Shown here: positions 1 through 64,000 of the stretch, one piece after another | Layout: the number at the start of each line of letters is the position of its first letter | How positions within the stretch are numbered: position 1 is the stretch's first letter | DNA from: Acidobacteriota bacterium | Lineage (GTDB): Bacteria; Acidobacteriota; Terriglobia; Terriglobales; Acidobacteriaceae | Direction: 5' to 3' | DNA: 64,000 nucleotides | Assembly: GCA_013288805.1 (NCBI GenBank) | Contig: JABDBE010000008.1 | Coordinates: 1-64,000 of the forward strand | Notes under the pieces: generated by a model | What the model was told of the DNA's origin: nothing | Seen by the model: the letters and a program-made list of their open reading frames with translations, nothing else | Databases searched by the model: none | Translations under genes and position numbers: made by a program

Positions 1-1
1 G

Positions 2-103
2 TATTCTCTAACGGCGGGCGATTTCAACAATGACCATGCTCCCGATTTAGCGATTGCCCCTAACGGGGCAGACTACATCTCCGTCCTGCTCAACACCCAG
101 TGA
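2..103 (+). CDS. C-terminal end of a VCBS/FG-GAP repeat protein (partial)
   Basis: Only the last 33 codons lie in the window, reading through to a TGA. The residues GDFNNDHAPDLAIA followed by ISVLLNTQ are the typical end of an FG-GAP/VCBS beta-propeller blade: a GDFN-x-D-x-x-D-L calcium-binding loop and then the ISVLLN strand. Proteins of this type are usually large and secreted, and are common in Acidobacteriota. What the rest of the protein carries cannot be said. The reading is short, but the motif is distinctive. Confidence 0.75.
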   Translation, partial: YSLTAGDFNNDHAPDLAIAPNGADYISVLLNTQ

Positions 104-264
104 GTTCTGGTTTACCTGATTTTCCTCATACCGAAACCGATTCCGGTATAGCCGGACCACTCCATCTTTTCATAAATAATCCATAGTATCTTGATAGACT
201 ATATGGTATGCTTCTCCCCGATATGTTGGATGGGGCACGCGGTCGGGGGAGGAAACGAGACTTT

Positions 265-435
265 ATGATTGCACTCTTCGCGAAGACCTGGTTCCTGTGG
301 TGGTTGCTTGCAAGCGTGGTCATTCTGCGCTGGTTTTACGCCGTCGCCGTAGTTGATCCAGGGGATACCCAGTATCCGCCGAAACGCGACAAGCATGAGC
401 ACAGCATTCCCGGTCCGTTGGCCTCTCGAGCCTAG
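265..435 (+). CDS. possible small single-span membrane protein (56 aa)
   Basis: This lies in the otherwise empty stretch between the VCBS protein and carbonic anhydrase. A GGGGAGG sequence stands about 12 nt before an ATG. The frame encodes a short hydrophobic N-terminal segment rich in Trp, Phe, Leu and Val (about residues 8-25), then a polar tail. No family was recognised. The Shine-Dalgarno (SD) spacing is long and the C-terminus has no recognisable composition, so this could be a chance frame. Nothing else was seen between positions 104 and 520. Confidence 0.3.
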   Translation: MIALFAKTWFLWWLLASVVILRWFYAVAVVDPGDTQYPPKRDKHEHSIPGPLASRA

Positions 436-550
436 CCAGTCTTCTGGCATCGGCCTTAAGAAGTGACGGCCAGGTTGAATCCTGAGCGTTGAATAGTACC
501 GGCGTCCTCATTCGCCAAAAGGAGATTCGCATGAGCAGATTCTGTCCGAA

Positions 551-1111
551 GTGCTGGACGCAAACCAAAAGTACAGTGCGAGTTTTGGAGACAAAGGAAC
601 GTTAGCTCTGCCACCTGCGCGTCGCTTCGCGATTCTTACCTGCATGGATGCCCGGCTTGATCCCGCTAAATATGCCGGTCTCGCCGAAGGAGACGCACAT
701 GTGATTCGCAACGCGGGCGGCCGCGCCAGCGATGACGCCATCCGCTCTCTGGTGATCAGCTACAAGCTGCTGGGGACGCGGGAATTCTTTGTCATCCATC
801 ATACGAATTGTGGGATGGAGTTTTTCTCGAATGAAGTTATGCGCGGGTTGCTGGCGTCGAGTTTGGAGACGGCCGAATTGACGCCGAGTGGATTTCGTGA
901 CGTCGGCCGCGGTCCCGGATCCACCGCCGGCGAGCAGGTCGATTGGTTAACTATCAAAGATCAAAAGCAAGCCGTGCTCGATGATGTCGAACGCATTCGT
1001 ACTCATCCGCTGATCCCGAAGTCGATTCCGATTTACGGATTTATTTATGACGTGCAGTCCGGAAAGCTGATCGAGGTAGAAGGAGCTCAGGACGCAGGCA
1101 AAGCGGCCTGA
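551..1111 (+). CDS. beta-class carbonic anhydrase (start affected by an apparent 1-nt loss)
   Basis: Zinc enzyme for reversible hydration of CO2. The zinc ligands and catalytic dyad are visible: C31-x-D33-x-R (CMDARLD) and H84-x2-C87 (HHTNCG), with an IRNAGGR segment between them as in beta-carbonic anhydrases. The length of 186 aa fits the short cytoplasmic forms. The only in-frame start here is a GTG at 551. A good AAAAGGAG stands before an ATG at 531, but that ATG is in another frame. Restoring one G after it would give [10 protein letters not shown] in frame with the enzyme. The true start is therefore probably near 531 and the gene has lost one base, in nature or in assembly. A TauE/SafE exporter gene follows 25 nt downstream. 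Confidence 0.88.
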
Positions 1112-1136
1112 AGAAGTTTCTGGGGGGGGTAGATGT

Positions 1137-1916
1137 ATGCCGTGGGGTGCAGCAGCAATAGGATTATTGGTTGGCTTCTTAATTGGCCTGACCGGGATGG
1201 GCGGCGGAGCCATGATGACTCCGCTGTTGCTTTGGACGGGGTGGGCTGCGCCCACCGTCGCGGTTGGGACTGATCTGGTCTGGAACGCTCTGACGAAAGT
1301 CGTGGGCGCGGCGGTTCACTATCGCCATAGGAATGTGAATTTGAAGCTGGTTTGGCGGCTGGCGAGCGGAAGCGTTCCGGGAGCGTTGGTTGGCCTCTAT
1401 TTGTTGGGTTCGTTGAAAAAGTCTGCCGGGCTGGAGTTTGTCGACCATCTGATCGTTCGTCTGCTGGGCGGAACTCTGATTCTGGTGGCGGTGGGAATTA
1501 TCTTCAAGGCGTACATCCATCGTTGGCTTCCGGCGACAGCCACTCGATCCGCAACAGACGAGAACCTGCAAGGCTGGCAAGTGCCACTGCTGGGGTTCGT
1601 TGTGGGCGTGCTGGTTTCCTTGACCTCGGTCGGAAGCGGCAGCCTCATCGTAACTACTCTCTTGCTTATGTTTCCGGGCGAGAAGTTGAACCGGTTGGTA
1701 GGCAGCGACGTATTTCACGGAGTACTCATTGTTGGTGTGGCCGCGCTGGGACACTGGCGCCTCGGAGATGTGAACCTTCCGCTGGTGCTGGGCCTTCTCC
1801 TAGGATCCGTTCCCGGAGTTTGGCTGGGCAGCTTCATCGCCAGCCGCATACCCGAGGGAACTTTGCGCCCCGCCGTGGCCGCGCTTCTATTCGTGACCGG
1901 GGTGAAGTTGGTGTAG
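1137..1916 (+). CDS. TauE/SafE-family sulfite/organosulfonate exporter-like membrane protein
   Basis: 259 aa, almost entirely hydrophobic, with about eight predicted membrane spans in two similar halves. The first span carries the glycine-rich G-L-T-G-M-G-G-G motif. The second half repeats it in degenerate form (SLTSVGSGSLIV), as is typical of the TauE/SafE (DUF81) family. Members export small anions such as sulfite, sulfoacetate or sulfonates across the inner membrane, but the substrate cannot be read from sequence. The gene follows carbonic anhydrase closely and may be cotranscribed. A G-rich run just before the ATG serves as ribosome binding site. Confidence 0.85.
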   Translation: MPWGAAAIGLLVGFLIGLTGMGGGAMMTPLLLWTGWAAPTVAVGTDLVWNALTKVVGAAVHYRHRNVNLKLVWRLASGSVPGALVGLYLLGSLKKSAGLEFVDHLIVRLLGGTLILVAVGIIFKAYIHRWLPATATRSATDENLQGWQVPLLGFVVGVLVSLTSVGSGSLIVTTLLLMFPGEKLNRLVGSDVFHGVLIVGVAALGHWRLGDVNLPLVLGLLLGSVPGVWLGSFIASRIPEGTLRPAVAALLFVTGVKLV

Positions 1917-1937
1917 CTGAGAAGGCACCGATCAATT

Positions 1938-2837
1938 TTAGCGGCGCTTAAGAGCTTCCAGTTCATCCAGCGTACGCGGCCAATCTGATCGCAAGAGCCG
2001 GGACAGACTTCGATCCGCAAGAACTTTTCCTCCGGTTTGGCAGCGAGCACAATAATTGGTTTCATTGTCCGCGTAGCGAATTCGCTGAATCTTCTCGCCA
2101 CACCTCGGGCACGGTTCTCCATAGCGTCCGTGAACCGCCATCTCTTTGCGAAACGCAGTCACTTTTTCTGGAAAGCCAGTCTCCGCTTCGGCGCGCAGCC
2201 GGTCGATCCAAAGCTTGAGAGTGTTTTGGGTCGCTGCGAACAGGCGCTCCCATTCGTCCGGCTTTAGCTTTTGCGTCAGCGTGATCGGGGACAGTTGAGC
2301 AGCGTGCAAGATCTCGTCCGAATACGCGTTGCCGATACCGCTGAGGATGCGCGGATCTGTGAGCGCCCTTTTGAGCGTACGGTTTTCTGCTGTCAGCGCT
2401 TCGCGAAACGAGGCGAGATTGCTGCTGAACACGTCGATTCCTCCGGGGTCCACGGCCTGCAAAGCTTCCTCGCTGGCGAAAAGGTATAGCGACGCGCGAT
2501 GCTTTGTGCCAGCTTCTGTAAGCACGAGGGAGCCGTTGGGAAAATCGAAAGCTGCCAGGCTCTTGCGTCCCGCCAGCTTTGCTCCCTGCGGACGCCAGTG
2601 CAAGCGGCCGGCGATCATCAGGTGCAGCACCAGCCAGAGATGGCCTTCGACTCCGATTGCAATGCGCTTGCCTATGCGCCGCAACTCACGCACGATGCGG
2701 CCTTCGACATCCGTAAGCGCTGGTTGAACGGTACGAAGCAGAAACGGGCTCGCTAATCGGATATGCTCAATTGGCCGGCCGACGATCCGTGCTTCGAGCG
2801 CACTGATGTAAGCGGTAATATCTGGCAATTCTGGCAT
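1938..2837 (-). CDS. Fpg/Nei-family DNA glycosylase/AP lyase
   Basis: Base-excision repair enzyme of the formamidopyrimidine-DNA glycosylase superfamily, 299 aa. The N-terminus is M-P-E-L-P-D, giving the catalytic Pro2 and Glu3. A conserved lysine lies in RIGKRIAI near residue 58. A helix-two-turn-helix segment follows (ILSGIGNAYSDEIL). The C-terminus has a zinc finger with CPRCG and CARCQ pairs. The finger lacks the usual Arg of Fpg (the position before x-T-x-Y-C is Asn), and the N-terminus reads PDITAY rather than PEVET. It may therefore belong to a divergent Fpg/Nei group with different lesion specificity. It is convergent with the TauE gene, with only 21 nt between stops. Confidence 0.9.
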   Translation of the reverse strand: MPELPDITAYISALEARIVGRPIEHIRLASPFLLRTVQPALTDVEGRIVRELRRIGKRIAIGVEGHLWLVLHLMIAGRLHWRPQGAKLAGRKSLAAFDFPNGSLVLTEAGTKHRASLYLFASEEALQAVDPGGIDVFSSNLASFREALTAENRTLKRALTDPRILSGIGNAYSDEILHAAQLSPITLTQKLKPDEWERLFAATQNTLKLWIDRLRAEAETGFPEKVTAFRKEMAVHGRYGEPCPRCGEKIQRIRYADNETNYCARCQTGGKVLADRSLSRLLRSDWPRTLDELEALKRR

Positions 2838-2919
2838 GTTCCGTAGCTTGCAGTGCGCGACTGCGCTTTTGCAAGCGAGCTACTGGGCGAACTACACTGG
2901 GCGACTACTAAGATAGATC

Positions 2920-3312
2920 ATGGCCAGCGTTCGAATCGATAAATGGTTGTGGGCTGCCAGATTTTTTAAGACGCGCAGCCTGGCGGGGCGCGCGTGTGAA
3001 CTTGGCAGGATTCAATCCAACGGGCAACCCGCCAAGCCTGCGCGCGAGGTGCGGATCGGCGACATGTTGCAGGTGACCAACGAAGGCGGCGACTTTCAAG
3101 TGGAAGTTTTGGGCCTGAGCGAAGTTCGCGGTCCCGCGTCGGTGGCACAGACACTTTATCGCGAGACGGAGGCGAGTCGCGAACTACGACTGAAGGTCGC
3201 AGCCGAGCGCAGGGCGATGAAGCAATTCGAACAATTACCTGCAGGAAGGCCCGACAAGCGCGATCGGCGCAGAATCATCCAGTTCCGAGGGCGACTGTCA
3301 GAAGAAAAATGA
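2920..3312 (+). CDS. hslR: S4-domain RNA-binding protein, Hsp15-like
   Basis: 130 aa. The N-terminal S4 domain (about residues 2-60) opens with the hallmark R-I-D-K-W-L-W-A-A-R-F-F-K-T-R. The tail is basic and Arg/Lys-rich. In Hsp15, this fold binds stalled 50S subunits carrying peptidyl-tRNA and helps recycle them. The length matches E. coli Hsp15 (about 133 aa). It is divergent from the Fpg gene across about 80 nt, so they may share a promoter region. The symbol is given by family resemblance only. Confidence 0.85.
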   Translation: MASVRIDKWLWAARFFKTRSLAGRACELGRIQSNGQPAKPAREVRIGDMLQVTNEGGDFQVEVLGLSEVRGPASVAQTLYRETEASRELRLKVAAERRAMKQFEQLPAGRPDKRDRRRIIQFRGRLSEEK

Positions 3313-3330
3313 CCGGTAGTTGGCGGCCCA

Positions 3331-6174
3331 TCACTTTTTGCGGTTGTTCAATTCGTCGAGAGTGCGCTTCAGCTCTTCAAGCTTCTGTCCAGCCTCACCC
3401 AGCTTGCCTTCGGCCGTGAGGCGCTGGTAGTCCGCGAGGTCTTTGGCGGCGTGCGCGATGAGCGCGTTGAGATCCTCCCCGTTCGGTGGTGACGTAACAG
3501 ATGGCGGCGCATTTCGTGTTGCCTCGGGAGTTGCGGCAGCATTCGACGAAGCAGTCAGCGAAGACGACGCCCCTCCAAACAATGCCGCCATTGCCGACTC
3601 AAAGGTTGGCCCATACGCAAGCCGATCCTGTACAGCGAGCACCACCAGACGCAACTCAGGCATCGGGCTTCGCTCAGCCTGCAGATAAATCGGCTCCGCA
3701 TACAACAGCGCCTTCCCAGTCGGAATGACGAGCAGAGCGCCGCGGCGCACGTGCGAACCTTGCTGATTCCACAGCGTCAGTTGTCCGGAGAGCTGCGCGT
3801 TTTGATCGATTCGCGCTTCGATCTGCAGAGGTCCGTCGACCAGCTTGGTCTTGGGAAAGTTGTAGACGACCGACGTGCCGTAGTGTGCGCCATCGCTGCG
3901 CCCGGCGATCCAGCCAATCAGATTGTTCCGATTCGCGGGCGTGAATGGCAGAATCTCCACAAACTCCATGCCGCTTTCGTCTGGCAGTTTCATCAGTACG
4001 AAATTCGGTTCCATCGTCCGTGTCGTCTGCTCGCCGCCCTCACTCATTCCAACTTCAGTCGCGACCGTCCATAAATCCTCACGGTTGTAGAACGCTTCTG
4101 TATCCGTCATGTGATAGAGGCCGTAAACTTCGGCCTGCAGCTTGAGCAACAATTCCGGATAGCGTACGTGTTTGCGCAGGTCCGGAGGCATTGCCGCCGC
4201 ATCTTTGAACAAACCAGGAAAGATGCGTCGGTAAGCTGCAATGATCGGGTCTTCCGGATCAAATACATAAAACGTGGTCGTGCCATCGTAAGCGTCGATG
4301 ACGACCTTGACACTGTTCCGCATGTAGTTAAGGGCGCTGCTGTCGAGACGATAATGGGTCGAATATGGATAGCTATCTGAAACTGTAAATCCATCCATAA
4401 TCCATGACAGCCGGCCATCGTCGCCGAGAACGATGTATGGATCGGGATCGAAGGTCAGAAACGGCGCTAGTTCGGAGACGCGATCGCGGAGGTTGCGACG
4501 CATCAGCAAGCGGCTGTCCGGGGTCACGTCGTCGCTGAAGGGAAGCTTCGCAAGGTCGCCGCGGTCGAGAGCGATAATGATGCGCCGGAGAAAACCGCCG
4601 AGCAGGATGCCACCATTGCCCTCGTAGGAGTTTAGATTGTTGGTCTGGCCTTGCGGATAGTTGAATTCCTTCTGCCGTGTTTTCACGTAGACGTCGGTGT
4701 TCGTCAACTCGCCGAAATAAACTTCTGGCCGGGTCACGTTCAAACTATGCACCGTGCTCTGCACCGGCATGTTGCTCAGAATAAGAGTGGGCAACCCTTC
4801 CGGAGTGAATCCATTGACTGGGTTCATAGTGATGCCGTAACCGTGGGTGTAGATCAGCTTTTCGTTGATCCAGTTGCGGCTGCTCTCCGGGAGCTTGTCA
4901 ACGTTCAACTCGCGCGTGGCCAGCATAACCTCGCGAGTGGTGCCGTCGATTGCATAGCGATCAATGTCGATGTCAGGAAAATCGTAATAGGTGCGGATTT
5001 CCTGGATCTGACGAAGCGTGTCCTGCAGCGCGCGCCAGTCCCAAAGCCGGATGTTCTGCAGCGTAGCCTGATTGTTCGCCGGGTCGGCGGCCTCGACGGT
5101 CGTCTCCGCGGGAAACTCGCGCTGCAAGACGCGGTCCAACCCGTACGCCTGCCGAGTAAATTCGATGTTGTGGGCGATGTAGGGTTGCTCGCGAACTAGC
5201 TCGTTTGGTTTGACGATAAAACTGCTGACGTACCAGCCGACGATTTGAACCCCGAAATAACACACTATGGAAGGAACGATTGCGACGATAAGCCAGCGTC
5301 CGCGCTGCATCGACAGAGCGTTGGCGGCTGCGATCACCGCGCCGACAAGGAGCGCCGCACACACAACAAGCGTCCCGGTCAGCGTGACGTGCGCATCCGT
5401 GTAGGTCACACCTCCGAAGATCGTGTGATCCTCGAATAAACGCTCGAAGCGCCCGAGGTAGGACAGAATCGCCAGGACTAGCAACAGGAACGCAAAGCTG
5501 ATGGAAAATCCACGCCAGGGCAAAGTAACGGAGCTGCGGCGCGCGAGCACACTGCTTCCACCTGTGACAAGGAGAAAGAAAACCGCGAGCGCGCAAGTAA
5601 TTACGGCCAACGTAAGCAGCCAGCCGGCGATGAGCTGCCATGCCGGCAAAGTGAACAGAAAGAAATTCAGGGGCTTGCCGAAAATCGGGTCCATCACGCC
5701 ACCCGTGGCAGGCGGCACGTACAAAAAAAGCGCGAGCGTCGGCCATTCCGCCATCATCCCGGCGCCGGTTGCAAGGGCAATAGCCGCCGAAATACCCATC
5801 GCGATGAGCCGCAGGACGGGCTCGACCGGCAATCTCACTGGCTGCTGGCCGATGAATATTGTGTGGCCGCTCGGCAAATCCGGGAGATGCGCCCGCTTCA
5901 GGGCCATGAACGATCCGAACAGAATGAAAAATGTTGCGGCTGCAAAGACCGCGAAGATTCCCCACTGCAGGCTCAGTGTTTTCCAGTACACGGCGCCGTA
6001 GCCGAGCGATTCGAACCAGAGCACATCAACGTAATATGAGAGCGCAGTTCGTCCGACGAAGGCGATGCCGATAAGTACGGCGAGAATAAGAAGGAAACTA
6101 CGACGGCGGCGCGGCGGATACGCCCGCGGCCAGTCAATGGACTCGGGCATTGCCCAACCCCGTGTTCCGCGCAT
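3331..6174 (-). CDS. UPF0182 family large integral membrane protein
   Basis: 947 aa. The N-terminal third (about residues 25-310) holds some seven hydrophobic spans. A long soluble domain of about 600 residues follows, containing GYGITMNPVNGFTPEG and RWEL-like conserved blocks of the UPF0182/COG1615 family. The C-terminus has an Ala/Ser/Pro-rich linker and a Lys/Glu-rich coiled coil (about residues 905-945). Function is unknown across the family; members occur in actinobacteria, cyanobacteria and acidobacteria. Two Met starts are possible, at 6174 and eight codons later; neither has a strong ribosome binding site. The gene stands alone. Confidence 0.9.
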   Translation of the reverse strand: MRGTRGWAMPESIDWPRAYPPRRRRSFLLILAVLIGIAFVGRTALSYYVDVLWFESLGYGAVYWKTLSLQWGIFAVFAAATFFILFGSFMALKRAHLPDLPSGHTIFIGQQPVRLPVEPVLRLIAMGISAAIALATGAGMMAEWPTLALFLYVPPATGGVMDPIFGKPLNFFLFTLPAWQLIAGWLLTLAVITCALAVFFLLVTGGSSVLARRSSVTLPWRGFSISFAFLLLVLAILSYLGRFERLFEDHTIFGGVTYTDAHVTLTGTLVVCAALLVGAVIAAANALSMQRGRWLIVAIVPSIVCYFGVQIVGWYVSSFIVKPNELVREQPYIAHNIEFTRQAYGLDRVLQREFPAETTVEAADPANNQATLQNIRLWDWRALQDTLRQIQEIRTYYDFPDIDIDRYAIDGTTREVMLATRELNVDKLPESSRNWINEKLIYTHGYGITMNPVNGFTPEGLPTLILSNMPVQSTVHSLNVTRPEVYFGELTNTDVYVKTRQKEFNYPQGQTNNLNSYEGNGGILLGGFLRRIIIALDRGDLAKLPFSDDVTPDSRLLMRRNLRDRVSELAPFLTFDPDPYIVLGDDGRLSWIMDGFTVSDSYPYSTHYRLDSSALNYMRNSVKVVIDAYDGTTTFYVFDPEDPIIAAYRRIFPGLFKDAAAMPPDLRKHVRYPELLLKLQAEVYGLYHMTDTEAFYNREDLWTVATEVGMSEGGEQTTRTMEPNFVLMKLPDESGMEFVEILPFTPANRNNLIGWIAGRSDGAHYGTSVVYNFPKTKLVDGPLQIEARIDQNAQLSGQLTLWNQQGSHVRRGALLVIPTGKALLYAEPIYLQAERSPMPELRLVVLAVQDRLAYGPTFESAMAALFGGASSSLTASSNAAATPEATRNAPPSVTSPPNGEDLNALIAHAAKDLADYQRLTAEGKLGEAGQKLEELKRTLDELNNRKK

Positions 6175-6263
6175 ACAGCTTTTGCATGGTTTGGATTATA
6201 CGTGGCGCGAAGCGAGGAAGCAGGAAAGATCAGTGCTGCGTTTCCGAGCGTCGTTCCCCGACG

Positions 6264-6289
6264 CCTCTCGCGGTGTTACCCGCGAGAGG
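6264..6289. terminator. strong intergenic hairpin, possible terminator
   Basis: A perfect 10-bp stem (CCTCTCGCGG against CCGCGAGAGG) with a 6-nt loop sits between the UPF0182 gene and the downstream end of the LTXXQ-like gene, both on the - strand. No T-run follows on either strand. It may be a transcript-end stabiliser or a factor-dependent terminator rather than a classical one. Confidence 0.45.
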
Positions 6290-6322
6290 GCCTTCGGCCT
6301 TGGGGTCGGTCAGGACTAACGA

Positions 6323-6784
6323 TTACTGAGGTGGCGCACCTTGCTGCTCGGCGCCGCCGCCCGGCGGTCCGTGGTGGCCACCTTGCATCCACTGTTCGCG
6401 CTTGGCTTGCATTTCGTCCCACTTCTTTTGCTGCGTGGAGTCGAGGAGCGCACGGATCTGCGTGTCACTGGTCTTGTGGATGTCCATCATTTTGCTGCGG
6501 CGATCCTGTTGCGATTGCGAGGTGTCCTGGCGCAGGCTCTGCATCTGAGAATGTTCGGATGTAAGTATGCCCTGCACTTTGGTTTGCTGGTCAGCCGTGA
6601 GATTCAATTGTTTGGTCAATTCCTGGGTGCGCTGAGCGGGATCGGACATGCCGTGATGCCCGCGACCACCCTGTGCGGGCGGAGATTGCTGGTCGTTGGA
6701 CGAGCTATCCTGGGCCGCCACGAACGGCGCGCTGATCAAGATCACTCCCGCCGCGAGGAGAACTAGCAGGTATTGTTTGAGCAT
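6323..6784 (-). CDS. exported Spy/LTXXQ-like small protein
   Basis: 153 aa from the ATG that follows AAGGAAGG; an upstream in-frame start six codons earlier is less likely. A signal peptide (LLVLLAAGVILISAPFVAAQ) is followed by a Gln/Ser/Gly-rich region. Then comes a helical segment with L-N-L-T-A-D-Q-Q-T-K-V, the LTxxQ signature of Spy/CpxP-type periplasmic proteins, and a second related helix (ALLDSTQQKKWDEM). The C-terminus is His/Gly/Pro-rich. Spy-like proteins act as ATP-independent periplasmic chaperones or envelope-stress sensors. That role is inferred here from the motif alone. Confidence 0.75.
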   Translation of the reverse strand: MLKQYLLVLLAAGVILISAPFVAAQDSSSNDQQSPPAQGGRGHHGMSDPAQRTQELTKQLNLTADQQTKVQGILTSEHSQMQSLRQDTSQSQQDRRSKMMDIHKTSDTQIRALLDSTQQKKWDEMQAKREQWMQGGHHGPPGGGAEQQGAPPQ

Positions 6785-6969
6785 GGAAAACCTTCCTTTC
6801 AAAACGATCTTTCTACACCTATGAATGGGATTATGAACCGGAAGTTGCGGGAAAAAGCGGGATTCTCATAATCTTTGCATAACTTTACGAAACTGGACAG
6901 TTTGGACTAATGCGAGCGCGGTTACTCCTGAGGCGGGATGAGACGGCTGGCATGAACCGCGCCGCCGCG

Positions 6970-7389
6970 TTAGTCCTCATCTGCGGCTTTGCAGTGCTTC
7001 GAAATGGTGCGGACATCCGTCTGCACATTTGTCACCTCGAGCGGCACGCCATCCACCCCGTGCTCTGTATCGCTGGGATTGCTGCCCGACTTCATCGGAT
7101 TTACGCCGGTCTTGATGGTCCCAGACCGCAGCCGGCCCTTCACTTCGACTTCATGGTGCAGTTGAGCGTCGAGCTTGTTTCCCACTCCCTTCAGGACGTA
7201 CACCAGGCCAGTCTTGTCCTCGACCACGATGTAGTTTCCGCGCTGGCCGTCAAGACAGCCGCGAACCCTGCTGAGGTTGGATGCTGCCGCGCTGGCGCTT
7301 CCAGGCGGGGCCGACGATTGTTGCGCGAACACTCCCAGACTGGCGAGCAGAAATCCGATCACGACAATTGAAGTCTTCGTGCGATCCAT
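6970..7389 (-). CDS. small exported protein of unknown function
   Basis: 139 aa, preceded by a good AGGAGG. The signal peptide is MDRTKTSIVVIGFLLASLGVFAQ. The mature part has one Cys near residue 45 (RGCLDG) and another near the C-terminus (SKHC), which could form a disulfide. A beta-rich stretch reads like the small exported proteins common in Terriglobia (VYVLKG then HHEVEVKGRL). No enzyme motif was seen. It is not clearly in an operon, although the LTXXQ-like gene lies downstream on the same strand. Confidence 0.7.
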   Translation of the reverse strand: MDRTKTSIVVIGFLLASLGVFAQQSSAPPGSASAAASNLSRVRGCLDGQRGNYIVVEDKTGLVYVLKGVGNKLDAQLHHEVEVKGRLRSGTIKTGVNPMKSGSNPSDTEHGVDGVPLEVTNVQTDVRTISKHCKAADED

Positions 7390-7643
7390 ACAACCTCCTC
7401 GGAAGCGATGGTGAGGCTTGTTGAAAGAACCATCGATTCACCGGCGTTTCCTGTTTCTATTTATACTCTTTTGCCGCTTATATTTACTGATTCACCTCAG
7501 CCTGACGGAATTCGAAAGTTCGACGAATTCTGTAAATCTCATATGACGTTCGCGGCCGGCAATCGTGTGTACATGTCCCAAATTCGTATGGCAATTGAAC
7601 TGTTTGCCCGTTGTGGCGATGCCATATCCGACGACAATGGTTC

Positions 7644-8951
7644 GTGGGAATCTTTCGCTTGGGCACCAAACTTTCCGCACTAAACATATTCCTTCTAACC
7701 GTGCTGCTCTCGCTGGTGCTGGCGGGTTGCAATGGCGTCTCATCCGGAGGATCGCAATCCGGCGGTGGAAGTGGCGGCGGTGGAAATGGTGGAGGCGGAT
7801 CTCAGAACAATGCCTGCAGTGTCATTTCCACCGGCCAGGGAGCGAGCTTGAACGGCTTCGTACCGTTCCCCGCCGGCAGTGCCTGGAACCAAAATGTCTC
7901 GAGCGCCGCTGTCGACCCGAACTCAGACGCGATCATCAATTTCATCGGCCCGACTGTGGGCCTGCATCCCGACTTCGGCGCTGGTCTCTACGACGGATCG
8001 AGCATGGGCATTCCTTACAGCGTAGTGGGCGCGTCGCAGAGCATGGCGAACATCGATTTCACGGCCTATGGTGACGAAAGCGATCCCGGACCGATGCCGA
8101 TTCCAGCGAATGCGCAGATCGAAGGCTATCCCAATTCCGGCAATGGCGACCGGCATGTGCTGGTGATTGATAACAGTAATTGCTTTCTGTACGAACTCTA
8201 CAGCGCGTCGGCTAATAGCGACGGCAGTTGGAATGCGGGCTCGGCGGCAGTGTGGGATTTGCTGAATGGTGAGCAGCGTCCGTGGACATGGACTTCAGCC
8301 GATGCCGCAGGACTGCCCATCTTCCCCGGATTGGTTCGCTACGACGAAGTTGCTGCCGGAAAGATTCAGCACGCGATCCGCTTCACCTTGCCGCAGAGTC
8401 AGGCCGCAATGGTGCCGCCAGCGTCGCACTGGGCAGCGACTTCCTCGAACCCGATCGCTCCACCCATGGGAATGAAGCTGCGGCTTAAGGCCGGCTACGA
8501 CATCTCCCAATTCTCGACGAATGTTCAAGTCATTCTGACCGCGCTGAAGACCTATGGCATGATCATGGCCGACAATGGCAGTCCCATGTATCTGAGCGGC
8601 GCTCCGGACAACCGCTGGAATAACGATGACCTGCACAACCTTTCTCAAGTGCCGGCGTCCGCGTTCGAAGTGGTTCAGATGAATCCAATCTACACAGCCT
8701 CAAACGTGCCGCAGGGAGCGGCTCCGACCATCGCCAGTTTTGCCGCGAGTTCTTCCAGTGTGAGTTCAGGAACGCAAGTGACTCTTAGCTGGCAGGCCAG
8801 TGGCGCATCTTACAGCATCATCTCGCCGCAAATTGGCGCGGTACGCGGCAGCAGCGCAACCGTCACTCCGACGCAGACGACCACCTACACTCTTTACGCG
8901 ACTAACCAATATGGCCGCACCCAGGCAACGGTAACGGTCACTGTGCAGTAG
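7644..8951 (+). CDS. secreted lipoprotein with unknown N-terminal domain and C-terminal Ig-like domain
   Basis: About 435 aa from the GTG; a TTG five codons later is an alternative start. A lipobox (LVLAGC) ends the signal peptide, so it is probably lipid-anchored. A Gly/Ser/Asn linker follows. Then comes a large domain of about 280 residues with phrases such as SAWNQNVSSAAVDPNSD, LHPDFGAG and NRWNNDDLHNLS, which resembles uncharacterised secreted proteins; no catalytic motif was recognised. The last 75 residues form a beta-sandwich (PTIASFAASSS, GTQVTLSW, TTTYTLYATNQYG) of the kind appended to many acidobacterial cell-surface proteins. It may act on extracellular polysaccharide, but this is not shown. 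Confidence 0.78.
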   Translation: MGIFRLGTKLSALNIFLLTVLLSLVLAGCNGVSSGGSQSGGGSGGGGNGGGGSQNNACSVISTGQGASLNGFVPFPAGSAWNQNVSSAAVDPNSDAIINFIGPTVGLHPDFGAGLYDGSSMGIPYSVVGASQSMANIDFTAYGDESDPGPMPIPANAQIEGYPNSGNGDRHVLVIDNSNCFLYELYSASANSDGSWNAGSAAVWDLLNGEQRPWTWTSADAAGLPIFPGLVRYDEVAAGKIQHAIRFTLPQSQAAMVPPASHWAATSSNPIAPPMGMKLRLKAGYDISQFSTNVQVILTALKTYGMIMADNGSPMYLSGAPDNRWNNDDLHNLSQVPASAFEVVQMNPIYTASNVPQGAAPTIASFAASSSSVSSGTQVTLSWQASGASYSIISPQIGAVRGSSATVTPTQTTTYTLYATNQYGRTQATVTVTVQ

Positions 8952-9090
8952 AGGTGCTGTTAGCGTGAGCGTCAGCGATCAATCCGCGTTTCACTTTGAT
9001 CGGTTTTACGAAAACAGAAGGAACTGGAATCAGAGGCGTATCGGTGTGTGACAACCAGCCTACTCTGGATAATTGACGCGCATCACTGCA

Positions 9091-10539
9091 TCATTCGACC
9101 GCATTGCGTGAAATTACATCGCGATACCACTCGGCACTGAGCTTCGGAGTACGCACCTGCGTTTTGTAGTCGACGTAGTGAAGGCCGAAGCGCTTGCTAT
9201 AGCCGTCAGCCCACTCGAAGTTATCAAGCAGGCTCCAGAGGAAATACCCCTTGATCGGGTAGCCTTCCGACGCCGCGCGATGCAGCTGCGTAAGATGATT
9301 GCGCAGATACATTACCCGGTCGGTGTCTTCGATCCGGCCTTCAGCGGTTATAACATCGTCCGACGAGCAGCCGTTTTCGGTGATGTAGAGCGCCCGTGGT
9401 TTCCAAACTTCGCTGACGTTGCGGACCGCCCAGTAGATCACTTCCGGGCCAATGTACAACCAATCCGAGGCCATGCGCGGAAACGAGGACGGACGCTTTT
9501 CCACGACGTAACCGGCCGGTGACGCGTCTGCTCGCGCATATTCTGGCGCGTAAACGTTGAGCCCGACAAAGTCGAGCGGGCTGCCAATGATTTTCATGTC
9601 GCCGGGTTCAACCTTGGGAGCGTTCGCGCCCTGGCGCTGCAAGTAACCGTCCGTGTACTTGCCTTCCATGACCGCCGTCAAAAAGGGTGCGTTTTCTTCG
9701 CGAGTCGCGGCCCGCGCAGCTGTGATCTGCTCGTGCGTCTCAATCACCGGCACGTAGACCTTGGCATTTTCGGCCAGGCCGATCTGGGTTCCGGGCCTGG
9801 CGTTAGCGCGAATCGCCTGTACCGCCATGCCGTGCGCGAGTACAGCGTTGTGGCGAATCTGATTCACCTCTGCATCCGGCAATTTCAAGCCCGGGGCGAA
9901 CTTTCCGGTTTTGTAACCCTCATCAGTGAAGCAGGTAAATTCGTTAATCGTGAAAAAGTGGCCCACCCGATCCGAAAGCTGTTTGGAAACATAGCCCGCA
10001 TAATCAGCGAACGCTTTGGAAGTGTCGCGTGACTGCCAGCCGCCGGACAAAGCCTGCGGCAGGTCCCAGTGAAAGAGCGTGACGTACGGGGCAATATTGT
10101 TCTTGAGCAGTTCGTCCAGCACGCGCTGGTAATACGTTAGACCTTTCTGGTTCGGCTGGCCGGTCCCGTCGGGAAAGATACGTGACCACGCGATGGAAAA
10201 ACGATAGCCGCGTACGCCCAGGTTCTTAAGCAGCTGCACGTCTTCCCGGTAACGATGGTAGGAGTCGTCGGCGACATCGCCGGTGTCCCCCTGAAAAGTT
10301 TTGCCCGGCGTGTGCGAAAAAGCGTCCCACACGGATGGCTTGCGTCCATCTTCGTTCACTGCACCCTCGATCTGGTAGGACGCGGTAGAACAGCCCCAGA
10401 TAAAGTTGGAAGGAAATCGCAGTAATTCCGGCGTGGCCATTTGCGCCAATGCAATCCGCGGCAAGGATGCACTTGCAAAGGCGCCTGCGGCAGTGCCTGC
10501 CAAGGTCTTACCAAATCGGCGACGCGTGAGATTTTTCAT
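9091..10539 (-). CDS. GH1 beta-glucosidase, Tat-exported
   Basis: 482 aa. A Tat signal (TRRRFGK then a hydrophobic stretch ending ALAQ) suggests folded export. The mature enzyme is a complete glycoside hydrolase family 1 barrel: WGCSTASYQIEGA near the start, acid/base E200 in TINEF, nucleophile E388 in YITENG, and the aglycone-site segment WSLLDNFEWADGY near the C-terminus. GH1 enzymes hydrolyse beta-glucosides or beta-galactosides by retention. The residue after the acid/base Glu is Phe where nearly all GH1 enzymes have Pro. The gene stands alone between the lipoprotein and the DUF4340 gene. Confidence 0.93.
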   Translation of the reverse strand: MKNLTRRRFGKTLAGTAAGAFASASLPRIALAQMATPELLRFPSNFIWGCSTASYQIEGAVNEDGRKPSVWDAFSHTPGKTFQGDTGDVADDSYHRYREDVQLLKNLGVRGYRFSIAWSRIFPDGTGQPNQKGLTYYQRVLDELLKNNIAPYVTLFHWDLPQALSGGWQSRDTSKAFADYAGYVSKQLSDRVGHFFTINEFTCFTDEGYKTGKFAPGLKLPDAEVNQIRHNAVLAHGMAVQAIRANARPGTQIGLAENAKVYVPVIETHEQITAARAATREENAPFLTAVMEGKYTDGYLQRQGANAPKVEPGDMKIIGSPLDFVGLNVYAPEYARADASPAGYVVEKRPSSFPRMASDWLYIGPEVIYWAVRNVSEVWKPRALYITENGCSSDDVITAEGRIEDTDRVMYLRNHLTQLHRAASEGYPIKGYFLWSLLDNFEWADGYSKRFGLHYVDYKTQVRTPKLSAEWYRDVISRNAVE

Positions 10540-10661
10540 CGTTCAAGAAGACTACCATCAGGGTAGGCACAAAAGAAATCACGCAAGGGCACACGTTGGT
10601 TCGCGAACGGAGCTAATGAAGCGTTGTTGTCCGCACAGAACGGCTGTAGCGCAAGTTTTGA

Positions 10662-11987
10662 CTATTTGGCGGGCGGGGTGGCGGGCTTCACATCTTCAGC
10701 TGATTTTTGGAGGTCGTCGATTGCTTTGGAATCGATCTGGTATAGGGTGGAATCGTTTTCCCGCATCGCGACGTAGTTGTCGCCAAGCTTGGCCATTCTG
10801 ATCTTCTCGACCCGCTTGCCGTCGTTCGATGTGACGGTCAGGTCGATCGAGGGTGCAAAGGTGAGTCCAGTGTCGACAAACTTGGTGGCGGAAAGATCGC
10901 GGATCTTGTCGATCAGGCCCTGAACAGCGCCTGGATCCATCTTTTTCGCGCTGCCTGACCACCAATCTTCACCGCTCCGCGTCAAAAAAGAGGATTTGGT
11001 GCCATCGCGAATTTCGATCTTGTTGGGATCATCGGAGCCGAGGTCGAACAACTTCTTGTTGCGGAAATCGTCCAGGTTCTTATCGAGCGCCTGACCAAGC
11101 GTACTTGCAACTTTGTAAGTACCACCGACCGCGCTCGACTTGGCATAGTAATCGTCTTTATTCTTTCGGACTTGTAGTTCCTGCGTTCCGGACTCAGCCG
11201 TCAGCTTCACCGTTGCGACGGGAGTCGCGGAGGCGAACACTGAAGCTATTTTCTTCGGATCATCCAATACATTGAGCTCCATCTTGGCATCGGTGAGAGC
11301 GCGGACCAGTTCATCGACTTGCGAGCCATCCGCTCGCAACGGTCGGGGCTTCACAATTTGCCATTCTTCCTTGTTGCGGCCGAATGCTATTTCCTGCTTC
11401 TTGGCGACCAGATCGACTTGCCTGATTTTGTCGGGATCTAGCGTTAGCAGGCGCTTGTCCCGCAGATCGTTCGCAGTCTTGTCGATGCTGGTTTTATCGA
11501 AGCTGGGCATGATGAAGATGCGCGGATCGCTGTCGAGCTTGGCGTAGATTCCATTGCCCGTCGGAGTGTCATCGCCGAGCAAGAGCTTCTGGGTCTTGTT
11601 GTCTTTTTCAGACAGATCAAATTCAAGCTTCGGCGCGTCCAAACCGTAGGAAGCAAGATTGGCGGCCTTCTCTTCCACCAGACGTTGCGAGTTAAGAGAT
11701 GAAAAAGTACCGAGCAGGCTGGAAACTGCACCCTGATCGGCGGCGAGGGATTCTGGAGAAGTAATGCGCCACTGGCCCGAACTAGTGCGCTCGCCCGCGA
11801 CCTGGTCAGCGCCATTTTTCTTGAGGTCGAACCGGGAAATGTCCGCTTCTTTGACTGCAAGAATCTTCGGCGGCGCATCGGCGGAAACTTCGGTGCTTTC
11901 CGCCGGCTTGTGATGATTCGACCAATACAGTGTTCCAGTGAGCCCGCCCAGGACGACGACGGCGACGATAAGACCACCTAGTTTCAT
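10662..11987 (-). CDS. DUF4340 domain protein (third gene of GldA/F/G-like operon)
   Basis: 441 aa. One N-terminal membrane span (LIVAVVVLGGLTGTLYW) is followed by a large extracytoplasmic region of repeated alpha/beta modules with motifs such as WRITSPE and KLEFDLSEKD, as in DUF4340. The start ATG directly abuts the stop of the GldG-like gene (TAG-ATG), so the two are translationally coupled. DUF4340 genes regularly follow gldFG-type genes. A role in envelope assembly or in exporting a surface component is plausible, but the substrate is unknown. Confidence 0.85.
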   Translation of the reverse strand: MKLGGLIVAVVVLGGLTGTLYWSNHHKPAESTEVSADAPPKILAVKEADISRFDLKKNGADQVAGERTSSGQWRITSPESLAADQGAVSSLLGTFSSLNSQRLVEEKAANLASYGLDAPKLEFDLSEKDNKTQKLLLGDDTPTGNGIYAKLDSDPRIFIMPSFDKTSIDKTANDLRDKRLLTLDPDKIRQVDLVAKKQEIAFGRNKEEWQIVKPRPLRADGSQVDELVRALTDAKMELNVLDDPKKIASVFASATPVATVKLTAESGTQELQVRKNKDDYYAKSSAVGGTYKVASTLGQALDKNLDDFRNKKLFDLGSDDPNKIEIRDGTKSSFLTRSGEDWWSGSAKKMDPGAVQGLIDKIRDLSATKFVDTGLTFAPSIDLTVTSNDGKRVEKIRMAKLGDNYVAMRENDSTLYQIDSKAIDDLQKSAEDVKPATPPAK

Positions 11988-13364
11988 CTACCGCCTCCGC
12001 CACCACACCGACACACCCGCGAAGACGACAACCAGGGGCAGCAGGAACTGGCTGGTGAGCCGAACCAAACTCAATTGAGCATTGGTCATGGTGATACGGC
12101 GATCTTCTTCTTGTTTGGGACGGATCGAAATCAGATCTTCGTCGGACGCCAGCCAATCGATGGTGTTCAGAGCCAGATCGCTGTTGCCATTGAATTTGAT
12201 GAACGAGTTGGCTGCCCACGACGAACTACCTACAATTACGAACCGGCCCTGCGAATCCTGCTTTCCGGTGTTGTATGTTCCAGCGGCAGCAATCGTCATT
12301 GGTCCTTTCTTGTTCTTCGGGTCATTCGGGTCGACAGCCGGAGAGTTCAAGTTGGTCGTCGCCAGGCTCGTGGTCGAAGAATCGAACAATTTCTGGACCG
12401 TGGTCTTGTCGCCGTTTTTGATCTGGATCGAACGCGACAACGGGAAGCCAGTCGCTGTGCCCTTCATGCCATTCACAATGGGTTGCGAATCGTAACTGGT
12501 GACAAGGGCCACCTGCGGGCCGAGTCCGGCCAACTGGCCGATCGGGTTGAGGTCCAGGATCAGATTTTTATCCATGGTTACGCCCCAAGTCTGCAGCAGG
12601 CTCGTGAGGGCGTCGTTTTCCGCGATGTCAGAGCGCCCGATCTTTAGCGGCGGATCCAGCATGAACAGGGCCCGCCCGCCATCTTCGACATATTTCTTGA
12701 TGGCATCGACTTCAGGCTGCTGATAGTCGCGAGTCGGTCCGCCAATTACCAGGGCAGTGCAATCGCTCGGGACTTCGGCCTTTTGCAGCAGGTCGATGGA
12801 CTTCGCTTCATAGTTGTCTTTGCCAACGAGTTGCTTGAAATCGGAATACCCGTTCCGGTCGGAGTCGTCGATCTGATGTTCGCCGCTGCCGGCTGCGAAG
12901 CACACCGTGCGCGTCTTGTTCTTCAGCACACGAATCAGCGCTCCAGTGATACCCTCCTCCGTCATGCTTTTGGCTTCTTCTTTTCTGTCGCCGACTTGCA
13001 CGAGCGCCGTTCCGTAATTCTTTATACCTTCCTCGCGAGCTTGTTGCGGATTCTTGTCGGGATCGATGTAGTCAACGTGGACTTTCGGGGAAAGCGACGC
13101 ATATTCGTCAAGCAGATCTTTGGCGTGCTGAAATCGCGTCCCCTGATCAAAGTAGAGGATGGTCGCATTCTCTTTCAGTCCCTTGACGATCTTCGCGGTC
13201 TGCTCGGACAGGCTATAGCGCTTGTTCGACGTTCCGTCGTAGGACTTCGTGTAGCGATTGGCAAGGATGTTCACGATCACAACCGCGGTTATGACGACAA
13301 GGACGTAGACGACCGCGTATGCCGCATATTTCGTCTGTCTCGCTTTCAGCAATGGTGTATTCAC
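11988..13364 (-). CDS. GldG-like ABC transporter auxiliary protein
   Basis: 458 aa, GTG start immediately after the upstream gene's TAG. One membrane span lies at about residues 15-35 and another at the C-terminus (FLLPLVVVFAGVSVWWRRR). Between them is the extracytoplasmic 'ABC-type uncharacterised transport' domain (RYSLSEQTAKIVKGLK near residue 46, VHVDYIDPDKNP near residue 95). GldG partners the GldA ATPase and GldF permease, first known from Bacteroidota gliding motility but found widely in non-gliding bacteria. Here it sits between the fused ATPase-permease and DUF4340. Confidence 0.87.
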   Translation of the reverse strand: MNTPLLKARQTKYAAYAVVYVLVVITAVVIVNILANRYTKSYDGTSNKRYSLSEQTAKIVKGLKENATILYFDQGTRFQHAKDLLDEYASLSPKVHVDYIDPDKNPQQAREEGIKNYGTALVQVGDRKEEAKSMTEEGITGALIRVLKNKTRTVCFAAGSGEHQIDDSDRNGYSDFKQLVGKDNYEAKSIDLLQKAEVPSDCTALVIGGPTRDYQQPEVDAIKKYVEDGGRALFMLDPPLKIGRSDIAENDALTSLLQTWGVTMDKNLILDLNPIGQLAGLGPQVALVTSYDSQPIVNGMKGTATGFPLSRSIQIKNGDKTTVQKLFDSSTTSLATTNLNSPAVDPNDPKNKKGPMTIAAAGTYNTGKQDSQGRFVIVGSSSWAANSFIKFNGNSDLALNTIDWLASDEDLISIRPKQEEDRRITMTNAQLSLVRLTSQFLLPLVVVFAGVSVWWRRR

Positions 13365-15116
13365 CTACGACCTCCAGCGGAGAGATTCCATGGAACGCGC
13401 CGTGAAAAACAGCCCAAGGAAAATCACCGTCACATAAAAGATGGCATCCTTCGAGTCGAGCACGCCTTTGGCGAACGACTCGAAGTGCGTAATGATTGAC
13501 ATATAAGCGAGAACTTGGGCCCAGGTTGCGGTTTCGTATCCGCTCACCCACTCCAGAACCCACAAAAGCAGGCACACTCCGAAGGTCGCAGCTCCGGCGA
13601 TAATCTGATTCTTGGTCAGAGTCGAGATGAATGTGCCGATGGCCAGCAACGCTCCCGCTTGCAGCAGCAATCCCAGATAGCCAATCGCTAACGGCTTCCA
13701 ATCGGGTTTACCGTATTTGAAAAGGAACGCGAAATTCACTGCCGCAACCAGCAGCATACAGGCGTAAAGGCTGAGGGCCGCAAGCCATTTTCCGATGATG
13801 ATTTCGACGTCCCGAATCGGTGAAGTCGCGAGCAGTTCAATCGTGCCGCTGCGTTTTTCTTCCGCGAACAGACGCATCGTAATCATTGGAATGAAGAACA
13901 GCCCGATCACGCCAACATTCGACAGCAGCGGCCTTACGATGATTTCGTTGAGATTCATGGGCGTCATCTGACCCCGCATCTGCGATTCCATGCCCATCAA
14001 GACGAAAACACCCAATGAGTTCCAGAAGAAAAAGCCGAAGATAAAAGCAAACATGGTCAGGAGCAGGTATGCAATGGGTGACGTGAAATAGCTGCGAAGC
14101 TCTTTGCAGCAGATGATCAAAATGTTTCGCATTACTGTGCCCCCCTTGACTGCGACTTCTTCTTTCGCAGCTGTTTCCCCGCCCGTGAGTTGCAGGAATA
14201 TTTCTTCGAGACTCATAGCGGTAGGACGAAGCTCGTTTAAGTCCCAACCGGCCTCGACCACAGCCCGGGCCAGATCGCCGCGGACAAAGCCCTTGCCGCT
14301 TTCGACCTCGAAGCTGCTGCGGTTCTGCTGGTTCTGCTTCGCCACGACACGACTGACGCCAGCGATTTGTTCCAGCCGCCGTTGCACGGCTGCGAAATCG
14401 AGCATGCCGTTGCGTCCGCTGACTTCGACCAACACAGATTCCGCGCCGCGCGCGCGATTTTGCAGGTTGTGCACAGAATCCGTCGCGACCAGCTTGCCTT
14501 TGTTGATGATGAGCACCTGCTCACACGTCTGTTCTACTTCGGGCAGAATATGCGTGCTCAGAATGATGGTGTGGTCGCCACCCAGGCTCTTGATAAGATC
14601 GCGTGTTTCGTTGATCTGTTTGGGATCGAGACCGGAGGTCGGCTCATCAAGAATCAGCACCTCGGGATTGTGAACGATCGCCTGCGCCAAGCCTACGCGT
14701 TGACGATAGCCTTTAGAAAGTCTGCCCAGAAGCTTGTTCTTTACGTCCGCAACAGCGCAGCGGTCACAAACATAGTCGACTCGTTTGCGCAAATCCGTAC
14801 CCGAAAGCCCTTTGAGCTTGCCGACAAAAGTCAGGTATTCTCCAGTTTCCATCTCGGGATAAAGCGGCGGCGTCTCGGGAAGATAGCCGATGCGTTTCTT
14901 GACCTCGAGCGGCTGCTCCAACACATCGAATCCGGCGACAGTCGCGGTGCCTGACGTGGGCGACAGAAAACACGTAAGCATGCGCATGGTTGTCGTCTTC
15001 CCGGCTCCGTTTGGCCCGAGAAAACCGACAATCTGGCCTTTTCCAACCTCAAACGAGATGTGGTCGACAGCAGTATTCCGAGCGTATCTCTTGGTAAGCT
15101 CTTTAACTGTAATCAT
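13365..15116 (-). CDS. ABC transporter: ATPase and permease fused in one frame (GldA-GldF-like)
   Basis: 583 aa. Residues 1-310 are an ABC ATPase: Walker A G34-PNGAGKT, signature LSKGYRQ at 133-139, Walker B LILDEP at 154-159 and switch His189. A short linker (ETAAKEEVAVKGG) leads to residue 329, where M-R-N-I-L-I-I-C begins an ABC-2 permease with about six spans. The start is the ATG at 15116; codons further upstream only mirror the neighbouring reductase gene. An AAGGGGGG lies 7 nt before codon 329, so a free permease could also be made by internal initiation. Usually the two subunits are separate genes. Family knowledge suggests export linked to GldG and DUF4340; the cargo is unknown. Confidence 0.88.
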   Translation of the reverse strand: MITVKELTKRYARNTAVDHISFEVGKGQIVGFLGPNGAGKTTTMRMLTCFLSPTSGTATVAGFDVLEQPLEVKKRIGYLPETPPLYPEMETGEYLTFVGKLKGLSGTDLRKRVDYVCDRCAVADVKNKLLGRLSKGYRQRVGLAQAIVHNPEVLILDEPTSGLDPKQINETRDLIKSLGGDHTIILSTHILPEVEQTCEQVLIINKGKLVATDSVHNLQNRARGAESVLVEVSGRNGMLDFAAVQRRLEQIAGVSRVVAKQNQQNRSSFEVESGKGFVRGDLARAVVEAGWDLNELRPTAMSLEEIFLQLTGGETAAKEEVAVKGGTVMRNILIICCKELRSYFTSPIAYLLLTMFAFIFGFFFWNSLGVFVLMGMESQMRGQMTPMNLNEIIVRPLLSNVGVIGLFFIPMITMRLFAEEKRSGTIELLATSPIRDVEIIIGKWLAALSLYACMLLVAAVNFAFLFKYGKPDWKPLAIGYLGLLLQAGALLAIGTFISTLTKNQIIAGAATFGVCLLLWVLEWVSGYETATWAQVLAYMSIITHFESFAKGVLDSKDAIFYVTVIFLGLFFTARSMESLRWRS

Positions 15117-15168
15117 AAGAGGTTTGTCACAAGGAATTGCGGTTTGCACCGCCCGAACCGTACAACTA

Positions 15169-15198
15169 TTGAACAGTTCAAGGCTGAACATATATGTT
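15169..15198. promoter_or_regulatory. two adjacent palindromes in a divergent promoter region
   Basis: TTGAACAGTTCAA and, 5 nt further on, the perfect 12-bp palindrome AACATATATGTT lie between the ABC operon (leftward) and the aldo/keto reductase (rightward). Palindromes of this size and place are typical operator sites; the second is AT-rich enough to be part of a promoter. The binding protein is unknown. Confidence 0.4.
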
Positions 15199-15264
15199 AA
15201 GAAGCTCTGAGCGGTAATGTCAAATCCCGGCAGCGGGATATTTTCATCTCGCGAAGGAGGATTC

Positions 15265-16236
15265 ATGAAGTATCGAAGGCTTGGCCGCACCGGTTTCGAG
15301 GTCAGCGAAATTGCGCATGGGCTCTGGGGAATGAGCGGCTGGAGCGGGTCTGACGACCAGCAATCGCTCGATGCTCTGCAGTTGGCCGTCGATCTCGGCT
15401 GCAATTTCTTCGATACCGCGTGGGCGTACGGCGAGGGCAAGAGCGACGCCTTGCTGGGCAAGATTCTATCCGGCAATCGCGGCGAGCGATTGTATGCCGC
15501 GTCCAAAATTCCGCCGTTGAACGACAAGTGGCCGGCTTCTTTGGAAGACAAGTACCACGACGTCTTCCCAGCCGCGCACGTTTTCAAATACGCCAACCTG
15601 ATCCGGGAGAAGCTCGGAACCGACTCGATCGACCTTTTGCAATTTCACGTTTGGGACGATAGCTGGACTGGCGAAGCAGAATTTCGCGAGACAGTCGATA
15701 AGCTGAAGAGCGATGGACTAATCCGCTTCTTCGGACTGAGCCTCAATCGCTGGCAGCCAGAGAACGGCATCAAAGCCATGCGGACCGGACTGGTAGACGT
15801 CGTGCAAGTGATTTACAACATCTTCGATCAGGCTCCGGAAGATAAACTGTTTCCCGCCTGCCGGGAATTAAACGTTGGCGTGATTGCGAGAGTCCCGCTC
15901 GATGAAGGCAGCCTCGGCGGCAAAATGACGGCACAAACCAAGTTTCCCAGCGACGACTGGCGGTCGAAATACTTCAGCCCCAAGAACCTCAGGCAAACGC
16001 TAGCGCGCGTCGAGAAACTGAAGCCGGTGATTCCCAAGAACATGAGTCTGCCGGACGCGGCATTGCGATTTATTTTATCGGACCCAACGGTGAGCACGAC
16101 GATTGTGGGAATGAGAAAGCCGGATCACGTCCGGCAAAATATTGCGATGAGTGAGGCCGGGCCGCTCGACGCGGCGCTGCTTCAAACCTTGAAAAAGCAC
16201 CGCTGGGATCGCACGCCGCAGCCCTGGTCAGACTAG
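15265..16236 (+). CDS. aldo/keto reductase
   Basis: 323 aa from the ATG behind AAGGAGG; a longer frame upstream has no ribosome binding site. The TIM-barrel has the AKR tetrad: D in FFDTAWAYG, Y in the same block, K in AASKIPP and H in LLQFHVWD. The C-terminal segment STTIVGMRKPDHVRQN is the NADP(H)-binding loop. These enzymes reduce aldehydes and ketones, or sugar derivatives, with NADPH; the substrate is not predictable. It is divergent from the ABC operon and separated from a small gene on the opposite strand by 5 nt. Confidence 0.9.
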   Translation: MKYRRLGRTGFEVSEIAHGLWGMSGWSGSDDQQSLDALQLAVDLGCNFFDTAWAYGEGKSDALLGKILSGNRGERLYAASKIPPLNDKWPASLEDKYHDVFPAAHVFKYANLIREKLGTDSIDLLQFHVWDDSWTGEAEFRETVDKLKSDGLIRFFGLSLNRWQPENGIKAMRTGLVDVVQVIYNIFDQAPEDKLFPACRELNVGVIARVPLDEGSLGGKMTAQTKFPSDDWRSKYFSPKNLRQTLARVEKLKPVIPKNMSLPDAALRFILSDPTVSTTIVGMRKPDHVRQNIAMSEAGPLDAALLQTLKKHRWDRTPQPWSD

Positions 16237-16241
16237 CGTGG

Positions 16242-16436
16242 TCACACTAATTCGCTATTATTCAGAACGCCCTCAGTAGTAATCCGACTGGCCTTGCAAA
16301 TTTCCTCTGCAACCTTGACCACAGCGTCACTGCTGTGGACCGGCCCATCCGCCGACATGACCGAACTGGCAGCCAGGGTGAAAAGCAGAGCGTCCTCCTG
16401 TTTGTCGAAGTAGAGAACCACCTGATTCGCTGCCAT
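16242..16436 (-). CDS. small conserved-looking protein of unknown function (64 aa)
   Basis: The chosen ATG follows GGAGGT at good spacing. The product begins MAANQVVLYFDKQEDALLF and looks like a compact alpha/beta protein: an initial beta strand, a helix (KQEDALLFTLAASSVM) and a second helix (VVKVAEEICKAS). No membrane span or motif of known function was seen. It is convergent with the reductase gene. Confidence 0.6.
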   Translation of the reverse strand: MAANQVVLYFDKQEDALLFTLAASSVMSADGPVHSSDAVVKVAEEICKASRITTEGVLNNSELV

Positions 16437-16636
16437 GTCCACACCTCCACAGATTCTTCTTATGAATGATAGGCCGATTCCCCAGGGGAGACACGTTATC
16501 TCTTTTGGTGCGCCCTAATCGGAAGGGCAGGTTGTCCAGCGTTTGGACACCTTCGCGGGACAGTGAACGCTCCTAATGAAACGCGGTGGGCCTGCAGGAC
16601 AGAGCAGGGCTCGAAAATGCTACATTGGGAGGTCCT

Positions 16637-17689
16637 ATGTCCGCGCCTAAATCCCGATTCGTCAAGGCTTGCAAGCTGCAGCCCGTGGATCGCACACCCG
16701 TCTGGTTTATGCGGCAGGCTGGTCGTTACATGCCGGAATACCGTGCCGTCCGCAAACAATATTCGCTGATCGAGATTTGTAAAAAGCCTGAAGTCGCGGC
16801 CGACGTGACCATCACCGCTGCTGAAGCCCTTGGGGTGGATGCGGCGATTATCTTCGCCGACCTACTGTTGCCGCTGGAGGTTATGGGATTACCTTTCCAT
16901 TTTTCAGCTGGGGAAGGTCCGGTAATCGAAAAGCCGGTAAGGACAAAAGAAGACATCAACCACTTGCGCACCGACCGCGCGGCCGATCTGGGCTACGTTT
17001 CCGACGCGGTGCGCCTCGTCTGCAAGCATTTTGGAGAGCGTCTGCCGGTCATTGGCTTTTGTGGCGCACCGTTCACCCTTGCCAGTTACATGATTGAAGG
17101 CGGCGGTTCGCGCAATTATGTTTATGCCAAGAAAATGATGTATTCCTCGCCCTCGATGTGGGATGAATTGATGCGGAAGCTGGTCGCCGTGGTTTCGGAA
17201 TATGCAGCTGAGCAAGTCAACGCTGGCGCCGACGTTATCCAGATTTTCGATAGTTGGGTCGGCTGCCTCAGCGTCGAAGACTATCGGCGTTACGTGCTTC
17301 CGCGCACGACTGAACTGGCGAAGGCGCTGCAAAGGACCGGCGTGCCTATAATTTATTTCGGAACCGATAGCTCTACTCTTCTGCCCTCAATGCGAGAAAC
17401 TGGCGCCGAAGTGATTGGGCTAGATTGGCGCATTCCACTCGATGATGGCTGGCGGAATCTCGGTTTCGAATGTGCCGTGCAGGGGAATCTTGATCCGGTT
17501 CTGCTGTTCGCGGAATGGAAGGAACTGAAATCGCGTGCCCGGGATATTTTGTATCGTGCAGCCGGACGACCCGGACACATCTTCAATCTCGGGCACGGCA
17601 TTTTGCCGGAAACTCCGGTTGAGAATGTGAAAGCGCTGGCCCAATTTGTGCAGGAACACTCGGCAAGAAACGTTCCAGCATTGGAGTAG
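16637..17689 (+). CDS. hemE: uroporphyrinogen decarboxylase
   Basis: 350 aa, start chosen at the ATG behind GGGAGGT. Decarboxylates the four acetate side chains of uroporphyrinogen III to give coproporphyrinogen III. Both signatures are visible: PVWFMRQAGRYMPEYR (about residues 20-35) and IGFCGAPFTLASYMIEG (about 138-154). The catalytic Asp lies in IIFADLLLPLE. It heads a compact operon with ferrochelatase 3 nt downstream and protoporphyrinogen oxidase after that, so haem synthesis from uroporphyrinogen is largely clustered here; a coproporphyrinogen oxidase/dehydrogenase is not in the window. Confidence 0.97.
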   Translation: MSAPKSRFVKACKLQPVDRTPVWFMRQAGRYMPEYRAVRKQYSLIEICKKPEVAADVTITAAEALGVDAAIIFADLLLPLEVMGLPFHFSAGEGPVIEKPVRTKEDINHLRTDRAADLGYVSDAVRLVCKHFGERLPVIGFCGAPFTLASYMIEGGGSRNYVYAKKMMYSSPSMWDELMRKLVAVVSEYAAEQVNAGADVIQIFDSWVGCLSVEDYRRYVLPRTTELAKALQRTGVPIIYFGTDSSTLLPSMRETGAEVIGLDWRIPLDDGWRNLGFECAVQGNLDPVLLFAEWKELKSRARDILYRAAGRPGHIFNLGHGILPETPVENVKALAQFVQEHSARNVPALE

Positions 17690-17692
17690 CGA

Positions 17693-18619
17693 TTGGCTAA
17701 TTCAAAGAAAACTGCTGTCCTGCTGCTGGCTCATGGCAGCCCCGACTCCGTCGATCAAGTGCCAGACTTTCTGCTGCGAGTAACCGGCGGGCGGCCGCTT
17801 CCGCAACCCGTCGTGGATGAAGTAAAGCATCGTTACGGCCTGATTGGCCGCTCCCCGCTCACCGAACTGACGTTGAAGCAAGCGGACTGTCTGACACGTG
17901 AAATCGGCATGCCGGTGTATGTTGGCATGCGCAACTGGAACCCCTTCATCGCCGATGCGGTAAAGAATATGGTCACGGATGGCATCGAGTACGCAGTCGC
18001 GATCTGCCTGGCGCCGCAGAATTCACGGACCAGCGTCGGCCTTTATCGCTCCGCTCTCGCTGACACTGGAACTCCCTTTACCGTCGATTTCGTCGAGTCC
18101 TGGCATGATCAACCATCATTGATAAGAGCCTTTGCCGAAAGGCTGCGTGCAGGATTGGACCGCGCCCATCGCGAGGCGAAGACGCAAACAATTCCAATCA
18201 TTTTTACCGCGCACAGCGTCCCCGAACGCACTATCGCGGACGGCGATCCCTATGAGAGCCAGGCAAAAGAAACCGCGTTACTCGTGGCGCGCGAGGCCGC
18301 CCTCGCGCCTGAAAGTTGGACCTTTGCATTTCAAAGCCAGGGCATGTCCGGTGGAGCATGGTTGGGTCCGCGAGTTGAGGATACGATTCTCGGCCTGAAA
18401 GAAAAAGGACATCGTGGTGTATTTGTGCAACCCATAGGATTTCTCTGTGACCATGTGGAAGTGCTCTACGACATCGACATTGCGTTCAAGGAATTCGCGG
18501 ACAACCAAAGCATGCGCCTGTGGCGCGCGGAGTCGCTGAATGATTCGCCGTTGCTGGCTGCAGCCTTGGCCGATGTCGCTAGATCACGGTTCTTGCCAGC
18601 ACTTCTCGCCAGCAAATGA
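17693..18619 (+). CDS. hemH: ferrochelatase
   Basis: 308 aa with a TTG start 3 nt after hemE. Inserts Fe2+ into the porphyrin ring at the end of haem synthesis. The N-terminal L-L-L-A-H-G-S-P motif, the catalytic His of FTAHSVPER (near residue 168) and the C-terminal acidic region around VQPIGFLCDHVEVLYDID all match the family. A second copy of the chelatase fold is implied by the two similar halves. Its last 4 nt overlap the start of the next gene (ATGA), which indicates translational coupling. It could act on protoporphyrin IX or coproporphyrin III. Confidence 0.95.
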   Translation: MANSKKTAVLLLAHGSPDSVDQVPDFLLRVTGGRPLPQPVVDEVKHRYGLIGRSPLTELTLKQADCLTREIGMPVYVGMRNWNPFIADAVKNMVTDGIEYAVAICLAPQNSRTSVGLYRSALADTGTPFTVDFVESWHDQPSLIRAFAERLRAGLDRAHREAKTQTIPIIFTAHSVPERTIADGDPYESQAKETALLVAREAALAPESWTFAFQSQGMSGGAWLGPRVEDTILGLKEKGHRGVFVQPIGFLCDHVEVLYDIDIAFKEFADNQSMRLWRAESLNDSPLLAAALADVARSRFLPALLASK

Positions 18620-20046
18620 AGCGCATAGCCATCATCGGTGGCGGAATCTCAGGATTGTCGGCTGCCTTCGCGCTCGAAAAGCGGCGCCAGGCTGGAGCTT
18701 CGCTGGAATACGCTCTGTTTGAGTCCAACCCGCGGTTCGGGGGAGTGCTGGTTACAGAACGCGTGGACGGCTGCCTGGTCGAGGCCGGGCCTGATTCGTT
18801 TCTTACCGAAAAGCCCTGGGCGAGCGACCTCAGCCGCGAAGTTGGATTGGGTGATCAACTCGTCGGGTCGAATGATGCCGACCGTATAACCTACATTTTG
18901 ACGAAGGGAAAATTGGTAGTGATCCCCAACGGCCTGATGTTCATGGTGCCCACCAAGATCACGCCCACTATGTTGTCGCCGTTGTTTTCTACGCGCACCA
19001 AACTGCAGATGGCTCGCGAATGGTTCCATCCTCCGCGAAAGGCCAATGCGGATGAGACTGTCGCTTCCTTTGTCGAGCGCCATTACGGTCCTGAAATGGT
19101 GGACCGTCTCGCGGATCCGCTACTTTCTGGCGTGTATGGTGGCGAGGCTGCACAACTCAGCGTGCGCGCCGTTCTACCGCGTTTTGCCGAGATGGAAGCT
19201 ACATATGGCAGCCTGGGCCGAGCCATGCTGGCCGCTCGTAAAAAGATGGGGCATGCTTCGAAGGTTTCGGCAAGGCCGCTGTTCACATCGCTGAAAGATG
19301 GGATGCAACAGTTGGTGGATGCGATAGTGTCTCGTCTCCCTGCATCTGCACTCAACGCCAATACTCCGGTGCAACGGGTCGAGCGGCCGAATGGGGGATG
19401 GGTGATTTCCGCCGGCTACGCTTCCGATGAATTCGACGCAGTAATTATGGCCATACCTGCGTATTCGGCGGCGGAACTGCTAAGCACGACCAATGATGGT
19501 CTCGCCGCCGAGCTCCGCGGCATCCAGTACACGTCGTCCGTCACAGTCAATCTCGGCTACGACCGCACTGTGCGGGCGTCTCTGCCGCCGGGATTTGGTT
19601 TTCTTGTGCCTCGCAGCGAAGGCAAACGCATGCTCGCGGCCACGTTCGTGCACAACAAGTTTCCACACCGCGCTCCAAACGATCGCGCCCTGCTTCGCTG
19701 CTTCGTTGGCGGAGCGCGCAACGAGCGGGTTCTCGAGGCTCCCGATGAAGAAATCGTCCGCATGGTTCATGAAGAGCTTGGCCAGATCATCAAGCTGAGG
19801 GCTGATCCGCTTTTCACGCGCGTCTACCGCTGGAGGCGCTCAATGGCGCAATACGGAGTCGGTCATTTGGAGCGGTTGCAGCGCATCGACAGCCTGCTAC
19901 AGTCGCTTCACGGGGTGGCGCTCGCAGGCAATGGATACCGCGGAATTGGAGTGCCCGATTGTGTCCGATCAGGAAGCGAGGCGGCGATCAAAGCTTTGCT
20001 CGCGATTGGATTGTCAGAGGGCACCTCGCAGCGGGTCGCCTCCTAA
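18616..20046 (+). CDS. hemY: protoporphyrinogen/coproporphyrinogen oxidase (FAD-dependent)
   Basis: 476 aa. The N-terminal dinucleotide-binding motif is I-A-I-I-G-G-G-I-S-G-L-S-A. It is followed by RFGGVLVTER and EAGPDSFLTEKP, both characteristic of HemY-type oxidases. The C-terminus has GNGYRGIGVPDCVRSG, the FAD-closing motif. The enzyme uses oxygen to oxidise the porphyrinogen, so the route encoded here is oxygen-dependent. ATGA overlap with hemH places it in the hemEHY operon. Whether it takes proto- or coproporphyrinogen cannot be settled by eye. Confidence 0.95.
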   Translation: MKRIAIIGGGISGLSAAFALEKRRQAGASLEYALFESNPRFGGVLVTERVDGCLVEAGPDSFLTEKPWASDLSREVGLGDQLVGSNDADRITYILTKGKLVVIPNGLMFMVPTKITPTMLSPLFSTRTKLQMAREWFHPPRKANADETVASFVERHYGPEMVDRLADPLLSGVYGGEAAQLSVRAVLPRFAEMEATYGSLGRAMLAARKKMGHASKVSARPLFTSLKDGMQQLVDAIVSRLPASALNANTPVQRVERPNGGWVISAGYASDEFDAVIMAIPAYSAAELLSTTNDGLAAELRGIQYTSSVTVNLGYDRTVRASLPPGFGFLVPRSEGKRMLAATFVHNKFPHRAPNDRALLRCFVGGARNERVLEAPDEEIVRMVHEELGQIIKLRADPLFTRVYRWRRSMAQYGVGHLERLQRIDSLLQSLHGVALAGNGYRGIGVPDCVRSGSEAAIKALLAIGLSEGTSQRVAS

Positions 20047-20077
20047 GGCACGTCTTCTTCCCAAACCTCGATGGAAC

Positions 20078-21454
20078 TCACGCTGCGCAAGCTTCGTCGA
20101 TCGCCTCTTGCAATTGCATCACCGCCCAATCAATTTGCTCAGAGGTGATGACCGCGGGCGGCGCGATCAGCACATGATCGCCCGAGACTCCGTCCACGCA
20201 TCCCTGCATGGGATAAACCAGCAGTCCTCTTTTCACCGCCGCTTGCGCCACGCGACCGGCAAAATTTAGTTCCGACGCGAATGGCTGCTTCGTAGCTTTG
20301 TCAGCCACGAACTCAACTGCCCACAGCAGTCCAATTCCGCGCACATCGCCAACTGGCTTTGCATCGTGCAACCCATCGAGCGCTTGGCCCAGGGTCGCGG
20401 CCGTCGAGCCTTGCCGATCGGAATCCGCAGCCTCTACCAGCTTTCGCTCCTGCAGAAATCTCAGCACAGCCCTGCCTGCGGCCAGCGAGATCGGATGCGA
20501 GTTGTAGGTGAACCCGTGCAGAAAAGCTCCGGATCCGTCAGCGATCGCGCTTGCTACTTTCTTCGAAACCAGAACCGCACCCAGCGGCGCGTAACCACTC
20601 GATAACCCCTTGGCGGTGACGAGAAGGTCAGGAGCAACGTCCCAGTGGTCGACGGCAAAATTCCGCCCGGTGCGGCCCATGCCGGTCATCACTTCATCGG
20701 CGATTAGAAGAACGCCGTGACGGCGGCAGATCTCCGCAACTTTCTGCAGATAGCCGGACGGCGGCACGACCGCGCCCAGGGTCGCTCCGCTGACTGGTTC
20801 AACAATGAAGGCGGCCACCTCGCCCTTTGCGGCCTCGATCGCTTGCTCCAATTCTGCGGCATACTCCTGCCCGCAAGCGCGGCAGCTATCCGTGCAATCA
20901 AAGGCACAGCGGTAGCAATACGGAAATCCGACGTGAGCGAACTCCCGCACCATCGGACGATACATCTCGCGCCGTCGTTTATTTCCCGAGACTGACGATG
21001 CACCCAGCGTTGACCCGTGATAGCTTTGGCCGCGGCTGACCACTTGATAGCGACCTGTCTGACCGATCTCCACCTGATACTGACGCGCAAGCTTCAGCGC
21101 GGTCTCGACTGACTCCGAGCCGCCACAGGTAAAGTAAACGCAGCCGCCCTGAAAATTCTTGCCCGCAAAATCGAGCAACTCCAGCGCATACTCTTCCGCC
21201 ACCGGAGTCGTGAATTGGCTGCTGTGAACAAACTCCAGTTGTGCTGCCTGAGCCGCCATCGCCGCCGCGATCTCGACCACTCCATGCCCGATGAAATTTA
21301 CGGCCGCAGATCCGGAGAAATCAAGATATCGCTTATCGCGCGCATCCCAGAGATAGACACCTTCACCGCGCGTGGCTGGAGGAAAAGTCCTACGGAACGA
21401 ACGCCGGAGAACGGCGGAATAGGAAGACGGATCAATCACAGGGGATTCCGGCAC
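20078..21454 (-). CDS. class III (omega-type) PLP-dependent aminotransferase
   Basis: 458 aa. The PLP lysine is K282 in VTAKGLSSGYAP; D253 in IADEVMTGMGRTG binds the ring nitrogen. The fold-type I cofactor loop GGSESVETALK is at 111-121. Family members move amino groups from omega-amino acids, diamines or 2-aminoadipate-like donors; the substrate is not clear. Residues 180-194 hold five cysteines (CYRCAFDCTDSCRAC spacing), a possible metal or disulfide insertion seen in only some members. It is convergent with the haem operon (31 nt between stops), so probably not part of it. Confidence 0.9.
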   Translation of the reverse strand: MPESPVIDPSSYSAVLRRSFRRTFPPATRGEGVYLWDARDKRYLDFSGSAAVNFIGHGVVEIAAAMAAQAAQLEFVHSSQFTTPVAEEYALELLDFAGKNFQGGCVYFTCGGSESVETALKLARQYQVEIGQTGRYQVVSRGQSYHGSTLGASSVSGNKRRREMYRPMVREFAHVGFPYCYRCAFDCTDSCRACGQEYAAELEQAIEAAKGEVAAFIVEPVSGATLGAVVPPSGYLQKVAEICRRHGVLLIADEVMTGMGRTGRNFAVDHWDVAPDLLVTAKGLSSGYAPLGAVLVSKKVASAIADGSGAFLHGFTYNSHPISLAAGRAVLRFLQERKLVEAADSDRQGSTAATLGQALDGLHDAKPVGDVRGIGLLWAVEFVADKATKQPFASELNFAGRVAQAAVKRGLLVYPMQGCVDGVSGDHVLIAPPAVITSEQIDWAVMQLQEAIDEACAA

Positions 21455-21585
21455 GCCTTCGGATTATCCGGCGGCTTGCATATAGGTGTCAAAACGTTGA
21501 GCTAGGGAATACTCAAGTGAGCATCACGAGTGAACCATGTGTCCTATCTAAACGATGAGCAGTGGCCGTGTAGAATCGGCCTTTG

Positions 21586-23253
21586 ATGGCAACTCCGGCA
21601 AATGGTCCCCGCAGCCCGATGAGCGTCTCCGCACGTTGGCTGCGCCTTTTTCAGCCGTCTCACCAGCACACTGCCTTTTCCGCCACAGTGTTGTTGATGA
21701 CGGCGATGATCCTCTCGCGGATTGTCGGCTATCTTCGCGAGGCCTACACCGCCTGGGCATTCGGAGCGGGCCCAACAACGGATGCTTACATTGCTGCCTT
21801 CCAAATTCCCGATTTCCTGGCGTACCTGGTCGCGGGAGGCACGATTTCCATCACGTTCGTCTCCATCTACACGCGATTCCTGGCGGAAAAAAGGGAGGAC
21901 GACGCACAGAAAACCTTCTCCGTGATTATTACAGTCATGACCCTGGTGCTGGGGATCGGTGTCATTCTCGCGGAGATCTTCGCGCCGCAAATCACGCGGC
22001 TCATGTTCCACAACTTCAAGCCCGAACAGATTGATCTTTGCGTGCATCTGACCCGCATTCTGCTGCCGGCCCAAATCTTGTTCTACGTTGGTGGCGTTGT
22101 TTCCGCAGTTTTGTCTTCGCGCCGGCTTTTTCTTTTCCCGGCCTTGGGGCCATTAATTTATAACGGTTTCATCATTCTGGGCGGCATCACGCTTTCCCAT
22201 TCGTTCGGAATCGCATCGCTGGCATACGGGGCGCTCGCAGGTACTTTCGTCGGACCGTTCCTCATCAACGCAATCGGAGCCGCACGCGTAGGTGCCGGTT
22301 ACCGCGTTTCGTTCGACGTGCGCAATTCAGCCTTTCGCGAATGGGTCCGAATGTCGATTCCTTTAATGATCGGAGTCTCGCTGGTCAGCGCCGACGACTG
22401 GATTCTGCGTTACTTCGCATCCGATGCCGCTGGGGCAATCAGTCACATCAACTATGCCAAGCGTCTGCTCGCTGTGCCGATCGCGATTCTGGGACAAGCC
22501 GTTGGCCAAGCCTCGCTGCCATTCTTTGCCCGCTTGTTTGGAGAAAAACGAATGCAGGAGTTTGCCGACACGGTAAATGGGTCGGTCTATCGGACCGCTG
22601 CCGCTGCGCTCCTCGCGACGAGTCTGATGATGGCAGCCGCGCTCCCTCTGATTGATCTGGTATACCGGCTGCCACACGGACACTTCGTTTTCTCTGACTC
22701 GCAGGCCACGGCAGCTTACTTCTTCTGGTTTTCCGTGTCCCTGGTGTTCTGGTCGGCACAGGGACTTTATGCGCGTGCTTTCTACGCGGCCGGAAACACA
22801 CTCACACCAATGGTCGCCAGCAGCCTGATTACGATCGCATCGCTGCCCATGTACCGCGCGCTCTACCACGCCTTCTCATCTGTCGGACTTGCTCTTGCTT
22901 CCGATCTCGGCATCGCAGCCAACTGCCTGGCCATGGCGATTCTGCTGCACTTTCGCAAGCTGGTTCGATGGAACGAATTGCAATGGGGAGAGTTGGGAAA
23001 AGCCACCATCACCGCAGCCGCGGCGGGATTCTTGAGTTACCGTGTGGCGCGCGCAATCATGGTTAATGGCAGCCGCATTGCCGATATCGAAGCGCTTGGA
23101 CTGATCGGCATCACTTGGGCAGGGGCGGTTGCGGCGGGATTGTGGCTGACGCGGTCTCAGTTGCCGGGCGATCTGCGCCGACGCAAAGGGCCAGTCCTCC
23201 CCCGCGTGGCGGAAAGACAAGCCGAAGATTTGACCAAGGGAATTGTGCCGTAG
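21586..23253 (+). CDS. murJ: MurJ/MviN-family lipid II flippase
   Basis: 555 aa with about 14 membrane spans. The early segment SRIVGYLREAYTAWAFGAG and the block F-Q-I-P-D-F-L-A-Y-L-V-A-G-G are MurJ hallmarks; a charged cavity residue Arg is in SRIVGYLRE. MurJ flips lipid-linked peptidoglycan precursor across the inner membrane. An ATG is preferred over the TTG one codon earlier. It precedes a convergent bactofilin gene, another envelope function. A related polysaccharide flippase role is the main alternative. Confidence 0.9.
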   Translation: MATPANGPRSPMSVSARWLRLFQPSHQHTAFSATVLLMTAMILSRIVGYLREAYTAWAFGAGPTTDAYIAAFQIPDFLAYLVAGGTISITFVSIYTRFLAEKREDDAQKTFSVIITVMTLVLGIGVILAEIFAPQITRLMFHNFKPEQIDLCVHLTRILLPAQILFYVGGVVSAVLSSRRLFLFPALGPLIYNGFIILGGITLSHSFGIASLAYGALAGTFVGPFLINAIGAARVGAGYRVSFDVRNSAFREWVRMSIPLMIGVSLVSADDWILRYFASDAAGAISHINYAKRLLAVPIAILGQAVGQASLPFFARLFGEKRMQEFADTVNGSVYRTAAAALLATSLMMAAALPLIDLVYRLPHGHFVFSDSQATAAYFFWFSVSLVFWSAQGLYARAFYAAGNTLTPMVASSLITIASLPMYRALYHAFSSVGLALASDLGIAANCLAMAILLHFRKLVRWNELQWGELGKATITAAAAGFLSYRVARAIMVNGSRIADIEALGLIGITWAGAVAAGLWLTRSQLPGDLRRRKGPVLPRVAERQAEDLTKGIVP

Positions 23254-23312
23254 ACAAGCTCCCAGGTCCCAACCACTACTCTAGGTGATCGAGACCTGAA
23301 AATAAGGCCTAA

Positions 23313-23837
23313 CTAGGCTCGGGCTGCGACCGCTTCAACCGCTGCCGGCGCTTTCACTTCTTCGCCATTCGGTTTCTGGCCGCCCTTGCGAATATCGATG
23401 CCGCCCTTGAAGAACGCGCCATCTTCAATCGAGATGCGGGCCGCAACCACGTCGCCGGTAAGCGAACCGTCGCTACGAATGTCCACCCGATCGCTGGCCG
23501 TCAGATTGCCGCGCACCTTCCCCAGGACCACGATCTCACGCGCATTGATATTCGCGGCCACCACGCCATTGCGGCCAACCGTAACCCGGTTGCCGGCGAG
23601 GTTGATGGAACCTTCCACGCGACCGTCAATATAAAGCGACTCCGAGCCTGTTACTTCGCCCTTGATCACCAGCGATTTCCCGATCGTCGCCTGGTCCGCT
23701 GTGCTGGCCGCAACTGCCGGACGAGGTGCGCTGGCGGGTTCGCTCGGCGCAGACGACACCGGACTTGGCATGGCGGGACGCTCTGGCTCACCTGGCCGCG
23801 AAGGTGTCGTAGAAGGCTGATTAGTGGGTTTCCACAT
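23313..23837 (-). CDS. bactofilin (polymer-forming cytoskeletal protein)
   Basis: 174 aa. A Pro/Ser/Ala-rich N-terminal tail (about 45 residues) is followed by the DUF583 beta-helix from about residue 50 to 155, with repeated hydrophobic turns such as SLYIDGRVEGSI, VTVGRNGVVAANI and VDIRSDGSLTGDV. A short Ala-rich tail ends it. Bactofilins self-assemble without nucleotide into filaments that place cell-wall enzymes. Its position beside murJ fits an envelope role. The start is the ATG behind AGGAAAGGA. Confidence 0.92.
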   Translation of the reverse strand: MWKPTNQPSTTPSRPGEPERPAMPSPVSSAPSEPASAPRPAVAASTADQATIGKSLVIKGEVTGSESLYIDGRVEGSINLAGNRVTVGRNGVVAANINAREIVVLGKVRGNLTASDRVDIRSDGSLTGDVVAARISIEDGAFFKGGIDIRKGGQKPNGEEVKAPAAVEAVAARA

Positions 23838-23856
23838 GTCGAAAAATTCCTTTCCT

Positions 23857-23983
23857 CACAAGTAGGTTAAACGGTCAAGCCCGCACTTTGGTGACCAAAC
23901 AAATTCTACTCCCGCTTCCAGCCCAAGTCTTGTGGAAATTCTGTGCTTTCTACGGTTTTCGACCCTTTCGTAACCTACTTGTG
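23857..23983. promoter_or_regulatory. 13-bp perfect inverted repeat across the bactofilin-rnr intergenic region
   Basis: CACAAGTAGGTTA at 23857-23869 recurs as its exact reverse complement at 23971-23983, about 100 nt away, in the divergent promoter region of bactofilin and RNase R. The left arm overlaps the likely 5' leader of bactofilin. Two separated copies of one binding site, or the arms of a long RNA stem, are both possible. Confidence 0.4.
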
Positions 23984-24108
23984 CACGGGCGAGGAAACGA
24001 ACCCAATGTAATTCCTGCCGCGTAATATCCGGTTTCTATACAGTCTCGGGTAATAGACCGGCGATACTTGGCAAAACCATCGCGGCAACCACACCGGAGT
24101 ATTATGGT

Positions 24109-26661
24109 TTGAGCCGCAAACCATCCACGATCTTGGACAGACTCTCCGATTCCGTCATCCTCAAGAAGATCGAACGCCAGCCTAAGAGCATGGCTGGCTT
24201 CAAGCAACTGGTGCGCGAACTGGGGCTTCACGGCGACGCACGCCATGAACTCTCCAATCGCCTGCAGACTCTTGTAGGCAGCGGTCAACTGGTTGAGGTC
24301 GACTCGGACCGTTATGCAATTCCAAAGGCTTCCGCAAGCAAAAATGCTTTGGTCGGAAGGCTGAGCATGCATCGTGACGGCTACGGGTTTGTCACTCCCG
24401 ATCCTGCTACCCTCGACCCACGCCTGAAGGCTCAACTCTCCGGAGATATTTTCATTCCGCCACCCGCAGTCGGTTCGGCGATGCATGGGGACCGCGTGCT
24501 GGTAGAGGTTGGCACGATCCGCCCCGACGGTCGCGCCGAAGGCCGCATTGTGCGCCCCGTCGTGCGTGCTCATAGCACGGTCGTCGGAATCTTTCATCAT
24601 GGCAATCGTGGCAACTATGTGACCCCGACTGACCAGAAGATTTCTCAGGACATCGTAATTCCGCCGGGGATGGAATATCCAGAGGAACAAAGTAGCGCCG
24701 CCACCCCACCGACTGTCCCGAAGCCGTCCAATCCGAGCCGGGGAGGCGATACGGTTTCAAAGAGAACGAAATCCGTCGATCGCGTTCTCGGCGACGAAGC
24801 CGCCCGCCGCGAATGGAACGATCTCGAAGGGGTAGTTGTGGATGTGGAAATTACCGACTGGCCGTCTGCCACGCAGAATCCGCGGGGAAGAGTAGTTGAG
24901 ATTCTTGGCTACGAAGACGATTTCGGCGTCGATGTCGAAGTTGTTATCCGAAAGTTTCACCTGCCGCACCGTTTCCCAGCGGAGGTTCTCGCCCAAGCAC
25001 AAAGTATTGAGCCGATCATTCCAGCCCCTGAGGTCCAGAAGCGGCGGGATTTCCGCGATCTCCCGATCGTCACCATCGACGGAGAGACCGCCCGCGACTT
25101 CGACGATGCCGTCACTGTCGGTCAAATTGAGGGCGGAAACTACGAACTCCAGGTACATATCGCCGACGTCGCCCACTACGTCACGCCCGATTCGGCGCTC
25201 GATCAGGAAGCGCGGCTGCGCGGCACCAGCGTTTATTTCCCCGACCGCGCCGTGCCTATGCTGCCGCTTGAGCTTTCGACCGACATCTGCAGCCTGCGCC
25301 CTCACGTCGACCGGCTCGTGCTTTCCTGCGTTATGCAAATTGACCACCGTGGCGAAATCCTAGGCTATCAGCTGTGCGAAGGCGTCATTCGTTCCGCCGA
25401 ACGTATGACCTATACCGACGTGAACGCGGTCCTCGAAGGCGATGCCGGCATGCGAAAGCGTTACGCAGACCTGGTTAGTACTTTCGAGATGATGCGTGAC
25501 CTCGCCTTGATTCTGAAACGCAAGCGCGAGCGGCGCGGTTCTATCGATTTCGATCTGCCTGAGCCGGTAATCGAATTCGACGAATTCGGATTGATGAAGA
25601 GCATCACTCGCTCCGAGCGCAATATCGCGCATCGCCTGATTGAAGAGTTCATGCTCTCGGCCAACGAATGTGTCGCCGGATATCTCGAGAACAAGCGCGT
25701 GGCTTCGCTCTATCGCATCCACGAGAAACCTGATGCCAAGCGGGTTTACGACTTCGAAGTCATCGCCGCGGCCTTCGGATATTCTCTCGGCGTGGGTGCT
25801 CTACCCATTCAGCGGGTGCAGTTCAAGTCTGAGCGTCGCGCCAACCACGGCACCGGCAAACGCCCATGGGAAATCGAAATCCCCAAAGAGGTTCACATCA
25901 CGCCCCGCATGTACCAGAAGTTGACCGAGAAAATCGCAGGCAAGCCGGAAGAGCGAATTCTTTCTTACCTGATGCTGCGTTCGTTGAAACAAGCCCGCTA
26001 TTCAGAAGAGAACCTGGGACACTTCGCATTGGCGGCGCCAACCTACACGCACTTCACCTCGCCCATCCGCCGCTACCCCGACCTGATCGTCCACCGCATT
26101 CTCAAAGAAGTATTGCGAGACGGCGCGAGCAATCACGTGACTCGGGCGTCTACGCAAGCGAAACACGAGGCAACGGACGCACCTTCCCCGTGGTCGAAGC
26201 GCCGTGACCATGCCGCGCATCGCGACGCGCTTGAACCACTCGGAGGTCCAATCTCCTTGGAAGAGCTTCGGGAGATCGCCGAGGAATCGAGCCGAGCAGA
26301 ACGTCGCGCCGACGAAGCCGAACGCGATCTCATGGAGTGGAAGAAGGTCAAATTCATGCAGGACCGGGTCGGCGAAGACTTCGACGGCTTGATCATCAGC
26401 GTCACCAAGTTCGGATTCTTCGTCGAACTCACCGACCTGTTTATCGAAGGCCTGGTCCCGCTGGATTCGCTAATCGACGACCGCTATACCTTTCACGAGA
26501 ACACACGCGAAATCATCGGCCAGCGCAATCGCAAGATTTATGGCCTGGGACAAAAGATTCGCGTGCTAGTCGATCGCATCGACCCGGTCGAAAAGAAAAT
26601 TCAGTTCGCCGTATTCGAGGAAAAACCGCAACGGCCCGCGAAGCGAAAACGGAGACCGTAA
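24109..26661 (+). CDS. rnr: ribonuclease R
   Basis: 850 aa, TTG start behind GGAG. The domain order is an N-terminal winged-helix-like region, a cold-shock OB domain (VGRLSMHRDGYGFVTP, near residues 80-95), the RNB exonuclease core with metal-binding aspartates in TIDGETARDFDDAV (about 325-338), a C-terminal S1 domain (near 755-830) and a basic tail. A 3'-5' exoribonuclease that degrades structured RNA, rRNA fragments and tmRNA-tagged messages. An insertion rich in Pro/Ser/Thr lies between the OB domains (about residues 185-235), and another of about 45 residues follows the HFTSPIRRYPDL block. Confidence 0.95.
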   Translation: MSRKPSTILDRLSDSVILKKIERQPKSMAGFKQLVRELGLHGDARHELSNRLQTLVGSGQLVEVDSDRYAIPKASASKNALVGRLSMHRDGYGFVTPDPATLDPRLKAQLSGDIFIPPPAVGSAMHGDRVLVEVGTIRPDGRAEGRIVRPVVRAHSTVVGIFHHGNRGNYVTPTDQKISQDIVIPPGMEYPEEQSSAATPPTVPKPSNPSRGGDTVSKRTKSVDRVLGDEAARREWNDLEGVVVDVEITDWPSATQNPRGRVVEILGYEDDFGVDVEVVIRKFHLPHRFPAEVLAQAQSIEPIIPAPEVQKRRDFRDLPIVTIDGETARDFDDAVTVGQIEGGNYELQVHIADVAHYVTPDSALDQEARLRGTSVYFPDRAVPMLPLELSTDICSLRPHVDRLVLSCVMQIDHRGEILGYQLCEGVIRSAERMTYTDVNAVLEGDAGMRKRYADLVSTFEMMRDLALILKRKRERRGSIDFDLPEPVIEFDEFGLMKSITRSERNIAHRLIEEFMLSANECVAGYLENKRVASLYRIHEKPDAKRVYDFEVIAAAFGYSLGVGALPIQRVQFKSERRANHGTGKRPWEIEIPKEVHITPRMYQKLTEKIAGKPEERILSYLMLRSLKQARYSEENLGHFALAAPTYTHFTSPIRRYPDLIVHRILKEVLRDGASNHVTRASTQAKHEATDAPSPWSKRRDHAAHRDALEPLGGPISLEELREIAEESSRAERRADEAERDLMEWKKVKFMQDRVGEDFDGLIISVTKFGFFVELTDLFIEGLVPLDSLIDDRYTFHENTREIIGQRNRKIYGLGQKIRVLVDRIDPVEKKIQFAVFEEKPQRPAKRKRRP

Positions 26662-26672
26662 CTCAACTGGAG

Positions 26673-26690
26673 GACGGGCGTCCGCCCGTC
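26673..26690. repeat. GC-rich hairpin repeat GACGGGCG/CGCCCGTC behind rnr
   Basis: An 8-bp stem with a 2-nt loop 12 nt after the rnr stop, preceded by TGGAGGAC. A related GGAGGACGGGT sequence stands at 45140 and the hairpin core recurs at 61420-61438 (GACGGGC/GCCCGTC), so it belongs to a dispersed family. It is followed by a second stem GGAGC/GCTCC. Together they could protect the 3' end of rnr mRNA. Confidence 0.5.
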
Positions 26691-26826
26691 TAGCGGAGCG
26701 CAGCTCCGGAGCATTGTTGGTGGATAAAATTTGTCAACCAAACGAAAATGCTCCCGGGTGGTGTAAAATCTTCAAGTCAACCTCATCCGCTGCGGCTGGC
26801 TTGAAAGCAGCGGATTTCCTACTCGT

Positions 26827-26903
26827 CGGGACGTGGCTCAGCCTGGTAGAGCACTCGCTTGGGGTGCGAGGGGTCGGCAGTTCAAATCTGCCCGTCCCGA
26901 CCA
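26827..26903 (+). tRNA. tRNA-Pro (anticodon GGG)
   Basis: A complete 77-nt cloverleaf. The acceptor stem is CGGGACG paired with CGTCCCG, then A and an encoded CCA. The anticodon stem is CTCGC/GCGAG around the loop TTGGGGT, giving anticodon GGG, which reads CCC and CCU proline codons. The T-arm is GGCAG/CTGCC with loop TTCAAAT. The D-arm is GCTC/GAGC. It follows rnr by about 165 nt. Confidence 0.97.
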
Positions 26904-26928
26904 TTCTTTTCTGTAAAGTAATGTAAAA

Positions 26929-26951
26929 CACGAGTGGATTCCGCTCTCGTG
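26929..26951 (+). terminator. possible terminator behind tRNA-Pro
   Basis: CACGAG and CTCGTG form a 6-bp stem 26 nt after the tRNA. Downstream the sequence turns T-rich (GGTTTACCCTTTT), though without a clean U-run. Confidence 0.4.
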
Positions 26952-27111
26952 GGTTTACCCTTTTATGTGGATAAGCCCATATTCCGAACGGATTTCCTGA
27001 CGGCCTTCACACGCGTTTTTTCCGTTCTTGATAGTCCTTTGTTACTCTAAAGCCTATCCGTTTTATCCGGTTGCGAAGCAAGACCTGGAGCCATCGTTTG
27101 GCCGAATGGAA

Positions 27112-27139
27112 TTCAGGCTTCGCTATGCCGAAGTCTGAA
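27112..27139 (+). promoter_or_regulatory. 11-bp leader hairpin just before a ribosome binding site
   Basis: TTCAGGCTTCG pairs with CGAAGTCTGAA (one G-U pair) around a 6-nt loop. It ends only a few nucleotides before TAGGAG, the SD of the gene at 27159. In the mRNA this stem would abut the initiation region and could tune translation or stability. Confidence 0.45.
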
Positions 27140-27158
27140 CTATAGGAGACGTATTCTT

Positions 27159-27953
27159 TTGAAGACTTTTCTGTTCCGCTCTCTTTTTTCCCTTACTCTT
27201 TTGAACTTGCTTTTGCTCGTCTCCGTTGCCCAGCAAACGCCGTCTTCCAATCCATCCGCTTCACAGCCTGCCCAGACCTCACCGGCGCAACCAGCCGACC
27301 CGACCAAAGACGCTCAAGACAAGAAGGCCTCCGATACCAATCAAGGCACCTCGAAGGACCGCCTTTTCTATGCCCTACCGAACTTTCTGACTCTGGAGAA
27401 TGCTGGACAGGTTCCTCCGCTCACAGCCGGACAAAAATTCAAAGTCGTGACTCGGGGCTCGTTCGACTACATCCTGATTCCGTGGTACGCCGCTCTAGCT
27501 GGTATCAGCCAGGCTGAAAACAGCGAACCAGGCTACGGGCAGGGCGCGCAGGGCTATGGAAAGCGTTTCGGTGCAGCCTTCGCCGACGGCACCATCGAGA
27601 ACTTTCTGACTGGAGCGATTCTCCCGTCCGTGCTCCACCAGGACCCCCGTTTTTTTCAGCAGAGCAATGGCGGATTTGTACATCGCACGGGCTACGCGAT
27701 CAGCCGCATCTTCGTCACGCGGACCGATTCCGGGCACCAGCAATTTAATTTCTCTGAGATTTTCGGCAGCGCAGCCTCAGCCGCTATTTCCACCTACAGC
27801 TACCACCCCAGTGCAGATCGCACTTTGTCCAACACGGCGAGCGTTTGGGGAACGCAGGTTGGTTATGACACCCTCACTTACGTGGTAAAAGAGTTCTGGC
27901 CCGACATACGCCGCAAGCTGAGTAAGAAAAACAAGACCTCTCCCGCCAACTGA
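27159..27953 (+). CDS. exported protein of unknown function, acidobacterial type
   Basis: 264 aa from a TTG that follows TAGGAG at good spacing. The signal peptide (FSLTLLNLLLLVSVAQQ) is followed by a Pro/Ser/Gln/Lys-rich linker to about residue 65. The rest is a globular or membrane-associated domain with FDYILIPWYAALAGI, YGKRFGAAFADGTIENFLTG and LHQDPRFF. The glycine pattern and small-residue helices suggest outer-membrane or envelope association. No known family was recognised with confidence; it resembles proteins found repeatedly in Terriglobia. Confidence 0.72.
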   Translation: MKTFLFRSLFSLTLLNLLLLVSVAQQTPSSNPSASQPAQTSPAQPADPTKDAQDKKASDTNQGTSKDRLFYALPNFLTLENAGQVPPLTAGQKFKVVTRGSFDYILIPWYAALAGISQAENSEPGYGQGAQGYGKRFGAAFADGTIENFLTGAILPSVLHQDPRFFQQSNGGFVHRTGYAISRIFVTRTDSGHQQFNFSEIFGSAASAAISTYSYHPSADRTLSNTASVWGTQVGYDTLTYVVKEFWPDIRRKLSKKNKTSPAN

Positions 27954-28013
27954 TGCGGATACTGGGCCCTTCTGGATTACAATCGCTGGCCTGAGCTAAA
28001 ACGGAGAAGTCGC

Positions 28014-28871
28014 ATGTTTCAGCCTGACCTGCTGCGCCAGAAGCGGATTCTTATCACCGGCGGCGGCACCGGCTTGGGCAAAGGCATGGCCCACCGTTTT
28101 CTGGAGCTGGGCGCCACGGTTTACATCTGCGGACGCCGCCAGCATGTTCTATCTGAAACAGAAACTGAACTCAGCCGCGTAGCTTCAGGCAAGATTCGAT
28201 CTCTCCCTTGCGACATTCGCGATCTGCTCCGCGTGGAACAAATGATCGAGTCCATCTGGAAAGATGGACCACTCGACATTCTGGTCAACAATGCAGCCGG
28301 AAATTTCCTGGCCCGCACCGAAGAACTGTCCCCGGGCGCATTTGAAGCCGTTCTCGGAATCGTGCTGATGGGCACGATTAACGCAACCATGGCTTGCGGA
28401 CGCCGTTGGTTGCAAGCCTTGCATCCCGGCGTTGTCTTGAACATTGCTGCGACCTACTCGTCGACAGGTTCCGCGTATGTTGTGCCTTCGGCTATGGCCA
28501 AGGCTGGAGTGGTCGCTCTCACTCGGAGTCTAGCCGTGGAATGGGGAAACCGTGGTATCCGCATGAACGCGATCGCTCCCGGTCCGATTCCCACCGAGGG
28601 CGCATTCTCCCGCTTGCTTCCGCGGCCCGAGCTTGAACAATTCGCACGCGATCGAAATCCGCTGCGCCGCTTCGGCACCACAGAAGAGTTAGCGAATCTC
28701 GCCGCATTCCTGGTGAGCGATGGTTCCGGCTACATCAACGGCGAGGTCGTTGTGATGGATGGCGGCGAACAACTACAAGGCGCAGGCGAGTTTAGCGCAT
28801 TAGGCAGATTACTGACGGAAGACGATTGGAAGTCCATGAAGCCGCGCAAGGCACCGAAGGGTAGACAGTGA
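28014..28871 (+). CDS. SDR oxidoreductase, probable 2,4-dienoyl-CoA reductase type
   Basis: 285 aa. The NADP-binding glycine motif is ITGGGTGLGKG (14-24); NNAAGNF lies at 92-98. The usual catalytic YxxxK is absent: the Tyr position is S159, four before K163. A tyrosine, Y148, stands exactly 11 residues before that Ser. This Y/S/K spacing (11 and 4) is that of mitochondrial 2,4-dienoyl-CoA reductase (Tyr199, Ser210, Lys214 in the human enzyme). The likely role is therefore NADPH-dependent reduction of 2,4-dienoyl-CoA during breakdown of unsaturated fatty acids. It is convergent with the holin-family gene. Confidence 0.85.
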   Translation: MFQPDLLRQKRILITGGGTGLGKGMAHRFLELGATVYICGRRQHVLSETETELSRVASGKIRSLPCDIRDLLRVEQMIESIWKDGPLDILVNNAAGNFLARTEELSPGAFEAVLGIVLMGTINATMACGRRWLQALHPGVVLNIAATYSSTGSAYVVPSAMAKAGVVALTRSLAVEWGNRGIRMNAIAPGPIPTEGAFSRLLPRPELEQFARDRNPLRRFGTTEELANLAAFLVSDGSGYINGEVVVMDGGEQLQGAGEFSALGRLLTEDDWKSMKPRKAPKGRQ

Positions 28872-28882
28872 GTTGCGCTTCA

Positions 28883-29236
28883 TCATCCATGCGGCGACGG
28901 CATCACCAGCCACTTCAGGAGCATGTTCACTAGCGTCAGCACGATTCCACCCACGAACGCCGCCCCGAAAGTTCGTATATGAAAGCCCGGTACAAACGCC
29001 GAGGCCAGTTCCAGCATGATGGCATTGATCACGAACCAGAACAATCCCAGCGTGAGGATCGTGAGCGGGAAGGTAATGATCTTTAAAAAGAGGCCCAGCG
29101 TGGCATTGACCAGTCCGATCACGATGGCTGCAATGAGCGCGGCCGCCGCACCATCGACATAGAATCCCGGCACCACACGCGAGGTGATCCAAACCGCCAG
29201 GGCGCTGACGAACCAGTGCAAGAGCATGCGGAGCAT
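28883..29236 (-). CDS. small four-span membrane protein, phage holin superfamily IV-like
   Basis: 117 aa with about four hydrophobic spans and two copies of a V-P-G-F motif (SRVVPGFYVDG and SAFVPGFHIRT) placed symmetrically, as in the 'mycobacterial 4 TMS phage holin' family. Despite the name, chromosomal members are widespread without phage context and their function is unknown. Nothing phage-like surrounds this copy. Confidence 0.85.
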   Translation of the reverse strand: MLRMLLHWFVSALAVWITSRVVPGFYVDGAAAALIAAIVIGLVNATLGLFLKIITFPLTILTLGLFWFVINAIMLELASAFVPGFHIRTFGAAFVGGIVLTLVNMLLKWLVMPSPHG

Positions 29237-29321
29237 AAGTCGATCCTCCCGACTGCAAACAGACTATAAAGCGGCCATGCCCCACCTAGCAACCTGGCGA
29301 GCAGGGTCATAAACTTAAAGC

Positions 29322-29803
29322 GTGGCCCACAAGACCAATGCGGCGCGCCTGCTCGATCAGCTTGCCATTCCCTACGAATTGCGGAATATGAAGTCGACCC
29401 CGAAGACCTTGCCGCCGAATCCGTCGCCGCCAAGATCGGATTACCTCCCGAGCAGATTTTCAAGACCCTGGTGGCCCGCGGTGATCGCAACGGAATCTGC
29501 CTGGCCGTGATTCCCGGTAATACTGAACTCGATCTCAAGGCTTTGGCCATGGCATCCGGAGACCGCAAGATTCAAATGGTTCAGGTCAAGGAATTGCAGG
29601 GTCTAACTGGCTATATTCGCGGAGGAGTTACCGCCTTGGCGGCCAAGAAGGATTACCCGGTCTACGCGGACGAGACCATCGAACGTTTCGACACGATTTC
29701 GATCTCTGCTGGCGTCCGCGGATTGCAAATCCTGATCGCCCCCGACGACTATCTGAGAGCAACCAAGGCCAGACTAGCAGCGTTCGCCCACATCAAGAAA
29801 TAG
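29322..29803 (+). pseudogene. ybaK: YbaK/EbsC-type Cys-tRNA(Pro) deacylase, broken by a 1-nt frameshift
   Basis: The start (MAHKTNAARLLDQLAIPYEL) and the rest (EYEVDPEDLAAES through VARGDRNG, LAVIPGNTELDLK and ISAGVRGLQILI) lie in different frames. The switch falls at about 29383, where CGGAATAT would read CGG-GAA-TAT if one G were restored. With that base the gene encodes about 160 aa, the normal length for the family, which hydrolyses mischarged Cys-tRNA(Pro) or Ala-tRNA(Pro). All other conserved parts are intact, so the break is either very recent or an assembly error. Confidence 0.88.
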
Positions 29804-29962
29804 AGCCGTGCGGAAGCGAAACTCCATTGGGATGGAATCACTCCAAGTTGTTTAAGAAGCAGTCGAATCGACGGCTTCGTTAGCGGAGATTCGATGTGCC
29901 CTAAAGTTATTGTCAGTACCGCCGATACTCACTGATAACGGTAGGTTGAAGGAGGAAAAATT

Positions 29963-30256
29963 ATGGTAACTCCGATTTCTGGGGGAAACGCTTTCGACTT
30001 TGGCGGAGCGGCGCAAGCAGCACCTGTGCAACCGCAGACCACAACCGCCACCGCACCCGCCAGGCAACCAGCCAAACTTGAGGCGACCGGCGGCGACACT
30101 GTAAAACTTTCGCAAGGTGCGCAAGTCCGGCTTATGAGGTCCCAGGGCGAGACGGTCGCAGAGATCGTCATCAACACAGCCCTATCGACTCAAGCGGTGA
30201 ATAGCTACCTGGGAAGAACGCAGGCACCGGCACCGGCAGCCGCAAGCAATAAATAG
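29963..30256 (+). CDS. small Ala/Pro-rich protein with LuxR-like HTH-type segment (97 aa)
   Basis: A strong GAAGGAGG precedes the ATG. An N-terminal Ala/Gln/Pro/Thr-rich half is followed by DTVKLSQGAQVRLMRSQGE and TVAEIVINTALSTQAVNSYLG. The second segment matches the pattern G-x-S/T-x-x-E-I-x-x-x-L-x-L-S-x-x-x-V-x-x-Y-L of the last two helices of LuxR-type HTH domains. The segment before it resembles the D-x-V-x-L-S-x-x-A-Q block of FlgM/FlxA-like small proteins. Such short proteins occur in Terriglobia; the function is unknown. Confidence 0.65.
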   Translation: MVTPISGGNAFDFGGAAQAAPVQPQTTTATAPARQPAKLEATGGDTVKLSQGAQVRLMRSQGETVAEIVINTALSTQAVNSYLGRTQAPAPAAASNK

Positions 30257-30326
30257 TTTGAAGATCTGGCAAGAGGCTTTGGCGGGCGTCGAACCAACGA
30301 GTTCGGACTTCGGGGGAGGACCGATC

Positions 30327-32021
30327 TCACTTCGCGCCCGCTACGGCCTTGTTTTCCATCCCTTCGAAAACATCTTCCGCCCGCCGTAGCGCCGCCTGCA
30401 CGTTGTCGCAAATGTTTTCACGCCCGATCACGTCCTCAAACTCCGCCTGCCGAATGAGTTGAGCCGGCTGCTCGCGGGCGCCACAAAGGATTAAAGTTCT
30501 CTTCGACGCATGCAGTTCTCGCGCTACTTCCTCCAGAGCGAATAAGCCGGTCGCATCAATCGCAGTCATGTTCCGCAGGCGCAGAATCACAACTGGCGGC
30601 AACTCATGGACTTTCTCCAGGATCACCGAGACTTTATCCGTCGACCCGAACAGGAACGGCCCGTGAATGCGAAAAATGGTCGCATAGTACGGGATGTCCT
30701 TGTCCTGCAGGATGTGCACTCGTCCATCTTCGACGTAGTCGTCCGTGACCTGCGACACGGTCGTAGTCTTCGCTACGCGCCCAATAAACAACAACGCCGC
30801 CAGAATCATGCCGGCCTCGACTGCCACCGTAAGGTCCGCAAACACCGTAAGTGCGAACGTGACCAGCCAGATGCTAATGTCGGTCTTGGTCAGTTTCAGC
30901 AGTTGTGGAATCTCCCGCCACTCACCCATGTTGTAAGCGACCACTAGCAGAATCGCCGCCAGCGACGCCATCGGAATAAAACTGGTCAAAGTTGCCGCAA
31001 AGAGCAATACGCAGACAAGAGTCAACGCGTGCATCATTCCGGCGACCGGCGTTTGAGCGCCGGCGCGGATATTGGTCGCGGTGCGCGCAATCGCGCCAGT
31101 TGCGGGTAACCCGCCAAACATAGGTGAAACAATATTGGCCACGCCTTGCGCCACCAACTCGACGTTTGGATTGTGATGGTCGTTGCTCATGCGGTCCGCC
31201 ACCACCGCCGACATCAAAGACTCAATCGCGCCCAACATCGCGACTGTGAGCGCCGGGCCCAGCAACCCGTGAATGAGATCGGCTCGGAAGTGCGGGATCA
31301 CAAAATGAGGTAACCCGCTCGGAATCCCGCCAAAACGTGTTCCAATGGTTTCGACTGGCAGTTTGAGCGCGGCGACCGCAATAGTACCTGCGACCATGGC
31401 CACGATTGGACCGGGGATGCGGTTCGAAAGCGCGCGGCATAGCAGCAGAGCCGCCAGTGTCACTACACCAAGAACCGTCGCCGCGTACGACAAAGTATGA
31501 AAATTAGCTGCGATGCTTTCCATGCGCAGCCAGAAAACTCCTGGAACTATGCTGATGGTTAATCCAAAGAAATCCTTGATCTGAGTACTCGCAATCAGAA
31601 CCGCGATTCCATTGGTGAAACCGATGACAATAGGCCGCGGGATGAACTTCACCGCCGTGCCCATGCCTGTAACTCCAAGAATGATGAGCACGACGCCAGC
31701 CATCATCGTGCACATGAACAGACCGTCCACGCCGTGCACGGCGATAATTCCAGCGATGACCACTACAAAGGCGCCGGTCGGGCCGCCGATCTGGGTCCTT
31801 GAACCGCCCAATGCCGAAATCAGAAACCCAGTTACCACCGCACAATAGATTCCCGCCTGCGGTGTCAGCCCCGACGCAATGGCAAATGCCATAGCCAGCG
31901 GCAGCGCGACCAGTCCGACCGTCACCCCTGCGATCAGGTCATGCAAGAACTTGTTCAGACTGTAATCGCGCAGGCTAAGAATCGACGCTGGTAGCCAGCG
32001 ATCTTCTAAGTTCGCGCTCAA
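30327..32021 (-). CDS. SulP family anion transporter with STAS domain
   Basis: 564 aa. The membrane domain (about residues 20-430) opens with LIAGVTVGLVALPLAMAFAIASG, the SulP signature, and has about 12-14 spans. The cytoplasmic C-terminal STAS domain (about 440-545) includes VVILRLRNMTAIDATGLFALEE. SulP proteins carry sulfate, bicarbonate, or other dicarboxylates and anions, by symport with Na+ or H+ or by exchange. Which anion is moved here cannot be read from sequence. No carbonic anhydrase gene is adjacent. Confidence 0.93.
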   Translation of the reverse strand: MSANLEDRWLPASILSLRDYSLNKFLHDLIAGVTVGLVALPLAMAFAIASGLTPQAGIYCAVVTGFLISALGGSRTQIGGPTGAFVVVIAGIIAVHGVDGLFMCTMMAGVVLIILGVTGMGTAVKFIPRPIVIGFTNGIAVLIASTQIKDFFGLTISIVPGVFWLRMESIAANFHTLSYAATVLGVVTLAALLLCRALSNRIPGPIVAMVAGTIAVAALKLPVETIGTRFGGIPSGLPHFVIPHFRADLIHGLLGPALTVAMLGAIESLMSAVVADRMSNDHHNPNVELVAQGVANIVSPMFGGLPATGAIARTATNIRAGAQTPVAGMMHALTLVCVLLFAATLTSFIPMASLAAILLVVAYNMGEWREIPQLLKLTKTDISIWLVTFALTVFADLTVAVEAGMILAALLFIGRVAKTTTVSQVTDDYVEDGRVHILQDKDIPYYATIFRIHGPFLFGSTDKVSVILEKVHELPPVVILRLRNMTAIDATGLFALEEVARELHASKRTLILCGAREQPAQLIRQAEFEDVIGRENICDNVQAALRRAEDVFEGMENKAVAGAK

Positions 32022-32191
32022 TGAGGTTGTTGCCAGGAAGCACGCTCCATCAACCGTTGATTATGACAGGCGGTTCTTTCGGCATTCAATGGATGATGAA
32101 GCACGGAAGTACTAGGACGAACAAGCGCCGCGTACTCCGCAGCAGTTCCCCGCGGTCTCGCGTTTTAAGAATTGATCTTACCCGGCAAACT

Positions 32192-32217
32192 GCAGCAGCT
32201 TAAGGCAGCAGCTTAAG
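32192..32217. repeat. two perfect tandem copies of a 13-bp unit
   Basis: GCAGCAGCTTAAG occurs twice head to tail in the gap between the SulP and glutamine synthetase genes. This is either slippage or paired protein-binding sites. No other feature was seen in this 257-nt gap. Confidence 0.5.
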
Positions 32218-32278
32218 TAAGAGATCGCGGAGAGGATCCGCAGAGCGCGCCGAGATGTCAAATCGCCTTGGCCGCGCC

Positions 32279-33709
32279 CTAGAACAAATTCCACAAAAAC
32301 TGGTTGTACACATCGTGGTGGTACTGCACTTCAGGAGCCTTTACGAATGTCCCCAACAGTCGCGGACAGCGATCGGCTGAAGCCTGCTTCAAATCCGCAT
32401 AGCGCGCCTTCACATCCTCGCCCAGCAGCTTCGTGGTCCAATTCGCCTTGCGGAAGTTCTCCAGCGCGTCGTAGATGTTATCCGGCAGGTAGCGCTGCGC
32501 CTGGCGCAGGTTCTTGATCTTCGAGGTGTCGCCGTCGAGGCCCGTCTTGAAGATCGAGTGCATGACCAGGTAAGGATTCGCGTCCGGCGCGACCGAACGC
32601 ACTTCCACGCGCATACTCTTTTCGTTGCCGATGGGAATACGAATCATCGATCCCCGATCTGTTGGCGAAGCCTTGATCTGGTTCGGCGCCTCAAAGTGCG
32701 GGTCCAGACGCCGGTAGGCATTGACGCTGGCGTTGAGCAGCAGGCACAGATCATTGCCGTGGGTAAGAATGCGATCGATAAACTCCCACCCCATTTTGCT
32801 GAGCTTCTCCTCGCCCTTTGCATCCCAGAACAGATTCTTCCCGCCTTTGCTGATGGAGACATTGGTGTGCATTCCGCTGCCGTTCACACCCACCACCGGT
32901 TTGGGCAGGAACGATGCAGTGCAGCCCATCTTCGTGGCCACCTGGCGGCAGATCAGTTTGTAGATTTGAATCTGGTCGGCCGCTGCCACGACTTCCCCGT
33001 AGCCGTAGTTGATCTCGAACTGCGAGGGTGCCACTTCAGGGTGATCTTTTTCGTTCTGGAAACCCATCGCGCGCTGTACTTCCGCCGTGGTGTCGATGAA
33101 GGTGCGCAACACGTCCCCTGGGAGCGAATGGTAATAGCCGCCGGTATTCACATACTCGAACTTGCCGGTTTCGTGATAGCGCCGCTCTGCGTCCGATCCC
33201 AGAAACAGGAAGCCTTCGATTTCGTTGGCGGCGTTCAGCGTGTAGCCGTTTTTCTTGTACAAGCCCTCAGCATAGGTCTTGAGGATGCCGCGAATGTCGG
33301 CACTATAGGGTGTCCCACCTTTATCGATCACATCGCCGAAAACCAGTACTTTGCCCGGCCCGAAGATATCCGCCGGTCCCCAGTAAAACGCACTCCAGTC
33401 AATGCCGAGACGAAGATCGCTCTCCCGCTGCGCTGTGAATCCGCGAATCGACGAACCATCAAAAGTAAGATTGTCCCAGCTCTTGATCAGAAACTTCTTG
33501 TCGTAATCCAGCATGTGCAAGCGGCCTTCCAGGTCGCTGAACAGCACGGTCACGGCTTTAATCCGTTTCTCCTCAGTTAGGTATTCGATGCGCTCCTCTT
33601 GGATCTTGTGCATGGCAACGCGATTCTTGCGCTGCTCTTTCGCATTCAAATTCATCTCTTCCAGTTCGTCGTACGGGATTGCCAGGAAATTTCGCAGTTC
33701 GCTCGGCAT
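32279..33709 (-). CDS. glnA: glutamine synthetase (type I-like)
   Basis: 476 aa from the ATG behind AAGGAGA. Makes glutamine from glutamate, ammonia and ATP. Visible are the N-terminal domain loop NLTFDGSSIRGF, the active-site Glu of NEIEGFLF, the ATP-site NGSGMHTNVS and RGSMIRIPIG. An extra N-terminal segment of about 50 mostly charged residues (EELEEMNLNAKEQRKNRV and on) precedes the beta-grasp domain and is not usual for classical GlnA. It may be a GS-I subgroup or a paralogue. The symbol is tentative. A leader of about 250 nt separates it from the divergent yceH. Confidence 0.88.
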   Translation of the reverse strand: MPSELRNFLAIPYDELEEMNLNAKEQRKNRVAMHKIQEERIEYLTEEKRIKAVTVLFSDLEGRLHMLDYDKKFLIKSWDNLTFDGSSIRGFTAQRESDLRLGIDWSAFYWGPADIFGPGKVLVFGDVIDKGGTPYSADIRGILKTYAEGLYKKNGYTLNAANEIEGFLFLGSDAERRYHETGKFEYVNTGGYYHSLPGDVLRTFIDTTAEVQRAMGFQNEKDHPEVAPSQFEINYGYGEVVAAADQIQIYKLICRQVATKMGCTASFLPKPVVGVNGSGMHTNVSISKGGKNLFWDAKGEEKLSKMGWEFIDRILTHGNDLCLLLNASVNAYRRLDPHFEAPNQIKASPTDRGSMIRIPIGNEKSMRVEVRSVAPDANPYLVMHSIFKTGLDGDTSKIKNLRQAQRYLPDNIYDALENFRKANWTTKLLGEDVKARYADLKQASADRCPRLLGTFVKAPEVQYHHDVYNQFLWNLF

Positions 33710-33967
33710 GGATCTCCTTTTTGATAAGTTCTGCAACAAAACTCAGATGTATTTCGGGGGATGATCGGAACTTGGTAGGGTATCGCGGACTAGCACGACC
33801 TGCCAATCAAAAAAGCTTATGAGCCACATTAAAGGAATCTATTCAGGAGCTTGTGTGGGGACAGACGCCCCCGTGCTCCCGGTCGAGCAAGGCTCGACTC
33901 ACCCAACCTGCAATGCAGAGCTTCTGTACAATCTCTAAGACTCAAGCAGTCTCGAGCGGATCATCCG

Positions 33968-34636
33968 ATGGACATAATCCTCAACGACGTTGAAACCCGA
34001 GTGCTCGGTTCACTCGTGGAGAAAGACGTCACTACGCCCGATTATTATCCTCTTTCGCTGAATGCCCTGGTCCATGCCTGCAATCAGAAAAACAATCGCG
34101 ATCCCATCATGAACCTGGACGAACAGGCAGTCCATCAAGCCCTGAGCACCCTCCAGGAAAAACGCCTCGCAGGCCCCACAAGCAGCGCGGATAGCCGCGT
34201 AACTAAGTACGAACATCGACTCCAGGAAGTCTTCAACTTCACCCGGGGCGAGACTGCCATCCTCTGCGTGCTCTTATTGCGAGGCCCCCAAACGCCCGGC
34301 GAACTTCGCGGTCGCACCGAGCGCATGCACCGTTTCGAAGATCTCACCGAAGTGCAATCCACATTGCAGCACCTGATGCAGCGCGACCCTCCCCTGGCTA
34401 GAGTTCTTGCCAGACAACCCGGAACAAAAGAATCGCGTTACAAACATTTGCTGGCGGGAGATGCGGAAGACGCAGCTGACGTAAGTGTGGCGCGGGCGCC
34501 CTCGCCCGTGTCTGCATTCAGCCAATCGGCTGAAGCCGACCGCATAGCCAGATTGGAAGACGAAGTATCCGGCCTTAAAAATGAAGTCTCCGACCTGAAG
34601 CAGCAGTTGGCCGCTTTCCGAAAACAATTTGAATAG
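33968..34636 (+). CDS. yceH: YceH family (DUF480/UPF0502) protein
   Basis: 222 aa from the ATG before DIILNDVETRVLGSLVEKD, the conserved start of this family. Two winged-helix modules follow (about residues 5-85 and 90-160), with YPLSLNALVHACNQKNNRDP and LLLRGPQTPGELRGR. The C-terminus has a Leu/Glu/Lys coiled coil (RLEDEVSGLKNEVSDLKQQL). Function is unknown. Between the domains and the coil, a GC-rich hairpin repeat has been taken into the coding frame (see the entry at 34490), encoding VARAPSPVS. Confidence 0.9.
   Translation: MDIILNDVETRVLGSLVEKDVTTPDYYPLSLNALVHACNQKNNRDPIMNLDEQAVHQALSTLQEKRLAGPTSSADSRVTKYEHRLQEVFNFTRGETAILCVLLLRGPQTPGELRGRTERMHRFEDLTEVQSTLQHLMQRDPPLARVLARQPGTKESRYKHLLAGDAEDAADVSVARAPSPVSAFSQSAEADRIARLEDEVSGLKNEVSDLKQQLAAFRKQFE
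34490..34510. repeat. hairpin repeat (CGGGCGccctCGCCCG) inside yceH
   Basis: A GC-rich imperfect palindrome with the same core as the intergenic copy at 53394-53411. Here it is read in frame as part of yceH without breaking it. The insertion lies in a linker between the second domain and the coiled coil, where extra residues are tolerated. Confidence 0.6.
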
Positions 34637-34722
34637 TCACTTGTGTGCACCCGTCTCCGGCTGCACGCGTGGATAATCCAATTAGGTTAAACTAAAGAAC
34701 TTTCTTCAGGAGGAATTTTCCT

Positions 34723-35568
34723 ATGTCCGAAGCCGCCCTCAGTGGCGCCGAGTTTAAGCAGCAACTGCGCGATGGCAAGCCGAAAGTCGGCCTGTTCTTG
34801 AATTCACATAGCCCCACCGTCGCCGAACAGCTGGCTCACAGCGGCTACGACTGGCTGCTGGTCGACACCCAGCACGGCCCTATGGATCACGAGAAACTTT
34901 CTTACATGCTGGCGGCCATTGCCAGCGGCGGAGCCAAATCCATCGTGCGGGTCGGCGGATACGACGACCGCCCCGGAATCCAGCAGGCCCTCGATCTCGG
35001 CGCCGACGGCGTTCTCATTCCCTATATCAACAACGCGGAAGAAGCGCGGCAAGCCGTGAGTTGCAACAAATATCCGACAACCGGCACGCGCTCAGTATAT
35101 TTTCCACAGCGCAGCATGAACAAAGCTGGCTTGCTCGGATACGCTGGAAATGCCAACAAGAACCTCATCGTCGCGTTGCAGGTAGAAACCGCTTCCTGCA
35201 TTGAAAACATGGCTGAGATCGCCGCCGTGCCAGGCGTCGACATTTTGTTCTTGGGGCAGAACGATCTGTGCATGTCGATGGGCCTCTTCGAAAAATATGA
35301 GTTCCCCCACATGTACACATCGCCTGAACTGGGCGCGGCCACGCAAAAGCTCGTCGAGCAGGCCCGCAAGAACAAAGTCATTCTCGGACTCTTCCTCTTC
35401 GGCACAGCTCGCGTGGGTGAGTTCCTCGAAAAGGGATTCACCTTCATCAGCCTCGGCAACGACCTTCACCACGTTCTGACCCAAACCGGCGCCTATGTGA
35501 ACGACGTGGAAAAAACATCCACAGAAAAAGGCAAGCCCTGGAAGCGCCGTCCAACCGCGCTTTTCTAG
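34723..35568 (+). CDS. HpcH/HpaI family class II aldolase
   Basis: 281 aa behind AGGAGG. A TIM barrel of the metal-dependent pyruvate-type aldolase family. Visible are WLLVDTQHGPMD (catalytic His near residue 48), ALQVETASCIENM with the metal-binding Glu, and DILFLGQNDLCMSMG with the metal-binding Asp replaced in the usual GxxDLxxSxG block by Q-N-D-L. Relatives cleave 2-keto-3-deoxy sugar acids or 4-hydroxy-2-oxo acids to pyruvate and an aldehyde. The exact substrate is unknown and the gene has no clear partners. Confidence 0.87.
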   Translation: MSEAALSGAEFKQQLRDGKPKVGLFLNSHSPTVAEQLAHSGYDWLLVDTQHGPMDHEKLSYMLAAIASGGAKSIVRVGGYDDRPGIQQALDLGADGVLIPYINNAEEARQAVSCNKYPTTGTRSVYFPQRSMNKAGLLGYAGNANKNLIVALQVETASCIENMAEIAAVPGVDILFLGQNDLCMSMGLFEKYEFPHMYTSPELGAATQKLVEQARKNKVILGLFLFGTARVGEFLEKGFTFISLGNDLHHVLTQTGAYVNDVEKTSTEKGKPWKRRPTALF

Positions 35569-35590
35569 TTGCCGTAAGGCGACAAAAACC

Positions 35591-35624
35591 GGGTGCCCCA
35601 CGTCTCGCGTTTCGAGACGTGGGA
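35591..35624. repeat. dispersed hairpin repeat (GTGCCCCACGTCTCG...CGAGACGTGGG)
   Basis: CCCACGTCTCG pairs with CGAGACGTGGG around a short loop. A variant copy with compensating changes in both arms (CCCATGTCTCG/CGAGACATGGG) is at 54264-54299. Compensatory change supports selection on the stem or exchange between copies. Here it lies after the aldolase gene. Confidence 0.65.
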
Positions 35625-35809
35625 GACCACCTAAAAACTTGCTCCCTTCCTCGCGAAACACCGTGTCCCGCCCGCCACAGCGTCTCCCGCGAACCACACT
35701 CCTCTTGAACCACGCTTGCTCCAACCCTTTTGAAATCAGCCTATTTCCCAAAGGCCGCCATCTTGCTCCTACTGTTCTCGACTGGGGGAAACCAGCACAG
35801 GAGACCAAT

Positions 35810-36793
35810 ATGACGCACTTCACGCAACTCGGATTATCCGGAAGTCCAGACAAGAAACCAGAAACAAAAAACCAAACACCATCGCCGAAAGGACCCGGCT
35901 CGCACTCGAACGAAAAGCAACCTACCAAGAAACAAAAAACTGCGGCGCTCGCCGGTTCACTTATTGCGACAGCACTGCTCGGCGTCTTCGTCTTCGAAAG
36001 CGGCTGCTCAAAAGAATCAGCCAAGACGTCGGCCATCGCTCCGCCAAATCAAACCGCAGCCAGTCAGCCCACTGCACCCATCGCGACCGTATCTACAACC
36101 ATCACCCCGGCAACCAGTCAACCGCTTGCAAAAAAGAAGTCTCGTCAGCGAAAACTCACGGCTTCGACATACACCAATCCGACCTACGGAGTCTCGTTCC
36201 GCTATCCGAAGTATGACAATCTGAAAGAAGGCGACGATGCCAACTTGGAATTGGAGGGTCTCGGCCCGGTTGAAATGAACTTCGTCCAGCCTGGTGGAAC
36301 CACCATCAGCGCCGTAGAACTGCCCCGCGGACTTTACGGCGGCACAAATTTCAACACCGCGTTCTTCAATGTCAGCGTGAATCCGAAGATAACTGCCGAC
36401 GAATGCGGACAATTCGCGTTTCCGCAAACGGAGGACTCAAAAACTGGTCCGGTCACGATCTCGAATACAAAAATTGGCCCTACCGAATTCCATGCAGTGG
36501 AAGCTTTCGCAGAAACCGAGAGCAACGAAGCTGACGTCAGGTTCTACCACGTCTTCCAGAACGGAAGCTGCTACGAATTCACTCTCGGTCTCGAGACCGC
36601 CGCGGAACTCAACTCGGATGATCCCAAACCTGCCACCAAGCCGGTCGACACTAACGAAGTCCTTCGTCAATTGAGCTGGATGCTCTCGACAGTGAAGATC
36701 CAACCTATCGTTACGCCAGTAAAAGCCACACCCGAGGTAGCTGCTGAAACGCCATCCGCCCCGACGACTGCTACCATGACCGAAGCACACTAA
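35810..36793 (+). CDS. membrane-anchored protein of unknown function
   Basis: 327 aa from the ATG behind CAGGAG. A basic/polar N-terminal segment of about 45 residues precedes one hydrophobic span (ALAGSLIATALLGVFVFESGC), so the protein is probably a type II anchored protein with its bulk outside; the Cys after ESG could be lipidated. A Thr/Pro/Ala-rich linker leads to a compact domain from about residue 125 (NPTYGVSFRYPKYDNL) to 290, similar in layout to small beta-rich domains (PsbP/DUF1795-like pattern 'YGxSFxYP'). The C-terminus is low complexity. Confidence 0.72.
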   Translation: MTHFTQLGLSGSPDKKPETKNQTPSPKGPGSHSNEKQPTKKQKTAALAGSLIATALLGVFVFESGCSKESAKTSAIAPPNQTAASQPTAPIATVSTTITPATSQPLAKKKSRQRKLTASTYTNPTYGVSFRYPKYDNLKEGDDANLELEGLGPVEMNFVQPGGTTISAVELPRGLYGGTNFNTAFFNVSVNPKITADECGQFAFPQTEDSKTGPVTISNTKIGPTEFHAVEAFAETESNEADVRFYHVFQNGSCYEFTLGLETAAELNSDDPKPATKPVDTNEVLRQLSWMLSTVKIQPIVTPVKATPEVAAETPSAPTTATMTEAH

Positions 36794-36797
36794 GAAC

Positions 36798-36834
36798 AAA
36801 AGGGCCACGCTCGATGATGAACGTGGCCTTTCCC
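36798..36834. terminator. bidirectional terminator
   Basis: GGCCACG pairs with CGTGGCC, flanked by an A-rich run on one side and TTTCCCCC on the other. It sits between two convergent genes whose stops lie about 55 nt apart, so it can serve both strands. Confidence 0.7.
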
Positions 36835-36847
36835 CCTCCGACAATTG

Positions 36848-37381
36848 CTACAAAATTACATTGATCGAAATCTGTATCCCAGGATGCACCGGGCTAAGCA
36901 GGTAATATCCGCCGTCGATGAAATCGACGTAGACCACATCGGTGTAGGCCCAACCCACTGGCCACGGTTGCGCGATCACGAACCAATAGCCGCCGTACTG
37001 GAAACGCGGCGTTCCCGCCACGATCACCGGATGCCCAATACTAAATGTGTGCGCCCGGCCAAAATTTGCCCGGAAACGGTCCTCAGGAATGCGTCCGCCT
37101 TGCTTGGCGTCTGCCCGCTGATCCTGTTTCGCATCCTGATGAGCGATGGATTTCTCTTCCTGTTCGTGCCTGTCCTTGTCTTCTTGCTTTTCCGCCTTAT
37201 CTTTATCTTTGTCGATCTGCTTATCTTTGTCGACCTGCTTGTCTTCTTGCTTATCTTGTTTGGCATCCGGCTCTGCCCTCTTCTCATCCTGCGGATGCGA
37301 ATCCTCCTGTGCAAAGACGGGTACGGAAATTCCCAGCAGTACAGCCAATGCGGTCGTGCTCAAAATTGTCATCAACTTCAT
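36848..37381 (-). CDS. exported protein with Lys/Asp/Gln-rich low-complexity region
   Basis: 177 aa from the ATG behind GGAGG. A signal peptide (ILSTTALAVLLGISVPVFAQ) leads to about 70 residues made almost only of Asp, Glu, Lys and Gln in short repeats (KQDKQEDKQVDKDK and similar). The C-terminal 65 residues are aromatic-rich (FQYGGYWFVIAQPWPVGW), with a WxVGW-type turn seen in small exported acidobacterial proteins. The charged half may be a spacer or bind ions. No catalytic motif was found. Confidence 0.7.
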   Translation of the reverse strand: MKLMTILSTTALAVLLGISVPVFAQEDSHPQDEKRAEPDAKQDKQEDKQVDKDKQIDKDKDKAEKQEDKDRHEQEEKSIAHQDAKQDQRADAKQGGRIPEDRFRANFGRAHTFSIGHPVIVAGTPRFQYGGYWFVIAQPWPVGWAYTDVVYVDFIDGGYYLLSPVHPGIQISINVIL

Positions 37382-37418
37382 TTGTTGTTGCCTCCATTTC
37401 GTTTTGTTCACGGATGTC

Positions 37419-37640
37419 CTAGGTTCGAAACTTGGACAGCGAACCTTGTGGCGAATCTGCAAGCATGCTGAAACCCGGTGCGGAGAAATTTATGTGAGCA
37501 GCACAGCCCTGATGGCCACACAGACAGGCAATGTCATTCTCCCTGTTCCCTGCGTCTTTACATGCCTGGCTGCAGTATGTGTCGCTCGCATTGCAGCTAC
37601 ATAGAACATGTGCGCACTTCTTCTGGCCAGTTTGCTTCAT
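37419..37640 (-). CDS. bacterial metallothionein (SmtA-like)
   Basis: 73 aa, start behind GGAGG. Eight cysteines lie at 9, 14, 16, 23, 27, 39, 41 and 46 with histidines at 11, 43 and 49. Their order, C-x4-C-x-C-x6-YC-x3-C then C-x-C-G-H-x2-C, is that of the SmtA/zinc-finger-like metallothioneins. These bind Zn2+, Cd2+ or Cu+ in a four-metal cluster and buffer metals in the cytoplasm. The C-terminal 24 residues without Cys are an extra tail. The gene is easily missed because of its size. It stands upstream of, and on the same strand as, the charged exported protein. Confidence 0.85.
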   Translation of the reverse strand: MKQTGQKKCAHVLCSCNASDTYCSQACKDAGNRENDIACLCGHQGCAAHINFSAPGFSMLADSPQGSLSKFRT

Positions 37641-37689
37641 AAGCTTCCTCCATTGCCCACGCCGACTTTCGGCGCACACCTTAGTTGCC

Positions 37690-37815
37690 AGAATTCATCC
37701 GAAGGTAGCCTGATAGGCGATTGAACCCCTAAACGGGGCAGGAGCCGAGCTAGCCATGTCGGGAAATCCCTGTAGGAATCCTGCTTTCCGCTGGTAGATA
37801 TCGGCGCGTTTTGTG
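37690..37815 (+). other. possibly structured leader of unknown type
   Basis: Several short stems follow one another here: CCCC/GGGG around a TAAAC loop, CCGA/TCGG, GGGA-AA-TCCC, and CAGG/CCTG. They lie about 60-160 nt before the small membrane protein gene at 37878. The region has no gene. It matches none of the riboswitch classes that can be recalled in detail (cobalamin, c-di-GMP, SAM, fluoride, glycine). Confidence 0.25.
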
Positions 37816-37877
37816 GTAGGATGCGCACGTCTCATTGTTTCGAGCATCTAGTATTCCGCTCGAAGGAGGCAGCGCCC

Positions 37878-38030
37878 ATGATTCACCCACAACCGCCAAT
37901 GCACCGCGAAGACCTGATGAAACCTGACTTGCTCAGCGAGATTGTGCTAGTGGCAAGCGGCCTCATCCTCTTTATACCCCTGCTCCTGATCCTCGTCGCC
38001 GCCTGTACCCAATCAGTAGCAATGCGGTAA
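37878..38030 (+). CDS. small single-span membrane protein (50 aa)
   Basis: An AAGGAGG stands 10 nt before the ATG. A polar N-terminus of about 17 residues (MIHPQPPMHREDLMKPD) is followed by one long hydrophobic span (LLSEIVLVASGLILFIPLLLILVAAC) and a short tail. The clear ribosome binding site and clean topology support a real gene. No family was recognised. Confidence 0.5.
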   Translation: MIHPQPPMHREDLMKPDLLSEIVLVASGLILFIPLLLILVAACTQSVAMR

Positions 38031-38180
38031 CCGGTTCTCGCAGAACCGTTTAGGGGGACACTCCCGTCTACGCCGTTGATCTTGGTGTTGTTTCTTGATC
38101 GCTGTCTCTGATTCCTGAGCTTCGATAACGGGACACACTTGAGCCTGGAGAGACCTATCCCTCCCCAGATAAACTCAGGC

Positions 38181-38702
38181 ATGCAGATTCGAATCTTGAC
38201 TGAGCAAGACGCGGAAATATTCTGGCACCTTCGACTTGAAGCCCTCAAGACTGAACCGCTGGCCTTTTCGTCATCCGCTGCCGCGCACCGAATGACTACG
38301 CCCGCCTCCATGGCCTCTCGTCTAGGCCCCGGTCTTGGTGACAACTTCGTGCTGGGAGCATTTGTCGACGAACAGCTCGTCGGAATGGTGGGATTCTTTC
38401 GCTCTCCAGACGAGAAGACCAGGCACACCGGACGCGTCTGGGGCGTATTCGTTAAACGCGAGCAACGCGGAAAAGGCGTCGGAAAAGCACTGATGGAGGA
38501 ACTCGTGCGCCGCGCCCGGCTGCAACCGGCCCTGGAACAGATAAATCTAGCAGTCGCAGACGGCCAAGCTCCCGCTAGAAAGCTCTATCTGCAACTGGGT
38601 TTCGAAATCTACGGTCGCGAGCCGAGAGCTCTAAAAGTAGGCGAAGTCTACGCCGACGAAGAGCTCATGGTTCTTACGCTTCACAATCCTAAAACCATGT
38701 AG
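38181..38702 (+). CDS. GNAT family N-acetyltransferase
   Basis: 173 aa. The ATG before [14 protein letters not shown] is chosen because the fold begins there; earlier in-frame codons lack support. The acetyl-CoA pyrophosphate loop is [12 protein letters not shown] (near residues 93-104), followed by the usual beta strand ([21 protein letters not shown]). It transfers acetyl groups to an amine on an unknown small molecule or protein. It is a single gene with no clear operon. Confidence 0.88.
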
Positions 38703-38757
38703 GGTGCGGGGCACTCCCGTCCGCCGAATAACCAGTCAGCTTGGCGTATCTTGAAGT

Positions 38758-38842
38758 TCGTCATCCTGAAGGCCCGAGTTCTCTCCAGCAGGCCGAAGAG
38801 CCTGCCCCGAGCGAATCCGAGGGGATCTCGCGCGCAGTGCTT
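38758..38842. repeat. dispersed 'GTCATCCTGA...GGATCTCGCGCGC' repeat
   Basis: This copy carries GTCATCCTGA, a degenerate middle with AGGCCGAAGAGCCT, then GGGGATCTCGCGCGCAGTGC. Relatives stand at 47684, 50955, 51042, 53476 and 53594 in either orientation. It lies between the GNAT gene and the reductase and could form an extended stem. No protein is encoded. Confidence 0.6.
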
Positions 38843-38893
38843 CACTCCTGCATCCCCCGCATCCTCGAACCCGCCGCTAGCATCTACTGCCCC

Positions 38894-39916
38894 ATGGAAT
38901 TCCGACAACTCGGCTACTGCGGGTTAAAAGTTCCCGTTCTCAGCTTCGGCACCGGCACCTTCGGCGGTCGCGGCGACTTCTTCAACGCCTGGGGCAACAG
39001 CGACGTAAAAGAAGCCACGCGCCTCATCGACATTTGCCTCGAAGCTGGAGTCAACTTCTTTGACACCGCCGACGTTTATTCGAAGGGCGTGTCCGAAGAA
39101 ATCCTCGGCAAGGCTATCGCCGGACGCCGCAACGCGGTTCTGATTTCCACCAAGGCCACGTTCGACATGGGCGACGGCCCCAACGATCTAGGCTCCTCCC
39201 GCCACCATTTGATCGAGGCCTGCGAAGCCAGCCTGCGACGCCTCAACACCGACTATATCGACGTTTACCACATGCACGGATTCGACGCGCAGACCCCCAT
39301 CGAAGAAACCATCGAGACTCTCGACACGCTAGTCCAAAGCGGTAAAGTCCGCTACATCGCCTGCTCCAATTTTTCCGGATGGCACCTCATGAAGTCCCTC
39401 GCCATTTCCGAGAAATACGGATGGGCCCGCTACGTTGCCCACCAAGCCTACTATTCGTTAGTAGGCCGTGATTTCGAATGGGAACTTATGCCGCTAGGCC
39501 TGGACCAAAAAGTGGCGACGATAGTTTGGAGTCCATTAGGGTGGGGCAGGCTTACCGGAAAAATTCGCCGAGACAAGCCGCTCCCCGAAGTAAGCCGTCT
39601 GCACAGCACCGCCGAACAAGGCCCGCCGGTTCCCAACGAATATCTTTTTAAAGTCGTGGACGCGCTCGACGAAGTCGCCAAAGAAACCGAAAAAACCATC
39701 CCTGAAATCGCCCTGAACTGGCTCCTGCAAAGACCGACAGTAGCCAACGTAATCATTGGCGCCCGCAACGAAGAGCAACTCCGCCAAAATCTAGCCGCGG
39801 CAGGATGGAACTTAACCCCAGACCAAGTGGCAAAACTGGACGCCGCCAGCGACGTAACTCCCGCCTATCCGTACTGGCACCAACGCCAATTCACCAGAAA
39901 CCCAAAACCAGTGTGA
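38894..39916 (+). CDS. aldo/keto reductase
   Basis: 340 aa from the ATG before EFRQLGYCGLKVPVL; upstream codons belong to the repeat. The AKR catalytic set is visible: D and Y in NFFDTADVYSKG, K in LISTKATF, H in VYHMHGFD. The cofactor loop near the C-terminus reads VIIGARNEEQLRQNL. It resembles the YajO/IolS-type AKRs that act on sugars or aldehydes with NADPH. Not closely similar to the reductase at 15265, so it is not a recent duplication. Confidence 0.92.
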   Translation: MEFRQLGYCGLKVPVLSFGTGTFGGRGDFFNAWGNSDVKEATRLIDICLEAGVNFFDTADVYSKGVSEEILGKAIAGRRNAVLISTKATFDMGDGPNDLGSSRHHLIEACEASLRRLNTDYIDVYHMHGFDAQTPIEETIETLDTLVQSGKVRYIACSNFSGWHLMKSLAISEKYGWARYVAHQAYYSLVGRDFEWELMPLGLDQKVATIVWSPLGWGRLTGKIRRDKPLPEVSRLHSTAEQGPPVPNEYLFKVVDALDEVAKETEKTIPEIALNWLLQRPTVANVIIGARNEEQLRQNLAAAGWNLTPDQVAKLDAASDVTPAYPYWHQRQFTRNPKPV

Positions 39917-39975
39917 TCGCGTTTGGGCGTGCTGCGGGCGCCCTTGGCCGCGTGGACGTGGTGCGACAGAACCTT

Positions 39976-41115
39976 CTACACTTCCTGCCTGGCCTCACCT
40001 AGCACCACGTTCACATCCATTTTTTTCTTTCCCCGGTAGACGGTAACGCGGACGGTATCGCCAGCCCTATGATTGTTCATAATCTGCGCCAGCTCCTGCT
40101 GATCTTCCATTTGTTTCCCATCAATGGCTACGATCAGGTCTCCGCCCACCATAATCGGAATGTTACCCAGAAATGCGCGCTCACTCCCGCCGCGCAAACC
40201 CGCGTTGTCCGCCGCTCCTCCCGGCACCACCTGCACAATCAACAGTCCATAATCCGAAGCAAGGCCCATCTGACTCGCCAACTCAGAATCGATGGGAATC
40301 GTGCGCACGCCCAGCGCCGGCCGCCGAACCCGGCCCAGGGTTAGCAGATCGTTGATCACCGCTTTCGCCGTATTGATGGGAATCGCAAAGCCAATGCCCG
40401 CGCTCTGGCCAACATTCGACGCAATCATTGTATTGATGCCGATCACTTCGCCATGCATATTCAGCAGCGGACCGCCAGAATTCCCTGGATTGATCGAAGC
40501 ATCCGTCTGGATGGCTTCGTCAATTGTCATGCCGTCGGGCTCCTGCACCTGGCGGATCGAACTCACAATGCCTCGCGTTAAGGTGCCTGCCAGACCAAAA
40601 GGATTTCCGATCGCATACACCTTCTGACCCACCTGCAAGTTTCCCGAGTCGCCCAACACCATCGGCGTGAGATCGGGAGCCTTGATCTGCACTACGGCCA
40701 AATCGTGCGAACGATCAGTGCCCACAATTGTGGCTTTATATTTCTTGCGGTTGTGCAGTGTAACTTCGATCTGGCGCGCATCCGCGATCACGTGGTAGTT
40801 GGTCAGGATGTGTCCCTCTTTGTCGATGATGAATCCCGAGCCCTGTCCCTCCTCCGGTACCAGCCCGTAAAAAAAGTCGAACGTAACTGCCTTCGAAGTG
40901 ATGTTCACTACCGAACTGATATTTTTGCGATAGACCGAAATGTTGTTCTGCTCTTCAGCATCGAGTGAATCATTGCTGGAAGCTTCGCTGATTTCAAGTT
41001 TATTTGGACGTCTGATCCAATCCGCCAGCGCGCCGCGGCTCGCACGATAAGTGGTGAAGTAGAAGAATGCGCCCGCGATCATCACACCAAACAAAACAGG
41101 CCGAAGCAGCTTCAT
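39976..41115 (-). CDS. HtrA/Deg-type serine protease with PDZ domain
   Basis: 379 aa. An N-terminal membrane anchor (LLRPVLFGVMIAGAFFYF) places the enzyme outside the inner membrane. The trypsin-like triad is H108 (TNYHVIA), D138 (SHDLAVV) and S213 (GNSGGP). One PDZ domain covers about residues 275-370 (GLLIVQVVPGGAADNAGLRGG). DegS/DegQ-like proteases degrade or process misfolded envelope proteins. With a single PDZ and an anchor, the layout is closest to DegS. Preceded by an AT-rich leader. Confidence 0.92.
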   Translation of the reverse strand: MKLLRPVLFGVMIAGAFFYFTTYRASRGALADWIRRPNKLEISEASSNDSLDAEEQNNISVYRKNISSVVNITSKAVTFDFFYGLVPEEGQGSGFIIDKEGHILTNYHVIADARQIEVTLHNRKKYKATIVGTDRSHDLAVVQIKAPDLTPMVLGDSGNLQVGQKVYAIGNPFGLAGTLTRGIVSSIRQVQEPDGMTIDEAIQTDASINPGNSGGPLLNMHGEVIGINTMIASNVGQSAGIGFAIPINTAKAVINDLLTLGRVRRPALGVRTIPIDSELASQMGLASDYGLLIVQVVPGGAADNAGLRGGSERAFLGNIPIMVGGDLIVAIDGKQMEDQQELAQIMNNHRAGDTVRVTVYRGKKKMDVNVVLGEARQEV

Positions 41116-41250
41116 AGTTCAGAAAACCTTCCAAATTATTGTAATAAATTATCGACAGGCCCTGTTCCACTGCAGCGCGGGCCCCAGCACACTCAGCGGC
41201 CTTCCTCCACGAACTCTGCGATCTAAAGTCTTATCGTTTTTTAAGCCGCT

Positions 41251-41880
41251 TTAAGTCCCGCGTTTCAACTCGGCATATACCTGTTCCACTCGCTTCCGCG
41301 TTTCATCCAACGATCCCGAGTTGTCGATCACGTAGTCAGAAGCCTTGATCTTTTTTTCATCCGGAAACTGAGCCGCCATCCGACGCATTACCTCGCGACG
41401 CGCGGTCTCCTTGTCGACACCCGCACGGTTCGCCCAGCGTTCAATCCGCTGTTCGGGACGGCAGGTTACCACAACGAGACGATCGAAATCCTCCGCCGCA
41501 CCCGCTTCCAAAATCAGCGCCGCTTCTACGATGGCGACAGCTCCCCGATTCTCCCGGCCAATCTCAGCCATCCACTCTTCTTGCCTTCGAAGCACGGCGG
41601 GATGCACGATCCGGTTCAGATCCTGAATCCGGGAAGGTTGATTTGTCCCAGGATCGCCAAATGCCGCCTCCGCCAGGCGCGCGCGATTGACCTTGCCATC
41701 AGGATTGAGGATTCCGGCTCCGAAATGCCGCACAACTTCCCGGTAAACCGCTTCACCCGGCTGCATCAGTTCGTGGGAGATCGCATCGGCCTGAATCAGG
41801 TGAGCGCCGAGCACTACAAACATTTCGCCCACCACGGATTTGCCCGAAGCAATTCCGCCAGTCAGTCCGACTTTCAGCAA
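41251..41880 (-). CDS. coaE: dephospho-CoA kinase
   Basis: 209 aa starting at TTG (L-L-K-V-G-L-T-G-G). Codons further upstream belong to a repeat and have no ribosome binding site. The P-loop is GLTGGIASGKS; the CoA-binding block includes LIQADAISHELM and the lid region RPEQRIERWANRAG. Last step of coenzyme A synthesis: ATP-dependent phosphorylation of the ribose 3'-OH. folD lies just upstream on the same strand, so the two may be cotranscribed through the repeat between them. Confidence 0.92.
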   Translation of the reverse strand: MLKVGLTGGIASGKSVVGEMFVVLGAHLIQADAISHELMQPGEAVYREVVRHFGAGILNPDGKVNRARLAEAAFGDPGTNQPSRIQDLNRIVHPAVLRRQEEWMAEIGRENRGAVAIVEAALILEAGAAEDFDRLVVVTCRPEQRIERWANRAGVDKETARREVMRRMAAQFPDEKKIKASDYVIDNSGSLDETRKRVEQVYAELKRGT

Positions 41881-41904
41881 TGCTGCCTCATCAAAAACCC
41901 AATC

Positions 41905-41959
41905 ACCATAGAGACAGAAACACCGAACACGTAAAGGCTTTCTCTGTGACTCTGTGGTG
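41905..41959. repeat. 'CACAGAGTCACAGAGA' type dispersed repeat between folD and coaE
   Basis: Read on the - strand this is CACCACAGAGTCACAGAG followed at the far end by TCTGTCTCTATGGT, so the ends are roughly complementary. CACAGAG-rich elements of this kind recur in Acidobacteriota and Verrucomicrobiota intergenic DNA. It occupies the whole gap between the two genes. Confidence 0.55.
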
Positions 41960-41965
41960 AAACGA

Positions 41966-42907
41966 TCAAACCCGCGAAAGCTCCACGATCCGGCCTCCAC
42001 GACGCAGCTTCGCAGCCCGCACCGTGTTTGCCATCAACATTGCGATGGTCAGCGGCCCTACGCCTCCTGGCACCGGCGTGATCGCTCCCGCAACCTCCGC
42101 CACCTGAGGGTGCACGTCCCCAACCAGGGTTGATCCTCTGGTGCGAAACGTTTCCTCCCGCTTCGCATTCCCCGTGAACAGTCGATCGAACTCCGCGCGG
42201 TCTGTGACCTGATTCATACCTACATCGATCACGGTCGCGCCCGGTTTCACGAATTCGCGGGTAATCATTCCGGCCCGTCCGATGGCCGCAACCAGAATAT
42301 CCGCGCGCCGGCAAACCCCAGGAAGATCGCGCGTCTTCGAATGGCAAACCGTCACTGTCGCATTTCCATTGAGCAGGAGCATCGCTGTCGGCTTTCCCAC
42401 AATGTCGCTCCGCCCGACCACGACGGCATCCTGTCCGGCGATTGGAATCTTGCTGCGCTTCAGGATCTCGATGATTCCCGCCGGCGTACACGGCACCAGC
42501 CCGGGTCGCTGCGTAGAGAGCAATCCCACGTTCATTGGATGAAACCCGTCCACATCTTTCGCCGGATCGACCGCCATTAAGACTTTCTTGGCATCCACCT
42601 GCGCCGGCAACGGAAGCTGCACCAGAATTCCGTCGATCTCATCGCGCGCGTTCAGCTCAGCAATCAATTCGAGTAACTCCTCGGTCGAAGCTGTTTCTGG
42701 CGGCGTGTGTTGCTCGCTGTAAATTCCAACTTCGGCGCTGCTCTTCACTTTGCCGCGAACGTAAACCTCTGACGCGGGGTTGTGCCCAACCAGAACTACC
42801 GCCAGCCCCGGACGCATCCCCGCAGCCGTCATCGCTTTTGCTTCAGACGCGACTTCCGCCCGAATCTCGCTGGCGATTTTGTTACCGTCCAGAATAGTCG
42901 CAGCCAT
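41966..42907 (-). CDS. folD: bifunctional methylene-tetrahydrofolate dehydrogenase/cyclohydrolase
   Basis: 313 aa, ATG preferred over the TTG one codon earlier. Interconverts 5,10-methylene- and 10-formyl-THF with NADP. The catalytic Y-x3-K is in VYVRGKVKSS, the signature DGILVQLPLP follows, and VVVGRSDIVGKPTAMLLL is the NADP-binding segment. The C-terminus has TPVPGGVGPLTIAMLM. The product is slightly longer than usual (about 285-300 aa) because of an insertion around FTGNAKREETFRTRG. Confidence 0.96.
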   Translation of the reverse strand: MAATILDGNKIASEIRAEVASEAKAMTAAGMRPGLAVVLVGHNPASEVYVRGKVKSSAEVGIYSEQHTPPETASTEELLELIAELNARDEIDGILVQLPLPAQVDAKKVLMAVDPAKDVDGFHPMNVGLLSTQRPGLVPCTPAGIIEILKRSKIPIAGQDAVVVGRSDIVGKPTAMLLLNGNATVTVCHSKTRDLPGVCRRADILVAAIGRAGMITREFVKPGATVIDVGMNQVTDRAEFDRLFTGNAKREETFRTRGSTLVGDVHPQVAEVAGAITPVPGGVGPLTIAMLMANTVRAAKLRRGGRIVELSRV

Positions 42908-42959
42908 CAACCCTCATTTCTGCAGTGAAGCCTTGCCCTACCACAAAACTCAGGGCGAT

Positions 42960-43703
42960 CTAACTTCTTATCACCGGAAACTCCGCCGTTCCCACCTTCC
43001 CCACATTCGCCTCCGCAAACTCACGCACACGCTCGAGCGCGGCCTGCAGTTCCGCATGAAGTCTTTCTTTCTCGGAATCATCCGCATTCGCCGGTACCGG
43101 AATCTTGGAACTCACCCGCATCAACGCTCGCGAAAACGGCTTCGGAATCATTGATCGGTCCCACGTATTCAGAATCCAGGCTCTCTCGACTGCGATATGA
43201 AATACCGCCATCGGTATCCCCGTCGCGCGCGCCAGCACGACCGGCCCCGGCTTGGCTACATATCGCGGACCGCGCGGGCCGTCGATGGTAAAAGCGACCG
43301 TCCAGCCTTGCTCGAGTTCGCGGCGCATGCCCAGTAATGCGCGTACCGCTCCTCGGCTCTGCGATCCGCGTACCTTCACAAAACCGAATTTCCGCATAAT
43401 GCGTCCCATCCACTCCCCATCGAAACTGTCGCTGCTCATGACTCTGATTTGCAGGTTTCGCCAGAGATACATCGCTGGGAGGATGCAGCTATGCCAGAAC
43501 GCATAAACGATCGGCCGTGTGCCTAGCGTCGGTGGCGCGTCATCTTCATAAGACGCCGAAAAACGCAGCGTCGGACCGATCAGCCGGACCAACAGGACTC
43601 CAGTCCACGTGATCAGCCACAGCAGGAATCTCTGCCACAAGGTGTACGGCCGAGGCCGGGTCGAGGTCTCGTTCGACACGGGCGATGTGGTGGTTACGCT
43701 CAC
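42960..43703 (-). CDS. DUF374 lysophospholipid acyltransferase family protein
   Basis: 247 aa. One N-terminal hydrophobic stretch (FLLWLITWTGVLLVRLIG) is followed by an acyltransferase-like core: FWHSCILPAM (His as in the HxxxxD-type motif), SSDSFDGEWMGRIMRKFGF and TIDGPRGPRYVAKPG. DUF374 members act in lipid A or phospholipid acylation at the inner membrane. Here the function is inferred from the fold. It follows the purB gene in direction and precedes folD on the same strand, with 52 nt to folD. Confidence 0.85.
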   Translation of the reverse strand: MSVTTTSPVSNETSTRPRPYTLWQRFLLWLITWTGVLLVRLIGPTLRFSASYEDDAPPTLGTRPIVYAFWHSCILPAMYLWRNLQIRVMSSDSFDGEWMGRIMRKFGFVKVRGSQSRGAVRALLGMRRELEQGWTVAFTIDGPRGPRYVAKPGPVVLARATGIPMAVFHIAVERAWILNTWDRSMIPKPFSRALMRVSSKIPVPANADDSEKERLHAELQAALERVREFAEANVGKVGTAEFPVIRS

Positions 43704-43777
43704 TCCCGTATTGTACCCGCCGGTGTTGCGGAGCGGCTGAAGTCCCCTTTGAGCGAAAAGAGATTGGAATGCGACTG

Positions 43778-45112
43778 CTAGTGTTTTCGTTTGCGGCTCG
43801 GTCTCGGACGGGTGCCATCGTGATTGAAGACACGCGCAAAAATCTTGTCGATGTTGCGCAGTTGCCGCTTCAGGTCGAAGGCATACTCGATTTGCTGGCG
43901 TGGCACACGGCGCGTCATCTCTGTGTCTTTCAGCACCAGATCATGGAAATTCAGATCCTCTTTCCATGCCCGCATGGCGTGCTGTTGGACCATCCGATAC
44001 GCGTCTTCGCGCGAGACTCCGTGCTCCACGAGGTCGAGCAGCAGCTGTCCGCTGAACACCAGGCCTCCGGTGCTTTCGAGGTTGCGCTTCATGCGCTCAG
44101 GGTAGACGAACATTGTGTCGATGAGGTTCGAGGTCTTTTGCAGCAGGTAATCGACCAGCGTCGTGGAGTCAGGAATAATGACGCGCTCGACTGAGGAGTG
44201 GGAAATGTCGCGCTCGTGCCAGAGCGCGATGTTTTCGAATCCAGCCTGCGCGTTCGACCGCACGACGCGCGCCAGGCCGCTGATCTGCTCGAAGGTCACC
44301 GGATTGCGTTTGTGAGGCATCGCCGAAGAGCCCTTTTGTTTCTCGCTGAAAAACTCCTCGGCTTCACGGACTTCGGTGCGCTGCAGATGGCGAATTTCGG
44401 TCGCGATCTTATCCAGCGTGCTGGCGATCACCGCCAGGGTGGCGAGGTAATAGGCGTGGCGATCGCGCTGGATGACCTGTGAGGAGACGGCTGCGGCTTT
44501 CAATCCCAGGCGTGCGCAAATCTTTTCTTCGAGCTCGGGACTGAGGTGGGCCAAGGTTCCGACGGCGCCAGAGAATTTACCCACGCGCATGTCTTCGGAT
44601 GCGCGTTGAAAGCGCTCGATGTTCCGTTGCGTCTCGGAATACCAATTGGCCAACTTGAAGCCGAACGTAATGGGCTCGGCGTGAATGCCATGGGTGCGGC
44701 CGACCATGGGCGTGTCCTTGAACTCCCATGCGCGGCGCTTAAGAATATCGGAAAGCCGCTCGAGATCGGCAGCGATGATGGAAGATGCCTGGCCGATCAG
44801 CAGAGCTTGTGCGGTGTCGACCACATCGTTCGAAGTGAGGCCATAGTGAAACCAGCGAGCCTCGGGGCCGACGATCTCGGCGACCGCAGTGGTGAATGCA
44901 ATCACGTCGTGACGCACCTCGGCTTCGATTTCGTGGATGCGCTGTAAGTCGAAATCGGCTCGTTTGCGGATGGCCTTGGCAGCATCTTTTGGAACCATGC
45001 CCGCCTCGGCGAGGGTTTCGGTGGCAGCGACTTCGACAGTCAGCCAGGTGCGAAAGCGATTTTCATCGCTCCAGATGCGGCCCATGTCAGGGCGGGTATA
45101 GCGTGGGATCAC
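43778..45112 (-). CDS. purB: adenylosuccinate lyase
   Basis: 444 aa. Catalyses two steps of purine synthesis: SAICAR to AICAR and adenylosuccinate to AMP, both releasing fumarate. The superfamily signature G-S-S-A-M-P-H-K-R-N-P is near residue 275. The catalytic His of the second conserved region lies in VGRTHGIHAEPITFG (about 137-151), and TSNDVVDTA stands near residue 95. The C-terminus is basic (RPRPSRKRKH). It is followed on the same strand by the acyltransferase gene. Confidence 0.96.
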   Translation of the reverse strand: MIPRYTRPDMGRIWSDENRFRTWLTVEVAATETLAEAGMVPKDAAKAIRKRADFDLQRIHEIEAEVRHDVIAFTTAVAEIVGPEARWFHYGLTSNDVVDTAQALLIGQASSIIAADLERLSDILKRRAWEFKDTPMVGRTHGIHAEPITFGFKLANWYSETQRNIERFQRASEDMRVGKFSGAVGTLAHLSPELEEKICARLGLKAAAVSSQVIQRDRHAYYLATLAVIASTLDKIATEIRHLQRTEVREAEEFFSEKQKGSSAMPHKRNPVTFEQISGLARVVRSNAQAGFENIALWHERDISHSSVERVIIPDSTTLVDYLLQKTSNLIDTMFVYPERMKRNLESTGGLVFSGQLLLDLVEHGVSREDAYRMVQQHAMRAWKEDLNFHDLVLKDTEMTRRVPRQQIEYAFDLKRQLRNIDKIFARVFNHDGTRPRPSRKRKH

Positions 45113-45291
45113 GGCTGCGTCACCTCATAAATTCTAAATGGAGGACGGGTGGGTCGTCCGGCCTCCCTTGCTCGTTTCTCAGCAAAACAGAAGGACTAGG
45201 GATTCTAAACGTTGGTGAACCTCGATGGCCAGCCCTACACCAAAACACCAAACCAGAACAAAAGATCGTCGCGCGGTTTTCTAGCATCCTA

Positions 45292-45337
45292 TATATCGTG
45301 TTACGATGTAATACAATGTTTATCTTGACACGATATA
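45292..45337. promoter_or_regulatory. operator-like inverted repeat before the marR gene
   Basis: TATATCGTGT (45292-45301) and ACACGATATA (45328-45337) are a perfect 10-bp inverted repeat spaced by 26 nt, ending 10 nt before the MarR start. A TATAAT sequence lies at 45334-45339, so binding there would block transcription. An autoregulated MarR-family operator is the natural reading. Confidence 0.6.
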
Positions 45338-45347
45338 ATTCACGCCC

Positions 45348-45818
45348 ATGGAAAGATTACTGACGTTGGCTGATTATCAATCGCTGTCGGAATTGCGTTA
45401 CCAAATCCGCCGTTTTCTGCACTTCAGCGAGCAGGCTGCCCGGGATGCAGGGCTGGAGCCTCGGCAGCACCAGTTGATGCTCACCTTGAAGGGTCTGCCC
45501 ACGGGAACGCGGCCCAGGATCGGCGAACTGGCGGAGCGGCTGCAGATCCAGCATCACAGCGCGGTCGAACTGGTGAACCGGCTGGCTGCGGGCGGTTATG
45601 TGAAGCGTCGTCGCGCCGGCGAGGATCGGCGCGAGGTGCTGCTTTCTTTGACTCCGAAGGGCGAGAAAATCTTGCGCACTCTCTCACTCCACCACAAGGA
45701 TGAGCTGCGCATGCAAGGGCCGGCTTTAGTGGCGGCCCTTAAGCAAGCCATGCAAGTGGGCAAACGCCTTGATGGAATTCCAGCCAAAACTTCATTAACC
45801 GGCAGGAGAAATAAATAA
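45348..45818 (+). CDS. MarR family transcriptional regulator
   Basis: 156 aa. A winged-helix core runs from about residue 30 to 120 with RIGELAERLQIQHHSAVELVNRLAAGGYVKRR (recognition helix and start of the wing) and EDRREVLLSLTPKGEKIL. Flanking helices form the dimer interface. MarR proteins are usually repressors released by phenolic compounds, antibiotics or oxidants. The ClC gene begins 1 nt after its stop, so it probably controls that gene and itself through the inverted repeat upstream. Confidence 0.92.
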   Translation: MERLLTLADYQSLSELRYQIRRFLHFSEQAARDAGLEPRQHQLMLTLKGLPTGTRPRIGELAERLQIQHHSAVELVNRLAAGGYVKRRRAGEDRREVLLSLTPKGEKILRTLSLHHKDELRMQGPALVAALKQAMQVGKRLDGIPAKTSLTGRRNK

Positions 45819-45819
45819 A

Positions 45820-47661
45820 GTGTCAGAAAACAAAAGCAACGCAGGTTCCCGTCCGGCCACGATTGCGGCCACCGGGGGCCAAGTCGGGGACGTAAGAATC
45901 GCCGAACCGGCGCAGTTCCGCATGGTGCTGATGTCATTTCTGGCGGGGGGGATTGGGCTGCTAGCGGGTTTAATCGCGTTTGTCCTGTACCAGTTGATTG
46001 GCCTGTTCACCAATATTTTCTTTTACCACCGCTTCGCCGCGGAATTCCTGAGCGCGCGACATAACCAGCTTGGCTTGTGGGTGATTCCGATCCCGGTGAT
46101 TGGCGGAATCATCGTCGGCTTCATGGCGAAGTATGGAAGCTCGAAGATTAAAGGGCATGGTATTCCCGAGGCGATGGAAGCGGTGATGGTAAATCGTAGC
46201 CGTATCGAGCCGCGGGTTGCGATCCTGAAACCTATTTCGGCTGCCATTGCGATCGGTACCGGCGGCCCTTTTGGAGCCGAGGGACCGATTATTCAAACCG
46301 GGGGCGCGGTCGGTTCGCTGGTCGGGCAAGCGTTTCATACTACGGCCTCAGAACGCAAAGTACTGCTGGCGTGCGGCGCGGCCGCGGGTATGTCCGCAAC
46401 TTTCAACACTCCCATCGCGGGAGTGATCCTGGCCATCGAGTTGCTCTTGTTTGAATTTAAGGCGCGATCGTTTATTCCTCTGGTGATTGCGAGCACGCTG
46501 GCTACCGCTGTCCACATGCAGTTGTTGGGAGCGGGTCCGATGTTCAAAGTCACGCCCATGGATTTCGGTATCCCTCACGCCCTGCCCTTTTATCTGGTGC
46601 TTGGTGCGGTCTGCGGATTGGCTGCCGTCGGTTTCAGCAAGTTGCTCTACTGGACCGAGGATCAGTTCGAAAAACTTCCGGTGGATGAACTTTGGTGGCC
46701 GGCGATCGGGGCTCTGGGTTTGGGAATCATTGGCTACTTCGTGCCCCGTGTTCTGGGCGTGGGCTATGACACGATCGGTGACATTCTGAATGCCAACCTG
46801 GCGTGGAAACTGTTGCTGGTGGTGATGGTGGCGAAAGCCGTGGCGCTGGTCATCTCGCTGGGATCGGGCACATCGGGTGGGCTGCTGGCGCCCATGTTTA
46901 TGTCGAGTGCGGCCATGGGCGGAGTGTTCGCCATGGGTGTCGACCGGATCTTGCCCGCCGCGAACCTGTCCGCGGGAGCCTTTGCGCTGGTCGCGATGGG
47001 CGCGGTGTTCGGAGCGGCATCCCGGGCTACATTCTCATTCATTATTTTCGCCTTCGAAATCACGCGAGATTACAACTCGGTGCTGCCGTTGATGCTGGTG
47101 AGCGTGATTGCGGACGGCATCGCGATGTGGCTCATGCCGCGGGCCTCAATCATGACGGAGAAGTTGGCGCGGCGCGGGCTGCACATCCATCAAGACTACG
47201 AAGCCGACGTGATGCAGCAGGTCCGAGTCTCCGAGACCATGGATCGAGATGTGCCCACGCTTCCTGCCAACATGAAAGTCAGTGAATTATCGGATCTGAT
47301 CGCGCGGCGTGATCCTTCGGTAGGTCGACACCAGGGAATGTTCGTCCTTGACGCCGACGGCAAGCTGGCCGGCGTGATCACTCGTGGCGATGTCATGCGC
47401 GCTCTCGATGCGGACCCGAGCGGAGCTTTAACCGTGCTCGATGCCGGCACGCGCACGGTTATCGTCACTTATCCCGATGAGATGTTGCACGACGCTTCGT
47501 CCAAGATGCTGCGCAACAACATCGGCCGTTTGCCCGTCGTCGACCGCAAGGATCCTCGAAAGGTGTTGGGTTATCTGGGTCGGCCCGGGATTATGGCTGC
47601 GCGTTTGCGCCGTCTGGACGAAGAGCATGTTAGGGAGCCGGGCTGGATCAAGAGGTTCTAA
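45820..47661 (+). CDS. ClC-type chloride channel/transporter with C-terminal CBS pair
   Basis: 613 aa, GTG start behind AGGAG and 1 nt after marR. The membrane domain carries the selectivity motifs GHGIPEAM (GSGIP variant), GGPFGAEGPIIQ with the gating Glu, and GSGTSGGLLAPM. Two CBS domains follow (about residues 470-585) with VSETMDRDVPTLP and VIVTYPDEMLHDAS; these often bind adenine nucleotides. ClC proteins move Cl- (or F-, NO3-), by exchange for H+ or as a channel. Pairing with a MarR regulator suggests induction by a chemical stress. Confidence 0.93.
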   Translation: MSENKSNAGSRPATIAATGGQVGDVRIAEPAQFRMVLMSFLAGGIGLLAGLIAFVLYQLIGLFTNIFFYHRFAAEFLSARHNQLGLWVIPIPVIGGIIVGFMAKYGSSKIKGHGIPEAMEAVMVNRSRIEPRVAILKPISAAIAIGTGGPFGAEGPIIQTGGAVGSLVGQAFHTTASERKVLLACGAAAGMSATFNTPIAGVILAIELLLFEFKARSFIPLVIASTLATAVHMQLLGAGPMFKVTPMDFGIPHALPFYLVLGAVCGLAAVGFSKLLYWTEDQFEKLPVDELWWPAIGALGLGIIGYFVPRVLGVGYDTIGDILNANLAWKLLLVVMVAKAVALVISLGSGTSGGLLAPMFMSSAAMGGVFAMGVDRILPAANLSAGAFALVAMGAVFGAASRATFSFIIFAFEITRDYNSVLPLMLVSVIADGIAMWLMPRASIMTEKLARRGLHIHQDYEADVMQQVRVSETMDRDVPTLPANMKVSELSDLIARRDPSVGRHQGMFVLDADGKLAGVITRGDVMRALDADPSGALTVLDAGTRTVIVTYPDEMLHDASSKMLRNNIGRLPVVDRKDPRKVLGYLGRPGIMAARLRRLDEEHVREPGWIKRF

Positions 47662-47683
47662 ACAGTTCGCATAGAGTTTGGCC

Positions 47684-47731
47684 ACTGCGCGCGAGATCCT
47701 TCACCGGCAACGCCGGTTCACGATGACGTCA
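47684..47731. repeat. dispersed 'GCGCGCGAGATCCTTC...GATGACGTC' repeat
   Basis: The reverse orientation of the GTCATCCTGA-GGATCTCGCGC family: GCGAGATCCTTCACCGGC, an inner CCGGCAACGCCGG hairpin, then GATGACGTCAG. It fills the gap between the ClC and protease genes. Confidence 0.6.
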
Positions 47732-47763
47732 GTAAACAGCTTGTTGGTTGGAAGGCTTTTACG

Positions 47764-48819
47764 TCAGTGATCGGTGGACCCTGATGCGTTGATCACTTGT
47801 GATTTCTGTTCCGCAGAATCTGTCTTGGCTGCCTCGATCAGCGGTTTCAGAGCGCGGACGGAAACACCCAGCGTACCGCCGGAGAAGCCGTCGATATAGG
47901 CGGCGTTGACGCCGATCACTTCGCCTTGCGCGTTGAAGACCGGACCGCCGCTGCCACCGTGCGCGGTGGGCGCGTCATAGATGAGTTTGTCGCCGACCAC
48001 GTCTCCTAGATGTCCGCAGGTCGAGGACGGCCGGATTAACGATAGCGCTGCCAGTTCATTAGCGGCTCCCTGATCGTCACGACGATAAGCCAGGCGCTCG
48101 TACACGGCGGGCGGCGATTTCGCCACCATGCCCAGCACGCCCATGGGATATCCGACTACGGCAACCAGTTCTCCTGGGTTCGGAATATCCGCGGCGAGCG
48201 GCAGCGGTCGAATCTCATGCACAGCCTTCGCATCCTCGATATGAAGAGGGGAGATGCGAAGAACGGCCAAGTCTCCTTGCGCAGACAGAATAGCGGGAGT
48301 GATGTTGACCGGCGTGGGCAATCCGGGAAAGAAAGCCAGAAGTTTTTCGAGGCGCGGCGTAGCGCCTTTGCGAATCAACGACGCCGACTCGGAGTCTTCG
48401 TACCAGGGCTCAGCCACGTGGCGGTTCGTCGCCAGCAGGCCATCGGAAACCACGAAGCCGGTGCCGGAAATGCGCGCGCGAAACTCCGGCTGGCGGCCTG
48501 GGAATCCGACACGATACACACCGTAGATAAAACAAATAGAATTGCGATAACGGTGCAGGACCAGCGCCGGCATGGCCTGCTCTTGCTCGAGCTGTTGCAC
48601 TTCGTGTCCCAGTTGCAGAACCTGGCGTTGCAGGTCGTCTTTCTGGAGTTCGCTCTTCTGACGATCAGTCTTCTCAAGATCATGCGGACGCGCGCCCGAG
48701 GAGTAGCGGAGCATCAGAATCAGGCCAACCAGCAGGCAGACTCCCAGCACGCCTTCGAGCATTCGTTGCCAGACGGTACAGACGCGCTCTTCGCGAATTT
48801 GTGAATCACTTTCGGCCAT
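47764..48819 (-). CDS. membrane-anchored trypsin-like serine protease
   Basis: 351 aa. A cytoplasmic N-terminus of about 20 residues, one span (LEGVLGVCLLVGLILMLRYSSG) and a coiled coil (KSELQKDDLQRQVLQLGHEVQQLEQE split by one heptad break) precede the protease domain. The triad is H134 (TNRHVAEP), D183 (GDLAVLRI) and S290 (GGSGGP). No PDZ domain is present, unlike the HtrA-like protein at 39976. It may be a regulated or scaffolded protease, or a degenerate Deg protein. It is a single gene. Confidence 0.85.
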   Translation of the reverse strand: MAESDSQIREERVCTVWQRMLEGVLGVCLLVGLILMLRYSSGARPHDLEKTDRQKSELQKDDLQRQVLQLGHEVQQLEQEQAMPALVLHRYRNSICFIYGVYRVGFPGRQPEFRARISGTGFVVSDGLLATNRHVAEPWYEDSESASLIRKGATPRLEKLLAFFPGLPTPVNITPAILSAQGDLAVLRISPLHIEDAKAVHEIRPLPLAADIPNPGELVAVVGYPMGVLGMVAKSPPAVYERLAYRRDDQGAANELAALSLIRPSSTCGHLGDVVGDKLIYDAPTAHGGSGGPVFNAQGEVIGVNAAYIDGFSGGTLGVSVRALKPLIEAAKTDSAEQKSQVINASGSTDH

Positions 48820-49041
48820 GAGCCCCTTTTTGCACGGTTACAGCGGCGAGTTGGAGGGGAGAATCTTGCAGCCAGTTTTGCCGGATGTGTGAGGTCTATT
48901 GTGCGCTCAGCGTTGTACGGTTCCTACGGTACGGAGGGCGATGTACAACTGGGGAGCGGCCCGGTTGGTTTTTTCTTGCGCAGATTACCTTGTGGTAATC
49001 ACAAATGCGTGAATGTTTGCTATTAAGGACACAGAGGCAAA

Positions 49042-49599
49042 TTAGACGAAAATATCCACGGTCGTCGCTTCGGGATCCAGGTGCCGATCCCAATCTAAAC
49101 GACTCGTGGCCAGGACAGCCTCGGCGGATTCGGCGTGCACAATGGTTCCGACGATTGCAGGGCTGGGCTTCGGTCCGCTTCGGAGCTCCAAAGTCGACGC
49201 CGTGGCGGTCGCCTTCACACGGATCGACCCAGGTCGCGGTCGCTCGAGGTCGGCGATGAGGTCAGTCAGCATGCCATATCCGCCAGCGCTCATGCGCATG
49301 AACTCCAGTGAGATTCCAGACCGCTCACGAACTGCCTTTACGTGAGCCATGGCGCGGAAAAACCAGGAGTTCATTTTCACCAGGATCTCGGTCGGGGCGC
49401 CAAGGTCGAATGCAGACGTTGTTTCGATGTTTTCGATGCAACACCCACCCAAACCTAGATCGCAGATCCTGCCGCTAAGTAACCTTCCGTTCAACGGAAA
49501 GCTTGCGATTTGGGCGTGACCACTGCAGGAATACCGCGGGGTGCGACGACGATCAGCGCCGAGGGCAAGGGATTTGTGTGGTGTTTTTTGCTGGGACAT
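49042..49599 (-). CDS. PilZ-domain protein
   Basis: 185 aa. The c-di-GMP-binding RxxxR region appears as R-R-R-T-P-R-Y near residues 17-23, and the second motif as DLGLGGCCIEN, where the consensus is D/N-x-S-x-x-G; the Ser is replaced by Gly. A beta-barrel pattern follows to about residue 115 (FRAMAHVKAVRERSGISLEF). The C-terminal 70 residues are not assigned. PilZ proteins relay c-di-GMP to motility or exopolysaccharide machinery. With the motif variation, ligand binding is uncertain. Confidence 0.72.
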   Translation of the reverse strand: MSQQKTPHKSLALGADRRRTPRYSCSGHAQIASFPLNGRLLSGRICDLGLGGCCIENIETTSAFDLGAPTEILVKMNSWFFRAMAHVKAVRERSGISLEFMRMSAGGYGMLTDLIADLERPRPGSIRVKATATASTLELRSGPKPSPAIVGTIVHAESAEAVLATSRLDWDRHLDPEATTVDIFV

Positions 49600-49703
49600 C
49601 TATGGACTCGATGGTATAGGGGCTGGCACACCTCGCCAATGTCCGGAAAGTACCCCATTTCGCGAAACCGAAGTAACCGGTTTTCTCTGAATTGCCGCGA
49701 TCG

Positions 49704-49961
49704 TTAGGATTCTTTGATACCCAGCCGCTTGGCCATTTCGTCGTAGAGGAAGCCTTCGCCTTGCCGGTAAGGTTGAACCCATTCGCCGTCGATCACGAAT
49801 TGCGGGATGGCACGCTTGCCGGTGCTTTTGACCACTTCCTCGGCCGCTCCGGGCGTGTTTTCGATATCGATGTCCTGAAACGCGACATTGTGCTCCTTGA
49901 GAAAGCGCTTGGCTTCGCGGCAGTCCGGGCACCAGAAGGCGGAGTAGACGGTTACTTGCAT
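49704..49961 (-). CDS. glutaredoxin-family protein
   Basis: 85 aa from the ATG at QVTVYSAFWCPDC; upstream in-frame codons have no support. The active site is C-P-D-C (near residues 10-13) and the cis-Pro is in RAIPQFVIDG. This two-cysteine site in a thioredoxin fold fits a glutaredoxin or NrdH-like thiol-disulfide reductase. The CPDC sequence differs from the CPYC of classical glutaredoxins. It may serve as a reductant for enzymes such as ribonucleotide reductase, but no gene link is seen. Confidence 0.88.
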   Translation of the reverse strand: MQVTVYSAFWCPDCREAKRFLKEHNVAFQDIDIENTPGAAEEVVKSTGKRAIPQFVIDGEWVQPYRQGEGFLYDEMAKRLGIKES

Positions 49962-50046
49962 GGTCACATCTAGATGCTGGCATTTGACGGAAAGTCGCAG
50001 GCGTCTCTGCTGCCCGGACGAGGCTTCGCGGTACGAGTTGATCGAT

Positions 50047-50889
50047 CTACTCGATCTTCGCAATCCCCGGTGCGACATTCGGGAACTTCGCAATCACTGC
50101 GGGATCGTGTCCGGGAATAATCAGGCCGGGACTCGAGGCGATTTGTTTCATCCGATCCTGTGCGCGCAAGTTGGAAGCGGCATCGAGCGTTTCTGCGATG
50201 GGCACGTGCTTTTCAAGATTCTCGTAGAGATACATGTTGTCGCTGGCCAGCACCACCGTTCCTGCGGCGGTGCTGACGCCGAGGTACTGCGAAGCGTAAG
50301 TATGACGGCCGCCCGTGTAGCAAGTGATTCCGGGAAGGATTTCCTTGGCGTCGCCGTCGACCATGCCCACGCGGCCTTGCGTATTTAGCTTCACCAGTGT
50401 GAGCACGTCGTCGGCATCGATTCCTCCATGCGTGTCCTTCGACTGCCAAGCCTCGCCCGCGTAGTACTGGAGTTCATCTTTCTGAATCCAGATGCGGGCG
50501 TTGGGGAACAGGTCCATGCCGTCGGCGTGGTCCCAATGCATGTGGCTGATGATCACGTCGGTTATGTCTTCAGGCTTAAGGCCAAGCGGTTTCAGCGTGT
50601 CGGAAGGTTTTATGAAATCGTTGACATGCCAATCCTTGAAGAAGCGATCGTGATAGAAACCGGAGTCGAGAAGAATATTGCGGCCGTTGCCACGGATGAG
50701 CCAGATCATCATGGCGATATCGAGTTTGCGGTCTGGGCCCACGCCGGGTACCAGTTCCGAAACCGGGAACCCAGGCAGCGTGGCGTAGCGGATGGCATAG
50801 ATCTCGTATTGCGGTTTCGATTGGGCAGCCAGGGGAGCGATCAACAGCGATGCAATGACGAGGGACAGGTAAATGCGAGATAGGCTCAT
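50047..50889 (-). CDS. exported metallo-beta-lactamase-fold hydrolase, lactonase-like
   Basis: 280 aa from the ATG at SLSRIYLSL; the codons further upstream are repeat sequence. A signal peptide (YLSLVIASLLIAPLAAQ) directs it out of the cytoplasm. The zinc motif is HMHWDHADG (H116, H118, D120, H121), with further ligands in GRHTYASQ and ASDNMYLY and a final His in IPGHDP. The short MBL core and the preceding LLDSGFYHD resemble N-acyl-homoserine-lactone lactonases. The substrate could be a lactone or another ester. Confidence 0.85.
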   Translation of the reverse strand: MSLSRIYLSLVIASLLIAPLAAQSKPQYEIYAIRYATLPGFPVSELVPGVGPDRKLDIAMMIWLIRGNGRNILLDSGFYHDRFFKDWHVNDFIKPSDTLKPLGLKPEDITDVIISHMHWDHADGMDLFPNARIWIQKDELQYYAGEAWQSKDTHGGIDADDVLTLVKLNTQGRVGMVDGDAKEILPGITCYTGGRHTYASQYLGVSTAAGTVVLASDNMYLYENLEKHVPIAETLDAASNLRAQDRMKQIASSPGLIIPGHDPAVIAKFPNVAPGIAKIE

Positions 50890-50954
50890 GAAGAATTCCT
50901 TAGAGTTGTGGAGAAGGCTATTCTCGCATAATAAGCAAGCGTGCCACTCGGAGA

Positions 50955-51092
50955 CCCTGTCATCCCGCGCGAGATCCTTCGCGGCCCAGTGGCCACGCAG
51001 GATGACGTCAGCAAAATAGATCAAACTCTTAGAATAAAGACGTCATCCTGAGCCGGCAGCAGCCGGTGAAGGATCTCGCGCATAGTGCTTAC
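50955..51092. repeat. two facing copies of the GTCATCCTGA repeat
   Basis: One copy reads GTCATCCCGCGCGAGATCCTTC with GCAGGATGACGTC at its far end. The second begins at 51042 with GTCATCCTGAGCCGGCAG and ends GGATCTCGCGC. The pair fills the gap between the MBL and cupin genes and can form several alternative stems. Confidence 0.55.
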
Positions 51093-51116
51093 ACTTCACC
51101 GGACGCGAAATTCCCC

Positions 51117-51476
51117 TCACACCCTCTGCAGTTCATGCAGCGTGCGCTCGTTCACCACATTTCCGGTGTTCAGCGTAGAAGCCGGCTCAAAGAGTACGAC
51201 CCAACATTCCTGTTCAGCCACGGGACGATGCTCGACTCCCCTCGGGACCACGAGGAACTCTCCTTCTTCCAGCCAGACATGCCGATCGCGGAATTCCATC
51301 CGAAAACGGCCTTTGGCCACCAGAAACATTTCGTCTTCATGCTCGTGATGGTGCCAGACGAACTCGCCGGTGAATTTGCCGAGTTTCACCATTTGGCCGT
51401 TCAGCTCGGCGGCGATGTGCGGTTTCCAGGATTCCTTAATGTGTGCAAACTTTTCAGCAATATTTACTTTTTCCAT
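51117..51476 (-). CDS. small cupin-domain protein
   Basis: 119 aa from the ATG at EKVNIAEKF. A single cupin barrel with the first motif W-H-H-H-E-H-E-D-E (metal-binding histidines and Glu) and the second around VVPRGVEHRPVAEQE. Such short cupins bind Fe, Mn or Zn and act as isomerases, dioxygenases or binding proteins. Nothing in the neighbourhood specifies the function. Confidence 0.85.
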   Translation of the reverse strand: MEKVNIAEKFAHIKESWKPHIAAELNGQMVKLGKFTGEFVWHHHEHEDEMFLVAKGRFRMEFRDRHVWLEEGEFLVVPRGVEHRPVAEQECWVVLFEPASTLNTGNVVNERTLHELQRV

Positions 51477-51740
51477 GCTCTTCCCCTTGGCAAACCTGTC
51501 CAACCATTGAAGTCACAAACGCGATGGTTTATAGATGCACGATCCGCAGGTTGGCTTCACGTGGACACGACTGTCCAGACAAACGCCAGCCAGTCCACGT
51601 TGGTTGTCCGTGGGGCTGCTTTCCTGGGAACCTCTCGAGGCTCCGGGCCGTACATAACATTTGTTCAGCCGCGGATAACGAACTTTACGGTGGCTCGTCT
51701 AACTGGTAACTGATTCATATTAGCGAACGGGAGTAGGCAT

Positions 51741-52148
51741 ATGATTTCGGCAAAAGCAAGCTACTGGATAGCGGTCGGCTTATTGGCCTTGTTCGTCAGC
51801 AATCATCTCGCGGCTCGCTATGAGAACGACGCTCGCCGGCTGGCCGGCCACTCCTTGGCTGCCGTCGAACAGGTCTCCGCTCATGCAACCCGCTTTATGG
51901 CAGCGGCGGAAATGATGTTCGGCCGTGGCGAGACCCGCTTCGTTCGCGCCCAGAGCGCGATGGCGTGTGCGCAGACCCGGCTGGCCTCGATGCAGACAAT
52001 GCTCGCGATCCACGAAGCCGCCCTCGCAAGAGTTCGAGCCCAGAGCCAGCAACTGACGGACTTGCAGCAACTGCGAGGCACCCTCGTCTGCCCGCGGCAG
52101 AATCTGAGAATGGCCATGCCGCAGTTGCATCACGACGGAACCATCTAG
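51741..52148 (+). CDS. small protein of unknown function with N-terminal anchor
   Basis: 135 aa behind GGGAG. A hydrophobic N-terminal helix (YWIAVGLLALFVSNHLAA) may anchor it. The rest is a long, Ala/Arg/Gln-rich helical region (ARVRAQSQQLTDLQQLRG and similar), likely a coiled coil. Two cysteines lie at about 77 and 118. The sequence resembles no known family recognised here. Confidence 0.6.
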   Translation: MISAKASYWIAVGLLALFVSNHLAARYENDARRLAGHSLAAVEQVSAHATRFMAAAEMMFGRGETRFVRAQSAMACAQTRLASMQTMLAIHEAALARVRAQSQQLTDLQQLRGTLVCPRQNLRMAMPQLHHDGTI

Positions 52149-52250
52149 TATCGCTTCCAGAACTGTGCCGGAATACCTTAACTTTTCCGCTTTCTTTTTC
52201 TGCGTCTGAAAGTCAAAATCGAACGTCCAATCTTTTGACTGGAGGATTTC

Positions 52251-52775
52251 ATGCAGGAAACTCCGCAGCAGTACATCCAACGCATTCTCGGCTTCATCGA
52301 TGGCAAAGACCCCTTGCAGGTCCAGCGCGACACCCCGAAGAAGCTGCAAAAGCTGCTCAAACCGCTAAGCAAAAAGCAACTGACCCAAAGGCCGGAGCCG
52401 GGAAAGTGGTCGATCGCCGAAATTCTCGCTCATCTCGCCGACGCAGAACTGGTCGGCGGATGGCGCATGCGTCTGATCCTGGGCAGCAATGGCGTGTCCG
52501 TGCAGCCCTTCGACCAGGACGTCTGGGCGGAAACATTTGCCTATGCGAAACGCGATCCCGCGGCTTCTCTCGAATCCTTCCGCGTGCTGCGCGAGAACAA
52601 TCTGACCATGCTGAAGGCGCTGCCAACGAATCTGTGGGAAAACTACGGCATGCATCAGGAGCGCGGCAAGGAGACGATCACGCACATCGTCCGCATGTTC
52701 GCCGGCCACGACCTGAATCATCTGGGACAGGTAGAGAAGATCGCCAAGGACAGCCGAAGCAAGCGCGCCGCATGA
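52251..52775 (+). CDS. DinB-family protein
   Basis: 174 aa. A four-helix DinB/YfiT-like fold: the conserved His of EILAHLADAEL (near residue 61) and the pair in AGHDLNHLGQVEKI (near 151 and 155) form the metal-binding site, and RPEPGKWSIAE is the usual turn before the first ligand. DinB proteins include thiol transferases and bacillithiol/mycothiol-dependent enzymes, but most are uncharacterised. The tail is basic (SRSKRAA). Confidence 0.88.
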   Translation: MQETPQQYIQRILGFIDGKDPLQVQRDTPKKLQKLLKPLSKKQLTQRPEPGKWSIAEILAHLADAELVGGWRMRLILGSNGVSVQPFDQDVWAETFAYAKRDPAASLESFRVLRENNLTMLKALPTNLWENYGMHQERGKETITHIVRMFAGHDLNHLGQVEKIAKDSRSKRAA

Positions 52776-52865
52776 TTTGAAACCCGGAGTCGAGGGACCT
52801 GGCGTTCACCTCCAAGCGGGGTGCCCGACCCTTTGGTCGCGCTCTGTGCGAAAAAGGGTGGAAGC

Positions 52866-53309
52866 CTAAACTCCCTCCCCGCGCAGCAAACCCCAAGCCT
52901 CCCGATACCGAGCATACTTATGCCGTTTGCTCCCCGGCGTGAAGTGCAACGTGCAATTCGTCCGCCCCATCACTTCATACGGAATGATGTACCAGGTATC
53001 AATCGGAATCAGATAAATCGCAAAAAAGTCCACCACCCCACTCGGATACCGCTCCCGATGCGCCCCCATCACATTCAAGCTGTAACACTCCCCGCGCCGC
53101 TTATACACGGTAGACTTCACCTGCACCCGCAGAATCCGCCCCTCGCGCTTCGGAGCCACGCACTCCACCCCCACATCGTAACTAGCCGAGTCCCCATAAG
53201 GCTTCGACACTCGCAGTCCCTGCCCCGCCGCCCGCGCCATAAAACAAAGTTCCGCCCACTCCCCGCGTTCCTTGCATCCCGCGATCCCCATTCCCCAGTT
53301 CGTAGTCAT
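52866..53309 (-). CDS. PD-(D/E)XK nuclease-fold protein
   Basis: 147 aa. The N-terminal helix holds E17/E20 in RGEWAEL. D45 lies in SYDVGVE and Q63-x-K65 in RVQVKST. This E...D...QxK order is the PD-(D/E)XK active site of the small 'PDDEXK endonuclease' group often found as single genes in Acidobacteriota and cyanobacteria. Biological role and target are unknown. Dense repeats lie downstream of its start. It stands at the edge of the accessory region. Confidence 0.78.
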   Translation of the reverse strand: MTTNWGMGIAGCKERGEWAELCFMARAAGQGLRVSKPYGDSASYDVGVECVAPKREGRILRVQVKSTVYKRRGECYSLNVMGAHRERYPSGVVDFFAIYLIPIDTWYIIPYEVMGRTNCTLHFTPGSKRHKYARYREAWGLLRGEGV

Positions 53310-53393
53310 ATCTCCCCTTTAATCCGCCAAAAAGATTCGCCAAAAAAAAGCGCAGCCAAAAGGCCGCGCCGTGTCTCGTCGAAATTGTGTAGA

Positions 53394-53411
53394 GCGGGCG
53401 CCCTCGCCCGC
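53394..53411. repeat. GCGGGCGccctCGCCCGC hairpin repeat
   Basis: An intergenic copy of the element also found inside yceH (34490-34510). It is the first of several repeats in the 710-nt gene-free stretch between 53310 and 54019. Confidence 0.6.
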
Positions 53412-53475
53412 GACCGTTGATCCTGACCCGAAAAAACGCCGTCACCCTAAGCCCGGCGCGTCAGAAAAGAATGTT

Positions 53476-53698
53476 GTCATCCTGAGCCGGCGCTTTTTGC
53501 CGAGCGAAGGATCTGAGCGTGCTGCGCACCGCGCCGCCGAGGCGCAACAAACGCGCGTTTAGCACGCTTCCAAATTGCCCTTCACCCAATGCCGTCATCC
53601 TGAGCCGGCGCTTTTTGCCGAGCGAAGGATCTGAGCGCGCTGCGCGCTGCGCCGCCGAGGCGCAATAAACGCGCGTTTAGCACGCCTCCAAATTGCCT
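53476..53698. repeat. tandem duplication of a long GTCATCCTGA element (period 118 bp)
   Basis: Two copies of about 105 nt start at 53476 and 53594 with GTCATCCTGAGCCGGCGC. Both contain TTTTTGCCGAGCGAAGGATC, GCCGCCGAGGCGCAA and CGCGCGTTTAGCACGC, and differ at only a few bases. Each includes imperfect inverted repeats. The copies are longer and better conserved than relatives elsewhere in the window, suggesting a recent local duplication. Confidence 0.75.
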
Positions 53699-53912
53699 TT
53701 GTCTGTTGTGGAATTACCGCAAGACCCGCCGCAAACTACCCACTACTTCTATGATAGCTGGATGAATAGGGTAACTATGCCATGTTTTCAATAAATATAT
53801 TCGCCCTGCCAGCAACAACTTACGAAGATTCGACCCCGTCAGGGGGCTTGACAAGATTTCGGCAAAAACCCGATTGTGCACCAATTTAGGTGCATTTGAC
53901 CCAAAAACTCCC

Positions 53913-53958
53913 AGCCCCGGAGGGGCGGCAGATAATAGCCCAGGACGTAAGTCCTGGG
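53913..53958. repeat. CCCAGGACTTACGTCCTGGG/CCCCGGAGGGGC double hairpin
   Basis: Two stems side by side: AGCCCCGGAGGGGC and CCAGGACGTAAGTCCTGG, separated by GGCAGATAATAG. Copies in the other orientation stand at 61274-61323 and 62655-62700. The same order and spacing in all three show a single dispersed element. Confidence 0.75.
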
Positions 53959-54019
53959 TAAGGCCAGAAAAAGACTCACGCCCCGCAGGGAAACACGAAC
54001 ACTCGCACGAAGCGCTCCC

Positions 54020-54274
54020 CTAACCAACCAAGACGAAAAACTCCTCCGGATACAAATAGTCTTCACCCGACTCGTCGATCACTCGCACTTGATGCCGTTT
54101 GGAAGCCTGCTCATCGGCCAGCACCCGATAGACTTTCCGCAACTCCAGCCCAGCAGGATAGCCCTCATTCCGCACGCAAAGGACCTCCGCCGCCCTGTGA
54201 ATCATCTCCCATGGGATGGAATGATTCTCAATCTTGACGTTGCCGTAGGCAAAGCTGCGCCGCGGGTGCCCCAT
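54020..54274 (-). CDS. small protein of unknown function; start codon supplied by a repeat
   Basis: 84 aa. The body, FAYGNVKIENHSIPWEMI through RRKVYRVLADEQ-like and VRVIDESGEDYLYPEEFF, looks like a real small domain and ends in FVLVG. However, the only plausible start (MGHPRRS) falls inside the hairpin repeat at 54264-54299. Either the repeat inserted at the gene's 5' end and donated a start, or the original start is lost and this is a remnant. No family was recognised. Confidence 0.5.
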   Translation of the reverse strand: MGHPRRSFAYGNVKIENHSIPWEMIHRAAEVLCVRNEGYPAGLELRKVYRVLADEQASKRHQVRVIDESGEDYLYPEEFFVLVG

Positions 54275-54299
54275 GTCTCGCGCCTTTCGAGACATGGGA
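54264..54299. repeat. CCCATGTCTCG/CGAGACATGGG hairpin repeat
   Basis: The second copy of the element at 35591, with matching changes in both arms. It overlaps the presumed 5' end of the small gene on the - strand. Confidence 0.65.
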
Positions 54300-54412
54300 T
54301 TCCCTCCTCCGGCGTAATCCGTATCGTTCTCGCCATCTCTATCGGCGAATCCGGGGCCCTGACTTGGTCCACATCGAATCGCAGCGCGCAAAGATTGCTA
54401 GAATGATGCTCG

Positions 54413-55489
54413 ATGCCGGGCACTGAATCCACAGGCGCCACCTCAGCGGACCTCGCTCATTCAGGCCTGTTGCGGACGTGTCGCGAAGCCGCTCTGAAGA
54501 CTCGCGAAAAGCTAGACCAACTGCTCTCAAAGGAGATTCCAGGGTATACCTCTGAGGACACGAGTCTTGTCGTATTTGGCTCGCTGGCCAGAGGAGAGTG
54601 GACTTCCGGCAGCGACCTCGATTGGACTTATCTGATAGACGGCGGGGCGAACTCGGATCATTTGGTGATTGCGCAGAACATCAACGAGGTTCTCGAAAAG
54701 GCAGGGTTTCAACGCCCTGGGCCGACCGAGACCTTTGGCAATATGGCCTTTAGCCACGACCTCGTTCATCAGATCGGTGGCCAGAACGATACCAATAAGA
54801 ACACGACCCAAAGAATCTTGCTCCTACTGGAATCGCGAGCGATTGGTAAGAGAACTGATGCCTACGAACGCGTGATCCGTGGCGTCATAAACCGCTATCT
54901 CGAGGAAGACAACCACCTGTTAACTCATGATTCGAAGAGATATCGCGTCCCCCGCTTTCTTCTGAACGACATCGTGCGATTTTGGAGAACCATGGCAGTC
55001 GATTTTGCCAGTAAACAACGAGACCGGGCTGGCAAGGGTTGGGGGTTACGCAATGCCAAATTGCGCATGTCGCGAAAGTTGATCTTTGCGTCCGGTCTGC
55101 TGGTTTGTTTCAGTGCGTATCTGGATCCAGATTTACAAACCAAGATTTCCACCGACCAGAAAGATGGTATAAAGCTCACACTGCTCCAGCACATTAGAGA
55201 TTGCGTGAGGCTGACTCCCCTCGAAATTCTTGCGAAGTCAATGGAGCGGTACGGAGTGTCTCAGTCGATTGCAAAAACTTTGTTTGATGCTTACACAGAA
55301 TTCCTGAAGTTACTTAGTGATGACAAGAGCCGCACAGCACTCGAGAATCTTCGATCGAGCGACTCGCGAACCGATCCCACATTCCGGCAGATTAGAGAGA
55401 TCAGTACAGTGTTCGAGGGTGCTCTTGACCACATTTTTTTCAAGAATAAGCTGATAGAGCCACTAACCAGGAAGTACGGGGTCTTTTGA
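54413..55489 (+). CDS. nucleotidyltransferase-fold protein, GlnD/DUF294-like
   Basis: 358 aa. The pol-beta nucleotidyltransferase motif is complete: G56-S57 in VVFGSLARGEW and D68-x-D70 in SGSDLDWTYL. The next 250 residues are helical, with RFLLNDIVRFWRTMAVDFA and GWGLRNAKLRMSRKLIFA as conserved-looking blocks, like the DUF294/GlnD-type putative nucleotidyltransferases. Target could be a protein, RNA or small molecule. Its TGA overlaps the ATG of the next gene, so the two are coupled. The pair points toward the reverse transcriptase unit; codons appear less GC-biased than in nearby core genes, which suggests transfer. Confidence 0.82.
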   Translation: MPGTESTGATSADLAHSGLLRTCREAALKTREKLDQLLSKEIPGYTSEDTSLVVFGSLARGEWTSGSDLDWTYLIDGGANSDHLVIAQNINEVLEKAGFQRPGPTETFGNMAFSHDLVHQIGGQNDTNKNTTQRILLLLESRAIGKRTDAYERVIRGVINRYLEEDNHLLTHDSKRYRVPRFLLNDIVRFWRTMAVDFASKQRDRAGKGWGLRNAKLRMSRKLIFASGLLVCFSAYLDPDLQTKISTDQKDGIKLTLLQHIRDCVRLTPLEILAKSMERYGVSQSIAKTLFDAYTEFLKLLSDDKSRTALENLRSSDSRTDPTFRQIREISTVFEGALDHIFFKNKLIEPLTRKYGVF

Positions 55490-56205
55490 TGAGGCGTATC
55501 GGATTTTCGACGGGCGCATTGGCGAGGAACGACTTCCGCAGAGCCCTGCAGATGCTGACCGGCAAGAACGTGTCTGCGGTGGAGCTTTCGGCTTTACGTC
55601 AAGACGAACTGATCCCACTAGTTGAGCAACTGGACCAATTGGACTTGAGTCCGTTCAAATACGTTTCATTTCACGCCCCAAGTGCAATGGAGCAATCGTT
55701 TGAGCCGCTAGCCCTGGAACTTCTTTTGCAGGTTGCAGTTCGCAAATGGCCAATAATTGTCCATCCGAATGCGATGTACAACCCGTCGGAGTGGCGTCGT
55801 CTCGGCAATTGCCTTTGTATCGAGAACATGGACAAGCGAAAGCCGATCGGGCAGACGGCAAAAGATCTGGCAGAAATCTTCGAAACCGTGCCGGATGCCT
55901 CCTTCTGCTTCGACATCGGCCATGCTCGCCAGGTCGATCCTACAATGAGCGAAGCATCTGCAATTCTTCACCGCTTCCGTGACAGAATTCGACAGCTCCA
56001 CGTAAGCGAAGTAAATACCCAAAGCAAGCACGACCCCTTGAGCTTCGAATCGATTCTCGCCTTCCACAAAGTGTCCCACCTCGTGCCCGCAGACGTTCCA
56101 GTGATCCTCGAGAGCAAAGTCCAAGAATCAGAGATCAATGGGGAGATCGAAAGTGCTCTTAACGCGCTGAGGGTAGATAATGTGCTCGCGCTGACCGGCG
56201 ATTAA
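55489..56205 (+). CDS. TIM-barrel protein, xylose isomerase/AP endonuclease-like
   Basis: 238 aa, ATG overlapping the stop of the nucleotidyltransferase (TGATG). A compact TIM barrel with candidate metal ligands at the strand ends: FHAPSA, VHPNAMY, CIENMD, CFDIGHARQVD, LHVSEVN and VILESKV. This pattern of His/Glu/Asp matches the sugar phosphate isomerase/epimerase and endonuclease IV group. It is shorter than most isomerases. Coupling suggests it acts with the nucleotidyltransferase, perhaps making or removing a modified group. Convergent with the reverse transcriptase gene, 29 nt between stops. Confidence 0.78.
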   Translation: MRRIGFSTGALARNDFRRALQMLTGKNVSAVELSALRQDELIPLVEQLDQLDLSPFKYVSFHAPSAMEQSFEPLALELLLQVAVRKWPIIVHPNAMYNPSEWRRLGNCLCIENMDKRKPIGQTAKDLAEIFETVPDASFCFDIGHARQVDPTMSEASAILHRFRDRIRQLHVSEVNTQSKHDPLSFESILAFHKVSHLVPADVPVILESKVQESEINGEIESALNALRVDNVLALTGD

Positions 56206-56234
56206 GAAGGATGGGCTCCACACAGTTCGTGCGA

Positions 56235-57224
56235 CTAAGCTGACGCATCGAGAAACCGCTTGTCGGATTCCGTCAGGGGTCGCCCTTTACTCACCGCCGC
56301 TAGGTCGTTCGCATAATAGCAAACGTCCTCGGGACAGAGCTGATGGATGTAGCGAAGCTGCGCAACCAGACCGTTGATGTACTTCTCCTCGTCCTCTTCC
56401 CTCACCAAGCCAGTTCGCAACTTGTGGATGCCCGACCGAATTCTTGAGAGCTTCTCCTTCGGGGCGCGTACCTGTCGTGCCCCGAGCCTTGTCCCAGTGA
56501 GGAGCTTGATCGCTCTCGGCCCCATAATTCTTATCTTTTTCCGCGATAGCCGAAGTCCGTGAGCCGCGAGCACCGAGGCCGCCACTTGGATCAATTCGCG
56601 TGCGTGCTCGCCGGAGAACGCGAGGTCGTCTATCCAAGTTGAATACGCAACATTCAGATTTGTGCAGGCCCTTCTGATCGGTTCGTCGATCATCCAGATA
56701 AACAAATTAGCAAGAAGTGGACTCGTCGCGGCCCCCTGCGGCAGGCGTCGCTGAAAAGTCGTGAGCTGCGTCAGAAGCGCCGCTACAGGTGTGGAGCAGC
56801 CCAGTAATTTCCTCCAAACCTGGTAAACCTGGACATTCGTTATGCTCGGGAAGCACTGTCTTATGTCGAGCGTCACCAGTAGAGCGGCATTCAAATGCCG
56901 CCCTGCGTTATCCCGCACGCTGCGCTTCGGGATCGCCCCGAAAATATGCTCCGGGAAGCAAATGGGCTTGAGCAATCGACGGTAGATCCGCTTTTGGACC
57001 CAACTGAGTTCTTTCATGGGGTTGTCGATTGGGCGCAGCTTGGAGGGAGGCTGTCTCTGAAATGGCCGAGACCGCGCAACTGTCTCGAACGGGTCGTAGT
57101 TCAGTTCCGGCTCGACCGAGAGCCTAACCAGCGTTTCTCTTGGGACCTTGAGCATGTCGGCCAGCCGATTTATGCTCAGAACGCGGAGCTTTTCGACCAC
57201 GGGTGCTATTCCTGGCGGTTCCAT
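56235..57224 (-). CDS. retron-type reverse transcriptase
   Basis: 329 aa, ATG 5 nt after GGAGG. Catalytic Asp of motif A is D120 (VTLDIRQCFPSI); the motif C dyad is D199-D200 in WIDDLAFSG. QGAATSP at 163-169 is the retron/group II type, not the GxxxSQ of diversity-generating elements. The retron-diagnostic N-A-x-x-H is N106-AGRH in the expected place before motif A. The VTG motif appears as L-T-G-T-R-L-G at 242-248. There is no maturase or endonuclease domain, and the length is right for a retron RT. Odd: Trp where motif C usually has Tyr. The 5' end lies inside the upstream HTH gene. Retrons are anti-phage systems in which the RT and its msDNA guard an effector; the effector here is not certain. 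Confidence 0.88.
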   Translation of the reverse strand: MEPPGIAPVVEKLRVLSINRLADMLKVPRETLVRLSVEPELNYDPFETVARSRPFQRQPPSKLRPIDNPMKELSWVQKRIYRRLLKPICFPEHIFGAIPKRSVRDNAGRHLNAALLVTLDIRQCFPSITNVQVYQVWRKLLGCSTPVAALLTQLTTFQRRLPQGAATSPLLANLFIWMIDEPIRRACTNLNVAYSTWIDDLAFSGEHARELIQVAASVLAAHGLRLSRKKIRIMGPRAIKLLTGTRLGARQVRAPKEKLSRIRSGIHKLRTGLVREEDEEKYINGLVAQLRYIHQLCPEDVCYYANDLAAVSKGRPLTESDKRFLDASA

Positions 57225-57510
57225 CTTCGCCTCCGCCCAACAACAATCTACTGAGGCCGATAGCCAAACGATTAATCGTCTCGGAATCGGCGTTCTTCAC
57301 ATCCTTCCGCTCGGATGCAAGAAGTGTGAACAGGTGAAGTGGGATTCCAAGAGCCTCAGAGATTCTCTCAAGAATTTCCAGACTCGGCTTCCGCTTTCCA
57401 CTCTCCAGCATGCAGACGAGGCTGGAGTCCACGGAAATCCGCTTCGCGAGCTCGCGCTGTGGCATATCGGCGAGAGCTCGCGCAACACGAATGGCTTTTG
57501 AGTAGTTCAT
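57124..57510 (-). CDS. XRE-family helix-turn-helix regulator
   Basis: 128 aa from the ATG at NYSKAIRVARAL; a TTG 16 codons upstream has no ribosome binding site. The Cro/CI HTH spans about residues 6-60 (MPQRELAKRISVDSSLVCMLESGKRKPSLEILERISEALG). After LAIGLSRLLLGGG the last 35 residues, rich in Arg, Lys, Gly and Ser, are encoded in the overlap with the reverse transcriptase and look like out-of-frame sequence. The overlap of 101 nt implies translational coupling or an ancestral shift of the stop. Likely regulator of the unit, acting on the inverted repeat at 58145-58181, or a component of the retron complex. Confidence 0.85.
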   Translation of the reverse strand: MNYSKAIRVARALADMPQRELAKRISVDSSLVCMLESGKRKPSLEILERISEALGIPLHLFTLLASERKDVKNADSETINRLAIGLSRLLLGGGEDGTARNSTRGRKAPRSEHKSAGRHAQGPKRNAG

Positions 57511-57583
57511 TTGGCCCAAAGAATTCTTGGATGTGAGTTTTCCCCGGAACTCGAGCAATAGAAAGCCAAATAGCTCACGCTAA

Positions 57584-57793
57584 TCAGCGAACGAAGGTCT
57601 TAATGATCGCCTCAGCTACTGTCCGAACGGCCCTGAAGATTTCTCTTCTGCTAGGATTCGGCCTTCGCCAAAGGCCTCTCAGTTCGCCCTCCGCCTTTTC
57701 TAGTGCACTTCTCTGTTCCGGTTCGAGTCCATCTCGCCTCTGCATGGATTGAAGTTCATCCCTGCAGAATTGCAAGTTCTTGTCTTTTTTCAT
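57584..57793 (-). CDS. small charged protein heading the reverse transcriptase unit (69 aa)
   Basis: AAGGAG stands 7 nt before the ATG. The product is helical and highly charged (KDKNLQFCRDELQSMQRRDG and EQRSALEKAEGELRGLWRRP), with one Cys near residue 10 and no membrane span. It resembles small accessory or antitoxin-like proteins, but no family was recognised. Its ribosome binding site lies in a strong stem (57796-57852), so translation may be regulated. It is the first gene of the unit; the HTH gene starts about 75 nt downstream. Confidence 0.68.
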   Translation of the reverse strand: MKKDKNLQFCRDELQSMQRRDGLEPEQRSALEKAEGELRGLWRRPNPSRREIFRAVRTVAEAIIKTFVR

Positions 57794-57795
57794 TG

Positions 57796-57852
57796 CATTC
57801 TCCTTACCGGCAGTTGCCGGTGCCGCAGAAGGCAGCTGTCCGAAGGAGAATG
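57796..57852 (-). promoter_or_regulatory. RNA stem masking the ribosome binding site of the 69-aa gene
   Basis: On the transcribed (-) strand CATTCTCCTT (57852-57843) pairs perfectly over 10 bp with AAGGAGAATG (57805-57796), which contains the SD sequence. Directly inside is a second hairpin, ACCGGCA-AC-TGCCGGT (57821-57806). When folded, the ribosome binding site is closed. Release by a protein or by reverse transcription of the leader would open it. Confidence 0.6.
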
Positions 57853-58128
57853 GACCGAACCGAAAAACTCACCCAACGTGTGCCGCACAACTCGCTACGT
57901 ACACGTCCGACACCCCACATATATATCCCCCGGTAACCGAGAGTACACAGGTAGCAGCGTCAGATTGATGGTTTAACCTCCCCATCGCAGTGAATGGCTA
58001 ATCACCCACCGCATTACGTCCCCCGTCCGTTGACGAGGGACTCGACCATGGAAGCAACCCGACTGCTAGAGAACGAATTGTCAAAGAACTTGCCGAATCG
58101 CCGTAACGGCGATCCAACCACACCCTAA
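57853..58128 (-). ncRNA. candidate structured leader RNA, possible retron msr-msd
   Basis: A gene-free, transcribed stretch of about 275 nt between the promoter-like sequence and the first gene. On the - strand it holds ATCGCCG-TTA-CGGCGAT (58113-58097), a TAGCAGTC segment, an interrupted stem GTCCC/CGTC with GACG/GGGAC (58041-58018), and GTGA-TTAGCCAT-TCAC. A longer bulged stem GCTAC...GTAC against GTAC-GTAGC (about 57957-57894) completes it. Retron ncRNAs lie upstream of the RT and are two to three such hairpins plus one long one. Flanking a1/a2 pairing was not found convincingly, so the assignment is tentative. Confidence 0.4.
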
Positions 58129-58150
58129 TTGAAAACTATGTCGATGTCAA
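58122..58150 (-). promoter_or_regulatory. promoter-like sequence for the reverse transcriptase unit
   Basis: On the - strand TTGACA (58150-58145) is followed after 17 nt by TAGGGT (58127-58122). The -35 is perfect and the -10 matches at three positions. The -35 lies inside the inverted repeat at 58145-58181, so a bound regulator would shut it off. Confidence 0.45.
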
Positions 58151-58181
58151 TAAAAATGACAACAAGTCAATTTTATTGACA
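58145..58181. promoter_or_regulatory. 11-bp inverted repeat operator at the head of the reverse transcriptase unit
   Basis: TGTCAATAAAA (58145-58155) and TTTTATTGACA (58171-58181) are exact complements with a 15-nt spacer, which itself contains TGACAACAAGTCA, so TGTCA/TGACA half-sites recur. It is strongly AT-rich against a GC-rich genome and begins immediately beyond the nrdJ stop codon. An autoregulatory site for the HTH protein is the simplest explanation. Confidence 0.65.
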
Positions 58182-61172
58182 CTAGCTACACCCGCTCGTG
58201 CTGCCGCAGCTTCCGCATCTGTAGCAGCTTCCGTTGCGGGTCATGATCGATCCGCAGAAGGAGCAGGTTGGGGCGTCGCCGAGGTCGATGATTCCGGCGA
58301 GGGCGTCGGCGGCGTGGTGGCTTCCGGCGGCGGGGACGGGCGAGGACGCCCGGCTTCCACTTACTTCCGTCGAGCCGTTTATGTCTCCTACTGCTTCGGC
58401 TGTTGGCGGCGCGCTTGGCCGCAGGCGCAGGTTCTCGAACAGCATTTGCTGCTGGCCGGTGGAGAAGCGCAGATCGAGCCAGCGGAAGATGTAATCCATG
58501 ATCGACTTGGCGAAGCCGATGTCGGGATTGCCGCTCCAGCCGCTGGGCTCGAAGCGGGTGTGGGCAAACTTCTCGCACAGCAGTTTCAGCGGCACGCCGT
58601 GTTGCAGAGCGATGGAGACGGCGCAGGAGAAGCTGTCCATGAGGCCGCTGACCGTCGATCCCTCTTTGGCCATGGTGATGAAGATTTCGCCCACGCTGTC
58701 ATCGGGGTAAAGTCCGACGGTGATGTAGCCCTCGTGTCCGCCCACGTTGAATTTGTGGGTGATCGATCTTCTTTCAGCCTGCAGTTTGTGGCGCACGGCG
58801 CGCGGAGGCCCGTTGAGATTTTCTTCTTCGCGTGGAGCTGCCGCAGCAGCCGCATCACCCTTTTTCGAAAGCGCAGTCGAACTGCCGGCCGCGCTGAGTG
58901 GCTGCGACTTCTTGCATCCGTCGCGATAGACGGCGACGGCTTTGAGCCCCAGCTTCCACGCCTGCAGATAAGCTTCCATGATGTCTTCGACGGAAGCGCT
59001 CTCAGGCAAGTTCACAGTCTTAGAAATTGCTCCGGAGATAAACGGCTGCGTAGCCGCCATCATCCGCAGGTGGCCCATGTATGCGATCGACCGAGTCCCC
59101 TTGGCCGGCTTGAACGAACAATCAAACACCGCGAGATGCGCGTCTTGGATATGAGGCGCGCCCTCGATGGTTCCCGTCGCATCGATGTAGCTGACAATCT
59201 TGTCGGCCTCATCATGCGAGTACCCCAGCTTGAACAAAGCCGTAGGCACAGTGTTGTTGACAATCTTAATCATCCCCCCGCCTACCAGCTTTTTGTACTT
59301 CACCAGCGCTAGATCGGGCTCTACACCAGTTGTGTCGCAGTCCATCATGAAGCCTATTGTGCCTGTGGGGGCCAGGACTGTTACCTGGGAGTTTCTGTAG
59401 CCGTGTTTTTCGCCTTGGGCCAGGGCTTCGTCCCAGGCTTGTTTGCTGGCTTCGTATAACGGAGTTGGGATGTTGTTTTTATTTATGTTGTTGACTGAGG
59501 CGCGGTGCATTCGGATTACGTCGAGGAATGGCTCGCGGTTTATGTACCAGCCGGGGCAGGCTCCTCCGGGCATTACGTTGGAGCCTAGATTGGTTTCGGC
59601 CAGGCCCTTTTTTGTTGGCTCGGTTGCTGGAACCAACGGCGGGCAGAGCTCTGCAATTCTTGAGGATTGCAGATAGGCTTGGCCGCACATGATTGCGGTG
59701 ACGCAGGCGGCGTAGTCGCGTCCGGCGTCGGAGTCGTAGGGCAGGCCTGCGGCCATCAGGAGTGCGCCTAGGTTTGCGTAGCCTAATCCCAATGGCCGGT
59801 AATCGTGGGAATTCTTGCCGATCATTTCTGTCGGGTAGCCCGCGTTGTCGACCAGAATTTCTTGCGCCGTGATTAACACATCTACCGCGTGACGATAGGC
59901 TTCTACGTCGAAGGTTCCGTTGGGCGCGAACTTCAGCAGGTTCAGGCTGGCGAGGTTGCAAGCTGAGTCATCGAGGAACATGTATTCGCTGCACGGATTG
60001 CTTGCGTTGATCCGATTCGTGTTCTTCGAAGTGTGCCAGCGGTTGACGGTGCTATCGAATTGCATGCCAGGATCGCCGCAGCGCCAGGTGGCGTCGGAGA
60101 TCTTGTAGAGCAGATCTTTGGCTTTGAAGGTGTGCAGGGGCCGTCCGTCTTTTACCGCCTTGGTACTGAAGTCAGTGTCGCGGAGGACGGCGTACATGAA
60201 GTCATCGGTCACACGGACGGAGTTGTTGGCGTTCTGGAAAAAGATGGAAGAGTAAGCGTCAGAATCGGGCGATGATCCGTCGTAGCCGGTCGCGATCAGG
60301 GCGTGAGCCTTAGCTTCTTCTTTCGACTTGCACTCGATGAAGTCGATGATGTCGGGATGGTCGATGTTGAGGATGACCATCTTGGCGGCGCGGCGAGTCT
60401 TGCCTCCGGATTTGATGACACCGGCGAAGGCGTCGAAGCCCTTCATGAAGCTGAGTGGGCCGCTGGCTGTGCCTCCGCCGCTTAGACCTTCGGTCGAGGA
60501 ACGCAGCGGGGAAAGATTGGTGCCGGTGCCCGATCCCCATTTGAAGAGCATGCCTTCGGTCTTGGCGAGAGTCAGGATGGAGTCGAGCGAATCCTGCACT
60601 GAGTTGATGAAGCAGGCGGAACACTGCGGGCTGCTGTAGCCGGTTACTCCGAATTCGACGCGACCGGCTACTGGATTCCAGTGCCAGTTGCGGGCGTCGG
60701 AATCGGGCTCAATGCGATCACAGCCTACGTTGAACCAGACCGGAGAATTGAATGCCGCGTATTGGCGAAGCAGGATGTGGGCGAGTTCGTCGTGAAACGT
60801 GGCGCCATCTTCAGGAGTTTTGAAATAGCCTTGCGCCAAACCCCAGTCGCGGATGGTTTCAGCGACGCGAGTTACCAGGGCGCGAACTCCGGATTCGCGG
60901 TCGGGCGTGCCGATAGTCCCATGCAGGTATTTCGAGGCCACGATGTTGGTCGCGGTCATCGACCAGTCTTTGGGAACTTCGACGTCCTTTTGCTCGAAGA
61001 TGGTGTTGCCTTGCGCGTCGGTGATCTGAGCGATGCGGCGCTCCCATTCGATCTCATCGTAGGGCGAGACGCCGGGCTTGGTAAAGAAGCGGCGGAAAGT
61101 TAGACCTGGGGCTTTCTTGGTGGAGACGGTCTCAGTGGTAGTGTGGGCTCCCTTTACAGTGACTTCCGACAT
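58182..61172 (-). CDS. nrdJ: adenosylcobalamin-dependent (class II) ribonucleotide reductase
   Basis: 996 aa, ATG behind AGGAG. Reduces ribonucleotides to deoxyribonucleotides with a thiyl radical made by coenzyme B12. The redox Cys near residue 184 (SPQCSACF), the finger-loop N-P-C-S-E at about 392-396 with the radical Cys and catalytic Glu, and the loop PTGTIGFMMDCDTTG are visible. A C-terminal domain carries C-S-F-C and C-Y-R-C-G-S-C-G, a zinc-ribbon or reducing tail. It works without oxygen dependence. A near-perfect NrdR box lies upstream of the preceding genes. No second class of ribonucleotide reductase is in the window. Confidence 0.96.
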   Translation of the reverse strand: MSEVTVKGAHTTTETVSTKKAPGLTFRRFFTKPGVSPYDEIEWERRIAQITDAQGNTIFEQKDVEVPKDWSMTATNIVASKYLHGTIGTPDRESGVRALVTRVAETIRDWGLAQGYFKTPEDGATFHDELAHILLRQYAAFNSPVWFNVGCDRIEPDSDARNWHWNPVAGRVEFGVTGYSSPQCSACFINSVQDSLDSILTLAKTEGMLFKWGSGTGTNLSPLRSSTEGLSGGGTASGPLSFMKGFDAFAGVIKSGGKTRRAAKMVILNIDHPDIIDFIECKSKEEAKAHALIATGYDGSSPDSDAYSSIFFQNANNSVRVTDDFMYAVLRDTDFSTKAVKDGRPLHTFKAKDLLYKISDATWRCGDPGMQFDSTVNRWHTSKNTNRINASNPCSEYMFLDDSACNLASLNLLKFAPNGTFDVEAYRHAVDVLITAQEILVDNAGYPTEMIGKNSHDYRPLGLGYANLGALLMAAGLPYDSDAGRDYAACVTAIMCGQAYLQSSRIAELCPPLVPATEPTKKGLAETNLGSNVMPGGACPGWYINREPFLDVIRMHRASVNNINKNNIPTPLYEASKQAWDEALAQGEKHGYRNSQVTVLAPTGTIGFMMDCDTTGVEPDLALVKYKKLVGGGMIKIVNNTVPTALFKLGYSHDEADKIVSYIDATGTIEGAPHIQDAHLAVFDCSFKPAKGTRSIAYMGHLRMMAATQPFISGAISKTVNLPESASVEDIMEAYLQAWKLGLKAVAVYRDGCKKSQPLSAAGSSTALSKKGDAAAAAAPREEENLNGPPRAVRHKLQAERRSITHKFNVGGHEGYITVGLYPDDSVGEIFITMAKEGSTVSGLMDSFSCAVSIALQHGVPLKLLCEKFAHTRFEPSGWSGNPDIGFAKSIMDYIFRWLDLRFSTGQQQMLFENLRLRPSAPPTAEAVGDINGSTEVSGSRASSPVPAAGSHHAADALAGIIDLGDAPTCSFCGSIMTRNGSCYRCGSCGSTSGCS

Positions 61173-61273
61173 TTCTTTTTTCTCCTGCGGAGTCTTTGCT
61201 CCGCCTGTTTTGAATATCCGTTACCGACAAATTGCTGGGCCGGGCGAGGCCTCGGTCTTGTTTTCATGCCCAA

Positions 61274-61438
61274 CCCAGGATTTACGTCCTGGGCTATTAG
61301 CTGTCTTTCGCCCCTTCGGGGCTTATTCCGTTTCCTTAATCTCATTCCCACGGCTTACGCCGTGGGCTGTATTCTTTCGCCGCTTCGCGGCTCGGTCCTT
61401 TTACGCCGCTTCGCGGCTGGACGGGCGAGATGCCCGTC
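61274..61438. repeat. cluster of hairpin repeats between the hypothetical gene and nrdJ
   Basis: In order: the CCCAGGA-TTTACG-TCCTGGG/CCCCTTCGGGGC element (61274-61323), CCCACGGC-TTAC-GCCGTGGG (61347-61366), two copies of GCCGCTTCGCGGC (61379 and 61404 regions), and GACGGGC-GAGAT-GCCCGTC (61420-61438). They fill nearly all of the 325-nt gap and the transcript must pass through them to reach nrdJ, so some may act as processing or attenuation sites. No gene is present. Confidence 0.65.
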
Positions 61439-61497
61439 GCTCCATCGTGATGTTTCTTCCTGAAAACACTTCTACTCCAATCTCGGGTCCGGAGGGC

Positions 61498-62127
61498 TTA
61501 GAAACCGGAGGGAATCGGCGATGGTGGACCGATTTGGGCCTGTTTATTTGATGATTCTGAGCGCGGCAAAGCATCTGCCGCAGCGGCTAAAGCCGCAGTT
61601 GATTTTGCGTTGGTTGCGGCACGACTGAAGTCGTGCCCTGATACGGATCCTGTGTCCGGGGCTGCGTGGGTTTCATCAGGTACGTGGGTTTCATCTAAAA
61701 TTGATTGCTGAACTCCGGTGACGGCTTCGGCTGATGAGGCCATCCAACGCTGCAATGCTGTCAGCGCGATCTGGCGCTGGGTTGAATCCTCAATCACAAC
61801 GTAGCGGGCGAAGCAGCGGCCGCTGGCAAAGCGTTCACGTTCGGGACTTCCGGACAAGAACAGACGGCCTAGCGCCATCCCTAAGTCGTCAGCTTCCGAA
61901 ATCTGGAACAGCGCCAACATTCTTTTGCCGTCGCCGACGGCCAACTCGCCGGGAGCAATGACCTCTTCGGCCAAAGCGAAAAGGCCGGGCTTGCAGGGAG
62001 CCAGCACGAGACTGAAACCGTCCTGGCAGCGAAACCAACTTGACCACTGCAGCCGCCGATGGTCGAAGGCCGGTTCAAAGCCGTGGCGAACCAAGGATTC
62101 CGCGACCAGATGCGCTAGACCTTCCAT
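61498..62127 (-). CDS. protein of unknown function with repeat-derived C-terminus
   Basis: 209 aa from the ATG at EGLAHLVAESL behind GAGGG; a TTG five codons upstream is less likely. Residues 1 to about 135 form a compact domain (FEPAFDHRRLQWSSWFR, FALAEEVIAPGEL, MLALFQISEADDLG, RCFARYVVIEDSTQRQ) of no recognised family. The last about 70 residues are low complexity and encoded largely by hairpin repeats (SGHDFSRAATNAKS and TAALAAAADAL). It is probably cotranscribed with nrdJ from the NrdR-controlled promoter upstream, which suggests a link to nucleotide metabolism. Confidence 0.7.
   Translation of the reverse strand: MEGLAHLVAESLVRHGFEPAFDHRRLQWSSWFRCQDGFSLVLAPCKPGLFALAEEVIAPGELAVGDGKRMLALFQISEADDLGMALGRLFLSGSPERERFASGRCFARYVVIEDSTQRQIALTALQRWMASSAEAVTGVQQSILDETHVPDETHAAPDTGSVSGHDFSRAATNAKSTAALAAAADALPRSESSNKQAQIGPPSPIPSGF
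61584..61637. repeat. two hairpin repeats read as coding sequence
   Basis: GCGGCT-AA-AGCCGC and GGCACGACT-GA-AGTCGTGCC (9-bp stem) lie inside the 3' end of the hypothetical gene. The second is a common dispersed element type in this phylum. Both add residues without breaking the frame. Confidence 0.6.
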
Positions 62128-62288
62128 TGGAGACCCTCGCAATCATTTCGAAAGAAGAGGGCTGCGAGCCCTCCTTTCGAGGCATTTTCCACAAGCTGGT
62201 TGTCAAACTGTTGTCGCTCCCGTGGGGATGTCCGGAAGACCGGACCGGAAGACGGCCACCGCTCGTTTCAGGCTTCAGGCGTCGGGCT

Positions 62289-62396
62289 TCAGGAAGCCTT
62301 GACGCTCTGGTTGACGTTGGCGGGGCGGCGCGGGGTCACCTCGGCCACGGCGTCCGCCCCTGTTTTCTTGCACTTACTCGTTCTCACTTTTTGCAT
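62289..62396 (-). CDS. possible leader peptide or small protein (35 aa)
   Basis: An ATG 8 nt after GGAGG opens a frame encoding MQKVRTSKCKKTGADAVAE and ending NQSVKAS, basic at the start. The stem GCCTCCG-AAAA-CGGAGGC (62420-62403) holds the GGAGG, so translation may be controlled. It lies directly behind the promoter and NrdR box of the nrdJ group. It could be a regulatory short frame, the 5' part of a lost gene, or chance. Confidence 0.35.
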   Translation of the reverse strand: MQKVRTSKCKKTGADAVAEVTPRRPANVNQSVKAS

Positions 62397-62443
62397 CGCT
62401 CCGCCTCCGTTTTCGGAGGCGTTTACTGCCCTATGGGATGGCA

Positions 62444-62472
62444 ACAGTACTCCCGCCGGTTGTGGCTGTCAA
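62444..62472 (-). promoter_or_regulatory. sigma70-type promoter for the nrdJ gene group
   Basis: On the - strand, TTGACA (62472-62467) and TACTGT (62449-62444) are separated by exactly 17 nt. This is the best promoter match seen in the window, and is placed just downstream of an NrdR box. Confidence 0.65.
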
Positions 62473-62478
62473 GAGGTA

Positions 62479-62494
62479 ACACTACATATTGTAT
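62479..62494. promoter_or_regulatory. NrdR box
   Basis: Read on the - strand, ATACAATATGTAGTGT agrees with the NrdR consensus (ACACWATATNTWGTGT) at 15 of 16 positions. It lies 6 nt upstream of the -35. NrdR represses ribonucleotide reductase genes when dATP is high. Usually two boxes occur about 31-32 nt apart; a second good one was not found, though a weak one may exist. Confidence 0.7.
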
Positions 62495-62654
62495 CCTAAT
62501 GCAATTACTGCGCAGATGCGGGTTCGCGGACGAGTTTTCCACAAGTGGCGTGGATTCAGGTGCATTCGTGTGTTTGAGCGCGTTTTTCGAGCCGATGTAC
62601 AGGAAGGTTGATGCCGATATTCTTGCGTGGCCTGAATCTCCTTTCTGACGCTTA

Positions 62655-62700
62655 CCCAGGACTTACGTCCTGGGCTATTGTCTGTCGCCCCTCCGGGGCT
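62655..62700. repeat. CCCAGGACTTACGTCCTGGG/CCCCTCCGGGGC double hairpin
   Basis: The third and best-preserved copy of the element at 53913 and 61274, with both stems intact and TATTGTCTGTCG between them. It lies in the gap between the nrdJ group and the PGDYG-like gene. No other feature is evident between 62500 and 62870. Confidence 0.75.
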
Positions 62701-62873
62701 GGTGCCTCGTCATGCTGGCTCTGTCCGACTACGCGATTATTTGCTGCGAAAGCTTTCCGGTGACTACAGTGCGTCTTCGACGAATCCGGCGTTGCCTCCG
62801 GCAGCCGGGACAAGAGCGTTCCGGGGCTACGCGCGCATCGGACGACTGGACGGGCGCGGACGCGTGTCCTTCA

Positions 62874-63179
62874 TTAGGCCGTGGCCGCGGGGCGCGCGGA
62901 GACGCGACGTTTGGGAACCTGATGCGCGATCTCGGCTCCCAGGCTGGGCGTCCATCGATCGTCTGCCAGACCCATGGCCACGTAAACGTCTTCAAAAATC
63001 AGCCGCGGGGCGATGCGTCGCGCACCGTCGGAGGATTCGACCAGATAATCGCCAGGCTGGCCACGATGTTCCCGGCCGAGCGCGTCGACAAAGAGGAGCG
63101 GTTGGGTGAGTTGTCGAGCTTTGATCAAGAAACGGGTGCGATAGATTTTCCATGTTGCAGAATTTTTTCTCACGTTCAT
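62874..63179 (-). CDS. PGDYG-like small protein
   Basis: 101 aa. The block FVDALGREHRGQPGDYLVESSDG contains the P-G-D-Y motif of the small 'PGDYG' family, followed by RIAPRLIFEDVYVAMG. A short basic N-terminus (RKNSATWKIYRTRFLIKARQL) precedes it. These proteins are uncharacterised and often sit near phage or mobile regions, or as single genes. The Ala/Arg-rich end is probably disordered. No neighbour suggests a role. Confidence 0.62.
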   Translation of the reverse strand: MNVRKNSATWKIYRTRFLIKARQLTQPLLFVDALGREHRGQPGDYLVESSDGARRIAPRLIFEDVYVAMGLADDRWTPSLGAEIAHQVPKRRVSARPAATA

Positions 63180-63669
63180 TTACCCTTCGGGGGGAGGGAG
63201 AATGAAAAGGCCTTTTCGCTTTGCGACTGCCGATTTTCTACCGCTCTCTCCAGCTCAGCCTCGATGCCGGAGGCGTAATTAATTTTGTTGGCTGAATGTT
63301 GTCGAGGACGAGCACGAATCTACGCGCGAGAATGGCTGAGGTCAATTACCAATGTTTGGTGCAGTCGAGGAAAAAGTTGGCGGGGATTTTCCGGGATAGG
63401 CAGCGATCAAAGAATTTCCGGCGCGAGTGACTTTGTCTATGTTGCGTGCGGTTTTTCTGCCTGATTCAAAATGGGAAGTGGAATCTGGTGGGCGCGGTCA
63501 AGATAATTTCCACAGACCGTGCACAGGAAATGCAGAAAGGCAGTTGTCGGTTCCTGGCTCCTGGTTCTCAGTTGGATCTATACCGGTCAGAAAACTCAGC
63601 CTCGGATTTTCTCACGACACGCGCAATTTGCGGAGCTTGGCTCCGCGAGCCTTGAAGTAAGATTCTTTC
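63180..63669. other. gene-free stretch
   Basis: About 490 nt between two divergent genes. No convincing gene, RNA or repeat element was recognised. Open frames here have poor composition and no ribosome binding sites. It presumably holds the promoters of both flanking genes. Confidence 0.5.
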
Positions 63670-64000
63670 ATGCCCAAAAAATCAATGGACTCTCACGGAC
63701 TTCCCGTGGTGAAAGTCTCGCGACGTGGAGCGAACCGGCTCACGGACGGTCATGTGTGGGTCTATCGTTCTGACATTCTCGCCGCGGACGGCGTTCCCCC
63801 CGGCGCTTTGGTTGGAGTAATTGACGATCGTGAGAAGTTTCTGGGCGCAGCGCTTTATAGCACTGCTTCGCAGATTGCGATTCGCATGATCGCGAAGGAC
63901 GCTGTGAAAGACCTCGATGGCTTGCTGCGGAAGCGACTGCAGGAAGCGATTGCCTATCGCGAGCGCGTCGTGCGGGGCACCGATGCCTATCGGATCGTCT
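63670..64000 (+). CDS. RlmI/RlmK-family 23S rRNA methyltransferase (partial, 5' end)
   Basis: The first 110 codons are present, then the window ends. The N-terminal PUA-like domain is clear: VVKVSRRGANRLTDGHVWVYRSDI, then GVIDDREKFLGAALYSTASQIAIRM. In RlmI (5-methylcytidine 1962 of 23S rRNA) this domain precedes a SAM-binding methyltransferase domain that must lie beyond the window. The start ATG was chosen because the family begins close to it. Confidence 0.85.
   Translation, partial: MPKKSMDSHGLPVVKVSRRGANRLTDGHVWVYRSDILAADGVPPGALVGVIDDREKFLGAALYSTASQIAIRMIAKDAVKDLDGLLRKRLQEAIAYRERVVRGTDAYRIV

Follow-up and report, generated by a model that had tools for sequence, protein, structure and literature searches.

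Three genes that follow a long leader in the same direction, one of them encoding a retron-type reverse transcriptase (RT), raise the question of which product is the effector and how its synthesis is controlled. Our answer, to which we give a probability of roughly 0.55, is that this is a type VI retron whose ncRNA doubles as the 5' UTR of a small gene, and that the RT complex would be an antitoxin gating the translation of a toxic effector. The window, by which we mean the whole 64-kb stretch of DNA from a soil bacterium that was analysed, carries the three genes as follows.

56235..57224, (-) strand: retron reverse transcriptase, type VI, 329 aa (PADLOC RT_VI, Pfam RVT_1, Ec86)
57124..57510, (-) strand: XRE-family HTH protein, type VI partner (PADLOC HTH_VI, Pfam HTH_3, same position in relatives)
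57584..57793, (-) strand: 69-aa small protein, candidate toxic effector (conservation, AF2 model, purifying selection)

On sequence grounds, the unit is an intact type VI retron with three genes behind a long structured leader. We file it under type VI because its RT and HTH protein are best matched by the PADLOC models of that type: RT_VI is the top model for the window RT (1.6e-65; runner-up RT_II-A, 1.5e-49), and HTH_VI is the best of 17 PADLOC matches to the HTH protein (4.6e-19), whose gene adjoins that of the RT in the same direction. Among solved RTs, Ec86 comes closest in sequence (4.7e-28). The initial annotation was therefore right to call the RT a retron one, but it did not place the unit in type VI, and it overlooked two leader features described below, the pairing of a1 with the SD and the boxA motif. 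Type VI is a known, little-studied class of anti-virus retron; the classification of retron types that includes it is reportedly that of Mestre et al. 2020.

The RT motifs listed in the initial annotation are located where it placed them: N106-A107-x-x-H110 (NAxxH), T243-G244 (VTG-like), QGAATSP from residue 163 (QGxxxSP) and the pair D199-D200, with N106, A107, H110, T243 and D199 invariant across an alignment of five RTs. The YxDD position reads WIDD, and among other type VI RTs its first residue may be F, W or Y. No maturase or endonuclease domain was found in the RT, again as had been stated, since Pfam at E 0.1 returned RVT_1 alone. The RT frame is open over 329 aa (56235-57224, (-) strand). 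The HTH ORF spans 57124-57558 on the same strand, with the ATG at 57510 as the start fitting the relatives, and overlaps the RT by 101 nt. All three frames are open, with dN lower than dS for all three genes.

The neighbourhood is conserved. The order small ORF, HTH, RT is present in 29 of the 47 genome loci recruited by the RT, and additionally in L004, L006, L033, L088 and L089, which makes the small ORF a third gene, conserved 5' of the HTH gene in relatives. A Flavobacterium locus (L056) has an RT_VI, the small ORF and boxA with no HTH gene adjoining; this points to the small ORF rather than the HTH protein as the core partner. Viral contigs gave no match with the RTs of the window, L055 or L066 as query, and two loci (L032 and L033) with alignment A1 as query; the same two contigs were reached via the L058 RT. 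None of the phage records matched the L045 RT at 1e-30. The DNA of L079 matched 173 of 5,426 E. coli genomes, none with one place covering 80% of the query, and query coverage was 4-5% among the 20 matches listed.

Which product, then, is the effector? The initial annotation had named three candidates, the small protein, the HTH protein and the facing NTase/TIM pair. Of these we favour the small protein, on the grounds of its conservation and of the link between its gene's start and the retron RNA, and it is likely the toxic effector of the unit. The small ORF is under purifying selection (dN 0.20, dS 0.64 against L034). The AF2 model of its product is a three-helix bundle with an amphipathic C-terminal helix, at a mean pLDDT of 91.4. 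The window protein matched no family in PADLOC, Pfam, PHROGs or NCBIfam, and Foldseek with its fold returned nothing at 0.001 or better in the PDB or in viral models. A profile of the small proteins searched against PDB sequences gave a best value of 0.0027 (Mussoc), with FADD at ~0.02, which we take as helix noise. Over 21 small proteins NCBIfam matched seven families, one member each (best 0.0089), and PHROGs gave weak matches to L006 (best 0.032) and L055 (best 0.12).

The HTH protein is the known type VI partner and likely an autoregulator or autorepressor; Pfam finds in it HTH-type domains (HTH_3) and one weak unrelated match, nothing more. The accessory pair said to lie beside the unit is there, and matches PADLOC PDC-M70A and PDC-M70B side by side (2.8e-138 and 4.8e-100). 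It was found in none of the other compared loci, most of which reach 1.5-2.5 kb beyond the RT match. Given the PDC-M70 match and this absence, short as the flanks are, we rejected the pair as the retron's effector; it probably lies outside the retron unit as a separate PDC-M70 candidate system. The unit had also been described as sitting among repeats. We find none bounding it, and must drop that description: between 53000 and 58300 there is a single long repeat, a tandem pair of 113 nt located at 53470-53700, some 2.5 kb from the unit.

The new part concerns the leader, namely its a1/SD pairing and boxA motif. Its elements, in the direction of transcription, are listed here.

58145..58161, (-) strand: operator-like palindrome TGTCATTTTTATTGACA, with the TTGACA -35 box inside it (palindrome patterns in six of the 12 acidobacterial leaders)
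57794..58121, (-) strand: structured leader, putative retron ncRNA and small ORF 5' UTR (fold z-score, conserved blocks; 5' end guessed from the -35 box)
58092..58118, (-) strand: hairpin directly 5' of boxA, in a boxB-like position (hairpin-forming stretch before boxA in proteobacterial leaders too, by eye)
58078..58089, (-) strand: boxA-like antitermination motif GTTCTTTGACAA (leader motif counts, rrn-like motifs, published consensus)
58068..58078, (-) strand: a1 strand ATTCGTTCTCT, pairing with the SD/start region (covariation; RNAalifold helix at the same place in proteobacterial leaders)
58011..58055, (-) strand: msr-like hairpin (GAGUC...GAC GUAAUGC), 3' of a1 (partial covariation)
57857..57876, (-) strand: conserved 3' block TTGGGTGAGTTTTTCGGTTC (leader comparison)
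57840..57852, (-) strand: anti-SD arm CATTCTCCTTCGG, forming the 5' side of the terminal hairpin (weak covariation)
57807..57820, (-) strand: inner hairpin CCGGCAACTGCCGG between anti-SD and SD (leader comparison)
57792..57804, (-) strand: a2 strand, the SD and start region of the small ORF (covariation, folding)

The long hairpin-rich leader and the operator/promoter of the initial annotation both hold up. The leader fold has a z-score of -6.7 against shuffles, none of 100 of which folded as well. The palindrome TGTCA-N7-TGACA overlaps the TTGACA -35 box, and six of the 12 acidobacterial leaders contain either this pattern or TGTC-N9-GACA. A general promoter scan of 56200-58300 gave two sites against 1.1 expected and is thus uninformative. 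The msr-like hairpin shows change on both sides in 4 of 10 pairs over five acidobacterial sequences, and a branch-G site is, by eye, clear in Proteobacteria and loosely kept in Acidobacteriota. An Rfam search of 53500-61200, with models that include none specific to type VI, found no retron ncRNA; Acido-Lenti-1 scored above its gathering score and three weak matches fell below theirs. The possible signs of an msr-msd ncRNA in the unit are the covarying a1:a2 and the leader hairpin, with no Rfam match.

A boxA-like motif lies just 5' of a1 in 30 of 32 leaders against 0.43 expected, a count that ignores relatedness, many of the 32 being close relatives. The accessible text of PMC5725501 gives the consensus GYTCTTTAANA for rRNA and suhB antitermination, and ten of the 32 leaders carry exactly this pattern. 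The bare pattern GNTCTTTRANA occurs three times in the 64-kb window against 0.87 expected, and GTTCTTTGACAATT once in the genome assembly. The retron motif matches the rrn motif of the lineage: the window has GTTCTTTGACAA and L004 has GCTCTTTGAAAAC, while 5' of 16S we find TCTTTGACAA in L081, GTTCTTTGAAAAC in L082 (the same genome as L004) and TCTTTGAAAAC in L083. A 16S gene was found in three of the seven genomes searched, the window's own not being among the three. From their position we infer that the motifs upstream of 16S are rrn boxA, and NusB/E would bind at the retron boxA. We considered boxA as a hallmark of type VI and rejected this, since type V loci share the motif: the type V locus L090, planned as a negative control, has GCTCTTTAACA after a hairpin, and L092, L093 and L094 have CTCTTTAAAA in a similar position.

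The putative a1, near the 5' end of the leader, pairs with the putative a2, and over 21 loci this covariation is cognate-specific: the mean duplex energy is -13.3 kcal/mol for cognate and -10.1 kcal/mol for non-cognate pairs. The observed value was matched by none of 20,000 permutations for all 21 loci, by six for the 12 acidobacterial and by 40 for the nine proteobacterial ones, in a test that takes no account of relatedness within groups. Five controls with a shifted a1 reached it in 325-4,774 of 5,000 permutations for the acidobacterial set, 765-4,764 for the proteobacterial set and 780-4,919 for all 21. These 21 come from the 32 leaders; the 11 left out are eight proteobacterial leaders, many of them near kept ones, and three Bacteroidota loci, which have no SD. 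In the best duplexes at least three SD bases are paired in 16 of 21 loci, and the other five touch the start codon; since the segment was preselected to hold the SD and AUG, the permutation test and not this count is the real evidence. In 10 of 12 proteobacterial leaders RNAalifold joins a1 to the SD region, and two of the seven pairs have changes on both sides. Single loci vary: the window a1 ranks its own a2 fifth of 12, L043 pairs poorly (rank 10 of 12), the plasmid locus L088 has boxA and an a1:a2 that does not stand out from random segments of leader (486 of 2,000), and the plasmid locus L089 lacks the boxA pattern.

The SD of the small ORF, AAGGAG, is predicted to be occluded in the leader. 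In the window the full leader gives it a predicted unpaired probability of 0.13, which falls to 0.06 once a1 is removed and rises to 0.69 when the leader is cut 5' of the SD; over 21 loci the mean is 0.25 for the full leader against 0.64 with a cut placed immediately 5' of the SD. The ORF and SD of the initial annotation thus stand, while its "strong" ribosome binding site is predicted to be sequestered. Deleting a1 in silico leaves the SD closed (0.18) because a second anti-SD arm takes over. As the main covarying element this arm is not supported in Proteobacteria (13,905 of 20,000 permutations), and its covariation is weak in Acidobacteriota (288 of 20,000).

Taken together, the RT fits retron models by profile scores, the leader RNA signal covaries and the neighbours are conserved, all of which speaks for the retron reading. 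Upon this architecture we would propose the following scheme. The boxA-like element would assist RNA polymerase in traversing the untranslated leader, in which a1 would pair with a2, itself the SD and start codon of the small gene. In an uninfected cell the RT would bind the leader RNA and copy its msd part into msDNA from a branch guanosine beside a1. Within the RT-RNA-DNA complex a1 would keep the start of the small gene occluded, and in unprocessed RNA the second anti-SD arm would do so; if host RNase H strips the copied msd RNA, the mRNA would be tethered to the complex solely via a1:a2. Phage interference with the RT, the RT-DNA or the complex would throw the switch by freeing the start, the small protein would be made and the infected cell would stop growing. 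The HTH protein would repress the shared promoter.

A different arrangement is conceivable, in our opinion an unlikely one, in which control operates at the protein level: the HTH protein would neutralise the small protein, the RT-DNA would sense phage by binding or releasing the HTH protein, and the leader pairing would tune expression. In XRE-type type II toxin-antitoxin (TA) pairs the antitoxin protein indeed binds and neutralises the toxin, and the small ORF followed directly by an XRE HTH gene in the 29 counted loci, with operator-like palindromes overlapping or neighbouring the promoter, has this appearance. However, L056 combines an RT_VI with the small ORF and no adjoining HTH gene, and this arrangement does not predict the a1/SD covariation.

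It is quite improbable that the small protein is a structural partner of the RT and msDNA, the effector being the HTH protein or something beyond the unit. The small protein has no toxin-family match, and in type V a small ORF stands beside a separate downstream protein (a "retron Se72 family effector" in L090, a cold-shock domain in L092 and L094), but the alternative candidates fare poorly: the L056 RT lacks an adjoining HTH gene, the window HTH protein has only its HTH-type domains and that one weak match, and the facing pair was found in none of the other compared loci, most of them with short flanks. Very improbable, to our mind, is ordinary leader attenuation, by which the SD pairing would lower basal translation independently of reverse transcription; the second anti-SD arm, closing the SD without a1 in silico, would fit this, but a1 sits at the expected place of a retron a1, some 240-390 nt from the SD region in the 21 loci, and still covaries with it. 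That the retron is decayed and non-functional is hardly credible, for despite WIDD in place of YxDD and a source MAG that is 54% complete, it has three open genes with dN below dS, and F, W or Y occupies the site in other type VI RTs.

Returning to translation gating, we extend it tentatively, and with rather less than even confidence, to type VI as a whole and perhaps type V: the effector's ribosome binding site would be a2, the RT-RNA-DNA complex the antitoxin, and boxA would recruit Nus factors to complete the leader. Type VI retrons are perhaps already under study. The literature searched, which leaves the founding type VI paper, subscription journals and preprints outside its coverage, holds no account of leader/SD gating in type VI. 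The phrase "type VI retron" occurs there in PMC8541194 alone; "type VI" is absent from the main text of PMC12548924 and from the accessible text of PMC13405049, and both mentions in that of PMC8934634 concern CRISPR.

The usual account of retrons has an effector protein held by RT-DNA. Were type VI to gate the translation of its effector instead, retrons could act as RNA/DNA antitoxins, a form of control unlike the protein-level one described for other retron types, and phage sabotage of reverse transcription would read out directly as toxin synthesis. Type VI would gain a defined effector, and toxin, ncRNA and sensor would each be breakable by a few base changes. The boxA motif, should it be borne out, would bring the ncRNAs of defence systems, too, under Nus-factor control.

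How does the unit compare with known systems? With the PADLOC type VI models (RT_VI and HTH_VI) it shares the RT and HTH genes, adjacent and in the same direction, and it adds a conserved small ORF with no library match, whose start region is a2 of the putative ncRNA. Type V (Se72-like, RT_V) is close: RT_V is the second-best model for the proteobacterial type VI RTs L045 and L055, a boxA-like motif lies upstream in four of four loci, and a small unannotated ORF precedes the RT, as in type VI. It differs in that no HTH gene is annotated between small ORF and RT, the small ORF is different in sequence, and L090, L092 and L094 have a gene for a cold-shock protein or a "Se72 family effector" on the downstream side. 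With rRNA and suhB boxA there is a common consensus, placed behind a hairpin early in a long untranslated RNA; the difference is that here it occurs in retron leaders. As in type I TA systems, where an RNA antitoxin blocks toxin translation, a small toxin-like ORF has its SD paired with RNA; here, however, the pairing strand is in cis, part of the retron RNA and tied to the RT. Ec86/Eco1 (type II), the nearest solved RT, has the order a1, branch G, msr, and that of our leader is similar. The Ec86 effector, a ribosyltransferase, forms filaments with RT and msDNA according to the accessible text of PMC12948488. The unit in the window would instead control the translation of its effector.

The reverse transcriptase (RT) and the genes upstream of it form a unit on the minus strand, which we file as a type VI retron on the best PADLOC matches of its RT and HTH sequences:

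Directly upstream of the 69-aa ORF and directly downstream of a putative nrdJ, minus strand: structured leader
57584-57793, minus strand: small ORF of 69 aa, an open frame
57124-57510 (the ORF runs to 57558), minus strand: XRE HTH gene; PADLOC HTH_VI best, HTH-type domains in Pfam
56235-57224, minus strand: reverse transcriptase, 329 aa; PADLOC RT_VI best, RVT_1 in Pfam

Taken by itself, this locus is an ordinary type VI member. The retron RT signatures claimed in the initial annotation indeed stand in the RT alignment where it had placed them, and the closest solved RT by sequence is that of retron Ec86. The nrdJ gene (58182-61172), which from its sequence we take to encode a B12-dependent ribonucleotide reductase, neighbours the retron not only in the window but also in the relatives L034, L035, L038 and L043, lying in L043 on the opposite side and convergent with it. 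Such a recurrent neighbour may reflect either an insertion site used repeatedly or a functional link via the dNTP supply for the RT.

A search of 396 genomes of the phylum with the window RT gave five matches at 1e-20, its own genome included. When an RT alignment served as the query, four places at 6.7e-118 or better were set apart from a tail beginning at 9.5e-49; since all four (window, L002, L003 and L004) are rows of that alignment, this search brought in no type VI RT beyond them. A single scan of genome contigs yielded 47 RT loci, and small ORF-HTH-RT units could be read in 29 of them (L034-L043, L045-L055, L057-L061, L066, L072 and L079, where L042 and L043 duplicate L002 and L003), although such conservation counts are no unbiased survey, because RT motifs served to recruit the type VI-like loci. 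RT_VI was the best model for every RT scanned among these units (L034, L045, L055 and L066). The model scan of the other 18 loci, which covered all but L070, L074, L077 and L078, found 11 that best fit non-VI models (L044, L062-L065, L067-L069, L071, L073 and L076), two matched by no RT model at 1e-45 (L075 and L080), and one, L056, with RT_VI best. This last, a Flavobacterium unit (L056:1988-3346), has a small basic ORF and a boxA with no HTH gene next to the RT, and is helpful for asking which component is the effector. The same gene order is present in L004, on plasmid L006 of Pseudomonas, on contig L033 of the viral collection, and on two plasmids from Alteromonas and Psychrobacter. RT_VI is the best model for the RTs of these last two, with RT_V nearly tied in one of them, L088. 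In L004 (1492-2397, minus strand) the type VI-like RT has DN replacing the catalytic DD (RYVDN), so that, judging by sequence, it is possibly inactive, though the rest of the unit is kept.

On the promoter side, 6 of 12 acidobacterial leaders have an operator/-35 palindrome, counting both TGTCA-N7-TGACA and its looser form TGTC-N9-GACA; the pattern used for a different, TTCACTnnCAGTGAA-like palindrome picks out 9 of 17 leaders from Proteobacteria and one of three from Bacteroidota. Within the leader a hairpin is followed by a motif resembling the antitermination element boxA. Of 32 leaders, 30 have the pattern G[CTG]TCTTTRA at most 600 nt from the small ORF, against an expectation of 0.43 from base shuffles. 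One of the two misses, L039, has GATCTTTGA instead; in the other, L061, the nearest upstream copy is about 700 nt upstream. Among the 18 other RT loci the pattern occurs within 1,200 nt in two (0.33 expected), namely L056, itself RT_VI, and L065. The latter (L065:1440-3274, Phycisphaerales) consists of an HTH gene and an RT nearest type III-A; a GCTCTTTAACA boxA lies upstream of that RT at a distance of about 1 kb. Ten of the 32 leaders carry exactly GYTCTTTAANA, the published gammaproteobacterial boxA consensus (PMC5725501). In three related genomes, TCTTTGACAA, GTTCTTTGAAAAC and TCTTTGAAAAC are found about 130-320 nt upstream of 16S; the window genome's own 16S is absent from the assembly. 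L083 has a second copy further upstream of 16S, and in genome G175 TCTTTGAAAAC is found both upstream of 16S and in the retron leader.

The strand directly 3' of boxA (a1) is complementary to the SD/start region of the small ORF (a2), about 290 nt downstream. This pairing is cognate-specific across 21 loci (0 of 20,000 permutations) and within the two groups (6 and 40 of 20,000), whereas shifted a1 controls attain the observed value in at least 325 of 5,000 permutations. Given 12 proteobacterial leaders, RNAalifold selects the same long-range helix, kept in 10; the alignment has gaps at this place in the two rows without it, L047 and L055. The next hairpin after a1 covaries in five acidobacterial sequences. 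A conserved 3' block and an anti-SD arm are followed by a small hairpin and then the SD; covariation of this second arm is weak or absent. Folding predicts an SD that is mostly closed in the full leader (mean unpaired 0.25) and open once the RNA is cut just 5' of it (0.64), while removal of a1 alone leaves it closed (0.18). Pairing of a1 with a2 is poor in L043 and of middling quality at the retron in the window. Two plasmid loci examined later are mixed: L088 has a boxA with weak a1:a2 pairing, and L089 lacks the boxA pattern. Compared with random segments of leaders, L087, a close relative of L049, scores 40 of 2,000. Bacteroidota loci show no SD; visual inspection suggests hairpins over the start codon in L056, L060 and L066, but none in L061.

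A retron ncRNA is closed by a1 and a2, with the branch G immediately 3' of a1 and the start of copying immediately 5' of a2. With the SD placed within the putative a2, the start of the candidate effector would therefore belong to the retron RNA. From msDNA onwards we infer the following. Once copying and RNase H digestion are complete, only a1, within the RT-RNA-DNA complex, would still hold the mRNA start, and loss of this complex would free that start; the RT-DNA complex would be an antitoxin acting on translation. boxA would keep the polymerase moving through the untranslated leader. Our search of the open literature, with most subscription journals outside its scope, returned no description of this wiring, that is, an effector start in a putative a2, boxA before a1, and a conserved third gene without a library match.

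The 23 small-protein members align at low identity (mean column identity 30%); from an alignment of 21 rows, a three-helix fold is modelled with confidence (mean pLDDT 91.4). No significant family or structural match was found in PADLOC, Pfam, PHROGs, NCBIfam or PDB sequences, or by Foldseek against PDB and viral models. Acidobacterial members have an amphipathic C-terminal helix; in most proteobacterial ones this helix is more hydrophobic. The gene is under purifying selection (dN 0.20, dS 0.64 against L034). Its product is a candidate toxin.

Several other features lie near the unit. A pair facing the RT (54413-56205, plus strand), made up of an NTase-fold protein and a partner that Pfam does not match, corresponds to the PADLOC candidate system PDC-M70A/B (2.8e-138 and 4.8e-100). 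Beyond it are an Acido-Lenti-1 small RNA (53913-53958, minus strand; 62.1 bits against a gathering score of 37), a 113-nt repeat in two head-to-tail copies that are 93% identical (53470-53700), and a gene for a PD-(D/E)XK endonuclease-like protein (52866-53309, minus strand; Pfam PF11645, 6.8e-18), which perhaps belongs to a broader accessory region.

As a negative control for boxA we chose L090, an E. coli type V retron (RT_V, 2.6e-127). There a hairpin precedes a perfect GCTCTTTAACA, which lies about 450 nt ahead of the RT, and three further type V relatives, from Hafnia (L092), Halomonas (L093) and Klebsiella (L094), carry CTCTTTAA at 447-535 nt ahead of theirs. boxA is ruled out as a hallmark of type VI, because all four type V loci examined, from 34 plasmid records matched, carry it. 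In all four, the RT is also closely preceded by a small ORF missing from the annotation, of 60 codons in L090, 60 in L092, 94 in L093 (TTG start) and 73 in L094; those of L090, L092 and L094 are clearly alike and are placed as follows:

L090:930-1113; in L092 and L094, about 20-245 nt before the RT: type V small ORF

In our opinion, boxA may mark a larger V/VI branch sharing one plan, and type V (Se72-like) retrons may have an effector besides the annotated cold-shock or Se72-type protein.

Follow-up and report, generated by a model that had tools for sequence, protein, structure and literature searches.

On the minus strand of the window (the whole 64,000-nt stretch of DNA analyzed here), an operator-like palindrome, a leader, a small open reading frame for a protein of 69 aa (smORF), an HTH gene, and a reverse transcriptase (RT) gene follow one another in the 5' to 3' direction. 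The features are as follows, with the basis for each in parentheses.

58145-58181, minus strand: probable operator, palindrome TGTCAATAAAATTGAC-ttgtt-GTCATTTTTATTGACA, overlapping the -35 box (sequence)
58150-58145, minus strand: -35 box TTGACA (sequence)
58122-58127, minus strand: probable -10 box TAGGGT, 17 nt after TTGACA (sequence and alignment)
58092-58118, minus strand: hairpin 1, boxB-like, at the RNA 5' end, GUUGGAUCGCC uuacg GGCGAUUCGGC (covariation)
58078-58087, minus strand: boxA-like UCUUUGACAA, resembling the NusB/S10 recognition element of rRNA antitermination (match to rRNA leaders)
58068-58078, minus strand: a1 strand AUUCGUUCUCU (best fold without constraints: 11 bp with a2 and one bulge)
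58065-58067, minus strand: AGC directly after a1, with a candidate branching G at 58066 (sequence)
57804-58064, minus strand: msr-msd body (RNA fold)
58041-58032/58027-58018 and 58012-58003/57996-57987, minus strand: first two stems of the body (RNA fold)
57963-57907 and 57821-57806, minus strand: long bulged stem and terminal hairpin of the body (RNA fold)
57843-57852, minus strand: anti-Shine-Dalgarno strand CAUUCUCCUU, a competitor of a1 for pairing, its partner being 57805-57796 AAGGAGAAUG (RNAalifold on 10 loci, permutation)
57792-57803, minus strand: a2 strand GGAGAAUGCAAU, spanning the Shine-Dalgarno sequence and the AT of the smORF ATG (fold and permutation test)
57584-57793, minus strand: smORF, 69 aa, predicted three-helix bundle (position shared with relatives; AlphaFold pLDDT 88.7)
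57124-57510, minus strand: XRE-type HTH regulator (PADLOC HTH_VI, PDLC02926, 3.4e-19; Pfam HTH_3)
56235-57224, minus strand: retron RT, 329 aa (PADLOC RT_VI, PDLC02952, 1.6e-65; Pfam RVT_1; alignments)

The type VI system definition of PADLOC uses RT and HTH, and the window agrees with it in both protein families, in operon order, and in having the RNA upstream of the first gene. RT_VI is the best PADLOC model for the RT, the runner-up being RT_II-A (1.5e-49), and the protein carries a WIDD catalytic box, NAGRH, and LTG where the retron motif is VTG; the NAxxH motif is absent from the RT of some relatives (L010, L011, and L014). The HTH protein can be aligned across three phyla. The RT and HTH genes share 101 nt (57124-57224), so there is no room between them for the noncoding RNA, a location that the sequence-only reading had named as evidence against its proposal of a retron msr-msd RNA in the leader. 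That proposal is borne out: RT_VI and HTH_VI are the best PADLOC matches, the leader structure is conserved in homologous loci, L001 and L002 among them, and the a1/a2 pairing covaries. We identify the leader as the msr-msd RNA of a type VI element, one more example of a known retron class. Compared with the PADLOC type VI models, the window adds a small first gene, the use of its ribosome-binding site as a2, a boxA head, and a new host lineage; we know of no described type VI retron in this lineage.

Relatives were collected from genome contigs, Acidobacteriota genomes, and plasmids. They comprise loci from Acidobacteriota (L001/L007, L002/L008, L004, L005, L009-L016, and L055-L057), a Pseudomonas plasmid (L060), Alteromonas (L067), Psychrobacter (L068), and Aureispira of the Bacteroidota (L078), together with more distant relatives (L006, L026, L027, and L058). 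The leader anatomy is common to over 20 of them in three phyla (Acidobacteriota, Pseudomonadota, and Bacteroidota), and the order small gene-HTH-RT is kept in nearly all. When viral contigs, phages, and most plasmids were searched for RTs, the matches belonged mainly to other retron types and served as controls; a search for HTH_VI around G246 at E≤1e-20, too strict a cut-off, gave no match. Two copies are possibly inactive: the RT catalytic box of L006 reads YVDN rather than xxDD, and the RT frame of L055 has an in-frame TAA.

Transcription appears to start near 58118. The core GTCATTTT..TTGACA was found at the equivalent place in most relatives, and the palindrome is, from its sequence, the probable site at which the HTH protein would bind and repress its own operon. 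At the -10 position, L001 and L002 have TATATT; the window's own TAGGGT is a weak match. The leader extends from about 58118 to 57794, about 325 nt. The stretch 58118-57791 folds at -139.1 kcal/mol, versus -115.1 ± 5.2 kcal/mol for 100 shuffles (z -4.7; none as good). An untranslated, structured leader with several independent stems, as the sequence-only reading had described, is therefore confirmed, while its length of 275 nt and the borders 57853-58128 have to be revised. That interval begins inside the promoter and ends about 60 nt short. It thereby misses the 3' strand of the hairpin that hides the ribosome-binding site and the whole of a2 (57803-57792), hence the earlier impression that the a1/a2 pairing was unclear.

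Within the body, the first two stems are retained with compensatory changes in L001 and L002. A stem with GCTAC/GTAGC ends, also suggested earlier, did not hold up, since the best fold pairs CUAC (57954-57951) with GUGG and the segment is not conserved in L001/L002. The AGC predicted near 58066 is indeed present at 58067-58065, directly after a1; AGC, GGC, or NGC follows a1 in many, not all, relatives, so the branching G is only a candidate. In Rfam, the leader had no match at the gathering threshold; the M23 sRNA (E 1.3), the sole match at E≤5, was rejected. Pairing of the boxA region with AGCGAGTTGT, which would imply a hairpin swap, is present in a longer fold; it is not kept in relatives and was likewise rejected.

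Locus by locus, the strand right after the UCUUUGA motif is complementary to the ribosome-binding site of the locus's own small gene. Examples are UUGUUGCUCC with GGAGCAACAA in L010, UCGUUUACUC with GAGUAGACGA in L014, AUUUAGGgCUCCU with AGGAGaCCUAAAU in L056, AUUGCUG-CUCCUU with AAGGAGuCAGCAAU in L057, GAGUGGAG with CUCCACUC in L026/L027, and CAUGGUC with GACCAUG, directly on the start codon, in L006; the pairing is weak by sequence in L011, L015, L016, and L005. A three-sequence consensus fold gives the a1/a2 core. RNAalifold on a plain MAFFT multi-locus alignment recovered only hairpin 1, the small 3' hairpin, and the anti-Shine-Dalgarno hairpin, and a1/a2 was therefore tested by permutation (with 21 loci in a first version). 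Own-locus duplexes averaged -13.3 kcal/mol, compared with -9.9 kcal/mol (sd 0.56) when a2 was permuted among 23 loci, and none of 20,000 permutations was as good. Control regions 28, 48, 68, and 88 nt after boxA showed no own-locus pairing effect in the same test. Judged by sequence comparison, this own-locus fit is covariation supporting the end pairing of a retron.

The smORF ribosome-binding site can also be covered by the anti-Shine-Dalgarno strand, which is conserved and prefers the partner of its own locus (0/20,000 permutations over all loci; 119/20,000 within Acidobacteriota). The two folds differ by less than 1 kcal/mol (-147.2 kcal/mol with the anti-Shine-Dalgarno hairpin vs -146.4 kcal/mol with a1/a2), and in the ensemble of the window's RNA including the ORF start, a1 accounts for 2% of ribosome-binding-site pairing and the anti-Shine-Dalgarno hairpin for the rest. 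Because the start is buried in both folds, the smORF is probably translationally silent in the resting RNA until the latter is remodeled, plausibly by reverse transcription.

The smORF product is conserved and under purifying selection relative to L001/L002 (Ka/Ks 0.21-0.32). Searches of NCBIfam, PHROGs, PDB profiles, and Foldseek gave no significant family or structure match. The protein probably acts as an effector or antiviral factor; a role as an antitoxin or as a structural partner would be just as conceivable. The smORF has Ks of 0.64 and 0.79 relative to L001/L002, and the HTH or RT gene 1.5 and above, the low smORF values hinting that RNA constraint reaches into the ORF.

The 5' head of the leader resembles that of rRNA operons. 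In hairpin 1, 87% of cells are paired vs 74% after shuffling, with a covariation score of 0.49 vs 0.23 (0/500), and the signal collapses when the strands are slid. No 16S is assembled in the window's genome, so genomes of the same family were used for the boxA comparison; the UCUUUGACAA 10-mer with an upstream hairpin was found in all five rRNA leaders examined, from four such genomes. In G523, GGGTCTTTGACAA occurs both in retron L010 and in rRNA leader L064. A covariance model built from 13 retron heads (R1) recovered the left-out retron leaders L001, L006, L011, L005, and L060 (E 2e-6 to 1.5e-3). When R1 was applied to five rRNA loci, each locus contributed exactly two of the ten best matches, the first preceding 16S and the second in the spacer that follows it, in agreement with the two boxA copies carried by rRNA operons (PMC4807359); low-score matches also occurred at about 20 other sites in the genome, several of them coding. 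A boxA match is present in 18 of 23 type VI leaders vs 3 of 23 loci of other retron-type RTs (anywhere in ~1.2 kb upstream). The Alteromonas retron has GTTCTTTAAAA, which fits the gammaproteobacterial boxA form (consensus GYTCTTTAANA; PMC5725501), and the Bacteroidota retron has GTTCTTTGAG. The element is degenerate in Psychrobacter and L026/L027, and partly so in the Pseudomonas plasmid. The leader head is probably an rRNA-type boxB-boxA that loads a Nus complex.

A hairpin-boxA head also occurs in a dispersed noncoding family in the window's genome (G000; L084-L086, L088, L090, and L093), at C62 14040 and 15551, C35 20848, C10 29726, C1 88722, C7 22345, and C33 11514. Its members consist of a promoter-like CTTGA..GATAACAT, a hairpin GATTATCTGCAAGATAATC, a boxA TCTTTGACAA, and a variable stretch, followed in most copies by a 3' block CTAACTCCAATGTTTCCAAGATTTTGCC...TCTAGATTTTGCGCGAAAACGAGAGTTTTTTTTGAGG (at least 5 copies of the block). 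An Rfam search of the family gave no match, and these elements look like an undescribed RNA family.

In rRNA operons, boxA lets polymerase pass long untranslated RNA, rescuing leaders from Rho, and it is proposed to tether the 5' end so that a far-off 3' strand can pair with it (PMC4807359, PMC10250234). The boxB-boxA-boxC order of rRNA leaders has the same succession of hairpin, boxA, and a strand pairing with much later RNA (PMC10250234, PMC4807359); unlike the rRNA leader, the window's RNA belongs to a retron rather than to pre-rRNA, and its Nus binding is putative. By this comparison, the retron would share both needs of rRNA, namely passing long untranslated RNA and pairing distant ends.

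We consider it likely that the leader doubles as msr-msd RNA and as the 5' UTR of the smORF-HTH-RT mRNA, with translational gating and a boxA head as parts of the same explanation. Sequence comparison shows the family, the a1/a2 pairing, its overlap with the ribosome-binding site, the two competing folds, and the boxA match, and we infer msDNA formation, Nus binding, derepression, and the effector role. Transcription would begin near 58118 under probable HTH autorepression, and the boxB-like hairpin and boxA would probably load an rRNA-type Nus complex. This complex would keep RNA polymerase going through the long untranslated RNA and may retain the RNA 5' end until transcription reaches the distant a2. 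Pairing of a1 with a2 would then close the retron fold and bury the smORF ribosome-binding site; in the alternative fold, the anti-Shine-Dalgarno hairpin in the msd part would cover it. Primed beside a1/a2, reverse transcription would copy the anti-Shine-Dalgarno strand, and RNase H would remove it, which would result in a short-leader smORF mRNA held by a1/a2 alone. Release of a1/a2 would switch on the three-helix protein, probably an anti-phage effector. As the start is buried in both folds and reverse transcription beside a1/a2 would erase the anti-Shine-Dalgarno strand, we infer that reverse transcription unlocks translation.

Other explanations should be weighed against this one. The leader might be a plain cis-acting attenuator that controls translation of a toxin-antitoxin-like smORF-HTH pair, with the RT acting elsewhere. 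The folds hiding the ribosome-binding site are clear, as such an attenuator would have them, and a small ORF with a related HTH gene but no adjacent RT is found on a Thiothrix plasmid (L077) and perhaps on a Nitrosospira plasmid (L075), possibly RT-less relatives or remnants. However, neither of these two loci has a boxA/a1/a2 leader, the RT follows the HTH gene with overlapping or near-adjacent reading frames in full type VI loci, and a1/a2 around an AGC-headed, multi-stem RNA is the layout of a retron, all of which makes the attenuator improbable. That the structure is a functionless chance fold of a GC-rich leader is hardly credible: short GC-rich stems are generally common in such genomes, yet no shuffle folded as well as the leader, its pairings covary, and the whole anatomy is conserved in other phyla.

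A further explanation accepts the retron RNA and takes UCUUUGACAA as an RT-recognition motif of type VI retrons rather than a Nus boxA. The motif directly precedes a1, and its sequence is conserved in the way expected of a site bound by protein; on the other hand, the identical motif with its upstream hairpin stands in same-family rRNA leaders, the Alteromonas retron has the gammaproteobacterial boxA variant, and the hairpin-boxA head recurs on the unrelated dispersed elements with no RT nearby. We regard this alternative as unlikely, though less so than the attenuator. Returning to the gated, boxA-headed retron leader, a broader proposal can be offered only tentatively, as somewhat short of probable: an rRNA-type boxB-boxA leader may underlie type VI retrons in general, with the Nus complex joining a1 and a2 as has been proposed for rRNA leader and trailer, a2 serving as the ribosome-binding site of the small effector, and reverse transcription acting as a translational switch.

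The canonical msr-msd RNA of Eco1 (Ec86) has a1/a2 end pairing, a G-containing motif after a1, and stem-loops between. The window's RNA shares all three and differs in that its a2 also serves an ORF as ribosome-binding site and that a hairpin-boxA head lies 5' of a1. Both traits recur throughout the family and are possibly unreported, the principal type VI papers lying outside the literature covered; within it, we found no paper linking boxA to retrons and none on the mechanism of type VI retrons. A 2025 preprint on a type VI retron is reportedly titled to the effect that reverse-transcribed ssDNA derepresses translation of a retron antiviral protein, and both cases would then concern a retron protein translationally gated by retron RNA. 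Should the preprint describe the gating proposed here, novelty would be confined to the acidobacterial member, the boxA head, and the mapping of a2 onto the ribosome-binding site in several phyla. The present analysis defines the RNA, with its exact a1/a2, for a retron class that is poorly described, and provides a testable account of how a type VI retron could keep its effector silent. If the boxA is real, it would tie a host housekeeping complex (the Nus factors) to the making of retron RNA, explain how the long untranslated RNA escapes Rho, and matter when type VI retrons are moved into other hosts for use as DNA-writing tools.

The retron lies just 3' of a B12-dependent ribonucleotide reductase gene in four genera (58182-61172, minus strand, in the window; L001, L002, and L010), which points to either ancient vertical descent or site preference. 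Directly behind it, two convergent genes (54413-56205, plus strand) match the PADLOC candidate defense proteins PDC-M70A (2.8e-138) and PDC-M70B (4.8e-100), giving a small defense island. In addition, four copies of the Acido-Lenti-1 sRNA (Rfam RF01687) are present in the last 11 kb of the window, at 53913-53958 on the minus strand and at 61274-61323, 61347-61392, and 62655-62700 on the plus strand.
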